Below, one piece after another: positions 1 through 64,000 of a stretch of DNA of 64,000 nucleotides (position 1 is its first letter; the number at the start of each line of letters is the position of its first letter). The notes under the pieces were generated by a model. It was given only the letters and a program-made list of their open reading frames with translations. It did not search any database and was not told where the DNA came from. The stretch spans positions 11,786,001 to 11,850,000 of the forward strand of contig OX419762.1 of assembly GCA_948567375.1 (NCBI GenBank). Direction: 5' to 3'. The position numbers and the translations under genes are program-made. The stretch comes from Lunularia cruciata. Its lineage: Eukaryota > Streptophyta > Marchantiopsida > Lunulariales > Lunulariaceae.

Positions 1-2189
1 GTGAACCATGCTCTCTCAAAGGTTGGTCTAGTTGGCAACTCCTCCAGTCTAGCCGTTGTTGCATGCCTTAAACCACTGGTCGCTAAACGGATCCCATGCT
101 CCTCAACCAAGTCAGCTCCACTATCAACCACCTTTGCTCTAATAGTAGGAACCGCATCATCCCTACTCTCACAAAGTGTAGCAGCCAATCGGAACACTGG
201 GGTTGGGTCAACTCCCAATGTAAACATGTCACTGGCTGAAAACAAAGAGCACCGCATAATCAATTGAGCCGCTCCCAACATCATGCTAGACTCAATCTGT
301 GTAATAACAAGTGGCTGATTAGCAAGTAGTCTATCATACACTTTATCACCACCTACCACATTTGCACTGCAATGTCTTGGAACCATGGATATCATCTACA
401 ATGCCTCAAATAGCATGAAAGACTGGGAAAGTCTAACTTGTCTCCCAACCTCTCCTCTCTATGGGTCCAACTCCATGGATGCTCCTCTAGGCTCTGGAGC
501 ACGTATTGCACGTATTGCACTCCACACATGAAGTCCAAAGCATCTCTATCACCAGCATATGAGGTGGAAGCCTCAACACCCGAATCTGATCTCCTCTGAG
601 CGATAACTATACTAGCCAATCTCTACTCCAACTACTCAATCAGAGTAGCCATAGCTATATTAGAAGTAAGGGCAAGTACTGCACCCCTACTAGGTGTAGA
701 TACTCTACCACCACCTCTACCACCTTGTCCTCCATGAACTAGAGCTCCTCTACTACCTACCATGGTGGCCCTACCACTCTGTAACTCCGAGTGTAGGTCA
801 AAACATCAATAACTAGTGAGACCAAATCTGTGGCAGTGCTCACACTGCCTTTGTGCTGGCTATGATGCACTAGAGGTATCAGGTCCGCTGCTTTGAGTAC
901 ACTCTCTCCTATGATGAGGTCAACCACAAGTCCAACAAGCAACACTACCACTCATTGGCTACTGTTGACCCAAAAATGAAGGTAAGGGTCTAACTACAAT
1001 AGGCTCTCCTTTTGCTCCATAGGATCTGGGCTATCCACCCTATCTTCAAAAACCAATTGGGTGTGGTGCACTTTACTGCACTCTAGAAGAAGTCACAACC
1101 ATGGATGAGGTCTCCCTACCAAATCCAGATTTCACCACCCTCTTCTCCACCATGTTGAGCTCAATATGCTTAGCCAAACCAAAGACCACTGCCAAAGTGG
1201 GCGAAGTAGCCGATATTAATGTAGCATCATGAACTCTACATCACAACTCCTTGTCCAGTATCCCATACCAAAATTGGACTACTTGGGCCTTAGTAACTCC
1301 TTGAGTGAAACTGATCAACCGCCTCATACGAGTGTATGCCTCGCATAGGCTCTCTCTAGCCTTCCACTGGAATTCTTGCAAGCTCCTCAAATTATCAGTA
1401 CGCACTCCTTGGTAGTTGTGCCTCAAACACAAGAAGAACTCCACCATGGGGTTAAACCTTGATACCACATCACCTCCTGTAGCAGTACCTCCATCGCGGT
1501 AACACTATCTCCAGTGAGTGCACCTCCATTAGGTCCACCAACACTACTTGAGCTAGAACTCGTGGGTACAACCAATCTACTCTTGGTAATCGAGCCTGAA
1601 GTGATAGAGATATAGTTTGGAGACCAATATTGTCTCCATAACTCAATCTCCTCCCTCATTGGGACCTAGGATACAAGTTGATATCGAGTGCCACTCCGAG
1701 TAAACCCACTGTGTACTGCAGGGCTATCTTCTTTGGAATCTCCAAAGAACTCTGTCATGACAAAGTAATTGCAACCGCAAACTGCAATAACAAGTACAAC
1801 ACCACCAAGTGCCAACACTAACCAAGCACCGCCAAGTGCTAGCACCAAACAAGCACCAACACCAACCAAACACCACCAAGTGCCAAAACTAACGGAACAC
1901 TCTCCACTAATGTAACTCTAATTGAGACAACTACACTAGGGGCAAGGGCAACCTGTAACCTGCCATCACAACACGCACTCTCATGATCTACAGGTCATCA
2001 CTTCCTGCCTCCCCAGAAAGAAACAAAGATACTCTGACTGGTCATCGCTCCAGCCTCACTATCAAGAGCACACTAGAGCACCAACACTCAAAATTCAAGG
2101 CACCCCACACAAACAAGAAGTAAAGAATGGAGAGGTCCAATCACAAGAATGCTAAACAACAACCCTCCATCTCATAAATCAACACGGGA

Positions 2190-3062
2190 CTGACTCTACT
2201 ACCATTTGGCATTTGACATAATCGGAGTATCTATCTACTTCTTGTGCTACGAGGATCATCGAGGATTGGATCAAAGTTTTTCTTGCCAAAATCTGACGTA
2301 AATCTGATATAAATCCCTAAAAAAAGCTAACCACTAATCCTCCGCTAACTCTTCACTTGAGCCAAATTGGAAAAATGGGTTTTGTCCAATCTTCAATTCG
2401 CGAGGATGTGCTCACAACTCCACCTTCAATTTCAGTTTTTGAGCTCAACTCGCAACAAATTGGTCTTGAGCTCAAAATCACAACTACCGCTTGAAAATTA
2501 CTTCTTCCTTGGCTCCAAATTTTGCCAACGCTTTAGCACACACAATCTCTCAAGGAAATCTGAACTACTCGATCGAGACACCACGATCCACCGAGCTTGG
2601 AAATACCACCAACACTCACAGTTCATTCATCCATTTTCCCCTTGACTCACTTCTCTGATGTAATCAGATTGCTTATAACTCAAACAATCAAACTCAGATC
2701 AATACTTGATCTAATCCTCAACAACTTGCCAACAACAGGGCAGTGATTACAGTCAAGCCACACCCACTCTAGCTAAGAGAATCCAGATGACGCTTGCTGG
2801 CTTTTTGTCCACTCGAGCTAGGAACTCAAAGGCTCAACATCTGGGAAGTGAGCTCGTTGGAGCTGCACTTCCAAGGTATACTCCTGATTTTGACCTAGGT
2901 CTCATCCCAATGGTCCTGTTGACGGCACACCTGACGGTGTAGACGGTGCAAGTGACAGTGGGCCCCGCCATGAAGTCAGTACCCTAAACACAAAATCTGA
3001 CCATCGGAAAGTAGTTTATGAGTAATTGCCAAAATACCTCTAACTATTAACACTAGAACTCC
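2190..3062 (-). repeat. LTR of gypsy fossil A
   Basis: This stretch matches the LTR sequence of B (19310-20690) and of C (32125-32570), including the shared block around 2870-2790 (pyrimidine-rich on the plus strand). It lies between the integrase end and the gag leader. Edges are approximate; the inner edge near 2190 is set by the end of the block shared with B around 20660-20690. Confidence 0.65.
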
Positions 3063-3065
3063 AGT

Positions 3066-3271
3066 GTCCAAGCAATCTAGATGCAACACTACAAATGACG
3101 CGACAATTAAAAATTTGGATGTTGTCCATAGAGTAAAAAGTAAAGAGTGAAAGATGCTAAAGAGGCTTGTCCGAGCAATCTAGATGCAACACTACAAATG
3201 ACGCGACAATTAAAAATTTGGATGTTGTCCATAGAGTAAAAAGTAAAGAGTGAAAGATGCTAAAGAGGCTT
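3066..3271. repeat. 103-bp tandem duplication, two copies
   Basis: Units 3066-3168 and 3169-3271 are identical except for one base near the start (caagc versus cgagc). The unit lies at the integrase end of fossil A. The copies are far more alike than the fossil is to its relatives, so the duplication is much younger than the insertion. Confidence 0.95.
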
Positions 3272-3544
3272 GTTGATTGAACCAATTACCCATGGCCAAC
3301 CATAGTAATTAGAGACCACAATCTCCCAAGTGGACACTCTGCAAATCATATTTAGGCAATACTCTCTTATTGTCTAACCACTCTCTCCGCTAAACCATCT
3401 ACTTGAGTTTGATATTGGGAGGTATTATGATAGTCAATCAAGGCTTTGTCACACAAGACTTGAAACCCTACCAAGAACTCTATACCTTGATCAATCAAGA
3501 CCTCAACTGATGCACCAAAATGACTATTGGAAGTTTGAATAGGA

Positions 3545-4720
3545 GTGACATCTACAATAGGTGAATGGATACCATCGTGTCACAAAGACTATAGAGGAAC
3601 TGATCGAGACAATAACCTTGGGACTGATGAGTTGGTGCTATCAGGGTTGCTGGTTGCAAACCTACTCTTGTCCAAGTACAGATCCCAATCTCCACCATAA
3701 TAAACTGCAAAGCCATGTCCGCTGCCTATTCCTTGCCTTAAAAGACTAATGTTCTATTTCCCAGTAACTTATGCCTATGATCCACTAGAGGCTATGTGCC
3801 ATTAACAGAGCTGCTACCTCATTGGTATATGATTCTGTTTTGCACTTTGTGTTAATCAGAATATGCCATGTTCCAAGTGTCTTCTAAGTCTTCGAGTTGT
3901 TTTTCTGGACCTAAAACTGGTCCAGAAAATGGTGGATCTGAAATCACATCAACATCTTTTAGAGGCACACTGTTCTTGAGACATAGCTTATTATTTTACT
4001 GATGTATTATAGTTTGCATCTACTCGTTCGGTCCGTTTTGGAGACATGGGAAAAAAGCACAAGCAATATATAAATAAGCGGAGAAGTTTATTCAGATTCA
4101 AATTATTGTTAAACATTGTCCACTTCGTGGCCATATTCTCTTAATTCTCATAATATTCTTCTCTTCGTGGCCATATTCTGGTAGCGTTGTGGCGATTATA
4201 AGGAGAGTAATCAGGATCTTTGGGGAAATGTAAATGTGATTTTTAATTATAAAATAAATAAAATGCAGATTAATAAAACCCTACTTTGATGCCCAATTAG
4301 CTGCGACTTTAATGAGTGATATGTTTAATTTGCGGAGGAATGCACGCCGTTAGGTATTGCCGTACATATGGCCCCGTCAATACATCCATCGTACTTACAA
4401 GGTTAACCCCAATGTAAAACGTCCCTCGGTGGGTGGGACCGCGGTAATAGTTCACATTTGATGTAGAGCGAACGACGAACGATTTTGCTTTCACCCGCTC
4501 CAAAATTCCGGAGCCGGGTCACCCCTACCCAGGCTCGTTCCTGCGGGCGGGCTTCCATGCTCTATGGCGCTGCGAAAGAAAAGCTGCACAACTCCCGCAG
4601 GCGTTTCTATGCTCTGGCGAGCTGTGCAAGGGAGGAGCGCATCATCACCAGCACAGCAGCAGCATCGGGTTGTCGGGAACTCCTTCTTGATCGGGAGGTA
4701 GCGGTTTCGTTCTTGCGATA
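3545..4720. other. Stretch without a recognised gene
   Basis: Similarity to fossil C stops near 3540. No frame in this stretch resembles a known protein. A short direct repeat is present: the 17-mer cttcgtggccatattct occurs at 4123-4139 and again at 4163-4179. GC rises from about 4480 towards the PSF1 island. Confidence 0.6.
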
Positions 4721-4726
4721 AAGGAC

Positions 4727-5293
4727 TCATATAGGGAAAGAAAAGACTACCTCGCTGACAAAGGAGAATTTTGCGCGGTTGATTACGGAGACTCGGGGGT
4801 TTTTCTCACCGAAATTCGAGTTCAAATTGGTGGTGAGGGTTTGAGGAGCGGAAGGAAGGAAAGAAGGGGGAAGAAACGAGGGAGTTGTGGACAGTAGGTC
4901 GTTGTTCTTCAGTGGATGATCGGGGAGGAAAGGAGAGTGCAAGAAGGTCGTGGAGAGGATTTTTCTGAACAGATCGTAGATATTGTAACGCATTTGGCGG
5001 AGACTGCCGGAAAGGAAGAACACGGCAGGTGATGTTTTGCGCTGCTGCTGCTGGTTCTGGCTGGTGCAGGTGCCGCCGAAGTGGTTGAAGCTGAGCGTTT
5101 CGAAAACAATTGCCTGGCATTCGCATTTAATGCAATTGACTTCCGTGTCCGGTGGTGTTAAACTGTAGTTGGCGGTCCTTCCGATCGTGCACAGCAGTAT
5201 CTCCACATACTCCATTCTGCACTCGACTTCTAAAGTTGTCAGATTTTGACTGACCGCCGCCCTCGTCATCGGGGCCATGAGCAGAGAGTGCAT
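4727..5293 (-). CDS. Unrecognised 188-aa open frame diverging from PSF1 (doubtful)
   Basis: This is the longest open frame outside the recognised genes. It starts at an ATG 289 bp upstream of the PSF1 start, on the opposite strand. The product would have a Cys-rich patch (CIKCEC near residues 54-59), a Gln run and a Pro/Ser/Phe-rich second half, and I recognise no domain. Two other minus-strand frames are also long here, which suggests that a GC-richer, stop-poor promoter region is enough to explain it. It could instead be the first exon of a divergent gene sharing a bidirectional promoter, or simply PSF1 upstream DNA. Confidence 0.2.
   Translation of the reverse strand: MHSLLMAPMTRAAVSQNLTTLEVECRMEYVEILLCTIGRTANYSLTPPDTEVNCIKCECQAIVFETLSFNHFGGTCTSQNQQQQRKTSPAVFFLSGSLRQMRYNIYDLFRKILSTTFLHSPFLPDHPLKNNDLLSTTPSFLPPSFLPSAPQTLTTNLNSNFGEKNPRVSVINRAKFSFVSEVVFSFPI
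4993..5000 (+). promoter_or_regulatory. Possible E2F site upstream of PSF1
   Basis: TTTGGCGG fits the E2F consensus TTTSGCGS found upstream of many plant replication genes. It lies about 590 bp upstream of the PSF1 start. An 8-mer can occur by chance and no second clear site was seen, so this is only suggestive. Confidence 0.25.
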
Positions 5294-5582
5294 AAAGGAG
5301 AATGTGAAGAGAATGCGGGACGTATCATTGTAAGGGATGATGTCTCAGTTTGAACAATCTGAAGCCGGTTTGAGTCAAGACTGATTTTCCGAATTTCCAT
5401 TCGGAAACCCTAAATGGTGAGAAGAGTCGAAGCTCTACTGCCCTGGTCTTCAAATTGAGATTTTAGGATCAGACTCAGGTATGAAGGAGTGATGGCCGCC
5501 AGCACCCTCAGGGCATAGCTAGACTTAGCAATTCCATCGGTTTTTAAAAATATTCTCCGGTGGAGAATCTTTTAAGAACCAA

Positions 5583-7293
5583 ATGGCGATGTTTGGGAAG
5601 AAAGGAGCCGAGTTGATTCGCGAGGTCAAGCAAGCGACATCCGCTGTGGATCAGTTCCGTCCTTTCAATGTATGTTACCCATCCTATTGCATTCAAGAGG
5701 CCAGGTTCTGTACATGGTATGGACTTGTTTGATTTTCATCTCTGCATTGTATGTGACCACTTTCCTCTGTTGACACGGGGGACAATGGGTTTAACTTCTC
5801 TTGTTTTGGATCATCAGAAGGATTTGTTCCAGCAAGTTGTCAAGGAGACTGAAGAGCACTACTCACATTTACAAGAGAGAATGAGGTAAATTTAGAGTTT
5901 TTCTATTGTTCTTTCTTCAACATTTAGTTTTCCTCAAGAACAATCACATAGTTCTAGGAGCATGGCCCGACTTCTGCTTTAGCTCTCGTTCCGTTCCTGG
6001 TACAATCCCCACCTTAGAAGATTTACGTTTAATATGTACTTACCAACGGCTGTAATTCGTACTTTGCCTTCCAACGTTTTTCTTTCAGCCAGATACGAAT
6101 TAATGAACCGCCTGAAGGAGTGGATGCGAACTTTATCGGGGGTTGTGCGCAGCACAGGAGCGTTCTCCGGAACAAACGCTGCCTTCTGGCTTACGTGTAG
6201 GTCTTCAACTCGCAGTCTACGCGCTGCTTTTTGACATCTCCACGTTTTCAATGGAGTTTTGTTTTGATTGGTCAACCGTGTGGAGTCTTAGGCTCAAACG
6301 CCAGCTTAGTTTACATCACCTAGTTTCTTTACAGGAATGCGAGGACAAGCAAGATTAAGCAGCTGAGATGGGATCTGGGGGCTATATTGCCAGATGATAT
6401 CTCAGAGAACCTGTCTTCAACAGAGAGGAACTTCTTTCAAGGATACTCTGATGCATTGGCTTCCTACATGGGTGACATAAATTTGGATCTTACCGTGGTA
6501 AGGTCTTAAAATTCTCTTCAACTCATCAACCACTGTCCCCTTTTCTCCTCATTTCTTGCGAAGTTTGTGAAAGTTCTCTGCTATCGAAATAATCAGTATG
6601 AAGGTTAACCATTACAGATGTTATCTAAAGCTCATGATCCGCATTTATCTTTCTTTCATGACATTACTACCGAGAAGCATGGGTTCGGAGCAAAACTCGC
6701 GGACAGTCTTTGCGACCCTTTCTCACCTTGGATTGGTCTTATTTCCATTTTAATTGACCTTCGCAGGATATTACCCCCCCAAAAGATCCGTACGTCCAGA
6801 TCCGTGTAATTGGTAATCTTGGAGAAGTATTACTGGACGATCAGGAAACATCCCTCTTACCTCATTCGATTCACTTCATGACGCGCACTGAAGCCGAACC
6901 TCTTGTGTCTCAGGTGAGTGCTTGTGTTTGAAAATAACTTCAGTTATTTGTTTGCAGTGAGTTACTTACATCAGCTCAACCAGGTTTCTGTGTGGACGCA
7001 CGCACGTCTAATATAGTTTATGCTACAATAACTCCAATGTAGACCAGCTCCTCCTAAAAATGCTCTACATGGATGCCGTGAGAAAAGCAATCTTTGTATA
7101 TTCTACTACGCTAACAAAGAAGCAAATATATTATAAATTAAAACCCAGCCGCCTTAAAGTTTAGGAGCCTGCAGTACGTGGGCTGCCATGTATTTGCCTT
7201 GGCTGCTGGGGTTGCGTATTCTACATTTACTTTTTGCATCTAATTGTTGGTGTGTTTTGTCTACAGGGCCTTCTGGAGGTGTACATGGGTTGA
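5583..7293 (+). CDS. PSF1: GINS complex subunit PSF1 (six exons)
   Basis: PSF1 is a subunit of the GINS tetramer, which joins CDC45 and MCM2-7 to form the replicative helicase in the nucleus. Exons read by eye: 5583-5669, 5818-5885, 6089-6196, 6335-6497, 6767-6913 and 7267-7293. All introns are GT-AG and phases agree across every junction. The sum is 600 nt, or 199 aa plus stop, the usual length for PSF1 (about 200). Family landmarks are the N-terminal MFGKKGAELIREV, RNKRC at residues 79-83, LRWDLGAILPDDI after the fourth junction, the linker PPKDPYV at 146-152, and a C-terminal B domain ending in EAEPLVSQ plus a short last exon. The third donor (GTAGGT) was chosen because later in-frame reading meets a stop and because it restores the reading into the next exon. 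No break was seen. The gene looks functional. It stands alone on the plus strand; the OCT and ALDH3 genes are far away on the other strand. Confidence 0.95.
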
Positions 7294-9730
7294 AGAATGA
7301 GAAACTCTTGAATGAAGAATAGGAGATTCCTGAGATAAACCAATAGACCATTCAATGGTTACAGCGGAAAAGTCTAGTGTTGTAGTTTAAACTGGTTTTA
7401 GGCTGGAGAGTTGCGTTCTTGTTATAGAGATCAAGGTCCTGAACTGAACGTGGGGCGATACGAGTATAACGACCACAAAACCACATATTTATCGCAGGGG
7501 TAAGTAAACCAAACGTGTGGAAAAGTACTTTTCCAGTAAGACGATGTACTTCATCCTTACCGTCTGCAGTTTTCGAGCAGGCTCGCATAGAAAGTCCTTT
7601 CCCAGACTTTCGAATACACGACCTTCTACACTAAAGATTAACAAGATCTCAAATCAGGGTTGCCTCCGCCATTTGCTTCAATCTTGTCTCACAGACTAAC
7701 ACTGGACAGGGAAGTACTGCTCTGAGTCGAGACCTGTACCCTCCACTTCAAGCTCAGGTGACTGAAGAGACGGATCCCTTAGAGAACCATCTCAAATTCA
7801 TGGTAGCCGATGCCAACCACCTCATTCGTTTGGTGGCTTTCATTTGGGACAGTTTGTACAGTATTTTCGAATATCAGCGTTACGGAGAAGACACTGGGGA
7901 TATCGATACCAATTGTGCGTTTTTCGTCTGTACTTTGTCCCTTTCCATTTACGACCAAAGTTGACACAAAGGCTCGTTGGCCGGAAGAACTTCGAGCTCT
8001 TACTGGGGTATATCAGATTTAAAGCTGCGAAGACGACTCCTGGTCGCTGGATCCAAGCTTTAGAGCCAGGAAGCTCATGTACAACGATGAAGTCCTAGAG
8101 GTAAGGAATTTTTTGCTGTTGCAAAGTCTCTTTGTCTGGTTAGACTTTTGTTTAATGATTCCTAATTTAGACTAGTACAGAAGAATCTGAGAAGATATTG
8201 GTGCCACCGGAAGGGAATGTATTGTCTTCATGTTTTTCTCAATATTCCTTTCAATGTAAACTGGGTCTCTTTACATCGGAATCGGAATGATGCAAGAGAC
8301 TTCTGTACCTCCAAAGAAACTTTTTTTTTTTTGCTGCTCATTGCAAACTGGTAGTCAAGTTTAGAGCACAAATCTACCCCATGCACCTGCCGGAGAAGAA
8401 GTTTAAGGCTTCCATACATAGGGACACCTAGCTTTATTCTGTGTAGAGACTTGAAAGTATGGAGCTACTGGCTATATATCTCGTCTCCTCTTGCTCTTTC
8501 CAATTAGCTTTTTCCTGTGCAAACTGGAAAGTTGTGTAAGAATTTGATTAATATAGAAAAGCTGTCAAACGGAGTTTTTCCTTTTCTCCGAGCGTACCCT
8601 GTGACTTGATAAGGAAGTTATCTAAGATGAGTTATATTTTTTTTGAGATACGCTTTGCACACATACTACCACCAGGTTTTATAAGAGAATGCAGTAAGGA
8701 GAGTAAAGAGGACGGGAGTAACATTAAGTTGGGACAACGAATAACCAAAGGGAGCACAAGGGAGTGAAATACGGCGAAGTGTTAAGTACTTTATGAGTAA
8801 TTTATCTTTTTGCATGTGGGAAATCGGAAATGATTGCTAACCATGCACAGAAGTGGTGTCTTGAAGAATTGTAACTTAGAAGTGGTTTGTAGGGATTACG
8901 ATTTGCTAAGTACTCTTGCCACAAAACACACAAAATGCAACCCACTACCTCCTTGCATGAATGGTTCCTGATAACTTCCCGAACTAAACCGAGGTGAGAG
9001 GTCTTGGAATTCACATCATTCTAAAGACTACAATAATAACACCGCATTTGATCCCTACCAAAACGCACAAGGTTACAAGAGTTTGAGACAGTATGTGCTA
9101 CTCAATTCCATATACAGGAGTGTTACTTGACAAGATACTAGGCCAATGTAGGCCTATTAATGTACTGTTCATGACTTGGACCAAACTCCAGGAGAGATGC
9201 ACTCTAATTCCACACAAATGCTTTGTTGCGCTCTAATGGTTTGGTTCATACCTCAGAATTTGTCACTCTTCAATCAGTTGAGCATGCATTCATTCAGAGG
9301 GTAGACTAATACATATACCACTGACTCATGAGTCTTGATCTTATAAAGTTCATATTTACTTGCAAAAGAAGAATACATTGAATTGATCCAACGAACATTA
9401 GGCCTAAGCCTTTTATACATTTCTTACTTGGTTGGGAAAAGATCCAATGGATTGAAATTTCTTAAGTACATCTACATTGTTCAATCTTGATCATATTTTA
9501 ACCTAACCCTAAACCTAATGGTAGGTAGCTATGGCTATAATCAACTCAATCAAGACTACCTCTACCTCTATCACACTAACACTACATATCGAGTTAGCAT
9601 GAGTACCTTTTTACAAAGTACTTACATCTACAAACTTCCTAAGACTACAAAAACTAAGATGCTACAGTATATATGCAGTGATGTCTCATCATTAGAGAAT
9701 AAAAATGACCACAACTATCTTTGTAAGACT
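7294..9730. other. Downstream of PSF1, no recognised gene
   Basis: Between 7500 and 8100 base composition is balanced and several overlapping frames of 60-84 aa are open, but none resembles a known protein and no consistent splice chain was found. A poly-T run lies near 8322-8333. From about 8450 the sequence becomes AT-rich. It may hold the PSF1 3' UTR and decayed unique sequence. Confidence 0.5.
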
Positions 9731-9739
9731 AAGCTCTAG

Positions 9740-10173
9740 TTGTTAGTCCTTGATTGGAGAGGTAGGTGGTGCTTGGGATAAACTCTAAGCTCCCTTGCAA
9801 ATATGAACTAGGTCCATAAGCTCCTTTTGATGGCCATCCCCAATTTGTGCAAAGCTGGTTTGAACCTCTTCAAACTTGGCATTAGTGTGGCTCCAAAGGT
9901 TTGTAGACAACGCTTTGAGTTGCTTTTTGAGTATGAGTGTCAATTTGAGTGCGTAGATCCGTCACTTTTGTTCGTTTGGAGGTTCATGCTGATGTAGAAA
10001 TCGACAATAAAGGGTGCCACAATGGTGGCGGAACCTTTAGTCATGTCTTCAAGCAACTTGATGACCCGCCCAAAAAACCTCTTGGCCCCCATTAGCTTTT
10101 CCTTGTGTGCCAATTGGAAGAAGATAACTTGGTTTTGGTTACATAGTTTATTCATTTTAAATAGAACAACCAC
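9740..10173 (-). pseudogene. Decayed frame with coiled-coil-like sequence
   Basis: The minus strand carries coding-like, Lys/Glu/Gln-rich sequence. The upstream part, 9940-10173, is an open frame rich in charged and aliphatic residues (for example HKEKLMGAKRFFGRVIKLLE); a neighbouring frame continues with heptad-like, amphipathic sequence down to about 9760. It looks like a retroelement gag-like or family 2-like remnant, but no clear match to the family 2 copies in this window was found. It is broken. Confidence 0.35.
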
Positions 10174-10584
10174 ATTATTATTTTAGTGATGGTTTGATGA
10201 GTAGTGTACTTCATATATTTAATCTTATACCCATTCATAGATCTTATACCCATTCCTCATACAAACAAGTCATCAATTTTGCAGAGAGAGAAATGCAAGA
10301 ACTGGAAAAAGTAAAAGTGAAAATTGAGATTGTAGAAAGATTCTATTCGTAGGATGGTGTTGGTTTTTGTATAGTCTCAATGGGATGGGGTCCATCCTTT
10401 GTCTATCATAGTGGTTGGTGAAGGGTCAAAACCATCTATTATACACATGAGTATGGGTGCAAAATGGTCACCAACGGTTCTTTGGTGGTATGCATGTCTT
10501 TTTGCATGATCTTGAAATGGCAACAAGAATTAGGGGAGTTTCATAATTGTTGGAAAGTTGTTGTGGTCCTTGTCTCATGTCAAG

Positions 10585-10706
10585 GGACCAGACCTATTTC
10601 ATAGTTGGACCCATTTTTTCTTCCTTGTCTTCCAAATGGGCAAGCCCATTTGTAGGCCCCATGGAACAAAATCAAAGTGGTTCCAACTATGAAATAGGTC
10701 TGGTCC
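10585..10706. repeat. Fold-back repeat with perfect 25-bp arms and a nested hairpin
   Basis: Arms 10585-10609 and 10682-10706 are perfect reverse complements (25/25), separated by 72 nt. Inside the spacer lies a second perfect hairpin, aaatgggc at 10634-10641 and gcccattt at 10644-10651. The arms explain why similar short peptides are read on both strands. It could be a MITE core or a small-RNA-type precursor. No target-site duplication was recognised next to the arms. Confidence 0.85.
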
Positions 10707-11239
10707 TCTTCTTGTTGGGTCGTTGTGTGGGCCCATTTTGTTGAGGCATCAGATACCTTCATATTGCAGGGTTAAAACTCCCTATGAAATATTACTTCTT
10801 GACACTTGAATTAAGACTATTTATATGAAAAATGAAGAAAACCAAGGCTCAAAACAAAGTGGGTCATGACACATATAGTATAATTTTGGTAAAAGTTACA
10901 TCTAAGTAGCAATAAACAAAGTTCTTTAATCTATTATTATTCTTAGGATGCATAAGCTATTGTGATAACCCAATGTTGATAAAAAAAGTGATATAATGGC
11001 AAGAAACAAGTTGTTTCTTTGAGGGTACAATTTAGAAATGGCTAGATTGAAGAGAAGTGTCATAATTGGCTGTTCTTTATTATTAGATACTCCCCAAAGA
11101 GTGTATTATCACCAACTATAGTGCATTATGGAAAATGGAAATTAAAAGATCACTTTCAGTAAGGTTAAGTTCCAACTATTTCCTAAAGATGATGATTTAG
11201 TAAACTTCAAAGGGGCTACTTCACTAAAAAGACATTCAA

Positions 11240-14200
11240 ATCTACAGATTATGTTCTTCCTTTCCTAAAAAAATAACTCCAAAAGCTCTTCACATTGGCA
11301 ATAAGAATTCACTTTTTGATTTAGTGGTACTTTCAACACTACAATTCATTTTTGATCCATTAAGGCATTACTTTAATCCTTCAAAACTATCAAAGATCCC
11401 AAACCCTACAAACAAGTACAAATTGCACTCCCACTCAAGCGCTCAGGTTCCTACTACAAAGTTCCTCATCATTATGCACCATAGACATACAACCAATTCT
11501 CAAAATTTAAGGAAAACCAAAAAAGGGGTTTTGATCCTTTTGCCTTATTCATGGTCAAAGAACCAAATGAACTATTTACACTTAGTCTTAAATAGTTTCT
11601 TCTTACTCAAAGCCAAAGAAATCTAATGGTTGAGGTAGCCAAAGGATTTCTTGGCTCATCTGCACTATACATTGCTAATTCTATCTTTGTCTTATCTTAT
11701 CATCTTACATGTAGGTTAATTAGGTGCCTTATGCATATCAGTGAAGGTATTAATTCTTCCTCAAAGACAACGTACAAGTTTTTCTCCTTCGTACTTAATA
11801 CTCTAAAGGTACATCTACAGAGGTCCTACAACTATGAATGACTAGAACTATGAAAATTTCTTTACAAATTCTTACTCCAAAGATATTACAACTCCAAACA
11901 AATCTTTTAGTGAAGTACCTCTTTGGTCTAAAGTATTGCAAAGAACTACCTTTGCCTTTACAAATCCTAATAAGGAGCTTGGTCCACTCCTTGTACCCTA
12001 ATATTTCTAAAAGATAGGTATCACATATTTCAATGAACTTCCTAACTATATGTTCCCTAAGTCTAATTGAGTTGGTCTATCTTCTCATCTTTGTATGTCA
12101 ACCCTTCCAACTTTTGAACCTACAAATTCAACTCATGTAACTTCATCTTCATTACCCTTCCTTGAGCTTCCTCTAAGTGCTTGAGGATTTCACCTTCTCT
12201 TTCCTCCCTCCAATATTCAAACATCTGCACTTCAAGGGTGACCATCCTTATCTTGGTAGTCTCCAATTCTCTCAAAACCACTTCTTTATCATTGATCTTT
12301 AATTGATCTTCATACTCAAGTTGCATGTAGGTTGCAATCAACAAAATCCCAATTCAAATTGGATCCTTTGGATTTCTTCCTCTTGCTTCTTCTTGTCTGA
12401 TATTAGGAAGGAGTTCTGCCTCTTCATGTCAGATTTTTCTTGTATGAGCTTGTTTATTCTTCTAGCTTTCTCTTTGTACATGTTTCTATTCTTCTTAATC
12501 TCTTCTTTCCATCTATCCTCATTTTCTATACTAGTGTACATTACATTGTGTAGCCTTCGAATAAGCATGGTGTAATCTGCCATATTTGAGTAGACTTCTT
12601 GGCATTGGGGGTAGAATGAGATCCATCATCTACAAGGCCAAACCTACAAAATGTATCACAAAATTGGCCCCCTCCTTTATTGCTACTCTTTGTTCTTAGG
12701 CAGCCTCTCCCCTGAATTTGGTATGTACTCCACTCAGAGAATCTTTCCCTTTTGACTCACTGTCCACCTTCCCTTTGGATTCTTGTTGTTGTCCTTTGGT
12801 CTTCTATTGCCTTTCACTTGGAAGGTTTTCTTCTTGTCTCCCTTTGTTGTCCTTTGGAGACAAATTTTTCTTGGGCGGGGCTAGAGGTTTCTTTGGCCCA
12901 AAGTTGAGAGTTTCTTCTTAGATATCTTTGGCTTGATCTTCTTAATCAGCTTGTTTTTCTTCTTGCTCCTCTAGATTTGGGGCAGATTGGGGATTCTCAT
13001 ATTGCTCTTGTCCTTTGGACTCTTGTGTAGACCCTTGCAAGGTAAAAAAAATTGTCTCCTTCTTGATCCTTGCTTTTAGTCTTTTACTTCCTCTTTCAAA
13101 GACACATTTATGACCTAAGGACTCGTCCTTGTCCTTTTGATTGGATTTTGAGGCCTTGATAAAGTTGAACTCTTCTTGGTTGTGTTGGTAGTTCCTTCTT
13201 TGTCCACAAGTATAACTCACAAGATGTTGCATATTTGACATCAATAACTTGATACTTCCAAATGAGCGCTTTCACTTCAAGTTGCAGGGTGAAATACCTT
13301 GATGGGTGATAGTGGCTTGAAAACTTCTTGCACTCTTCTTTGGTCAAAAAATTTAACCCCATGTAGAAGTGGATAGGAATTGGCGCTATGCATGTTACTC
13401 CAATGTCTTTTGCAAACTCTTTGTGCATGTTCCTTGCTTGCAAGTAAGACATTTTAACCCAATTGACTAGCTCTCCTTGATACATATACTCAAAAAAGAT
13501 AGCATGGCTATTGTTGAGGTAGGTTGTTCTCTTTGGTAAAAAAAATTTCATTATTGCCTTTGTAATCACTATTTGGGCTCAATTCTTATAAGTGCACATC
13601 CTCTAGCCATTATTAGTGGCTAGAGGATGTGAACTTATAAGAACTGAGCTCAAAGGATTTAGCAATTTGGGTATTTAGCTCCTGATATGTGAGCCCAAAC
13701 TTTGCCTCTAAATGGTCATTTCTTCATATCAAGGGAAATTCACCAATTCTCCTCTATCCAAGCAGAAGGGTTCTTCCAAGATCCAATATTGCTCTATCTC
13801 TTCTCCTCTTCATTTCATGGATAATCCAAAATTCACTCAACTCACAATTCTAGAGCAAGAAGGAGAGATGTTTGCTCTAGACTAGCTCACTCTTATAATA
13901 AATTGCACATTTTTTCACTATGGGATTATGCAAGATCGATTTGCGGATCTCTCTCATAGGTTTTTGGACAAATATCAATTTTTTGAATAAAAGAAACAAT
14001 TACAAAGAGTATTAAAACTACAAAGAACTACAAAGGTCTAGATTGCTACTTGCTCTTTGGCTTAAATGATAATAGAAAGTAAAATTGATTAAGGTGCACT
14101 AAATTTTTTAGCCAAAAGTCTTCAATCAGCAGGAGTAGTCACTCTCCACACATACAAGTACCTTGGTGAATGCAAATGGTCTTTGGTGGTAACTCTTTAT

Positions 14201-14330
14201 CTAGGTGGTGGTGCATTCAAATCAATATACAAGCTTCATGTCCAAAGGTCTTTGGGTCAAAAGGTCCTTTGTACTTGAGTTCTTCAACTCTGACCCCCTT
14301 TTGGACTTGACTCCTATAGCATTCTTCCTT
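11240..14330 (-). mobile_element. Family 2 repeat, copy 1 (decayed, unrecognised coding family)
   Basis: The minus strand shows, 5' to 3', a leader (about 14330-13650), an N-terminal domain frame (13569-13108), a Lys/Glu/Gln-rich linker frame (13244-12942), coiled-coil frames (12583-12338 and 12344-12120) and a non-coding tail (about 11900-11240). The same order and similar sequence recur at 16270-19305, 47760-50990 and 51500-53450. Conserved pieces include PKRTTYLNN, FFEYMYQGEL and HFYMGLNFLTKEE in the N-terminal domain, and KMKLHEL in the coiled coil. No reverse transcriptase, integrase, transposase or LTR is visible. It might be a non-autonomous, gag-like LTR element or a decayed host gene family. 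It is broken and treated here as a fossil. Confidence 0.7.
13577..13649. repeat. Near-perfect hairpin, 33-nt arms, 7-nt spacer
   Basis: Arms 13577-13609 and 13617-13649 match at 31 of 33 positions, with spacer 13610-13616. It lies just upstream of the family 2 N-terminal frame. The tiny spacer and the absence of transposon features suggest a template-switch origin. Confidence 0.9.
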
Positions 14331-16270
14331 TAGAGTGCCTTGTGCTTTGTATTTGTTCCCTTCATACCACTACCATTGCATATACAGATAGAATTCCAAA
14401 GGAAACTCAATTAAGAGGTTTCTTTCCACTATAAATCAATTATCCTATAATATCCTTGTGAAATAGAGAGAAAATAATCAATTTTTTTATCTTAATTTTA
14501 AAAATTTATGCACCACAACTATCAAAAAAAATAATATACTTCTTTAGAAGCTCAAGGTAGAAAAGGATAAATCCAGATACTACTACTTGTTTCTCTTACT
14601 CTCATTATACTTGCTCCCACTATGTTAGTGATCTCCACTAACATATTTGATTTTATGCATAAATTTTATTTGATTTTATGCATAAATTTTTAATTATATC
14701 TTACTAGTTCTCTAAGAGCTAAGGAGCTTATATTGAAGCCAACCAATGAGTAAACATACATAAATATATCTTCAAAAAAATTTTCTCATCCAAATCATTA
14801 AACTTAATCAACCATCTACCACTAATATCAAGGTATACTTCATCTAATATTTTGTGTTGATTCTCTTACTTCAAGGAATCTCCTTTATTATTAATGATAT
14901 TCCTTACTTCTTATCTAAAGAGAACTGATTTCATCTTTCGTAACCATACCATTGTTTTTTTTGTCTACCCTTACCTTTTTCTTTCTTGATGAATATATCC
15001 TCTGTATCACTCTTATTGCTTCAAGATAATCTTTTCTATATTGCTTTCTTTTGCTTTAAAGTATCTCTTCTATCATAAATCCTACTTTTCAAAAGAATTT
15101 CCAATATCCTCCATGTTTAGAGAAACAATAATCTCTTTCCATGTTGTTGTTTTTGCTTTAAGTATCTCTTCTATCACTAATCCTACCTTCTTACCTCTTC
15201 TCTTCCAATGTCAATATAGTCCTTGTTTACTTCCCTTTCCTAGTGTTGTATTTAATGTGATATTCCATGTTTATTTTTTATATAGATATTTTGAAGACCT
15301 ACAAAACTTATTTTTAATCTAAAATATTTTACAATGTTAAGTATTTGAGGTCTTACTACTCAAATAAAGTTTTGTATATGTATTTAGAAAAACTTTCTAT
15401 CTTGATATATACAGATATGTTCATATTTTTCTATTTTTTTCTTTAATAATTATAATTAACTTATCTAATGAAATGAAAAACATACCTATTAGATTATTTT
15501 CTCTATTCTAGTAATATTTTTTTCTTAATTTTTTTAGTTCTCTCCTACTTTTAATATTAATTTACCTGATTTGGTCTCATGCATGAACATCTCTACATCA
15601 AGTAGTTTAGATCATTTATGTATATAAAATTTCTATACTAAATCATTTAAGTGTGAAAAAGAAGAGAAGAGTCACTCTTAGCTATACTAAAAGTCTAAAA
15701 AAAAAATAAAGTTAAAATATTCTTAAAAATAAAATGAGTTATTCAAAATATGTATCATAAGTTATTCAAATGATATATGATGAAGGAAATTCAATTTTGG
15801 GGTTATATATTCAAATATTTTTTTATCAAATGAACAAAAATTATTTATTATTTCTATACTTTCTTCAACATTGGACTGTTGTATTATAAAATTTCTCATT
15901 TGATAGTTTATACTCTCAATGCTACTTTGTACCTAACAACACTAAATTAATATGTTTTCAATCCTAACCAATACTACCTTACCTTAATTAAACGCTTGCA
16001 TAGTCTCCTCCAATTCATCAATTTTAGATGATGTGGTATAGTTGGTCCACTCATTACTCATCGACCTGTACAAGTCATTTTTGACTAAAGATAGACTTTA
16101 GTATTGTGGAGCACATATTTTTGAAAAAGTTGTTTTTTAATTGTTTCCTCTCTTTTTCATAAGGATTTGGTAGAATAATTGCTTGTTCAGAAAAAGGAAA
16201 TCTCTTAATTGAGCTCTCAATTGAGTTATATCTAGACATGCAAGGGTACAAAATAAACAAGTACAAAGAT
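14330..16270. other. AT-rich spacer between two head-to-head family 2 copies
   Basis: This stretch is strongly AT-rich with long A and T runs. No coding frame beyond chance was recognised. It separates copy 1 (minus) from copy 2 (plus), whose leaders face each other. Confidence 0.6.
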
Positions 16271-19200
16271 GAATGCACTCCAAAGGAAGAATCCCAAAGA
16301 TTTCAAGTTTGAAGTATGGTTGGAGGAAAAGAACTCAAGTACAAAGGTCCTTTGGACCCAAAGGCCGGAGACCATGAACATCTTGGATCCAAAGATTGTA
16401 CATCAATTTGAATGCGCTAACATCTAGATAAAGAACTGCCATTGAAGATCATTGGTGTACACCAAAGAGCTTGCATGTGCAAAAAGTGATTGCTTAGCCA
16501 TGGATTGTAACAAATTTGGCTATAAAGTCAAGTGCACATCAAACAATTTCACTTTTGGCCAAGAGTTTTCAATCTCAAACTTAAAGAGCAAGCAATTATC
16601 CTAGATCTTTGTAGTGCCAAACTTAGCTTTTTGTGCTTGTAGCATTCTGATATGCAACATGGTATTCACTCCCAAGCCTAAAAGAAAGATCCATGAAATG
16701 ATTCTTTGTGCCTCAATAGTGAATAAGTGTCCAATCTAGTGCAAGATTGAGCTGGTCCAAAGAAAGCCTATCTACTTCTTGTTCTAGAATTGGGAACTTA
16801 GCAATATAGGAATCCTCCAAGAAATGAGAGGCAAAGAAAAAAGAGCATCAAAGGATCTTTGAAGGAACTCCTTTGCATGGTCCAAAAGTAATTGCAGAAA
16901 TATCTTTGGTCTAGATGTAGCTTGAACAAGCAGCATCACCCTTGACATGAAGTTCAAGAACATGTGAGAGGAGGTAAATACAAGGATTGCAAACGCATGT
17001 GCAAAAAATTGATCAACTAACAATGGCTAGAGGGTAGGCAATTATAAGGACCAATCCCAAGTAGTTGTGTAAGCAATCATGCAAATTTTGACAAGAAAGA
17101 ACTACCTACATCAACAGCAACCAAGCCATCTTCTTCAAGTATATGTACCAAGTGGGGTAGTGAATTGGGAAAATATTTTCTTCTAGCAAGCATGGAGCAT
17201 AATCAAGGAGTTTGAAGAAGACAACATAGCAATCTACTTAGCACCCTTTGCCATCCAATTCTACATGGAGCTAAAACTATTAACCAAAGAAGAACAAAGG
17301 AGGTTCCTAAGCCATGATCACCTAATCAACTTGTAACCCAAAGGCAAGTTCATCATTCATAAGTATCAAGTTCTAGATGCAAAGTATGAAAAAATTGGGA
17401 GGTTTATATCAATGGATGAAGAAGGGATCACCATGGTCAAGAAGAAGAGGACAACATCAAAAGACCTCAAACCCAAGTAATAGATGTGTCTTTGGAGAAA
17501 AGAAGAAGAAGAAGACTTCAAAGGAGAAGATAAAGAAGAGGAAAGCAACTCATTAACCTTGCAAGGGTCACTATTTGAGTCCAAAGACTAAGAGCAATAT
17601 GAAGATGTGAAATCTTCACCAAATATAGAAGAGCAAGGTACAAATCAAGAAGATTAGGCTAACAATGAGCAAGAAGAGGAAGCACAATATTGGACCAAAG
17701 AGTCCTTCACCCCAATTCAAGAAGAGCAAAACTTGGAAGTGCAGCAAGAGGCCAAGGAAAAGGTGGCGAAGAAACCAAAGGGAAGATAGATGTTGAAGAC
17801 AAGGACAAGGACCTTCCAAGTGGAGTACAACAACAAAAGAAGACACCACACAAGTATAAAGATAACCAATAATGGATGGCAATCCTACCTCAATACTAGG
17901 AGGTTTATGCAGATGCCACCAATTATACCTCTCTTTTCCAAAAACTACACAAAAATATGTACACAAGGAGAGTGAGCCAAGATAAGTGGAAGGAAGAGGT
18001 GGAGAAGAATCAGAACCTATAAAAGGAGGAGTCCAAGAAGGTGAACACATTCATGTATAAGACTTACAAATAGAAGTGTCCAAGCCTTTTCCTCACTAAA
18101 AATGGCACTCAACACAAAGAATAAATTTGGAGGTTGCAAGGAGAATTGAGAGTTTCTTGAAAACAAGCAAAAACAACAAGGGTATGAAGAGTAGATGGAG
18201 GCAAGAGATGAAGAAGTTAGAATTAGAATTTGGGGAGAGTTGTAGGCAGCCAAGATAAGAGTGTCACTTGGAAGTACAAATAGCTAAATACAAGAAGGAG
18301 ATGGCCATCCAGCCAGAGAATCTATCTCAAGAACTTGCAAAGGAAAAGGAAGAAAATGCAGCAAATTGGCACCAAATGTTCAAGGAAATGAATAAGGAAA
18401 TTGCAGCCTTACACAACTCCAAAGAAACCAAGGTGAAGGAACTCCAGAAGATCAAGGAAGTTTGTGACCAATTGGTGACAATGATTGAAGAGGAAGTGCA
18501 AGGTAAGATGACCAAGACAAAATTACAAGAGCTAAAGTTAAAAGTCTATAAGCTAGGGGAAAAGTAGTACAAAGTTGCAAAGTTGGACCAATTAGACATC
18601 AAGGTTTGAGACCATAAAAAAAAAAAGTTTAAGTAATGCTATGACTTCTTATGCCTAAAAATCATTGACTACTTGGAGAGGACAAAAATCCTTATTCAAG
18701 TTTGTAGGGCCAAAGTTAATTCTTTGCAATAGTATCTTAGGCCAAAGATCTTAGGAGAAGAAGTTCTTAGTAGTTGTAGATATTCTTCTCACTTGTAAGA
18801 TTTTTGTAGATGTAACCTTTGGAGTAGTAAATCCAACAAAGTCAAACTGCAAGTTGTCTTTGGGGAAAAAACTTATACCTTTCCTAACACATAGAAGGCA
18901 CCTAATTAACCTACATGTGAAGACAATAAAATAAGATAAGAAGATAGGATTATCACTAGGACAATGAGGATGAACCAAGAAGATCTACATGGGAATAAGA
19001 TAGAATAAAATAGGAAGATAAGATCATCATTGTATAGGAGGATGAGCCAAGAAGATCTTTGGATTTCTTGACTGCTAGATTTATTTGGCTTTGAGTACAA
19101 AAAAACTGTTTAAGGCTTTGGCCTAATGTAAATAATTCATTCAATCATTTAAACATGAATAAAGCAAAAGCGCCAAATGCTCTTTATCACTTTTGCTTAA

Positions 19201-19305
19201 ATTCCACATTTTGATGCATGCCTTGCCTTCATTGAGTTATTGTGAGGAAAATTTGTAGTAGGAACATGAATAGTCAAGTGTATGACCATTAATACTTGTG
19301 ACTAG
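16270..19305 (+). mobile_element. Family 2 repeat, copy 2 (decayed)
   Basis: This is the plus-strand counterpart of copy 1. The leader (16270-16640) matches the reverse complement of about 14330-14010. The N-terminal domain region (about 17040-17400) contains recognisable FYMELKLLTKEE, followed by an acidic/basic linker (17440-17790) and a coiled-coil frame at 18268-18567, which is Glu/Lys-rich and ends in KLQELKLKVYKLGEK. The tail (18720-19305) matches the tails of copies 1 and 3, including the block around 19250-19290. It is broken in many places. It abuts the LTR of gypsy fossil B. Confidence 0.7.
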
Positions 19306-20344
19306 GGTGTGAGATGTCATGACATTTGTAGTGCCAAAGCTAGTTTTCTTGGACACAAGAATAGTAAAGTTGGCAGTTGCTCATGGATTACTTGTTGGCT
19401 GCCAAATTCATGTTAGGGCTATTGATCACATGGTGAGATCACCTTCACTTGCACCATTGGATGTACTATCAATGGCATAGTTAAGACTAGAGACCTAGGT
19501 TGAGCAAAGGGGTATACTTTCAAAGTGCAACTTTAAAGAGCTGATTTCTTTGATGTTGAACCTTTGAGTTTAGGGTTCCTGGCTATGGTGAACAAAGATT
19601 GAGTGAAGGGTAGAGTATAGATCTGATTTGAGTGTGATTTGAGTGGAAAAATGAACTTATTATATCAGAGAAGTAAGAGAGGGAAATTGGGTGCAAGAAC
19701 TAAGGACGTTGGTGGTATCTCCAAGCCTGGTTGATCATTGGTATATTCAATTGTGGTCCTTGATTCCTTGAGAGTGATTGTGGATGGAAGTCCTATTTGA
19801 GTTTATATAGATTTGGCAATTGGGTTAGATGGTGGTGAAAGTGTTGGCTAAATTTTTGAGAATTGAGTCAATTTGAGACAATGGATGTTTGATTTGACCC
19901 CAAGAGGTGAAATCAAGGTCAATTTGGTGTGAATTGAGCAACAAGTGAAAATTTAGAGGTAAATTTGGAAACCCATCCCCTTGAATTAAAGATTGGAGAT
20001 CACCATCCTCTCAATTTGGATCAAGTTGAGAATTAGCGGAGGATTTGGTGGTCAACCAACTATAGAGAAGGTGTGTCAGATTGGCAAAGATTTTCCAAAT
20101 TTGGAGGTCAAATTGGTGGAAGTTGTCATGAGTTAAAGATTGCTTAAATTTCCCTAGCTAGTGCTCAAGTTGGTGAAGCTTTGCCAAATTTGGAGAGGGT
20201 TTGAATTGGCAAGAAGAAAGGCCTCATTTTGGTGTTTAGAGGCTTTGAGGCATAAGGTTGTGAGCTAGAGAGGTTACAAACACCTAGAAGGCTAGCTAGT
20301 TTAGATGAGTTTTTGGTAGTTATTGGTCATTTTTTTGGCAAAAT

Positions 20345-20530
20345 CTGCCCGCCCTTCTAGATTATGCACAACAAGGTTTGAACCCCAAATCTTTGGTTCC
20401 TAAATTGGTGCCCAAGCCAATTGGGCCACCTTCACTTTTTGTCTTAGTGACTAGTTGACTGATACCTATACACATGTAGCTTTGGCTAGGAGAGGCAATT
20501 TGTGTGCCCTAGCCAATTGGGCCACCTTCA
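20345..20530 (-). mobile_element. tRNA-related SINE-like insertion
   Basis: On the minus strand there is a tRNA-type box A (tggcccaattgg, in a GCCC...GGGC D-arm-like context) and, about 40 nt further on, a box B-like ggggttcaaacc. This pair of internal RNA polymerase III promoter elements in tRNA spacing marks a tRNA-derived SINE head or a tRNA relic. The anticodon and acceptor stems do not form a convincing tRNA. The stretch is absent from the equivalent LTR part of fossil A, which supports insertion. Its outer ends are unclear because of the tandem duplication on top of it. Confidence 0.5.
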
Positions 20531-20598
20531 CTTGTTGTCTTAGTGACTAGTTGACTGATACCTATACACATGTAGCTTTGGCTAGGAAGGGCAATTTG
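20408..20598. repeat. 96-bp tandem duplication, two copies
   Basis: Units 20408-20503 and 20504-20598 are nearly identical. They include the box A part of the SINE-like sequence. The similarity is much higher than between the surrounding LTR and its relatives, so the duplication is recent. Confidence 0.9.
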
Positions 20599-23500
20599 AT
20601 CCTATCTTTGGTGATCTTTGTAGCTTAGGAGTAGGTACACATTCCTATCATGTCAAATGCCAAGGGGTGGTAGACTCAGTCTGGTGTTGATTTATGAGAT
20701 GTAGGTTTTCTTTAAACTTCCTATGATTGGACCCCCTCCATTCTCTACTTCTTGTGTGTGCACCATGTTTGTGTAAGGTGCTTTGACTTTAGAGCATTGG
20801 TGCTCTCGTGTGCTCTCAATAGTGAGACTAGAGTGATGACCAATCAAATTACCTATGTTTCTCTTTGATGAGGCAAGAAGTGATGACTTGCAAACCATGA
20901 AAGTGCATGTCATGATAGAAGGTTATAGGTTGTCCTTTCTCCTAGTGTAGGTGTCATAGTTAGAGCTACATTAGTGAGTGGTGTTGAGTTGGTGGTGGCA
21001 CTTGGTGGTGATCTTTGGTGGAGTACTTGTGATGGTTGCAATTGTAGTTTAAATTACATTGTTATGATGGAGTCCTTTGGGGATTCTAGAGGAGGTATTG
21101 CTACAATAAACAATGGGTTTATATAGAGTGGCACTCAATAGGAGCTTGATTATGATTTAGAGTTTGATACAAGAGCTTATTCAACTGGGAGTGCACTTGG
21201 TGTGTTTGCACCATTTTCGTGGAGTATGGATATGATTTATGGGGCCTCTAAAGGCCCCAAGCACTACTTTGGTATAATGGGTACCATTAAGTTGGATGAC
21301 TTAATCCAAGAGTTTAATAATTAGGGGTGATCTACAACAAATGCAAAACTAGACTTTGTTTACACCCTTCATGGCATGGAAGAGGTTATTTTAGCACTTA
21401 GAGGGTCCGTTAATGGATCATTATCATGAGTTTAGGAGATCTCACTTGGCGGAGATCAAGCCATAGAGACAATATTGTCTCCAAACTACATCTCCATCAC
21501 TTTAGGCTTGATTGCTAGGAGTAGATTGGTAGTACCCATGAGTTCTAACTCTAGTAGCATTGTGTATCTAATGGAGGTGCACTAGTTAGAGATGGTGATA
21601 CTACAAGTGGAGTTACTACTATAGAAGGTGGTGCAGTACCTGAGTTTAAACCCATGGTAGAGATCTTTCAATGCTTGAGGTAGAACTACTAGGGAGTGCG
21701 GATTGACAAGATGAGGAGCTTGCAAGAGTTCTAGTGGAAGACTAGAGAGAGCCTATACAAGGTATACCTTTGCATGAGATGGTTGATCAGTTTCACTCAA
21801 TGAGTTACTAAGGCCCAAGTAATCAAATTTTGGTATTGGATCTTGGACAAGGAGTTGTAATATAGAGTAAGTGATGTTATGTTGTTACAAGCTACCTTAC
21901 CTACTTTGGGAGTGGTCTTTGGTTTGGCTGAGTGCATTGAGCTCAACATGGTGGAAGAGAGAGTGATGATATTTGGATTTGGTAGGGAGACCTCATCCAC
22001 AATTGCTACTTCTTCTAGAGTGCAATAGAGTGCATCATATTGTGTTGGCTTCCAAGGGCAGAGTGGACATTTGGATCTTAAAAAACGAGTAGAGTGCTTA
22101 GTGTAGCTAAATGGATACCTTCATTTTGAGGTTAGTAGTAGCCAATAAATGATGGTGTTGCTTGTTGGACTTGTGGTAGACCTCACCAAAAGAGAGTGCA
22201 TTGAAGGAAATGGACATGATACCTCTAGTGTATCATAGCCAACACAAAGATTATGCGACCATCGCCACAAATATGGTCACACTAGTGACCAATGCTTTGA
22301 CTTTCACCTATATTTATGGAGTGGTAGGGTTTCTAGGTAGGTGGTAGAAGAGCTCTTGGTCATGGAGGATGAGGTGGTAGAGATCCCACACCTAGTAGGG
22401 ATGAAATACCTATCCTTGCTTCTGATATAGCCATAGATTCTTGGATTAAGCAATTGGAACAAAGATTGGCTAGCATGGCCATAGCTTAAACAAGATCAAA
22501 TTTAGGTGTTGAGGCTTCTACCTCTTATGTTGGTGATAGAGAAATCTTAGACTTTATGTGCAAAGTAACACATGTAGATGCATCTACCATAATGACTAGG
22601 AGTTTAGTACATAATCTTGAACCTAGAGGAGCATCAATGGAGTTGGACCCATAAAGAGGAGAGGTTGGTAGACAAGTTAAACTTCCCCGGTCTTTTACAC
22701 TCTCTAAGGTACTACAGACAACATCCATGGCTCTTAGACATCCTAGAGTAGATGTGGTAGGTAGTGATGTAGTGCATGATGGACTAGATGCTAGTGAACC
22801 TTCTATAACATAGATTGAGTCTAGCACAATATTACAGGCAGATCAATTGATTATGTGCTTTCCTTGTTCTCAACTTGTAACATGTTTATATTAGGAATTG
22901 ACTCCACTCCAATGTTCTGATTGGTTGCCACACTTTGTGAGAGTAGGGATGATATGGTTTTTGATTTTAGAGTAGAGGTGGTTGAGGAGCCTAGGATCCA
23001 CTCAATGATCAATGGTTTGTGGCATGCAATAGCAACTAGATTGGAGGAGTTACCAACTATACCTTTGAGTGAGCTCGGTTCAAACCTAGAGTTATCCTAT
23101 TGGATAACCACAAGTGAATTTTCCATTTGGTGGACTTCTAGGGAAGGGTTATACACCATAGAGGTCTTATTAGACTTTGGTATATAACTCCTTATGTTGT
23201 GGATGACTATAGTTGTCAATCTTGAGCTATGGAAGGTCAATGTGGAAAGGTGTCCATGTCAAATCCAAACATCTATAAGGGTGGTTCTACACAATACATC
23301 ACATGTACAGAGCTCATTGTCTAGATTCAGCTGAATCATCCAACTAATAGCTTTGTGGTGAGAGCTCAAACCATTGCAACAATAGTAGTCATACAATATG
23401 CTAGTTGGTGGAAACAATGTTATATCCCATGGTTTCAATATTGACTATTGATAACTTCCTATAGACCAAGTTAGCAGTCAAGTGAGAGATAGGTATGTTG

Positions 23501-24299
23501 CCTACCAATATTGCTTTAGTAGTGGTAGTCTTGGCTCACTACAATTAGGGACCATGGCATCAATTTCAACTTTCAATGGTTTTGTTACTGGACTTGTGAC
23601 TTATTGGAGTGAAATGCCCATGCGGAGGATACTCCAATACTAAAAGAGATCACTTGGATTTGGAGTACAAGTGATATTGTTCCATCCATCTTGGATGTTC
23701 CATTGTGGAATTCTAAGGAGGTGTTACAACAACAAGTGGATCAATTAGTACAACAGGCTTGGAGGGGAGCCTTTATACCACCAAGAAACCAATTTGAGGA
23801 TGAGCTTCTAGAATCTATTACCTTACTACCTTTGGATACCACACTCATTGCTTGGCAATATCAAATAGAGAGAATATGTTGATTGGAATTTTTTGGTGGG
23901 ATTAGCACTAGACTAGCTGCAATACTACAAGCAAGCATACAAGTACAAAGATACTTGTATGTGAAGAGAGATGAGACGCTAGGTGAGTCTCTCTAAATCA
24001 TGTAGCACACCTGGCCTATTGGTATCTTGAGCTATTGCCAATTTCAATAGTTAGGGGTTATTAGAAGACCCTACCAATAGACATTTCTTTGTTGGGGGTG
24101 GAAGATATTGGAGAGATATGGTCCCATTCATTTGGTGATTTATGGATGGACATGTCAAAGACATACTCATGATGGCTAAGGTCAAGGTCTACAAAATCCT
24201 TGTTCTGGTGTGTTTTGGGAGATGTTATGTATATTATGACATCTCCAGGTTTATCAATCCATTCTCCAACCTATATTTTGGAGAATGTACATTTGAACC

Positions 24300-24840
24300 T
24301 TCTTAGGTATTTTGGCTATAGAAAGAATTCAACTCACCCAACATTGTCATTGAATTGCAGTTGCACTTGAAAACCCATATCAAATTCCCAAGTATTTTTA
24401 TTGATACCAATATTCCCTCATCAAGTTCTTGATAGCTTATAACTTCATTCCTTGCAGTCAATATTTGGTCAGTCCTTAGACTTCTTACTTGCAACATCAT
24501 GCAATTATTATGATATATCAATGTTGATAGTTCTTTTTTGGCAATATTCAAATTCCTTTCAACATGTCACCCCAACCTACTTTGTACCTATTATCTCATG
24601 CCATGTTAGTGACCATACCTTGTATCTATCCCACATGTGACAAAATGAATGCCTCTTCTTACTTAACACCAAGGTGTTGTAGTTACCTTGCAATACAACA
24701 CAATTCTTTTCCTCAAACTTCTCTTGTCTTACTTCATTGCAAAGTTTGACTAAATTGTGCTTTTTTATTGAGAACTACTAAAGAAATTCTCATTTTCAAA
24801 ATATTAATATAAATATCTCTTTTATACATAAAAAATAATA
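24300..24840. repeat. Repeat fragment between fossils B and C, paired with 51180-51460
   Basis: The part about 24520-24760 is similar, in the same orientation, to about 51250-51450, which lies between family 2 copies 3 and 4. No protein was recognised. It separates the broken end of B from the broken start of C. Confidence 0.45.
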
Positions 24841-27800
24841 ATATTGAGCACCACAAGAGTTGGACACAAGAGCTTATTCAATTGAGAGTGTAGATTGTAT
24901 GTACACATTGTTGTTATGGGACATGGCCAAGATTTTTGGGGCCTCCAAAGGCCCCAAGTGCTACTTTGGTAAAATGAGTACTATTGAATTAGATGGTTTT
25001 CTCCAAGAGTTTGATAGTTGATGTGATTTGGAGCAGATGTAAAATCAAAACTTTGTTCACACTCTTCATGGTGGGAGAAAGGTTGTTCCAAAACTTGGAG
25101 GGTCCACCTATAGATGACTACATAAGTTTAGGAGAGTACACTTTGGAGACAATTTTGGTTTTCAAATTACATCTCCATCACTTTGGTTTGGTTTCTAGAG
25201 GTAGACCAACAATACCCATGAGTTCTAGTTCTAATAGCATTGGTGTATCTAGTGGAGGTTCACTAGTTACTACCACAAGTGGAGGTACCATTTCAAGAGG
25301 TGGCATAGTAGTGAGGTTTAATTCCATGGTAGAATTCTTCTAGTGCTTGAGGAAAAACTACCAATGAGTGCAAACAAATAAGCTAAAGAGCTTGCAAGAG
25401 TTCCAACAAAAGGTTGATGAGAACCTATGCAAGCCATATGCTTGCATAAGATGGCTTATCAAATTGTCTCAAGGAGTTATTGAGGCACAAGTAGTCCAGT
25501 TTTGGTATAGGATATTGGACAAGGAGCTATGATGTAGAGTATATGATATTATGTTGTTGCAGGCTACCCCATAAACTTTGGTAGTGGTTTTTGGTTTGGA
25601 AGAGTGCATCAACATGGTGGAGGAGAGAGTGGTGATAGCTGGATTTGGTAGAGAGACCTCATCCACAATTGTTACTTCTTCTAGAGTGCACCACACCATA
25701 TTGAATTTCAAGGATAAAGTGAACAACCCTTATCTTATGGAGCAAGTGGGGAGCCTAGTGCACCTACGCCTTTACTCTCATTTTTTGTTTAGTAATAGCC
25801 AATTGGTGGTGTTGCTTGTTGGACTTATGGTGGATCTCACCACAAGAGAAAGTGCACCCAAGGTAGTGGTTATGATACCTTTAGAGCACCACAACCAACC
25901 CAAAGATAATGTGACGATTGCCATAGATTTGGCCACACTAGTCAGTCATTGATGCTTTGGTCTCCACTTGGAGTTATGGAGTGGTAGTGCTACTATGGTG
26001 GGTGGTACAAGAGCCTAAGGTCATAGATGACAAGATGGTAGAGGTAGAAATAGAGGATTCACACCTAGTAAGGGTATAATAACTACCTTTACTTCTACTA
26101 CAACCATGACTACTTGGATTGAGAAATTGGAGCATAGATTGGCTAGCATGGTATAGCTCAAGGGAACATCAAATTTAGATGTTGAGGCTTCCATCTCATA
26201 TGTTGTTGGGAGATACACTTGAATTTATATACATATCAACGCAAGTACATATTGCCATAATGACTAGGAGTGCAATATGTGCTCTTGAGCCTAGAGGAGC
26301 ATTAGTGGTGTTGGACCCATAAAGAGAAGGGATTGGTGGACAAGTCAAACTTCCGCAATATTTTACATTTTGAGGCACTATAGACAACATCCATGGCTCT
26401 TAGATATCCTAGTGTAGGTGTGGTAGGTGGTGATGGAATTTAGGATAGACTAGATATTTTTTAACCACCTACTTCTATTAAAGATTGTGTCTAGTACACT
26501 AGTGGGGCGATCCAATTGATTATGCACTCTACTTTGTTCTCAACCATTGATATATTTACATTGAGAATTGACCTAGCTCTATTTTTCAATTGGTTACCAC
26601 CCTTTGCAAGAGTAGGGATGGTGTGGTTCTTGCTTCTAGAGTAGAGATGGTTGATAGTGGAGCAAACTTGGTTGAGGAACATGAGATCCATTTGGCTACC
26701 AATGGCTTGTGGCAGGCAATAGTTATTAGGTTAGAGGAGTTAATTGCCAGACCTGCATTTGAGTGAGCTTTGTTTACACCTAGAGTTGTCTTATTGGACA
26801 ACCAAAGTGATATTTTTTGTTTAGTATTACCTTTATTGAATGTCTATACACCATAGAGGGTCTTATTAGAATTTGGTGTGCAACTTCTTATGTTGGGGAA
26901 GGTTGTAGTTTTTGGTCTTGGGCTATGAAAGACCGGTGTAGAGAGGTATCCATTTCAGATCCAAACATCTCTAGGGGGTGATTCCACCCAATACATCACA
27001 TGTGGAGAACTCATGGTCTAGATTCAGCCCAGGTCATCTGATTGATAGTTTTGTGATGAGATCTTTGGCCTATGATGTACTAGTTGGTGGAGCAATGTTA
27101 TACTCCATGGGTTTCAACATTGACTATTGGGAGGAGACAACTTCCTAGAGGTTAGTTTGGTAGTCATGTGAAGGATGTATATGTCACCTATTGGTGTGCT
27201 TTAGTAGTAATAATCTTGGCTTACTATAGTCATGACTATGACATTAGTCTCTTCTTTCAATGGTTCTATTACTTGGCATGATGAGTTATTGGAGTGGAAT
27301 GCCCATGCAAAAGATGCCTCAATAATAGAGGAGATTCTTTAGATTTGGAGTACAAGTGAGGTTTTTCTGTCCATCTTGGATGTTCCATTGTGGATTTTTT
27401 ATGAAGCATTATAGCAACATGCAAATCAGTTTATTTAATAGGCTAAGAGTGGAATCTTTGTACCACCATTAGACCAATTGGAGGATGAGTATCCAAAGTC
27501 TATTATCTTCTCACCTTTGGATACCACACCTATTGATTGGCAGTATTGAATGGAGGAAACATGCCTATTGGATTTTTTTGGTGGGATCAAGATTGGACTA
27601 GCTATGGTATTGCATGCAAGCATACATGTTTATAGATAATTGTATGTGGAGAGAGATGAGATTGCTAGACTAGTCTCTCTATATCATATGGCATACTGGC
27701 CTATTAGTATCTAAAGTTATTACAAATGTCAACAATTTGGGATTACTAGAAGACTCCCACCATCAAACATTTCCTTGATGGGGGTGCAGGATTTGGAGAG

Positions 27801-29039
27801 ACAAGGTACCATTCATTTGGCAATTTTAAGATGGCTATCTCAGGGATATACTCATGTTAGACTAGGTCAAGGTCTACAAGATCTCCATTTTGGTATATTT
27901 TGGGAAATGCTACATATATTATAACATCTCTAGGTTCATCAAACAATTTTTCTAGCATATATTTCTCCAAAATATCACTTTGATGGGTGATTTGTGCACA
28001 CAAGTGGTGGCAAGTACAAGTCAAGTTTTGTCTTGGATAGAACTTGCCATGTTGTTGGATGTAGCTAAAGTTGGATCACGTGCTCATCATCCTTGTCTTT
28101 GGTGGAAAAACCTCTTACCTAGAGAGAATTTACAACATACCTATGATGTCATTTAGCAATTAGCCCACCTTATTAGCGATGATATTCTAGATATTGAGTG
28201 CTAGTCTTAGATGATAGGAGTGGATGATAGGTCATCTATGGCAATAGTGAACCTTGTTGAGCAGCCTAGAGCCACTTTACCCACACTTATGAGTTTTCCA
28301 ACATCCCATGCTTATAGGGGGAGGAGGTCTTGGAGTTGTTTAGGACTAACAATTACAATAGTTGGTGGTGCTCAACACCAATGAGAAAGAGTAAGCAATG
28401 GATTTCAATACCAATATTACTACTATTTTAATTGTGTTTGAGGCATAAGGTGTTAGGTTAGGCTATGGACTTAAAATATTTGACTTGCATTGTGAGCCTT
28501 GGATTGCTTGAGCAACATATGATGTAATTGATAGGCATTACTCAAATACTTGTGAGCTCTATGCCTATCAAGACAATTCAAGCACATATTGGGGATGATG
28601 GACCAAGTGGGCATAGTACTCTTATGACAAAACAAGTGACTACTAATGAGAGTGGTCTTCTTGGAGTACATCCAAAGGATCAAGGTCTACTTGAGATACA
28701 TCCTTGGTCTACTTGGGATGCAACTAGAGGACACGTGGAGCTTGCAACTAAAGTAGAGAGAGTTTTCATAGAGGTTGTAGACTCTAACAATTAGGAACAT
28801 CATAGTATTTCTCCCAAGGTCCTGGTGTATCAACCAGTCAATGCATCTTTCAATTTTACATTAGTTATAGAGGATACTTGGGAGTCAAATATTGGATCCA
28901 AGCTTACAAGAGTGGAAAGACAAAGAGTTTGGAGGTTCTTAAGGAGCTACACAAGTTGTTTTGCTTTAAATATGAAGGATTTGGGTGTTCTGAAAGTACT
29001 TAGTATTTGGATTGAGTTAACTAGTGATACACCTATTTT

Positions 29040-30300
29040 TTAATATCCTTGTAGATATAGTGATATGGAGAGAGCTTTAATTCAGAATTGAAATAAAACC
29101 TTTTGAGGTTAATTTGGTGGAGATTTCATATGGACATATGCTTCAACTACAATGACTAGCCAAGAAGGATATACATGGCAACTCCACAAATAAACAAATG
29201 TGTGAAGATTACCATTCTATCAAATGATAGACTAGGGCTAATTGATATGTTATGCATACACCAAAGAAGATCTTTGATGCAAATGTGCATGCAAAGGTCT
29301 TCAGTACTTTGGACCACCTTTGAGTAGGATATTATCAATTGGCAATCAAGGAGGAGGACAAGTCCAATATATTATTTTGGGTTATCAATTACCACAAACA
29401 TAGATGTATTGTATCAATGACAATCCTCGTCATTTGGGTTCAATAATACTCCTTCCAAGTCCCAAAGAGTCATTGACAAGATCCTAGCAAGATTGGATTT
29501 TCTCAGTGCTATATTGATGATATTTTGGTCTAGTGTTACTATGGAGGAGTATGAGAGATATTTGTTAAAAGTGCTTGAGAGATTGAAATCTCATAGACCC
29601 AAATTACAACTTGGTAAGTGCAGATTTTTCCAAAAGCAAGTTGAGTATTTGGGTCACACTATTGACCATGGTGGACTTGGTGTTTAGGAGACCAAGGTGG
29701 ATGCTATTGAATGTTTATTAGCTTAAGGATGTGAATAAAGTGCAAGCATTCCTTGGGTTGGCAAACTTCTATCACCAATATGTTAGAGGATTTAGTACAA
29801 TTGCGAAGGCATAAAAGAATTTGACCAAGCTTACACAAGAGTGGTGTTGGAGAGTTGAGCAAGAGAGAGCATTTATAGAGTTCAAGGAGAGGTTTACGTC
29901 TGTACCTATTCTTAAGCGACAGATCATAGAATGACCATTTTAATTTCATATTGATTGGAGTATGTTGGGGCTAAGAGTAGTGCTTATCTAGCAAGATGAT
30001 GAGGGGAAGGATTTTATAGTGGCCCATGCTAGTTTCTCTAAAAATTCAGTAGAGACAGAGTATGATTTATATGAGAGAGTGCTTGGCAATAGTGTGGGTA
30101 GTAGCCTATTTAGTGACCCATTCAATCTTATCATTGATCATGAACCATTGAAGTGGTTGATGGAGCATGATAAGCTTTCAAAGAAGCTTGCACAATGGGC
30201 TCTAATTTATAAGAGTATGATTTCATGGTCATTCATAGACCTAGAGTGGTGAACCATGATGCAAATGGGTTGAATAGAAACCCATGTACCAACCAACAAG
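29040..30300 (+). pseudogene. Reverse transcriptase and RNase H relic of fossil C
   Basis: The RT region is readable in pieces, with the open piece 29493-29687 containing the palm-to-thumb part (YLGHTIDHGGLGV). The RNase H piece at 30019-30252 contains the Ty3-type tail. It is broken and belongs to the same element as the integrase downstream. Confidence 0.8.
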
Positions 30301-30689
30301 ATCAGATTTGAGCATGTTGGCATGGTGAGACAAATGTGGAAATGGCACCAAGTTGGCATGCATCTTCCTTCCTATTTTTATTTTCTAAGGCTTTGGGGAT
30401 ATCTCTCTCAATACAAACAAGAGGTGTTATTGGGATCTTAGATCTAGAGGGTGGAGATATTGGTATAGGTCAGCGAGATATTCATGATGTTGTCTTAATG
30501 ATGGACTATCTTTGTACTAATGTTTTGAGTGGCACAATTGGTGCCAAAGAGAGAGACAATTTCCTTTAGCAAGCCAAGCAATTCAGATTGGAGTGCAAAC
30601 ATCTTCTTGGGTATGGGAGGATCGGTTAGGGTACAAGTTTACTCCTTTTATTTTGAGACCACAATTGGTATAGCATGCTCAGTAGAATC

Positions 30690-31270
30690 TAGGACATTTT
30701 GGAGTAAATTTGACATATAGTTTACTCCAAAGTCATTATTGGTGGCAGACCAATGTAAAGCAATTGTTGTCAAATGTGTGGTTTGGTAGAGTTAGAGTAT
30801 CATTTAGTGCTACTACCCATTACCTATCATGGGGTTGGGATACCATTGGAGTTGGATTGTGTTGGACCTTTATCATTGATTATGAGACATCATCAATATA
30901 TTTTTGTTATGGTGAAGCATCTATCCAAGTGGATTAAATTGGTTTCACTTCTTGACAAGTCGAATGAAGGGACAACTTACTCAATCTTAGCTCATGTCTT
31001 ACTTATTTTGGTGCATCAATTAGGGTCTTGACTGATCAAGGTATAGAGTCCTTGGTAGAGTTTCAAGTCTTGTGCAACAAAGCCTTGATTGATCATCATA
31101 GTACCTCCCAATATCAAACCCAAGTAGATGGCTTAACGGAGAGAGTGGTTTAGACAATGAAGCGAGTATTGCCTAAGTATGATTTGTAGAGAGTCCACTT
31201 GAGAGATTGTGATCTCTAATTACCTTGGTTGGCCATGGGCAATTAGTTCAATCAGCAAGCTTCCTTAGCA
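30690..31270 (+). pseudogene. Integrase relic of fossil C
   Basis: The integrase core is recognisable in open pieces such as 30774-31031, with a GP-type core segment and the FVMVKHLSKWIKLVSL stretch typical of gypsy integrases. The following part (31020-31270) matches fossil A from 3540 to 3170 on the other strand. Confidence 0.75.
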
Positions 31271-32042
31271 TCCTTCTCTCTTTACTTTCCACTCTATGGA
31301 CAAGATCCAAATTTTTGAAGCCTATTATAGTTTGGACTTGGAAGATCAAGATGTATGTGTGATGTATGTTCTTGATGGTTAGAGATCTTTTAAAGAGTGA
31401 TGCCAATGGTCTCTAAGAACTTAGCAATTGCTTAGCAAAGGGATACCTTATACTATGCTACTATTTAATGATGAGGTTATAGACCATTGATTTGTGTATT
31501 TCATCCAAATAATTATGTATATCTACAAATAGACTACACCAATGACACTTGATGTGACTATAGGTCACACTATCTCAAGAGTATGTGAGGTTTTTCCCTT
31601 CAAAATCCTCATGTTAGAAGGACTTGATGGTGTTGGTTGGAAGGATTATGTGTGCAATTGTACATCATACCACCTCTCCAAACATTGATGGAAATATGGA
31701 TCCAAGCTTTGCAGTTGTATGTATATGCTTGCGGTATGTTATGTGGTTCTTTTGGTGGAGCTACTACTATATTGTTGTGTGATAGTTTTTGAAAGGATGG
31801 CATATTGCATGTTTGACTCCTCTCCTCATGGTGGTTCTTCAAGGATAGTGGTTATGTTTGCAATGTGCTTGACCTATAGCTAGTTCACTCTTTATGTGGT
31901 ATAGATTGCAAATATGCAACTAACAATGGAACTTGATAGCACTCGACTCTCTTGATTTTTTCACACCATAGAGCATATCATATACTTGGAGTAGATGGCT
32001 ATTTGGAGTTAGAGGGACCTAACCACCAGCTAGGAAAGCAAT

Positions 32043-32690
32043 TGTGGCACTTAAGAGTTCATTTGTGACTTTCTATATGTGTTGTGCTTCTATAGTGTAT
32101 GTTGGGTAGCAATGTATATATGCACAATTACTATCATGACATTTGTAGCACCAAGGCTAGTTTACCCAGATGCTAGAGGGTTAGTATGGCAGTCATGGCC
32201 ATACCAACTATTGCTCGGAGACTACTTAGTGGCGGCCAGATTTTGTTTTTGGGCTATTGATCACACTATTAGAGCTATCATTTACATTGTCAAGTGGATT
32301 GTAAGATGGGCAGTTGGTGGTACCATGGGTTTAGAGTTCTAGGTCAAGTCCTAAGAGGTATATCTTTAAAGTGCAGCTCCAAAGAGCTCACTTCTTGATG
32401 TTGAGCCTTTGATCTCCTAGTTATGGTGGACAAAGACTAGCAAGCATCACTTGGAGTTTCTCTAGCTAGAGTAGATGTGGCTTGATAATGTAATCAAAGC
32501 CTGTTGTTGGCAATATATCATGTTGAGTGTGACTGATTTCTGATTTGAGTTGAGTTTGTAAACATCTAATTATTATGGCACTTTAGAGTTCATGTGTGAC
32601 TTTCTATATGAGTTGTGCTTCTATAGTATATGATATTGACATCAATTTATGTTAGGTAATAATGTATAGTTGCACAATAGATATTATTTC
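32043..32690 (+). repeat. LTR of fossil C bracketed by a duplicated 85-115 bp segment
   Basis: The segment just before the LTR (about 32043-32127) recurs just after it (about 32577-32690), with the LTR body (about 32125-32570) between. It looks like a roughly 530-bp tandem period in which the second unit is partial, possibly from unequal recombination. Confidence 0.65.
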
Positions 32691-32699
32691 TATAGAATT

Positions 32700-33690
32700 T
32701 AACCAAATTTCTCAATTAGTCATAATTAGGTTAAATAAGTCATAGCTAAGATAGAGGTTGTATTATTTCAAAGAAGCTTGAAAGGTTAGCATCAATAATC
32801 TTGATTAAGTAACATTTTTTGCAAAGTAGAAGTGAGTTTGAGAAAAACTTGTAAGAAATCCACATGACAAAAAATATAATCATGAGAAATTGGGGAGACA
32901 CAAAGTTGCAATGTGCATGTTCAAGGAAATTGACAATAAGTGATGGAAGATCTTAAAGAGAAAATGGTGTCAATATCTATGATCTTGGATGAGAAGTTTC
33001 TCTAAGTGATAGAAGTTCCCTATGCAAACTCATAAGAAATTGACAAGGGGCTATTTTTAGATGTGTTCATGAGTCTGGACAAACGTGTGGTACAATGTCT
33101 ATACATGTGAGTAATAATTACCTCTAACTATGAGTTTAATGTCATTTCAACCTTGTGGAGAATGTTAGTGTATTGACTTTGTATTATATTCTCAAATATT
33201 TGGCTTTGAGGAAAGAGTTTAGAGTTCTAGTATCTAAAAGATTTTTCAATGAAAATTTTCCTATAATCTAAGTGTAGCTCATATGAAGGAATTTTTGACT
33301 ATTTTTTGGATCAAGAGAAGACTATATAGTTATGCGGATTATTCCCATGAGTTTGGATATTCTCTTAGAATTTTTTCTTTTAGATGACATTTTTCCTAGT
33401 AACTTAGTAACTCTAACAATTTAGTAAATTTTAGATATAGGATTTCACAAGTATATGAGCAAGAGATGAGCAAGATGAGTACCACCTCTTCAGGTGGTAC
33501 TCATCCTTTGTGTTACAACTATATTTCTCATTTATTTATCCAATGAGCAATATCTTTAGTCTTGGAAGTGCCTTGGAGTTTTAACCTTGGAGGAGGGTAA
33601 TGAAGTTTAGTTCTTTGCCTTCTTAGTCCATGGTGTAATACCTCCTCACAAGTAAGAGATAGGCTAGGTTAGAATTTGAATCCTCTCTTG
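32700..33690. other. AT-rich stretch without a recognised gene
   Basis: No protein or repeat homology was recognised here apart from the small perfect hairpin at 33474-33505. Confidence 0.55.
33474..33505. repeat. Perfect hairpin, 14-nt arms, 4-nt spacer
   Basis: Arms 33474-33487 and 33492-33505 are perfect reverse complements, with spacer 33488-33491. No coding context. Confidence 0.9.
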
Positions 33691-34700
33691 AACAATGCAA
33701 GTTTAGTTTTGTGTAAATTTGAGTAATCCTTATTTCAAGCTCAAATTTGTAAGCTTGTATCCCTTCTTTGACTTGTCCAAATACTTTGCAATAAAGTCTC
33801 ATTCATGTATCCTTCATAAATCTTTATCTCCATACTTGGATATATATATATATATTGCACTCCACACATATGTAGAAGATGACTTATCAACTCTTCTACT
33901 TAAGGCAATTAGGACCATATCATCACTCTCAAGCTTATAGATCAATTTCATATTCATGAACGCTAACATATCATATCAACTAAGCAACTTTATCAGAACA
34001 ATATCTTGAGTCTCGATGAACTTGAGAGATATTCTATTTGTTATCATGCTCTAAATAATGTCATCACTCAATCAAATAAATAAACCATTACATACTTGCA
34101 ATGCTTTCTTATGAGTTGGTCCTCTATACTCTATTTTGCTAACCTTCTTACTTCATAAGGTGTAGCTTTCCATCTTAAATTAGTATCCTACAATATAGTT
34201 TTGCTCACATCATTTATATGAACTTTAAAAGTTTTATCAAACAAGTGCAACCTTGATATGGTTCACTTTCCAAAATGTCCTTGACTTTATTGAATGCTTG
34301 ATCTACCTCTTTTCTGCATATAGTATGAGTATGGTTCTCTAGTCAATGAGAGATCTTACTATTCTTAAAAATTCCTCCACATGAGTTTTGTAGAAAAACA
34401 TCAATCTAATGAAGATCATTGGTGGTGGTAGATCTATAAGTAACTTAAGTATCAAGACATCCCCAAACTTTGGAATAATGTTTTAAAGAACTGTAAGAAG
34501 TATGACTTGCATTGAATCCTTAACAAAGAAGATCCTTTCTTTATATAGGACCGGCTTGTTGTATCAAGCAAAGAAGCTTGTCTTCAAAATTTACATGAGT
34601 AACTCCTTGTATCAAATCTATTGCCAACTTGTCTTTTTTAATCCTCATAAACTAATATGATGCCAAATTTTTTGCCTTGATTACAGTGCTTATATTAAAC
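33690..34700 (-). mobile_element. Faint Ty3/gypsy pol relic
   Basis: The minus strand shows weak RNase H-like sequence, with a tail resembling the gypsy pattern of a K-x-E/G-S segment followed by ALSRR (around 33930-33890) and an upstream FNKVKDILESEP-like motif (around 34300-34270). The rest is too decayed to read. A short AT dinucleotide run lies at about 33840-33857. It is a different copy from A-C, highly broken and very old. Confidence 0.4.
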
Positions 34701-35316
34701 AGCTTTCTTATAAATCTACCTCAAATCCACCCAATGACTTGTTTACTACAACACCATCTCTCAAATAAAATTCTCCCTAACAAAATCTCACATCAACATC
34801 TTGATCAAAAGTTTAGTGAGCTTTACTAGTAACAAGGTACACACAAAATTTTGTGCTGGTCTTGATGGTTACCAAACATATCTAATTTTCTATTTTTAGG
34901 TTGAAGGAGTGCAAAGTGCTTATGTATATAAAAAAATTCACAATTTTTATGTGCTCTTTTAGTACTTAACTTGAGTCTAATAAAAAAAATTCTTCTTAGC
35001 AAATTCATCTTTCTTTGGCAAGGAGATCAGTTAATTTTACATAGTGTTAAGAGTCCTTAACACACATATTCCATAGACTCTATATCTAAACCTAATAAAA
35101 TACTTCCTATCTCTAAATTTTTGGCATTTGGTGTGAATTGATCACCAATCAAATCTTTGAACTTGTCTAACTTCAATTAGAGTAGAGTTTTCATTTTGTT
35201 CATGAGATTAATTCTATAAATAGAAATTAAATCCTTAAAAAAATTCATCACCTTTATTACCTTGTCTTCCTAATTATTTCTGTATTATTTACAATATGAT
35301 TTATAAATAATATTTT
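34700..35316. other. AT-rich stretch without a recognised gene
   Basis: No coding homology was recognised. It may contain further decayed parts of the relic to its left. Confidence 0.5.
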
Positions 35317-35730
35317 ATACCACCTTCTTCCTTTTCCTAAATAGGTTGATTGTTATGGTATAAATAATTTTAGAATTCAGCTATAAATAGGGTATAAATT
35401 TCACCAATGTATTTAGAAATTAAAAGAAATATTTAACCTGCTAAATTAAGTTGAGTTTTAATTGATGAATTCTATACAAATCATATACCAGCCTTTTCTC
35501 TTTTCCTGTATAGGTTGATTGCTATGGTATGATGATTTAAGAATGTAGCTTGAAACTAAACTCCAAATCTCACCAATATATTATAGAAATTTAGGGGTTA
35601 AGTTGAGTTTTAGCTTTAATTGATTTGAGATTTGAGTTGAGATTAAGTTGAATTTAGCTTTAAACTAGAGTCCAAATCTCACCAATATATTATAAAAATT
35701 TAAAGATTAAGTCGAGTTTTGATTGAGCTT
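35317..35730. repeat. Three degenerate direct repeats
   Basis: Unit 1 begins near 35317, unit 2 near 35485 (period about 168 bp) and a partial unit 3 near 35640. Shared landmarks are tatactaccac/ataccagc starts, aggttgattg, caaatctcaccaatatatt and aagttgagtttta. The units differ by many substitutions and indels, so the array is old. Confidence 0.7.
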
Positions 35731-37960
35731 TCTAGAGTAAAAGTGATCGACAATACCTTAGTTCCCAAATCCTATCTCCAAAGGATATATATACTAATGG
35801 AGAAGACCCTTATCAAGAGGAAATATCTAACAAAAATCATTAGATCCTTAATTCTTACAAAGTAGGGCTTTTAATAGTTCAATAAAGCAAGTCTCCTACC
35901 AAGTTCAATCTTCTTTTATTAAATTTAAGGCCAAAAATAAAGATCATTGCAAGCTCATGTACAAATTGTCTTAACTTAGGCTTAATAGAAACCATTGCAT
36001 AATTTTTGAAATTATTGCTTATTTTGTATGTAGTCAAATGGTTACTCATATGCAACTATGTTTATCTAAGATTATTAGATGTGAAGTCAATAACAGAAAA
36101 TAGTTGAAATATGTAGGATTTTCACCAAATTTCATTCAACTACTTGGCAAAAGTAATATTAATCTAGTAAGAAAATGATAAAATAAAATATGAATTTTAT
36201 TTAAGTTCCAACCAAGCTAATTGAAGAGAATTTAAGAAGCAAATGAGAAAGTAAGCAATATGCACAACTTTATGTAGGATGAAATTTAATGTTTGAAAAT
36301 CTATGAGTTCCTTGGTGATATCCCCTTATATAAGCGAGATTCTTTAATCATATAGCTCATAATAATAAACATATAAGACAAAAATGGGAGAGCACAAGAG
36401 AAAGGAGGTATATAAGAAGAGATTACAAAGAATTTATGCAATACACGCTAAATGTCAAAAAAGGTCTTTTCATTTATACTGAAGATATGTTTAGTTTTCT
36501 TTCTCAAAGAAGTTAATAAGTTACTTAATGACTAGGAAGGTTTCCTAAGACTTTCTAATCCAAGTTCATCATAAATTTCTCCAATTTCTTGGAATACTCA
36601 AAAAAACTACCCAATCAATAAGACTACCCAATATTGTTAGGTACCTTTTAGATATTTTGATCTTTTAAGCAATTTTTATATCATCTGGAATTTTTTAGTG
36701 CATAAATTAAAATTATTGATGTATTTATTTGTTGTATGATAAGTTACTAGTTTATAACGAGATTTACAGTGTTATAGAGAATGACTTAGAAGTATACAAG
36801 TATAAAGTAAAACCTTAGTGTTGAATGAATGTGTAAGGAACTATATAAGCACACAGCAACCATATTGAGTTGAATGTTACTATGTATTATTAATTTATAA
36901 GTTATATAATTCAATAATTAATAGATTTCCAATTCCCTGACTGACTTCATGGAGAACTCTACAAGTAATAACTAGAAACGTAGGAGAAATTTAAGTTCAT
37001 GGGAAAAGAAAAAGAAAATCTTTGAGGAAACTCGAAGAAAGGATATCAAATAAACAAACAAACATACATGCCAGTTAATAAAGCACATCGAAAAACTTAA
37101 TAAAAAATATGTAAGTTTGTGACAGAAGAAGAAAAAAAATCTCTTATAACGATACAAGTTAATGACATAGAGAAGGAAACTTAATACATCAAAGCTACTC
37201 AAAGTAGTAGATGTGAGATCAGTTTTGATTGAGTGAAAATCTCATTCTTCAACAACCGTTAATTCCAAAACTTATATCTATCATTTTTATTGTATATATA
37301 ACGAAAATCTATTCGAACAAAACAATAATTCGAGATTCCGAATGAATCTCCTGTCTGTCAATCTTCATATGAAAGATTGAATAGAGATTGAATGGCATAT
37401 ATAAGGAATAATATAAAGATGATGTGTATAATTATTGAAAGTATCCGTGATGAACTTGTGATCATACAATCAAAATTTGAAGTCAAATCATAGGGAATCT
37501 GGACAGTTTGCTGAATGACAAGATTACCATATGAGTGATATACGATATTGGATTACGAAATAATACATAAAATATTCATAAGAAGCTATGTAATACTTCA
37601 AGAAGATACCAAGACCATGTTTAAGATAGAGATAAAAGATGAAAGAAAAATACAAATTAGAATTAGACTAGCGCGGAACCTTACTTAAAGCAGACAAGAA
37701 CGCACAGATTAATGTAAATAGATCAATCATAACGGGGGTTTAACTAGTATGATGAGAAATTGTAAAAGAAATTGATATAAGTAAAATGTCTATTACGTTC
37801 TGAGATTGATTAAGCGCTAGAGCATAATTAAAACAGTTAAAAAATTTCCTATTAATTCATACTATTTAGCTTACTTGCTTAGCAATCTTCGAACATATCT
37901 ACTATCTACATTTATCAATACAAAATTTACTTTTTCTTATTACTTTTTATCCACTATATC
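35730..37960. other. AT-rich stretch without a recognised gene
   Basis: Long A/T-rich sequence. No open frame beyond 76 aa and no recognised homology. Confidence 0.55.
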
Positions 37961-39034
37961 TATATTATGACTCGATGGAGCAATATATCGACAAGATCAA
38001 GAAGAGAGATAGATCCCTGTTCTGCTCCAGTTATCCCGTCTGTTCTACCGGTTCTCTCCAGCTTTGGCATTGAAAGTCAGCTTAACATGGATCCAGCAAG
38101 ATCAAAAACCACGTACTCCAAGAATTTAACTCTCAGCAATGCGATGTACATTCATCATCATGGGGCTTTCTCCTCGTCTCGATTTCGAAACAGTATGGAA
38201 ATGGGTAAATTACAGCACCTTTCGCTGACAATTCTACCGATCTGAGATCGCTGAATCTTGAGTCTCTTTACGAAAAAGTGATGGATAGGAACTTTCTCCC
38301 TCGATAGAACCTGTCAACAACCAACTCTGAGATGTCAGCTGGTTTGGAATTCCCTCTTTGTCTTCCCTAACGTCTGCGCCACCACGCAAGGGCGTAATCC
38401 TCTCGGCGTCATCACACACCATCTTTGTGGTGACTGATTGAAAAGCTATGAGTAGAGATCCACGTAGCACGATCTTCTGCTCCGGTTCTGAAGCCTTTCA
38501 CGTCGCTGCCTGGGATTGCGTTTCTCAGAATCGAAACGCTATATGCATACACCCAACCCTCTAGATTGTGACGACGACTCGCGGGACTACCGACTTCTTT
38601 CTCAATTCTCAGTTCGTCATTTCATTATTCTGCAACTGTTTTCCAGTCCTTCATGCATGGCGGCTCCTTGGCTGGACGCCTTTTTCATGACTGCTAGAAT
38701 AAATGTTCACAGCTGCTGATGGGGTTGTCCTCGTTCTTGTGCAAGTTTGGAGTACGCAGTCGGAATCTTTGAGGTAACCGTCAGAAGGATGCAAATTCTC
38801 TGTCAGTGAGGCGAGTTATCGAGTCTTTGTGGCTTTGTAGAGGAGATGCAAGGTGCCTTTGGGAGCGTAAATGCAGGGATAAAAGTTCTAGAGAAGGACA
38901 ACCCCACTCTTTACCTGGAGAATCGTACTTCCTTTCAGCAATTGCTCGGTGCACACTGATTGGACTCAATTTGAAGTTCCACCAGCAGGCATCTGGGACG
39001 ACAAACTCTTGACCATGCATGCAGTCAAACAGTG

Positions 39035-39551
39035 GATCCATTAGGAAAGACAGTTGTTCGACTAACTTTCTGGAAAGGAAGTGGTCCTCGGTTATGGTTT
39101 GTACCCAAAAACATGTGATGGAGGGAATGCAGCATGCTGTTGTTTGTTGAGCGATATTCTCGTTTCTGCTTGCCACATTCGGCTTGACAGATTAAGGATC
39201 TATGCATGCATACCGTTTTATAGCTGCAGGCAACGTAGGAACTCTATGTTTTGGGAGTATGACCATTCACCATTCATTCCCTGCCGACTCGTGATCCATT
39301 AGGAAAGACAGTTGTTCGACTAACTTTCTGGAAAGGAAGTGGTCCTCGGTTATGGTTTGTACCCGAAAACATGTGATGGAGGGAATGCAGCATGCTGTTG
39401 TTTGTTGAGCGATTATTCTCGTCTCTGCTTGCCACATTCGGCTTGACAGATTAAGGATCTATGCATGCACACAGTTTTATAGCTGCAGGCAACGTAGGAA
39501 CTCTATGTTTTGGGAGTATAACCATTTACCATTCATTCCCTGCCACTCGTG
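39035..39551. repeat. 258-bp tandem duplication, two copies
   Basis: Units 39035-39292 and 39293-39551 differ by only a handful of bases and small indels. It is the longest of three young tandem duplications in the window. No known gene is included. Confidence 0.95.
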
Positions 39552-40331
39552 CTTGGACATCTCATATCCGGACCTATCTGTACCCACCGGCCAAGATAAT
39601 TCGTGCCCGAAATTATAAACAAATGCTGCCCTTGGTGTTACTGTAATTCGTATTCAACAATGCCCTTTTCCTTTTCAGCTAACTCTTACTGACAAAATTT
39701 TTATAGACTACATGGTGATCGAACCGAACTTTGAGATCTGTGTGTGCTCGCGCACAGTTTTGAGCTTCAAGGATTAAATAGAGGTATCAGTTGTCCAGGG
39801 TCCTCTGAATTGACGAGTTCGGTGAGCACCTCAAATATTCTAGATCGCTTCAAGGAATCCATCCGCAAGATATTGACTAACAGATTCTACAATGCATAAA
39901 ACAGGATATTATTTTTGGAGTATTGATTTCGTTTTCCATTTCTCTCGAGTAAATTATCTAATTCAACTCTGAAGAATCAATCTATACAAGGGGGTCACAG
40001 TCTGTGACTTCAGAATATCACACTTGACGAAAGACCTCACAGGTGCGATGTGTCTTTGCGCAGAAAGAGTAGCATATTTTCATTTCTTCATATAACCAGT
40101 CGAGGAAAACAGATTTGAGAATTTTTGGGGGCTGTAGTATTAGACACTTTTGAAAGATAAACATTCTACACGCTGCACCTCTTCCACTCCGACTCTTGTA
40201 TTGCGTGTGAAAGGGCGTAATCGTTGATGTGCTTTACCAAAACCGTGACTCTAATGGAGTAGAGGATGCAGCCTTCCTTTTGCCACATACATCCTCGGAT
40301 AGTTGTGCTTCTACAAGCAGAAATATTTTGT

Positions 40332-40363
40332 ACTCTCGTTTCAACGTCTGTTGAAACGAGAGT
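40332..40363. repeat. Perfect hairpin, 14-nt arms, 4-nt spacer
   Basis: Arms 40332-40345 and 40350-40363 are perfect reverse complements around gtct. It lies about 160 bp beyond the OCT stop codon. A T-rich tract does not follow, so it does not look like a terminator. Confidence 0.9.
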
Positions 40364-40524
40364 GCTACAACGCAACAGCCTGGTAAGAAGAATATGAGAA
40401 ACAGGCTACACACTTCTAATATGAACCAATTAACTACTCCTATCGTGAAGAAGGATGAAAACTGTATGATATCCATCGGACTAAGATGGCTCCCTAAAGA
40501 TCGCTAACCGGGGCTAGTTTCGTC

Positions 40525-43243
40525 CTACTGACCTCGACTCGGTGTTTCTGCAGCAGCGACTTTTACACTCTCTGTCCTCTCCATCCCCTTCATAGTCTCT
40601 TGAAGTGATATATCCTTCGTCTCTGGCAGTCTGGTGGCCAATGCCCCACCGACCAAGGACATACATCCGAAAATCACGAAGGGAAGATAAGCATTTGTTC
40701 TGCCAATGACTGCTATTATCGGTGCCACTACTGAACCAATGCTTCCTGCTTGGGTTGCCAAACCTAAAGCTGCATTTCTCACTACGGTGGGGAACAATTC
40801 TATGGTGTAAATGTAGACGAGATTGTAAGCTCCTGCCATTCCGAAAATCCCAATAATTCCACAAAACAGTCTTAACATGCCCATTTCGTTGACAGTATCA
40901 GAGACGGTCCATAGAGCACTCAAGTCGAACGACTTGGAACCCACAGTCGCATCGGGCATACTGGTGAAGGCGAAGCTCCCACCCAGGCAGCAGAAACCAG
41001 CAGTGAGGAGACCGGTAACGAGCATAAACTTTCTACCCAGTCTTCCCAGCAATATAGCTGTGATAGTATAGGCCGGTAGCTCCACCAGACCATTTAAGAA
41101 GACGCTGACGTGAAGATTGAACCCCAGGTTGACTACATTCAAGCTGATGCCATAGTAGCAGACTCCAATGAAGAACCAGATAAAAACCATGAGAATCATA
41201 CGCATTCGGGTTTCCCCATATCTGAAGACATCCATGAGATTCCCACTATAGTCGACCTTTTCTTCCTCTGGGGAGATAGCATTGATCAGTAAAGATGCGC
41301 CAGAGTCACGACGAATTGAAATATGATGCCCATTTGTCACAGGACTCATGGCTCCTCCATTCAGGTCCTTGGGAACGGTGGAGGGAGGTTGTGGTCTATT
41401 TTCTTCGTCCTCAGGTGCCTGGGCTATCAAGCAAACGCCTTCAGGCACCACTTTTTTATTCCTCTTGGCGAAAGCTCGGAGAACCTTCATTGCATCTTCT
41501 CCTCTTCCCTTCACAAGGTACCAACGAGGAGACTCCCATATGAAGGGCAAAACAGCCATGCAGTACACAGCACCAGGTAAAGCAGTGATGAAGTAGAGTT
41601 CTCTCCAGGTGGTGCTGAAAATGTCAAGAAAAGGCAGTATCATGATCCCCAAGGAGAAGAAGTAAAATGCAGACATGCCCACAGACCCCCTCCTGTTGGG
41701 CCCAACGACTTCCGTACCCAGTACAAAAGCACACAGCCCAATTCCACTAGTATTTAGTCCTGTCAAGAACCTCGCAGCCGCATACCACCAGTAGTTTGGC
41801 ACCATAGCAGTCAGTAGACCCATTGTAACTGTCGTTAAGCAGCACAACGCCAGCGATCCTTTTCGACCAAGTAGAGAGTCCGACAAGCCACCATACATGC
41901 CAGCACCTGAATAATATCCACAAAGCAAACACGCATATTCCCGGATCAGTTAACTCAAATACGAATGAAACAAACTTTTGACTCTGTAAATACCGAAGTC
42001 GAGACGCCACACGCAACAAACGACCACCACCATACCATGAAATTTGCCGATCAAGTAGATCAATCTACTACATGACAATTTAGCTTTGATTTTCAAAAAC
42101 GGACGTGGAACTACATGCCATCAGGATCCCCCTCTCAGAGCATTGACCCACCCTGTAAAATTGAGTTCATGCCAGCCATAAAGAATGAACAACTAGAAGT
42201 CAACAATGTACCGTAAGTAACATACCAACTCAAAATCTGCCCGGCAGTAGACGGTATTTTCGTAGCCACCACCGTAAAATTAATCAATGCATCGATGGTT
42301 GGGTCTAGTGCGTGTATGATTCAAGCAAGGGCCGTCATCATAATTTTGTAGTAGGGAATTGGACTGCCCAAGCTTTCACAGCAGCTTTTTTTACACCTCC
42401 GGATAGCAGCGGCAAGTAGGTGGTCTTGAGAATTGTACGACTGAGGGCGAAGGTCAGGAAACCTTTGACTAAAGACTTAAAGAGAATTTCATGAAGTTAA
42501 TGAACTGTCTACGTGATCAGGCATTTTGATCTGCGATGAACAAGGATCTCGTGGAAATGGAGCTCGAGAGTGGGTGAGTCCCACGAGGCATTAGTAAAGA
42601 AGTAAGATTTGAGTTGAGCTCAGCCTATAATACTGCAACCCATCTGAGCCCATCTCTATCGCCGGGATAAGAAGCAAACACGACACACCACTGCAATATA
42701 GTTTCCATCTTAACGTGATGGTCCTACAGACTCTAGAAGTGGATTTACATGAATTCATGGATCCAGTGCGTGAATTGTGAGAGACGAAGAGTCATCATTA
42801 CCGAGGAGGGCGCCGATGAAGAACAAAGAACCGGCAAGGCCCACTTTGTATTCTTCTCCACAAATGAGGTTCCACTCGGATACTGTGGAAGAGCTCTTTC
42901 CACCGACCCATTCCCAAGTCCCCAGGTCCAATTCACATAGTGCTGAAGTGGGTGTACATGAACCGGTCGAGTTGCCACTGGGTCCTTGCTCCACACACCG
43001 CCATTCAGGAACACGATCTCCGAAGATCATAGTCATGGTGTGTAGCGCCTCCAATGTCCACGCCAGGCTGACTAGCACGAAATGCCAAAATTGAGCAGGT
43101 CCAAATTCCCCCACATGCTTCACTAACATGTCATCCACTGACAGAAATTCTTTATAATTTTCTCTGCTCCTTCCCCCCTCCATTCTGCTGCTTCCATGCT
43201 CAGCAACATCGAGCAGTCTCTCATGCAGATTGGAGTCCCCCAT
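40525..43243 (-). CDS. OCT: Organic cation/carnitine transporter, MFS superfamily (two exons)
   Basis: The product is a 12-helix major facilitator that moves organic cations, carnitine or related small solutes across a membrane; the substrate cannot be read from sequence. Exon 1 is 43243-42802 and exon 2 is 41906-40525, joined by a GT-AG intron of 895 bp in phase 1. The total is 607 aa. TM1 lies near residues 52-74, followed by an outer loop with four Cys (83, 96, 103, 128), an NST site at 91 and the family signature SEWNLICG. MFS motif A (GGLSDSLLGRKG) follows directly after the exon junction, a second GRLGRK is near 435-440, ESPRW is at 272-276 and the OCT hallmark ELFPTVVRNAALG is at 518-530. 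The cytosolic loop between TM6 and TM7 (about 272-382) is Pro/Glu/Ser-rich and longer than in the Arabidopsis OCT proteins as I recall them. No break was seen. Confidence 0.93.
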
Positions 43244-43249
43244 TGTGGA

Positions 43250-46200
43250 AATTTCAGCTTAATAAATCTCTCCTCCTCCAAGATCATCAACTTCCTGCGC
43301 TTCCGCCACAGATTGTTCACGTACTTCTTCTGAGTGGTTCAACAACCGACAAGATCCAGCAACATCTGCAGTTCTGGGAAAACAATTCCTAAACGACTTC
43401 TGCTTTCTGTACCAATACCCGCCTGATCCTCAGGGTTTAGGAATGTACGCAGTTTTTATGATCCACCCTCGCAAGTGAAGTCCGAGTGCTGTACTGCATG
43501 GAAGTTCGAGGCTTCGGACACCCCAACTTCCTGTTCCAAGGGCAAAGTTCACAAGCTGCCCAAGTCCCCGATAAAGGAGGGGGTGTTCAAAAACCTATGG
43601 CAACTGGGCACCCTCACGAGACATAGAGCCTCGTGCCCAACTCTCCTCTAGAGCAGATGTTACACATTTGGCCGCTCCCTACACTGAAGAAGAAGACACG
43701 GTCCAGGCATCCTGGGAGTGGGACCGAGGGTAAAATACCAAAACGTCCGCCTTCTTAAGAATGTACCTCGCTCACCAAACTGGCTTAAAGTGCATCCGAC
43801 TTAGGACCTCCCCACGTACACTGTTCCTGCTGCGACAAACTCCTTTCTTCTCTTCTCTGTCCTGCTGCTTGCTTCCTACCAAACTACATCGATCCTCCCT
43901 ATACATTCTAGCTCGCCCACTGAAACTCCAGACAACTCAAAACGACAAGCCAATCTGCTGAAGAAAACCGCAGATTCTTCCTACCACACTCGAGGTGGGA
44001 TAAATCCAAGGACCTCTTCTCCATCTGATCTGAACTTCATCACCATCAGCTCATGAGAAGTTACAAATAGAGGAAGAGGGTTGATAAATCCTAACCACTA
44101 TACAGTACCGCTGGTAACGAAATCCAGTATCGATACGACAGCATTTTATACATCTTTTAGTTTATTCGCGTTAAATCGGCACGAGGCCTGTAGCGAACCT
44201 TGATGCAACACGTTTGAACTTCTGACTCGATACAGTTATTTCCATCTGGCACAGACCTTTCCAAATATTTGGCTATGGCCTGGGTCTCAGTGGGACCGTC
44301 TTGACTTGCGGATTTAAAACTCACATGAAGCCGAGTCTGGGCAGGAATGACCACGTCAATCCTTGCCCTACTCTAGGACACCGAAAATACCATGTGTCGA
44401 AGGATGTGTCGAAGTTCTCTTAGTCGACAATAGTCATCTCTCTATTTTCCAGAATACGTGAGAAGCATTTTCTGCTCTCATGTATTTAGACACTGCTGTA
44501 TTTAGACACGCTGGTGTTGGAAATTGCCTGGCTTTGTACAATGTCATTTGATCCAGTACAATTCTATACACCTTAAAACTCACTCTTCTGCAGAGAAGAC
44601 AACTAACTTTTCTTTAGGATTGATAGTATTGGTTCGAGCTTTTCTTCTCTCCAACTGAATGATGCTATCTGTCATCCAGATAACGTTCAGTGATAGGAGG
44701 AATCTTATTTAATTCCATTTAATTCTAATTTTCTACTTGGTTGAGGATCTTATCATCCAATAACACCTTTGGATCAAAGACTATCAGAAATTTTAATCTT
44801 AGCACCTCGATAGGACGTGATAACACCGTACACAATATGTCCTCTTGGTGTAGCAATGTGTAGCATACTACTATATGTTCTGATCCGTCATTTGATTGTT
44901 CTATAAGTAAACACCACTTCGTGCATGCAAAGACCTTGCCTGGGGTCTCATTCACTTGAATAAGTTCCTCTCTGGACCTTTAGATTTATAGGTAGCGCAC
45001 CCATGATCTGCTAACACCAGAAAAATTTAATTAAGTCGTCTATGAGAACTTAGAGCACCGCAGGATCGGATGATATCCAAAGAAAGTACGATATTGCTGG
45101 GTACTCCATCTAATACTCGACTTGGATGAGGAAGAGTAAGGAAAGGCTCCAGCAATATTTGTCCGCAGAAATCTGCTCGGTTGCCAGGCACAGCAAGGCA
45201 AAGAAGAATAAATGATATGTTATCGTAGCTGGTCTAAGGTTGGTGATGTCAGTAAAGTAGGACTCTCTCTTTGATATGTGACCAGATTCATTTTCTCTTT
45301 TGTTGTCATGAATATGAGTTTCTGGATCACAGTCATTATCTACGATGTAAGATATTCCAATACTACTTTCTTGTAAGTTTATTATCGGACGTGTACTAGT
45401 CAACCATTGATTCTCTATGACTCCTCCATTCAACTTCTGCAATTTGAAGCAAGAAATGCTAGCTTACATGTATGAATCATGAGAAGTCCTATTTCTGCTA
45501 GACTTTGATCATCCTCCCTATCCCTGTCTTGTGGTTTGTTTCGATATTGTTGTTCTTACTCCCTTGATCATCCCTTCTTTGGTCTTATTATTTTGAGCAA
45601 TTTCGCAATATGACCTTGTTTCGAACAAATTAATTGTCTGCCCGCGTTGGCCCGTGACGTGAATGAGAGTCGCCCGTTACGTTCGTAGAGACTACTTCGC
45701 ATGTAGCATTTACGACAAACTTTTAGTGGAACGATCCGCGGTCATACCCATCCCATCCCGTGAACTTAGTGTTTATTACTCCATAAACGCACCATAGCCA
45801 AACAAAAGTTCACCAGATGTGTAATGGAAGAGCACCCAGGGGCATATGTGGGCAATATATGGGAAGATTTTTCTTTGATATCAAGCATTTAACATGTATT
45901 TCAGGACTTCACCTCCGTAACCGATGATGAAATAACACATCATTTCATGGAAGATCTGAAGCCAGTTACTATACCCTGAAGATCTCAAGTTAATAAGATA
46001 ACCGTTTGAATTTCAATCACCTCTAACTTTGGTTAACAAGCATTTACTGGATCAAACGGAAAAGGATTAAGAGCAATTTCATAAGAAGGTTCGTTCAGAT
46101 TAGTGGAGATGTACAAAGATTTAGATGAAACTTTTGCTGTCGTGCAGACCTTCGTTCACGGTCAGGCTGAAACAGAGTCATACCGTGAAATACCGGTCGA

Positions 46201-47750
46201 AACAGGGTCATGTTGTGAAATTGCTCTATTATTTTTTCTAGAGTACGTCTTACAGAAGGAAATCAGTGTCAGTTCTCTCACGTGAAGGTAATGATTTTAG
46301 ATAGCTTTACCATGAAAGTGGATCGGGCGTTGATACTCAGCTATCGAGCATTTACCTGCAATAGCCCCCCATGATAAGCTCGGGGCCAAAGGAGATCTTA
46401 ATTTCCTCCTGCGGTTTAGTTTCGTTTAGAACCATAGAATCTCATCCATTTAAACTTCATTCTAACTCAAGCTGATACTTCACGATTTCAGCAAAAACTA
46501 AAGCCCCAGCCAGATCTCGTGAAGGGAGCCTAGAGTTGCTCGAGAACACGGCGAGATCCGATTCGTTTCTTCTCTTGCACTGGAAAATGAATCACTCACA
46601 GCTTCGAGCAATTGTACTTACGTGCTGGCTAGAAGTGGTTCGAGAGAGAGAGAACCCAGATGAAGAGTGGATTTTACTCAAGCAATTGACGCACTCAAGG
46701 CAATGTGGAAAAAATCGGGTCGTCTGTAGTTATCGTGCAGCTCAAAGTCTGACAACGATTATCCTATTTCTGTAAGACCCCACACAGCACTCACTTAGAC
46801 GACAGCAGCTCACCACGATTCCGGTCCGCAGCAAGACATAATCTCTCGAAAGAGTAACTCGTATAGTGAGAACTGAATAACCCAAAAGATAACGTGCACC
46901 TACGGGTGATCGGTACTGTTGTCCACTACCCACATCTGCAGTAATTCTGCCACAGTTCAACATGCTCACTTTCATGTGCTAATCTTAAGCCGTGTCCAAG
47001 TCCGTAATTCCAATCAGGTCAACCAGGCTTGTTTGACTACAGTACTATAGGTAGCAAAAAGAGATTAAGTGTACTATCTGAAAGCTGAAATTTGTCATCT
47101 CGGTGTTCGAGTGGACCTCATGAACTGTAAGAGTATAAGACAGTGCACTTTTCCCGCCACCACTACAACGATGACAACCTCCTCTCGTCAACTTGTAATG
47201 ACTGACGATCATGCTTCCAGATCCGCTGCTCTAAAGGAGCATTCAGGAATAGACTATGAATTCCTGTGAATGTATGAATTTGTACATGACTTTCAGCAGA
47301 AAGAACAAAAACTATTCTCTTTGTAACAGAGGAGATTCCACCAAGTGGGATTTAGAATGCGGTGGCAGTAATTTAAATATGTTTCCAGAATCAAGTTTAT
47401 TGCTTATTGGGATTGTAATATCCTTCTATTTTTGGCCCATAACTCCACCTTAGAAAACTGATTTTTAATGGAAATTTTGGGCTTGAGTTTGTTGTTTGCA
47501 CAGTACTATAAATTGTAGTATTATGCTAGGGTTGAATTGCAGTGACACCTTTCTTTCCAATTCAACTTAGTGTGTTTGTTTTCCTATTTTTGGCTCATAC
47601 TTCCTTCAAATAAGAATTATAAAATGGGAGAATAAGGTGCTTGAATCTGGGTCAGTTCAAAACTATTCCAGTTATTCCAAAACTAGTTCAAACTATTGCC
47701 TTAAGGTGATGATTTCAGTCAACTCCAGAGGAGAGGCTTCAGTACAAGAC
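43250..47750. other. OCT upstream region and intergenic DNA, no recognised gene
   Basis: The first part (to about 43400) probably holds the OCT 5' UTR and promoter. Further right, open frames stay below 111 aa and none resembles a known protein. Around 46140-46220 a short imperfect direct repeat (gaaacagagtcat... and gaaacagggtcat...) is visible. About 30 bp near 47033 resemble 61391, both containing ttgactac and gtactat. Confidence 0.5.
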
Positions 47751-48681
47751 ATTCAACTCCGATCTCATTGAAGCTCATCTTCTACCCTTCCTGGAAAGTA
47801 CAACCCAAAATGCACGTTGCATTGACAATAGGACTTCAACTTTTTGATTCAGTGGTATTTTCAACACTACAATACATTGTTATGTTCCTTCTGAACATTC
47901 AAATATCCAGGATCCTAATCACAAGCATACATGAGGGAAATTTCTCATATGGATACTATTGAGGTCTAGCCCCATTTTACCTCTTTTATCACTCAGTGTA
48001 TGGCTTGATGGGTCTTCCCATCCTTCATGTGTTTTATGTGGTCCGTGTTTTCTCTCATCACAAGTAAAAAGTGCACTCCCACTCAAGCACTCATGTTTCT
48101 ACTATAAAATTCCTCATTACTACTCCCCAAAAGCATACAAGAAACAATTGGAATTTAAGTAAAAGATAAGAAAGGATTTTGGATTTTTCACTTTATTTAC
48201 AATCAAAGGAATGAATGAATTATTTACACTTGTTGAAACTTTAAATAGTTTCTTCATACTCTAAGTCAAATAAATCTAACTGGTTGAGTAAATCCAAGGA
48301 TATTTTTGGCTCATCCTCACTATACATTGGGAATTTTATCTTTGTCTTATCCTATTTTATTACATGTAGGTTACTTAGGCGCCTTACACATGTTAGTGGA
48401 TATCAAATCTTCCCCAAAGACAACTTGCACTATTGTCCCTTTTGGACTTACTACTCTAAAGGATACAACTACAAAAGTGTACACTTATGAAGATCTACGA
48501 ACTGCTTCCTACTCCAAAGATCCTACAACTACAAAGAACTTCTTTTAGTGAAGTATCTTTGGCCTAAGTACTATTGTAAAGAACTATCTTCACCTTTACA
48601 GTTTCTAATAAGAAGCTTAGTCAGCTCCTTATAACTTGTTATTTCTAACAAATAGATATTTGTAACAACTCAAAGCTGCTA

Positions 48682-48727
48682 CTTCAGCCATTACACTAAT
48701 CTTATTAGATTAGTGTAATGGCTGGAG
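48682..48727. repeat. Hairpin, 18-nt perfect arms, 4-nt spacer
   Basis: Arms 48685-48702 and 48707-48724 are perfect reverse complements around tatt; allowing one G-U pair they extend to 48682-48727. It lies inside family 2 copy 3, at the end of the coiled-coil frame. Confidence 0.9.
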
Positions 48728-50312
48728 CTGGACTGGTTGAATCTCTTGATCTTCCTATTTCTCCTTTAATTATCCTTCTAACATCTACTAACTCTACCAT
48801 AACTTCACCTACTATCATTTCATTGTTTGATTCACATTGTGTAACTACTTTGGATTTAAGTAAAATGATCAGCTCTCTAATGTCACTTTGCATCATAGTA
48901 ATATCTAGACATGAACTATCACAAGCCTCTTTCATCTCTCTATCACATGGATTATTAAGCTTTACCAACAATAGATTAATGTCATTGCCTTGAGCCGCCT
49001 TACTTTTTGTCTCTTGGACATGTAACTTGAGTTCATGCAGTTGGAATTCAATCATTACTCCCTCCATCTGAGTGGACATCATTGCTTGAAATCAAGGATC
49101 TATTCCTCCAACTTCTCTCCCCTCAACATTTCTTCACTGATCACCTTCTCTCCAAAATTTACTAGCTCAATTACTACAATATGATGTGTCTGGTTTTCTT
49201 TGGCTTTATTCAATAGGTTTTGCAATCGGGTAATTTTGGCAATGAGGCCCTTCTGAACCGTCACCAAAGAGATCTCCATTGCTTCAATCTTGAGTTGCAT
49301 AGAATCTAGTTCAGCTCAAATTTTTGTTTCCTCTTGAGTTTCTTTACATAGTTCATTCTCTTATTTGTTTTGCTTTTGTAAGCTTGTTGCTTGCAAGGTT
49401 GTCATCTCATCCTGGAGTTGTCGGATTTGTTTGGTGTACATTTGTACCACCAAGGATTTTTGTGTCACCTCTTTTGTCCTTTCTACCCCTTCATGTTCGT
49501 ATCAACACACACTTGATATACAACCCTCTAGTTTTCATATGTTTGAATTGACTTTGCATACTATCCAATTTACCTTTCAATATGGACACATTAGCATGCA
49601 TTGCCTTGACCAACAAAGTATAATCATTAATTCTTGGGTAATTACTTTTGGACATCAACAACAAAGTCTATAAATAGTTGACTACTGGATATAGAGTACC
49701 CATGATGAACTTGGACCATCTACATTAGTTCCTTCACTACCATTGGCCACTAAAAACCCATCCTTCCATAGTATTACTTGGAACCGCATGGCCTATAGAT
49801 ATACTTGGAGCAAATGTGCACATGGATTCAGTGCACAATGTCAAATTTCCTTGTAGATCTTGGTTTTCATCCTCACAATTTCCTTCTATCACAGCCGCAA
49901 CAAAAGGTTTGGTAGCTATAAATGCAGATTTCACAATGTCTTCATCTTTGTGATCATCAAAATCAATTTGAACCCAAAGTGCACAAAGTCAACTTGTCCT
50001 CATCCACTATATTTTCTCCTTGAGAATTGATAGTCACTCCACCCTCCAATGATAGATCAATAGGTTCTTCAAGGTCTTTTCTTGGTTGTTTAACAAGATG
50101 GATCAAGAGACATTTACTCTAAGGAGATAGAGAAAGTTTGACTTTCTTCTTTATAACTCTTTCTACCTTCACAAACTCTCTTGATGACCTAAACATCTCA
50201 TCTCACTCCTCGTACCAGTTTGTTACAGATTGGTCAGATGCCCTAGGCTCATTTTCATGTGTTTTGTATTGTGTTTTAGCCTTTTGACTCTTTGGGTCTT
50301 CCGGGCTTTATA

Positions 50313-50370
50313 TTTCATTGTTCATTGTTCATTTTTCATTGTTCATTGTTCATTTTTCATTGTTCATTGT
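50313..50370. repeat. Short tandem repeat, 21-bp unit
   Basis: About 2.7 copies of a unit made of ttcattg repeats with a ttttt interruption. A simple minisatellite inside family 2 copy 3. Confidence 0.85.
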
Positions 50371-51179
50371 CCTTGACTTGCTTCATGAAGCAAACATTGT
50401 CTTGATCCTCATAAAGAACATCTTGTAAATAAAACTGACTAGGAAACTTTTGTCTCTCCTCTTATGTCAGCAGATTCAGCCCGAGATACAAATATATCAC
50501 AAACAGGATAATATAATGAGGTCCATTATCCCCATCTAATCTTTTACCATCTTCTTCACATAAGTATGAAAGATTTTATCCAATTCATACTTGCTCCTCA
50601 AAATATCCAATCAAAAAATATTGCTTTTGTAACACTAATGTTTGTGGTTTGTTCAAGTTTGAACGACACATGAGGGAACTAACAATGTGGCATTTAATAG
50701 TGACTTGATACAATCCTACTTTGTACCCATTTCCCAATCATTCTTTTGCAAATTTGGCCTTAATATCATATATCTCGTCTTTTGGTCTATATTTGTAATC
50801 AAATGTCAGCACCTTCAAATCCTCAACTTCAGGTCCCAAGCCATTACCCAATCCTACAAATCCAATGCATGTGGATTCTCTTGTTGTCTTTGACTTCCAT
50901 CCATTCCACCGTCTATCATCCCATGCAAAATCTAGGGCAAACTCATTTCCCAATTCCAAAGTTCCACCTTTGCATGTTTGGCTTCCATTTCCCACTTGTC
51001 AACTTGTGGACTTTGAATGTTCTAGCTCATCAACTTGGTTCTGCCTCCCTTTTTATGCATTTTGGCTTCCAACTACACTCAAACTTCCAACATTCTCACT
51101 TTATACCACAACAAAATTATGAAAGTTGATCTAAACAAGTCCTTCTTCATATCCTTGGCTTGCTTAAATCCCCATGCTT

Positions 51180-51460
51180 CCTGATCTGTCATCAATCATT
51201 CCTCATCCTTCTTACATGCCATGTCATGCAAGCCTTATGACTTCCCTAACATTGATTGTTCTTTTTTGTACTATTCAAATCTTATCTATAATGTTAACCT
51301 AGCCCATACTTACTACCACCAACTCTATCAAGGACCGTACTTCTTATTTAACTCCAAAGTACTACAATTACCTTGCATTGCAACTCAGCTCTTTACACAA
51401 AACTCCTTTCTTCACACTTAAGTGCAAAGTTGGACTAAAGTTCAAATTCTTATTACATTT
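51180..51460. repeat. Repeat fragment, partner of 24520-24760
   Basis: Similar in the same orientation to the fragment between fossils B and C, including attgttctttttt, a caaag(t/g) block and the tail around 51350-51450. It lies between family 2 copies 3 and 4 and may be part of the copy 4 tail. Confidence 0.45.
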
Positions 51461-51499
51461 GGGGCCCAAACCTAATAGGAATTTCCACTTCTTTGTAAA

Positions 51500-53450
51500 A
51501 TATAAGAAAAAATCTACCTTTATACACCAAAAAAAAAAATATCAAGGATCACAATATCACAAGCCTCAATTAATTTCTGATAGGTATGCTCTCTAAGTCT
51601 TACTACTAGATGATCCATCTTGTCTTCATTGCATGTCTTTCTTTCCAAACTTTGTACTTGTAGCTTCAGCTCATGCAATTTCATCTTTGTGATTTTTCCT
51701 TGAGTTGCTTTCTCCAAAATTGCCACAAATTGATCTCTTGCCTCCTCTAACTGCTTGTGGATATTCATTTCTCCTCCTTTGAACTTTGCTTCCTCTGAAT
51801 GGTTGCACAATGCATCCATTTCTTCTTCATCTCTTCCATGATTCAAGGCAGATTTGCTATTCTTTCCTTCTTCTTCTTTCTCAACTCTTTGGCCAGCCCT
51901 TCAAGTTGTGAAAACACCTCCTTTTGATACTTAGACATCTATATTTCTAAGGTTACCATACTTATTTTATTTGTCTCCAATTCACCTCAATATTTACTAT
52001 TTCTTTATCTTTGGTCTTTGTATATGAGTTGCATGTACTTCTTTGTTATTCAAAGGGATCTCAATTCAAATTGGACTCTTTGGAGATCTTATCTTGCATC
52101 TTCTACTCATTGTTGTTCTATCTCTTCACTTCAAAGATCTCATGTACAAGTGCGTTCAAACATCCTCTTGAACTTCCCTTTATACAAGTACAAGTATTCT
52201 CCATCTTCTCCTTCCATCTATCATCCTTTGCATTTTCAATGTAAATGACCTTATGTAGTCTCCAAATAAACATGGTGAAATCAACTACATCTAAGTAGAC
52301 TTCCTAATTTTGGGGCAGAATGAGCTTCATTATCTACAAAGCCAAACCTACCAAATTATTACAAATTTTACTCCCTCTTTTATTGGTACTCTTTGTTCTT
52401 GGATAACTTTTTCCCTCACTTTAGGTTGCTTTTCTTTTGGAAGGTCTTTGTCTTTGGACTCAATGTTTACCTTCCATTCAGCTTCTTGCTCTTATCCTTT
52501 AGCCTCTTGATGCACTTCATTTATAACTTCCTCTTTTGCTTTCCCTTTAGGGTCATTTTCTTCTTAGGTAGGGCTAGTGGGTTATGTGGGCCAAATTTGG
52601 GGTTCACCATGATCCTCAGTTTGGTCTCTCACTTGGTCCACTTCTTATTCTTTTGGATTCAAGCAAACTGCACATCTTTGTACTAATCCCTTCCTTTTGA
52701 TTCCAATGAAGACCCCTACATGGTGAATGAACCTTCCTCATCTTCACTGTCATCTGCCTCCTCCTCCTTCAAAGATACATCTATGACTCGAGGATTATTC
52801 CTTGATCTCTTTGCTATAGTTTGGGACCTCAATGGTGTCATCCTCTTCTTCTTCATCTTCATTGTGGTGGTTCTTTCTTTGTCCACCGGTACAAAGTTGC
52901 CAAATTTTGCATACTTGGCATCATCAATTGGTTCCCTTCGGGTTGCTAGGTAAAGTAATGACATGTTGGGTGGTAATGATTTGGAAATTTCCTATGATCC
53001 TCTTTTGTTAGTAAATTCAGCCCCATGTAGAAATGTATGGAAAAGGAGCCTATGTCACTCCATCACCTTCCTCTAACTCTTTGTGCAAACTCCTCACCTA
53101 TAAGTAGAACATGTTTGTATAATTTATGAGTTATCCGTGATATATGTACTCAAAACAAATTTTTTGGTTGTTAATGAGGTAAGTTGTGTTCTTTGGCCAA
53201 AATCTTTTCATGATTGCTTCCACAACCATACTTCAAGCTGGGTCTTTGTATTTTCTCACCCTCCATCCATTGTTAGACCTCTTTATCCAAAGAAGTCAAT
53301 GATTTGGTTGCTCAATTCCTTTCCAATGGACCCAAATTTACAATTTCTTCCTATTAAATACCTTTTGCTTCAAAAAAATTGATGCAAGCTACTCTTCTTC
53401 AAACACAACTCAGTTTTGTACTATAAGAAGCAAAATATTGTAGTTCTTAA
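51500..53450 (-). mobile_element. Family 2 repeat, copy 4 (decayed)
   Basis: On the minus strand: N-terminal domain remains (about 53260-52930) with pieces such as TYLINN and FEYIYHG that parallel copy 1, a basic/acidic linker frame at 52964-52716 (KKKRMTPLRSQTIAKRSR, then PRVIDVSLKEEEAD, shared with copy 2), and a coiled-coil frame at 51846-51520 containing KMKLHELKLQVQSLE. It is broken. The linker and coiled coil are the best preserved in this copy. Confidence 0.65.
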
Positions 53451-56400
53451 TTTTGATTTTATTACTTGTATGTATAGATATATCACATATCCATCCAAAA
53501 GAACTTTATTTCTATCAGCCACTCAAAATATTATTTATAATTATTTTTCTTGTCATTTGTATCCCATGGTATTTTCTTAATCTCCAAAATTTCCTATGTA
53601 ATGTTTGCCTTAAAATCAAATAAGATACTCAAGTTTTTGTTATATGGATTGAATCAAAAGGTAATTCACTGTTATAGATAATATTTCTGCCTAATCTTTT
53701 ATTAGATTTTTTAAGAGAAAATGATAATCAAAATGTGAAATTAGCCTATGTGCACTTTTAGCCTAAATGATAATCAGAAGCACTGATATTCATTTGGCAA
53801 AGGAAATTATTCAAAAAAGTTCTACATAAACCAAAAATTTTAAATTAATGAAGATTATATGTAAGCATAATGTAGATATAGAAGACCAATGATTTTGGAG
53901 AATTTTACAAGTACCATGCACTCTAATACCTATATCGTGTACCAAATATTAAGAGAATAAATAGAGAAGATAGAATAGTATAGATGGACAAACATTTAGA
54001 GGAGAGGATTTATCTAAGGTTGCTATTGTGCTTAAGAGAGGTGTATCGTGCTTTGAAAAGAAGCTAATTGTTACCAACCAAACCAAGGCACTAGACTTCT
54101 AAGAAGATTCTTCAAACACCTTATAACCGAGTCCATGGGAAGGTTTGCAAGTACCTTACTAAATTTACTCAATAACTATGAAAAATCCTATGCATATCCA
54201 AATTTCTCCATGAAATTTCCTTGGCACTTTTGGAGATATTTTCTAGAAGTTTCTAGTGACATCACTAATTTGTATTAGATTAATTTGATCATTTTTTATT
54301 ATTAAAATATAAAATAGACTCAATCTAATCAAATTTACTTCTTTAATTTCAAATTGAAGAATTCTTTTTAGCAATATCTTTGTTGCACCCTCCTATAGCT
54401 ACTATACTATACCTATGGTTTTTAAAATTGGATTTACAATTTAGAAGATTATGAGATCTACATAAGAGATTCTTTTCAATTTGTATTTGTATGTAAGAAG
54501 AAAAAATAGATAGTCTCATGATTTTAAGAACCTCAATAATCAAAGTGAACTAACTTAACTGACTAGCTTCACATAAAGTATGGTGAAATATATTTTGGAT
54601 AATCATCTTCAAAGAACATTAAAGTAAATATAGGAACTTGTTTAAAATATTTAACTAAGTACTATACGACTTGTTTTATAAATGTACCGTGTATATTCAT
54701 GAATATGGATTCTTGAATTTATTGTTATAAAAATTAAATTTGATATAGTAACTAATCCAATCAAATATACATTTGCTTACCACTAGAGGGTACCTTTGGG
54801 TCAATAAGGGCTACAAATATCAAGTCAACAAAACGATAATAAAAATTTAAGGTAGATCTCTCTTTTTCTTTAAATAAATTCAGCAAGATCGTTTACATCG
54901 GGCATACTATATATCTTGCTAGTTAATATAAGTCTTGATCCATATCAAGTAATATATCTATTTCAAATTTAGTTGGAGAGGATTTGATAATGATCCCGAA
55001 TCATCTCTTTATAGTAGAACATAGGCATTAATGTAGGTGTGAGAATGTTAGCTCTAACTATACTATTGGAATGATTAAACATCTTTCAATACATTCAAAC
55101 AAGCTACCTTTCTCTTATTTACAGGAGATTTCTATTCAATAGATGTGATCCATAAGCTACCCTAAGCTTATGAGCTTTCCTTTTTTTAACTCTATATACA
55201 TAAGTCTTGAGATCATAGATATTTTAACCTTAAATTATTAGTACACCAAAATGAATAAAAAATACGTAGAAAAAGTAGTAGCTAATTGTTATCTTCTATA
55301 TGCAACATCTTAGGTAAATATTACTTGTTTCAAATCTATGATACCATATACGGAGTTAAAAAATGCCTTGACAGAAAAAGATCATCTCAGGTTTACTCCT
55401 AACATATAAGACAGGCTAATTTTTAGCATACTTTGCAATCTATAAGTATTGCTAAACTGAACTTTCTGAATGAACTAAAATTCTTTATTTTAATTTAAGA
55501 AAAAATACTTATACCTCTAGTGCTCATTCACATAGAGAGAACAACAATTATAAATTAGAGAGTGCTTGAAAATTAGTATTTTGCCTTTCTGTCATGTGAT
55601 CTTAGCTTCCTAACCAGAATATGCATTTAAATCAATAACGTATATTCTAGCTTGACTTATAGTTGTCTTGACTTAGCTCAGTGTAATTTACAATTTTCTA
55701 TATTTCTATTTTAGGGAAATGACTGCATATTTTTTTATGAAGTTACTCCGTGGGTAGATTAATTATAGAAAATGAATCATAAAGTATCAGAAAAAACCCC
55801 TGATTCTGATGTGATGGTGTGTTTGGGCTTAATTGTAAATCATACATCCACTTACAATAATAATTTGAATAAGTGACCATAAATCAGAATCCAAGCTAGT
55901 CCGTTAGGGGATCAGACTGTCTCTCTAACTGACAATTAATCTCGTTAATCTCATTAGTCCGTTTACACCTCGTGAATATTCCCTGTAAAACCAATGATCC
56001 GCATATTGGAGAAGAATTTCACCTTTATGGAAGTGGATTTTATCACTTCAATATTCTCTTGCTATTGGCTTTGAACCTTGAGTTAAACTGACAATGTAGA
56101 TACATGTGTGGGTGATTTCACATCACAAGCTTCTTCGGTAGCTGGTGTGTTAAAACGTCCGATTTAGTCCTGAATCCGATCTCCTACTCGGTTATCAGCT
56201 GTCTGATGGCAATTTTGTTGAGGGACTGACTTTACTTGCTGTGGAGTTATTGAGTCGTGCTAACTTACGAAATGTAGTGTGGTTCATCGAGTTTGCTCCA
56301 GACTTTCGATGAAAACGGTCTATCAAAGATTCAGAAGATTTGTTCATGAGGCTTTTCAAATGCCCAGTGGCAGAAGATGTTGCAACATGATTTGGCCCTG

Positions 56401-57460
56401 AAATATGTTCTTTACTGCAGAACAGCGAATTAGATCGAACGGCTCATCGACTTCAGTTAACAAGATTTGTTCATTAAACTCTTCAATCTCCAGAATATGT
56501 TGCTACACTGTTTGCTTGAAATGTGTATGTTTTCCGGGCAAGGTACAAAACCGTGTTGTGAGCAACGGGGTTTATGATGTTTACTCAATTGCTTTCTTTA
56601 CAGGCGTGAAACCAGACCGAGTTCTAAAGAACAATCTGGTAGAAGACTGACAAGATAGTGAGGATTTTAATCAATTTGAGATACCTATAACGCTTTGAAT
56701 CAGGTTATGACTGATGGTGCCAGTTCAGGAAACGACTCAGGTCATGGAGAAACTATCTAAGCAATCGGTGCACGTGTTATTGGAAGAAAACTGTGCCTTG
56801 GTCGGGACAATACCCGGCTTTTGAACAGATGCAAGAGGTAGGATTTTCTTCATTATACCCACTCGAAGGTGCAACCAGCATTCTCTCCTGCAGAGATCCC
56901 TTCCGCAGACGTCTCTAACAAGAATTCTGCAGGAGACTCTTCAACTGCTGCTTTGTTCTGCAGAGCTCTTGTCGCAGAAGTTGATAACAGGACTTGTTCA
57001 CGAGACCAACGCCTCCGCGGACCAAAACACCTTATTTCGCTAATCAGATCGAAACAGATCAAATCATCTAGTATGTTCACATTGCAGTCCAAATTCTTCG
57101 TATGCTCATGTGCGCCGGATATCCCTCGCATTGCCGGTTCAAGCATTGCAGTTCGCAGCAGGATTCAGGTAACCTCACCCTCCCACCATATTTGCGTTCA
57201 GCTTGCTGATTCCAGTTATGAGCATCGGGGGATCTATTATACTGAGGTGAGCTGCAAGCCTAGACCGACTGGCTTGTTCCACAAGCTGTATATTGGATGT
57301 ATTGATTCATCTAGATAAAGGAAACAAGGTACCTTGGCCTAGTCAGTGGAAGTAACTTCCCGTCTTCGATATTGTAAGTATTCAAACACACCATGTGTGT
57401 TAGTGGAACTTCCCTTCATTTACATTTCTACAGTAAAGCTTTACAATAAGTTTATGGGTT
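53450..57460. other. AT-rich then mixed stretch without a recognised gene
   Basis: 53450-55790 is AT-rich, with no recognised homology. From about 55800 composition becomes balanced. A diverged direct repeat is visible at about 56332-56395 and 56457-56515 (agatttgttcat ... tgttgc). Open frames at 56853-57318 on both strands come from a Ser/Gln/Leu-rich, stop-poor patch and match nothing known. The last few hundred bases probably include the ALDH3 3' UTR. Confidence 0.5.
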
Positions 57461-57461
57461 C

Positions 57462-60261
<2,800 letters not shown>

Positions 60262-60617
60262 TCCGACTAATCTCTCGACACTGAGCAGCCCTCGCTCTGC
60301 CTTCTCCGTTCTCTCAACCCAAACACACTTCTCTCGGTCTTTTTGCTTTCGGACTTCAGTACCTTCTGCCTCAGATCGTTCGTAGATTTATAGACCCAAA
60401 GTCCGAAATTTCCTGTCCGCGCTGTCCAATCTCCTTCACCAACGTCGCCCTGTCTCCGCTTCTTCAACGACGATGAATTCTCCCCGAAAGAAACAACAGT
60501 AAATCGCTCCCGCTTTCGGTCAAAATAGCCCAAAGGCGACCAACACTGTGTCTGCGTTCGCAGAACCACACTTAGCGTGCGATGTTTCCAAAGATCAGCG
60601 GAGTTTGCCTCGAACCC

Positions 60618-61010
60618 AGCTGCATCAAAGACAAGACCTTGACAGATATATTGATCTCGAAATTCCTCGCGAACGACCCTCTTCTTTCGCCGTCTGTCGG
60701 AACTATCTTAACTTACTCTGACCTCCAAGGTTTCGCTCGTTGCTTCATTCCAAGATAAACAGCCAGTTGAATCCAGTTCGCTAATTTAGAAAGAAAAGTG
60801 TCTGCATCAAAGACAATCTCGTGACAACGAAGCTCCGCACCAAACACACTCTCCTTTCTTGCTGTCTGTCCAAATCGAGCTTAATTTGGTTTAACCTCAA
60901 GAGTTTAGCACTAACCATCCGTCTTTAAGTTCCTTAAATCAGAGAGAGTGTGGCTGCTCGAAGAAAAGGTCCTTGACAGAGATATTGATGCTGTCATTTC
61001 TCGCCATCTT
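60618..61010. repeat. Degenerate direct repeats upstream of ALDH3
   Basis: Units begin near 60621 and 60803 (both tgcatcaaagaca, period 182 bp) and a partial third near 60952 (gctgctcgaagaaaaggtcc, then cttgacagagatattgatg, which parallels 60640-60655). They lie about 360-750 bp upstream of the ALDH3 start codon. The part 60262-60617 between them and the start codon is probably 5' UTR and core promoter; no TATA box was assigned. Confidence 0.6.
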
Positions 61011-61109
61011 TCAAGCAATAGCTTGAACTTAGTTGAGTCCGCAGTCCTCAAGTTCCCCCGGCGTTCCGTGCCATGCACGTGACACTATGGTTTCGAGATG
61101 CGGGGACAG

Positions 61110-61340
61110 TATTGGCATGGCATGCCATCTTGGAGATGTAGGGTCATGCCACATGTTTCTCTTATTAAGATACAATGGTGTGTCGTGTTTCTGCCATGTC
61201 GGATACCATCTTGAAACGCGAATGTCATGCCATATGTGTGTCTTGTCATGTCATATGGCTCTATGTTGCATGACATGGTGTGCCATGTTACATACCGTCT
61301 TCCAGACGGTACCAATATGTCATCTATAAAATGCTTCTGA
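61110..61340. repeat. Degenerate catg-rich repeat, about three units
   Basis: Units start near 61122 (atgccatctt), 61203 (ataccatctt) and 61292 (ataccgtctt), spaced 81 and 89 bp, each followed by catgcca/catgtca motifs. The repeat creates Cys/His/Met-rich open frames on both strands (61033-61360) that do not look like real proteins. Confidence 0.55.
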
Positions 61341-61933
61341 CAAGGTATCTCCAAGCCCATGTACCTTGTGTGTGCGCCAAGTTTCTATCTTGACTACGGT
61401 ACTATGATAGCACTTAGTCAGACTTAAGGTGTAGAGATTAAGTGCATTAAACGAGGACATATTCGCCGGTAGGATATCAAACAAACTCGCTTAGTACGTT
61501 CATTCTTTGAAATATTCTTTGAAAAGTAAAGCTCATGAAGATCTGTTGAGGAAAAGTTCGATCAGAGCTCGTTAACAACAATTGAGAATAAGAAGCGGAT
61601 TACCAACGTAACACAAAGGCACCTCACAAAGGCTCATCACAGGGAAGAGTCCTGTCATCAGGAATTCTCGTTTATAAGTATAGAGTTTATGTTTAAGCAC
61701 AGTATTATAGACCAGGTTTCAAGCAGCTGGCAAAATCTGCAAACGATGAAATATGAGCAGTGCGAATGTATACTACACTGCACTGCAGTAAGTATGTTTG
61801 CTGTAAGGCATCTTCGCTGGGTAGTGTTCTCTTATTCTTTCTCATTTATATACAGAACGCCAAGCACATCATGACGATCAACTAGTTTCTGACAGGAAAG
61901 ATGTCAAGGTAAAGATTTTTACCATTTAAAATA

Positions 61934-62100
61934 GGGTATTGTTACATCGACCTCTCATTTTGTTAAAAAGACCCAGCCTAGTCTGCAAGAGGATGAAGTC
62001 ACAATGACTTTCGTGTGAGTCGTCGCAGAACGGGTTACGTGAAGAGCGCAGACTAGAATGGATCCTTTTAACGAAATGAGGGGCCGATTTCACAATACCC
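61934..62100. mobile_element. 167-bp MITE with 8-bp target-site duplication
   Basis: The ends are terminal inverted repeats starting GGGTATTGT and extending about 50-55 bp per side with roughly ten differences, so most of the element folds into one hairpin. It is flanked by a perfect 8-bp duplication, TTAAAATA, at 61926-61933 and 62101-62108. An 8-bp duplication fits hAT-type (or another 8-bp-cutting) transposases, but the termini lack the CAGGG start common in hAT. No coding capacity. It is non-autonomous, and the perfect duplication suggests a fairly recent insertion. Confidence 0.9.
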
Positions 62101-62108
62101 TTAAAATA

Positions 62109-63640
62109 TGGACCTGAACTGGAATTTCATGTAAACATGTACTAGACATTTTTATGCTTTCAAGGAAGGTCTTCTTTGGAGTTCCAATACTATAAAAGCT
62201 TAGCAAATTTCAGTTCCAATTTACGTTATTTCATGTGAAAACTGACAAAACATTTGACTAGAATCTCATGCTGGTCTACAGCATGCTTGAGGTGCCAAAC
62301 CATCACCTTCATCAGGTTGTCAAAGTCAGTAGTCACGGAAATCAACCTTGAGCAGTTAAGGACATCGTAAGCCTGAGAAGAGTGATGCAAGACATATAAA
62401 AGCTCTAACTTGATATTATGATCAAGATGGCGCAAAGTGCTTATAAGTTTCAAAGTATGAGTTTTTCCAAACAACGAAGACGTCAACGGATGTTCTCAAA
62501 CTCAGTTATGATTTCAAGGTAGTCAATTGATGCTTTCCATTGATCCTATGCACAACCCTAGGAACATCGATTTAATTGTCCATAAAAATCAGGTAACGTA
62601 ATTCAATTACTCTAATTGTCTATTAGCTCTTTGAAATTTTTTTGAAAAATATGATTCTTCTCCTTGGCTAGGGAGAATGGAAGGCATTAACTGTTTGGGG
62701 GACGACTATGGGCGTCACTAGTCTCCAGTGATAACCATAAAATGTGTGGGTATGCAAGAGGAGAGAGAGGAGCGTGTGTGAACAACAGTAAGAGGTTTCA
62801 ATGCTGGTTTTTAAAGTCTCGATAAAGTCACTTAAAAGTCGATTAAAGTCATTTAATAAAAGATTATTAGGCGTGGTCCCGTATTGAACATGTTTAGTGG
62901 TAAAAATTTGGCTATCGTATATACCGCATGGACCACTCTACTTCTCCTCGAAAAGTTTCATGAAAGTTGTTGAACTTGCATGGGTGATGGATGACCTACG
63001 CTACCATAAGTATTCATTAAAAAATGATTAAGAAACCCCACCGTGAAATCCCTGGTCTTATTAGTTTGCAAATATTGCAGAGTGACTTTTCTTCTAGACC
63101 ACTAATAGTATAAGAAGATAAAACTTTGTGAATTGAATTAAACCTTTTCATCCAACATTTCTGCCAGTGGTGGTCAACCAACAACGGGATGAAATAAATG
63201 TCCGTATGGGTATGAAGCTACTGGACATCATTACAAAATAACCACGGGAGGATTTGATAGAGAAAAATACAGGGCTCTTTTTTGGGTTTTCGTTGAGTTT
63301 ATGGCAAAAAGTGATTGTGCATGCATGATACGACACCCAACAGTTACCCTTCTTATCCCAAAAGATAATTGATTTAAATTTTTACTCTTGTTCTAAAGTG
63401 TCTTGTCATGCAGTGATCTAAATTTATTTAGCCTGTACTATATATTGAGCTTACGAGAGATTGAGAATTAGTGATATTTGATAAGGATAGCATATAGAAA
63501 ATGGAAATTAAGGCTAGTCGTCTTCTTCTATAAAACATGATATCATTTTCTCCCAATAAAAAACCCAACCTCTATGCATGCGGGTGCGGCGAGTTGGTGT
63601 GTATATGCTTACTATCACCCTAAACAAAAGGATAAAAATT
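62109..63640. other. Stretch without a recognised gene
   Basis: Open frames are at most 86 aa and none resembles a known protein. Composition is moderately AT-rich. No repeat was recognised. Confidence 0.5.
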
Positions 63641-63643
63641 TCG

Positions 63644-63679
63644 TCATGGTGATGATCATGATCATGATCATCTCCATGA
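63644..63679. repeat. 36-bp near-perfect palindrome without spacer
   Basis: Arms of 18 nt match at 17 positions around a gatcat repeat core; the inner 22 bp (63651-63672) are a perfect palindrome. It may have arisen from a short gatcat microsatellite. Confidence 0.85.
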
Positions 63680-63721
63680 TAGGATAATGCTTGGAATGAT
63701 CCTGGTTGGTTTAATTAATCA

Positions 63722-63781
63722 CCCGGACTTCCTAACTCCATGGAATTAGAATTAGGAAGCCGTCGAATTAGGGAGTCCGGG
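63722..63781. repeat. Inverted repeat, 17-nt arms, 26-nt spacer
   Basis: Arms 63722-63738 and 63765-63781 match at 15 of 17 positions. Directly after it, about 63785-63825 resembles 47996-48037 in the family 2 copy 3 tail (both contain ttgatggg...tcttcccatccttc), so a small family 2 piece may be present here. Confidence 0.65.
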
Positions 63782-64000
63782 TTTTATCCGTGTACGGTTT
63801 GATGGGATCTTCCCATCCTTCTTGCTCCCTACACGTGTCACTTGAAGGAAAGGAAGGAATTATGCAAAGCCATGGAGTTGAGATTACGGTATTATGCAGA
63901 GCGATAGAGCTGAGAAGACTGTGGTTACTTCAACCGATGGTTACTTGACCACACGTGTCAATGTTTGACTCCATTGAAAGGAACGTATACTGCAGGCGAT

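What the first reader, a model, noticed from the sequence alone, without database searches (positions are those of the whole stretch)
11240..19305. Unrecognised multicopy coding family ('family 2'): N-terminal domain, charged linker, coiled coil
At least four decayed copies in this window (11240-14330 minus, 16270-19305 plus, 47760-50990 minus, 51500-53450 minus) share a leader, a coding block and a non-coding tail in the same order. Seen: conserved N-terminal domain pieces (such as FYMGLNFLTKEE), a basic/acidic linker with PRVIDVSLKEEEAD and a coiled coil with KMKLHELKLQVQSLE. Not seen: RT, integrase, transposase, LTRs. Inference: a non-autonomous retroelement with a gag-like protein, or an expanded and now dead host gene family. 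I do not recognise the N-terminal domain. It is the best candidate here for something not yet described.
Basis: partly seen in the sequence, partly recalled or inferred. Interest (0 to 1): 0.75.

Follow-up and report, generated by a model that had tools for sequence, protein, structure and literature searches.

The report
Dead, unnamed gag-like plant repeat family
A stretch of what looks like plant DNA holds at least five broken copies of an old protein-coding repeat that matched no catalogued protein domain; it is most likely a dead, helper-dependent mobile element, or else a dead host gene cluster.

Summary
The four copies are real and I found a fifth (minus, about 10240-9862). In 6 of 8 pairwise tests mismatches pile up at the third codon position of the domain's own frame (N-terminal block C1xC4 30/33/60), so the lineages diverged as working coding sequence before dying. 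"Same order in all four" holds only for C1 and C2: C4 lacks leader and tail, and C3 has another upstream stretch.

The tail is 77% identical between C1 and C3, their N-terminal blocks 49%, near the shuffled baseline of 45%. I infer that the 3' end was exchanged between protein lineages.

No Pfam model reached its cut-off. The same scan found RT, RNase H and integrase pieces in a decayed Ty3/gypsy element of the window. No convincing LTR, primer site or pol was found. A heptad test did not support the coiled coil, though AlphaFold2 gives one long helix.

Most likely: a dead non-autonomous retroelement with a gag-like protein (0.45). A dead host gene family (0.3) and a gag block of a longer element (0.2) stay open. 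No plant genome could be searched, so novelty is untested.

The parts
11168..14518 (-). Copy C1: leader 14518-13616, N-terminal block about 13640-13213, charged linker about 13180-12620, C-terminal helical block about 12341-12033, tail 12021-11168
   Evidence: linker limits by eye
16104..19301 (+). Copy C2: leader 16104-17017, N-terminal block about 17013-17426, linker, C-terminal block about 18319-18678, tail 18675-19301; followed at about 19313 by an LTR-like gypsy sequence
47685..50689 (-). Copy C3: divergent N-terminal block about 50689-50339, C-terminal block about 49166-48777, tail 48659-47685
51520..53276 (-). Copy C4: N-terminal block 53276-52868, linker with PRVIDVSLKEEEAD, C-terminal block 51900-51520; no leader or tail like those of C1/C2
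9862..10240 (-). Copy C5 (new): N-terminal block only, divergent lineage; 10173-9862 by profile, the rest by eye
51140..51554 (-). Stretch between the C4 and C3 coding blocks; matches 24856-24414 minus (62% over 462 columns)
24414..24856 (-). Second copy of the 51554-51140 stretch, lying antisense between the two gag-region copies of the gypsy element

Best explanation
A dead, long-established family of small retroelements that coded only for a gag-like structural protein (N-terminal block, highly charged linker, long C-terminal helix) and ended in a conserved non-coding 3' tail. Shown: a protein-coding sequence that diverged under purifying selection into several lineages and then decayed, and a tail much more alike between C1 and C3 than their coding blocks are. 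Inferred: the tail was exchanged between lineages; the protein packaged its own RNA; an autonomous element elsewhere supplied reverse transcriptase and integrase; and the tail was the cis-acting piece which that machinery recognised.
For: Mismatches at codon positions 1/2/3 in the ORF's frame: N-terminal block C1xC4 30/33/60 (p 0.0002), C2xC4 50/35/63 (0.003), C1xC3 39/40/62 (0.0006), C1xC5 40/34/56 (0.0004); C-terminal block C4xC1 35/33/53 (0.001), C4xC2 51/39/68 (0.0008). Tail C1xC3 77% against 49% in the N-terminal block, shuffled baseline 45%. C-terminal block modelled as one 122-residue helix, pLDDT 81. Copies on both strands among other decayed retroelements, none of those read being intact. 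No pol model across the copies and near flanks, although the same scan found pol pieces in the gypsy element.
Against: No LTR was shown: tail and upstream regions do not match in the whole-window comparison. Of 24 local comparisons of the three tails, 21 lie within 60 shuffles; 3 exceed them, all with the C1 tail, and one of these is the very pair that an LTR would give (C1 tail against C1 upstream, z 3.2; the others z 2.4 and 4.6); C2 and C3 tails do not repeat it. No primer-binding site beyond chance. No poly-A end at C1 or C3 by eye and no target-site duplication shown. C1-C5 and C4-C3 lie head to tail about 0.9 kb apart, as in a gene array. The N-terminal block does not compare with the gypsy gag of this window (hhalign probability 0.2%) and could not be modelled (pLDDT 46). 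Two of the eight codon tests miss (C1xC2 p 0.09; C-terminal block C4xC3 p 0.05). Between C1 and C2 tail and N-terminal block are equally alike (71% and 69%). Dispersal in the genome was not tested.
Confidence: 0.45

Rival explanations
1. A dead host gene family: a plant gene of unknown function that multiplied by local duplication and whose copies in this window have decayed; gene conversion made the 3' ends alike.
For: Purifying selection before decay is what host genes show. Neighbouring copies C1-C5 and C4-C3 are on the same strand about 0.9 kb apart, and five copies lie within 44 kb. No convincing LTR or primer site, and no pol model.
Against: No working copy seen in the window; between C1 and C3 the non-coding tail is far more alike than the coding part; the coding blocks of C1, C2 and C4 align without intron-sized gaps (by inference); a piece of the C4-C3 interval also lies inside a gypsy element.
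Confidence: 0.3
2. The gag or additional-ORF block of a larger autonomous LTR retrotransposon, of which only this block and part of the 3' end survive in these copies.
For: Gag-like order of parts; C2 is followed within about 12 bases by a gypsy LTR-like sequence; the C4-C3 stretch recurs inside the gypsy element.
Against: Three copies pass from the C-terminal block straight into the same tail with no pol between them; apart from the antisense stretch 24856-24414, nothing in the gypsy element matches family 2 at DNA level.
Confidence: 0.2
3. Chance open frames in AT-rich repeats of no coding history.
For: C1xC2, taken alone, shows no clear third-position excess (33/36/44, p 0.09; windowed test p 0.48 for leader and 0.22 for coding).
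Against: Six of eight tested pairs show the excess at position 3 of the same reading frame at p 0.0032 or less.
Confidence: 0.02

Closest known systems
TR-GAG / LARD-type non-autonomous plant LTR retrotransposons (definition recalled; the names seen only in search listings)
   Same: Coding capacity limited to a gag-like protein (TR-GAG), dependence on a partner for pol, dead multicopy repeats
   Different: These are defined by terminal LTRs, which were not shown here. No gag model matches.
Gag of the Ty3/gypsy elements in this window (A at 1-3526 minus, B at about 19313-32572 plus)
   Same: Retroelement structural protein, also decayed
   Different: One of two gypsy gag pieces weakly hits Retrotrans_gag (E 0.016); family 2 does not, and profile comparison finds nothing (0.2%).
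Retand elements with extra ORFs between pol and 3' LTR (PMC11963269, abstract and section list seen)
   Same: Additional plant retroelement ORFs of unknown function
   Different: Those ORFs are antisense to gag and pol in elements with LTRs; the abstract reports such elements in eudicots and Liliopsida only.
HAL1-like ORF1-only LINEs (recalled, no call)
   Same: Structural protein only, and a shared 3' end that a partner's enzyme could use
   Different: No poly-A or simple-repeat end seen at C1 or C3 by eye; no ORF1 model matched.

Membership tests
LTR retrotransposon (incl. TR-GAG, LARD) | Direct long terminal repeats at both ends | tested here: not met
   No match between tail and upstream regions in whole-window comparison; 21 of 24 local comparisons within the shuffles; C1 tail against C1 upstream is slightly above them (z 3.2), not repeated by C2 or C3. 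Decay could hide an old LTR.
LTR retrotransposon (incl. TR-GAG, LARD) | Primer-binding site for initiator tRNA | tested here: not met
   TGGTATCAGAG (motif recalled) with up to one mismatch: 3 places in the window, 1.2 expected; the only one upstream of a copy on its strand and within 3 kb is 2.1 kb before C4 with one mismatch. Other tRNAs not tested.
LTR retrotransposon (incl. TR-GAG, LARD) | Target-site duplication | tested here: inconclusive
   Ends uncertain and copies strongly diverged; looked at by eye only
Ty3/gypsy or copia gag (Retrotrans_gag and related Pfam models) | Match of the protein to a gag model | tested here: not met
   No gag model in any scan of family-2 sequence: sense frames of C1, C2, C4 and of C3, C5 and the C1 tail, single blocks, typed consensus pieces. 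Control: 1 of 2 decayed gypsy gag pieces hit, weakly (E 0.016, under cut-off).
Autonomous retroelement or DNA transposon | RT, RNase H, integrase or transposase in or beside the copies | tested here: not met
   Sense frames of 9000-14480, 45000-51600 and 51500-56200 minus, of 16140-19400 plus, and both strands of 14400-16200; only RIH_assoc at E 0.0056, under cut-off, in 14400-16200. Control: gypsy pol pieces in 3 of 3 frames, RNase H above and RVT_1 and Integrase_H2C2 just under their cut-offs.
Tesmin/TSO1-like CXC protein | Cysteine-rich CXC domain above Pfam cut-off | tested here: not met
   E 0.018, 15.8 bits on a hand-joined leader piece; E 0.13, 13.0 bits on C2's own frame; no CXC match in three frames of C1; cut-off 23.5 bits
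Known plant repeat family | Match to a repeat library or to other plant genomes | not testable with these tools
   No genome held; no plant collection. Viral contigs: 4 completed scans, prokaryote contigs: 1 scan, plasmids: 1 search, none gave a relative.

The most novel reading that the evidence does not exclude
An ancient, unnamed lineage of plant gag-like proteins with a previously undescribed N-terminal domain, carried by non-autonomous elements that swap a common 3' tail between protein lineages that are hardly alike any more at DNA level: a modular parasite in which the cis-acting end is conserved and the capsid-like protein diversifies.
Probability: 0.18. Interest if true: 0.55.

Novelty: new member of a known kind. 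Interest (0 to 1): 0.35.

Why it matters
If intact relatives exist, the family would add a structural protein domain to plant mobile elements and show, in one short window, 3' end exchange between divergent protein lineages. If it is a host family, it is a gene array that died here and may live elsewhere. Uncatalogued, diverged repeats are common in very large plant genomes: the loblolly pine BAC/fosmid study reports 6,270 novel full-length element families, 82% annotated as single-copy, and says that most conifer LTR elements remained uncharacterised (PMC3762812, abstract text and passages seen). Lack of a name alone is therefore not surprising.

Tried and rejected
Tail as an LTR: not shown (one weak hint, C1 tail against C1 upstream, z 3.2). 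Leader as a CXC zinc domain: seen with a hand-made piece that joined two reading frames, fell to E 0.13 on C2's own letters and to no match on C1; dropped. WH1, RuvA_N, Tom5, AP_endonuc_2, EGF_integrin, Coatomer_g_Cpla: scattered matches at E 0.04-0.4, each under its cut-off and none shared by two copies; RIH_assoc at E 0.0056, under cut-off, in the interval 14400-16200. A start codon at the shared AA(C/T)AATGG about 13610 / 53270: dropped, because by my reading it is out of frame with the domain in C1, C2 and C4. Relation of the N-terminal block to the window's gypsy gag: none. Fold of the N-terminal block: AlphaFold2 pLDDT 46, not worth a fold search; no fold search was run. PDB by sequence: best E 1.4 and 0.12, read as chance. 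Rfam and tRNA scans of the window: 0 and 0. Periodicity in the gypsy gag copies, meant as a coding control, was absent (p 0.36 and 0.98), so that control did not work; it fits copies that diverged after death. Early misreading: I first aligned the 24414-24856 match in the wrong sense; searches show it is antisense to the gypsy element.

Full report
What is there. Self-comparison of the window shows four related copies, which I call C1 (minus 14518-11168), C2 (plus 16104-19301), C3 (minus 50689-47685) and C4 (minus 53276-51520). C1 and C2 share leader, coding block and tail. C4 shares only the coding block. C3 shares the tail strongly and the coding block weakly. C2's tail runs to 19301, and an LTR-like sequence of a Ty3/gypsy element begins about 12 bases later. 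Translations of the four copies carry many stops and frame changes.

A fifth copy. A profile of the N-terminal block finds a further match at 10173-9862 minus; 0 of 60 Markov random windows reach its 12.6 bits (best 7.4). C5 was in none of the profiles; four variants of the profile find it at iE 4e-5 to 7e-3. Profiles built without C3 find C3's N-terminal block at 2.7e-7 and its C-terminal block at 8e-9.

Coding history. In the ORF's own frame, mismatches concentrate at codon position 3 in six of eight pairwise tests at p 0.0032 or less; C1xC2 (p 0.09) and the C-terminal block C4xC3 (p 0.05) do not reach that. The alignments of C1 with C3 and C5 are at low identity, so their counts rest on alignments that are themselves uncertain. 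Windowed periodicity without a chosen frame agrees: C1xC4 and C2xC4 p 0.001, C1xC2 coding p 0.22, leader p 0.48, tails p 0.61 and 0.73. So the lineages C1/C2, C4, C3 and C5 separated while the protein mattered; C1 and C2 probably diverged mostly after death. The gypsy gag copies used as a control showed no periodicity (p 0.36 and 0.98).

A tail that was probably exchanged. C1 and C3 are 77.1% identical in the tail (95% interval 73.9-80.5) and 48.6% in the N-terminal block (43.0-54.2), where shuffled sequence gives 45.1% on average and 49.8% at most in 30 shuffles. C1 and C2 are 70.9% and 69.3%, that is, no different. A neutral tail cannot be that much younger than the coding block beside it unless one copy took its 3' end from the other lineage, or the tail moves or is constrained on its own. 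I infer exchange, by template switching or gene conversion.

What the protein looks like. No Pfam model reaches its cut-off in the sense frames of C1, C2 and C4, of C3, C5 and the C1 tail, in single blocks or in typed consensus pieces. NCBIfam gave none for one typed piece. The same scan on the decayed gypsy element recovers RNase H above its cut-off and RVT_1 and Integrase_H2C2 just under theirs, at E 5e-5 or better, so the blank is informative, though no proof of novelty. The linker is 28-41% charged, but in all nine frames looked at. The C-terminal block is predicted as a single long helix (pLDDT 81), while a heptad test on four copies does not support a coiled coil (p 0.09 to 0.95). The N-terminal block could not be modelled (pLDDT 46).

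Surroundings. No RT, integrase or transposase model in the sense frames of 9000-14480, 45000-51600 and 51500-56200 minus, of 16140-19400 plus, or on either strand of 14400-16200. The initiator-tRNA primer motif (recalled) occurs at chance frequency, the nearest upstream one 2.1 kb before C4 with one mismatch. The stretch 51554-51140, between the C4 and C3 coding blocks, recurs antisense at 24856-24414 between the two gag-region copies of the gypsy element (z 13.4 against 100 shuffles).

Reading. Gag-like order of parts, multicopy decay on both strands and a 3' tail shared across protein lineages favour a non-autonomous retroelement. The missing LTRs and the same-strand neighbours favour a gene array. 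I give 0.45 and 0.3, and 0.2 to a gag block torn from a larger element. None of these can be settled without the genome, which is not held. That the host is a plant, perhaps a gymnosperm, is inference from the decayed gypsy-rich landscape and the neighbouring genes; it was not tested.

Novelty. I searched four times in viral contigs, once in prokaryote genomes and once in plasmids, each without a relative; none of these is a place where a plant repeat should be. Five literature searches were topic searches; they cannot find a sequence, so I make no claim that the family is absent from print.

Noticed in passing
about 19313-32572 plus: Decayed Ty3/gypsy element B with LTR-like ends, a gag region present twice in tandem (21159-24296 and 24856-27983, 73% alike) and RT, RNase H and integrase pieces.
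   Followed up: partly
1-3526 minus: Second gypsy copy A in which integrase end, LTR-like part, leader and gag follow directly on each other, as if two elements shared one LTR; a 106-base tandem duplication at 3065-3273.
   Followed up: no
40528-43258 minus: Gene of a major-facilitator transporter: 474-residue ORF hits Sugar_tr and MFS_1, with an apparent further exon at 42758-43258 that matched no Pfam model; organic-cation-transporter-like by my reading.
   Followed up: partly
about 57465-60387 minus: Aldehyde dehydrogenase gene or remnant; 58842-59333 hits Aldedh and class-3 ALDH structures; two other pieces tested gave no Pfam match and are assigned by eye.
   Followed up: partly
39009-39551: Direct repeat of about 260-287 bases, 93-97% identical, far less diverged than the family-2 or gypsy copies.
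   Followed up: no
14518-16104: AT-rich stretch of 1.6 kb (27% GC in the 14001-16000 bin) between the facing 5' ends of C1 and C2, whose flanks are not alike; one weak RIH_assoc match on the minus strand (E 0.0056, under cut-off).
   Followed up: partly
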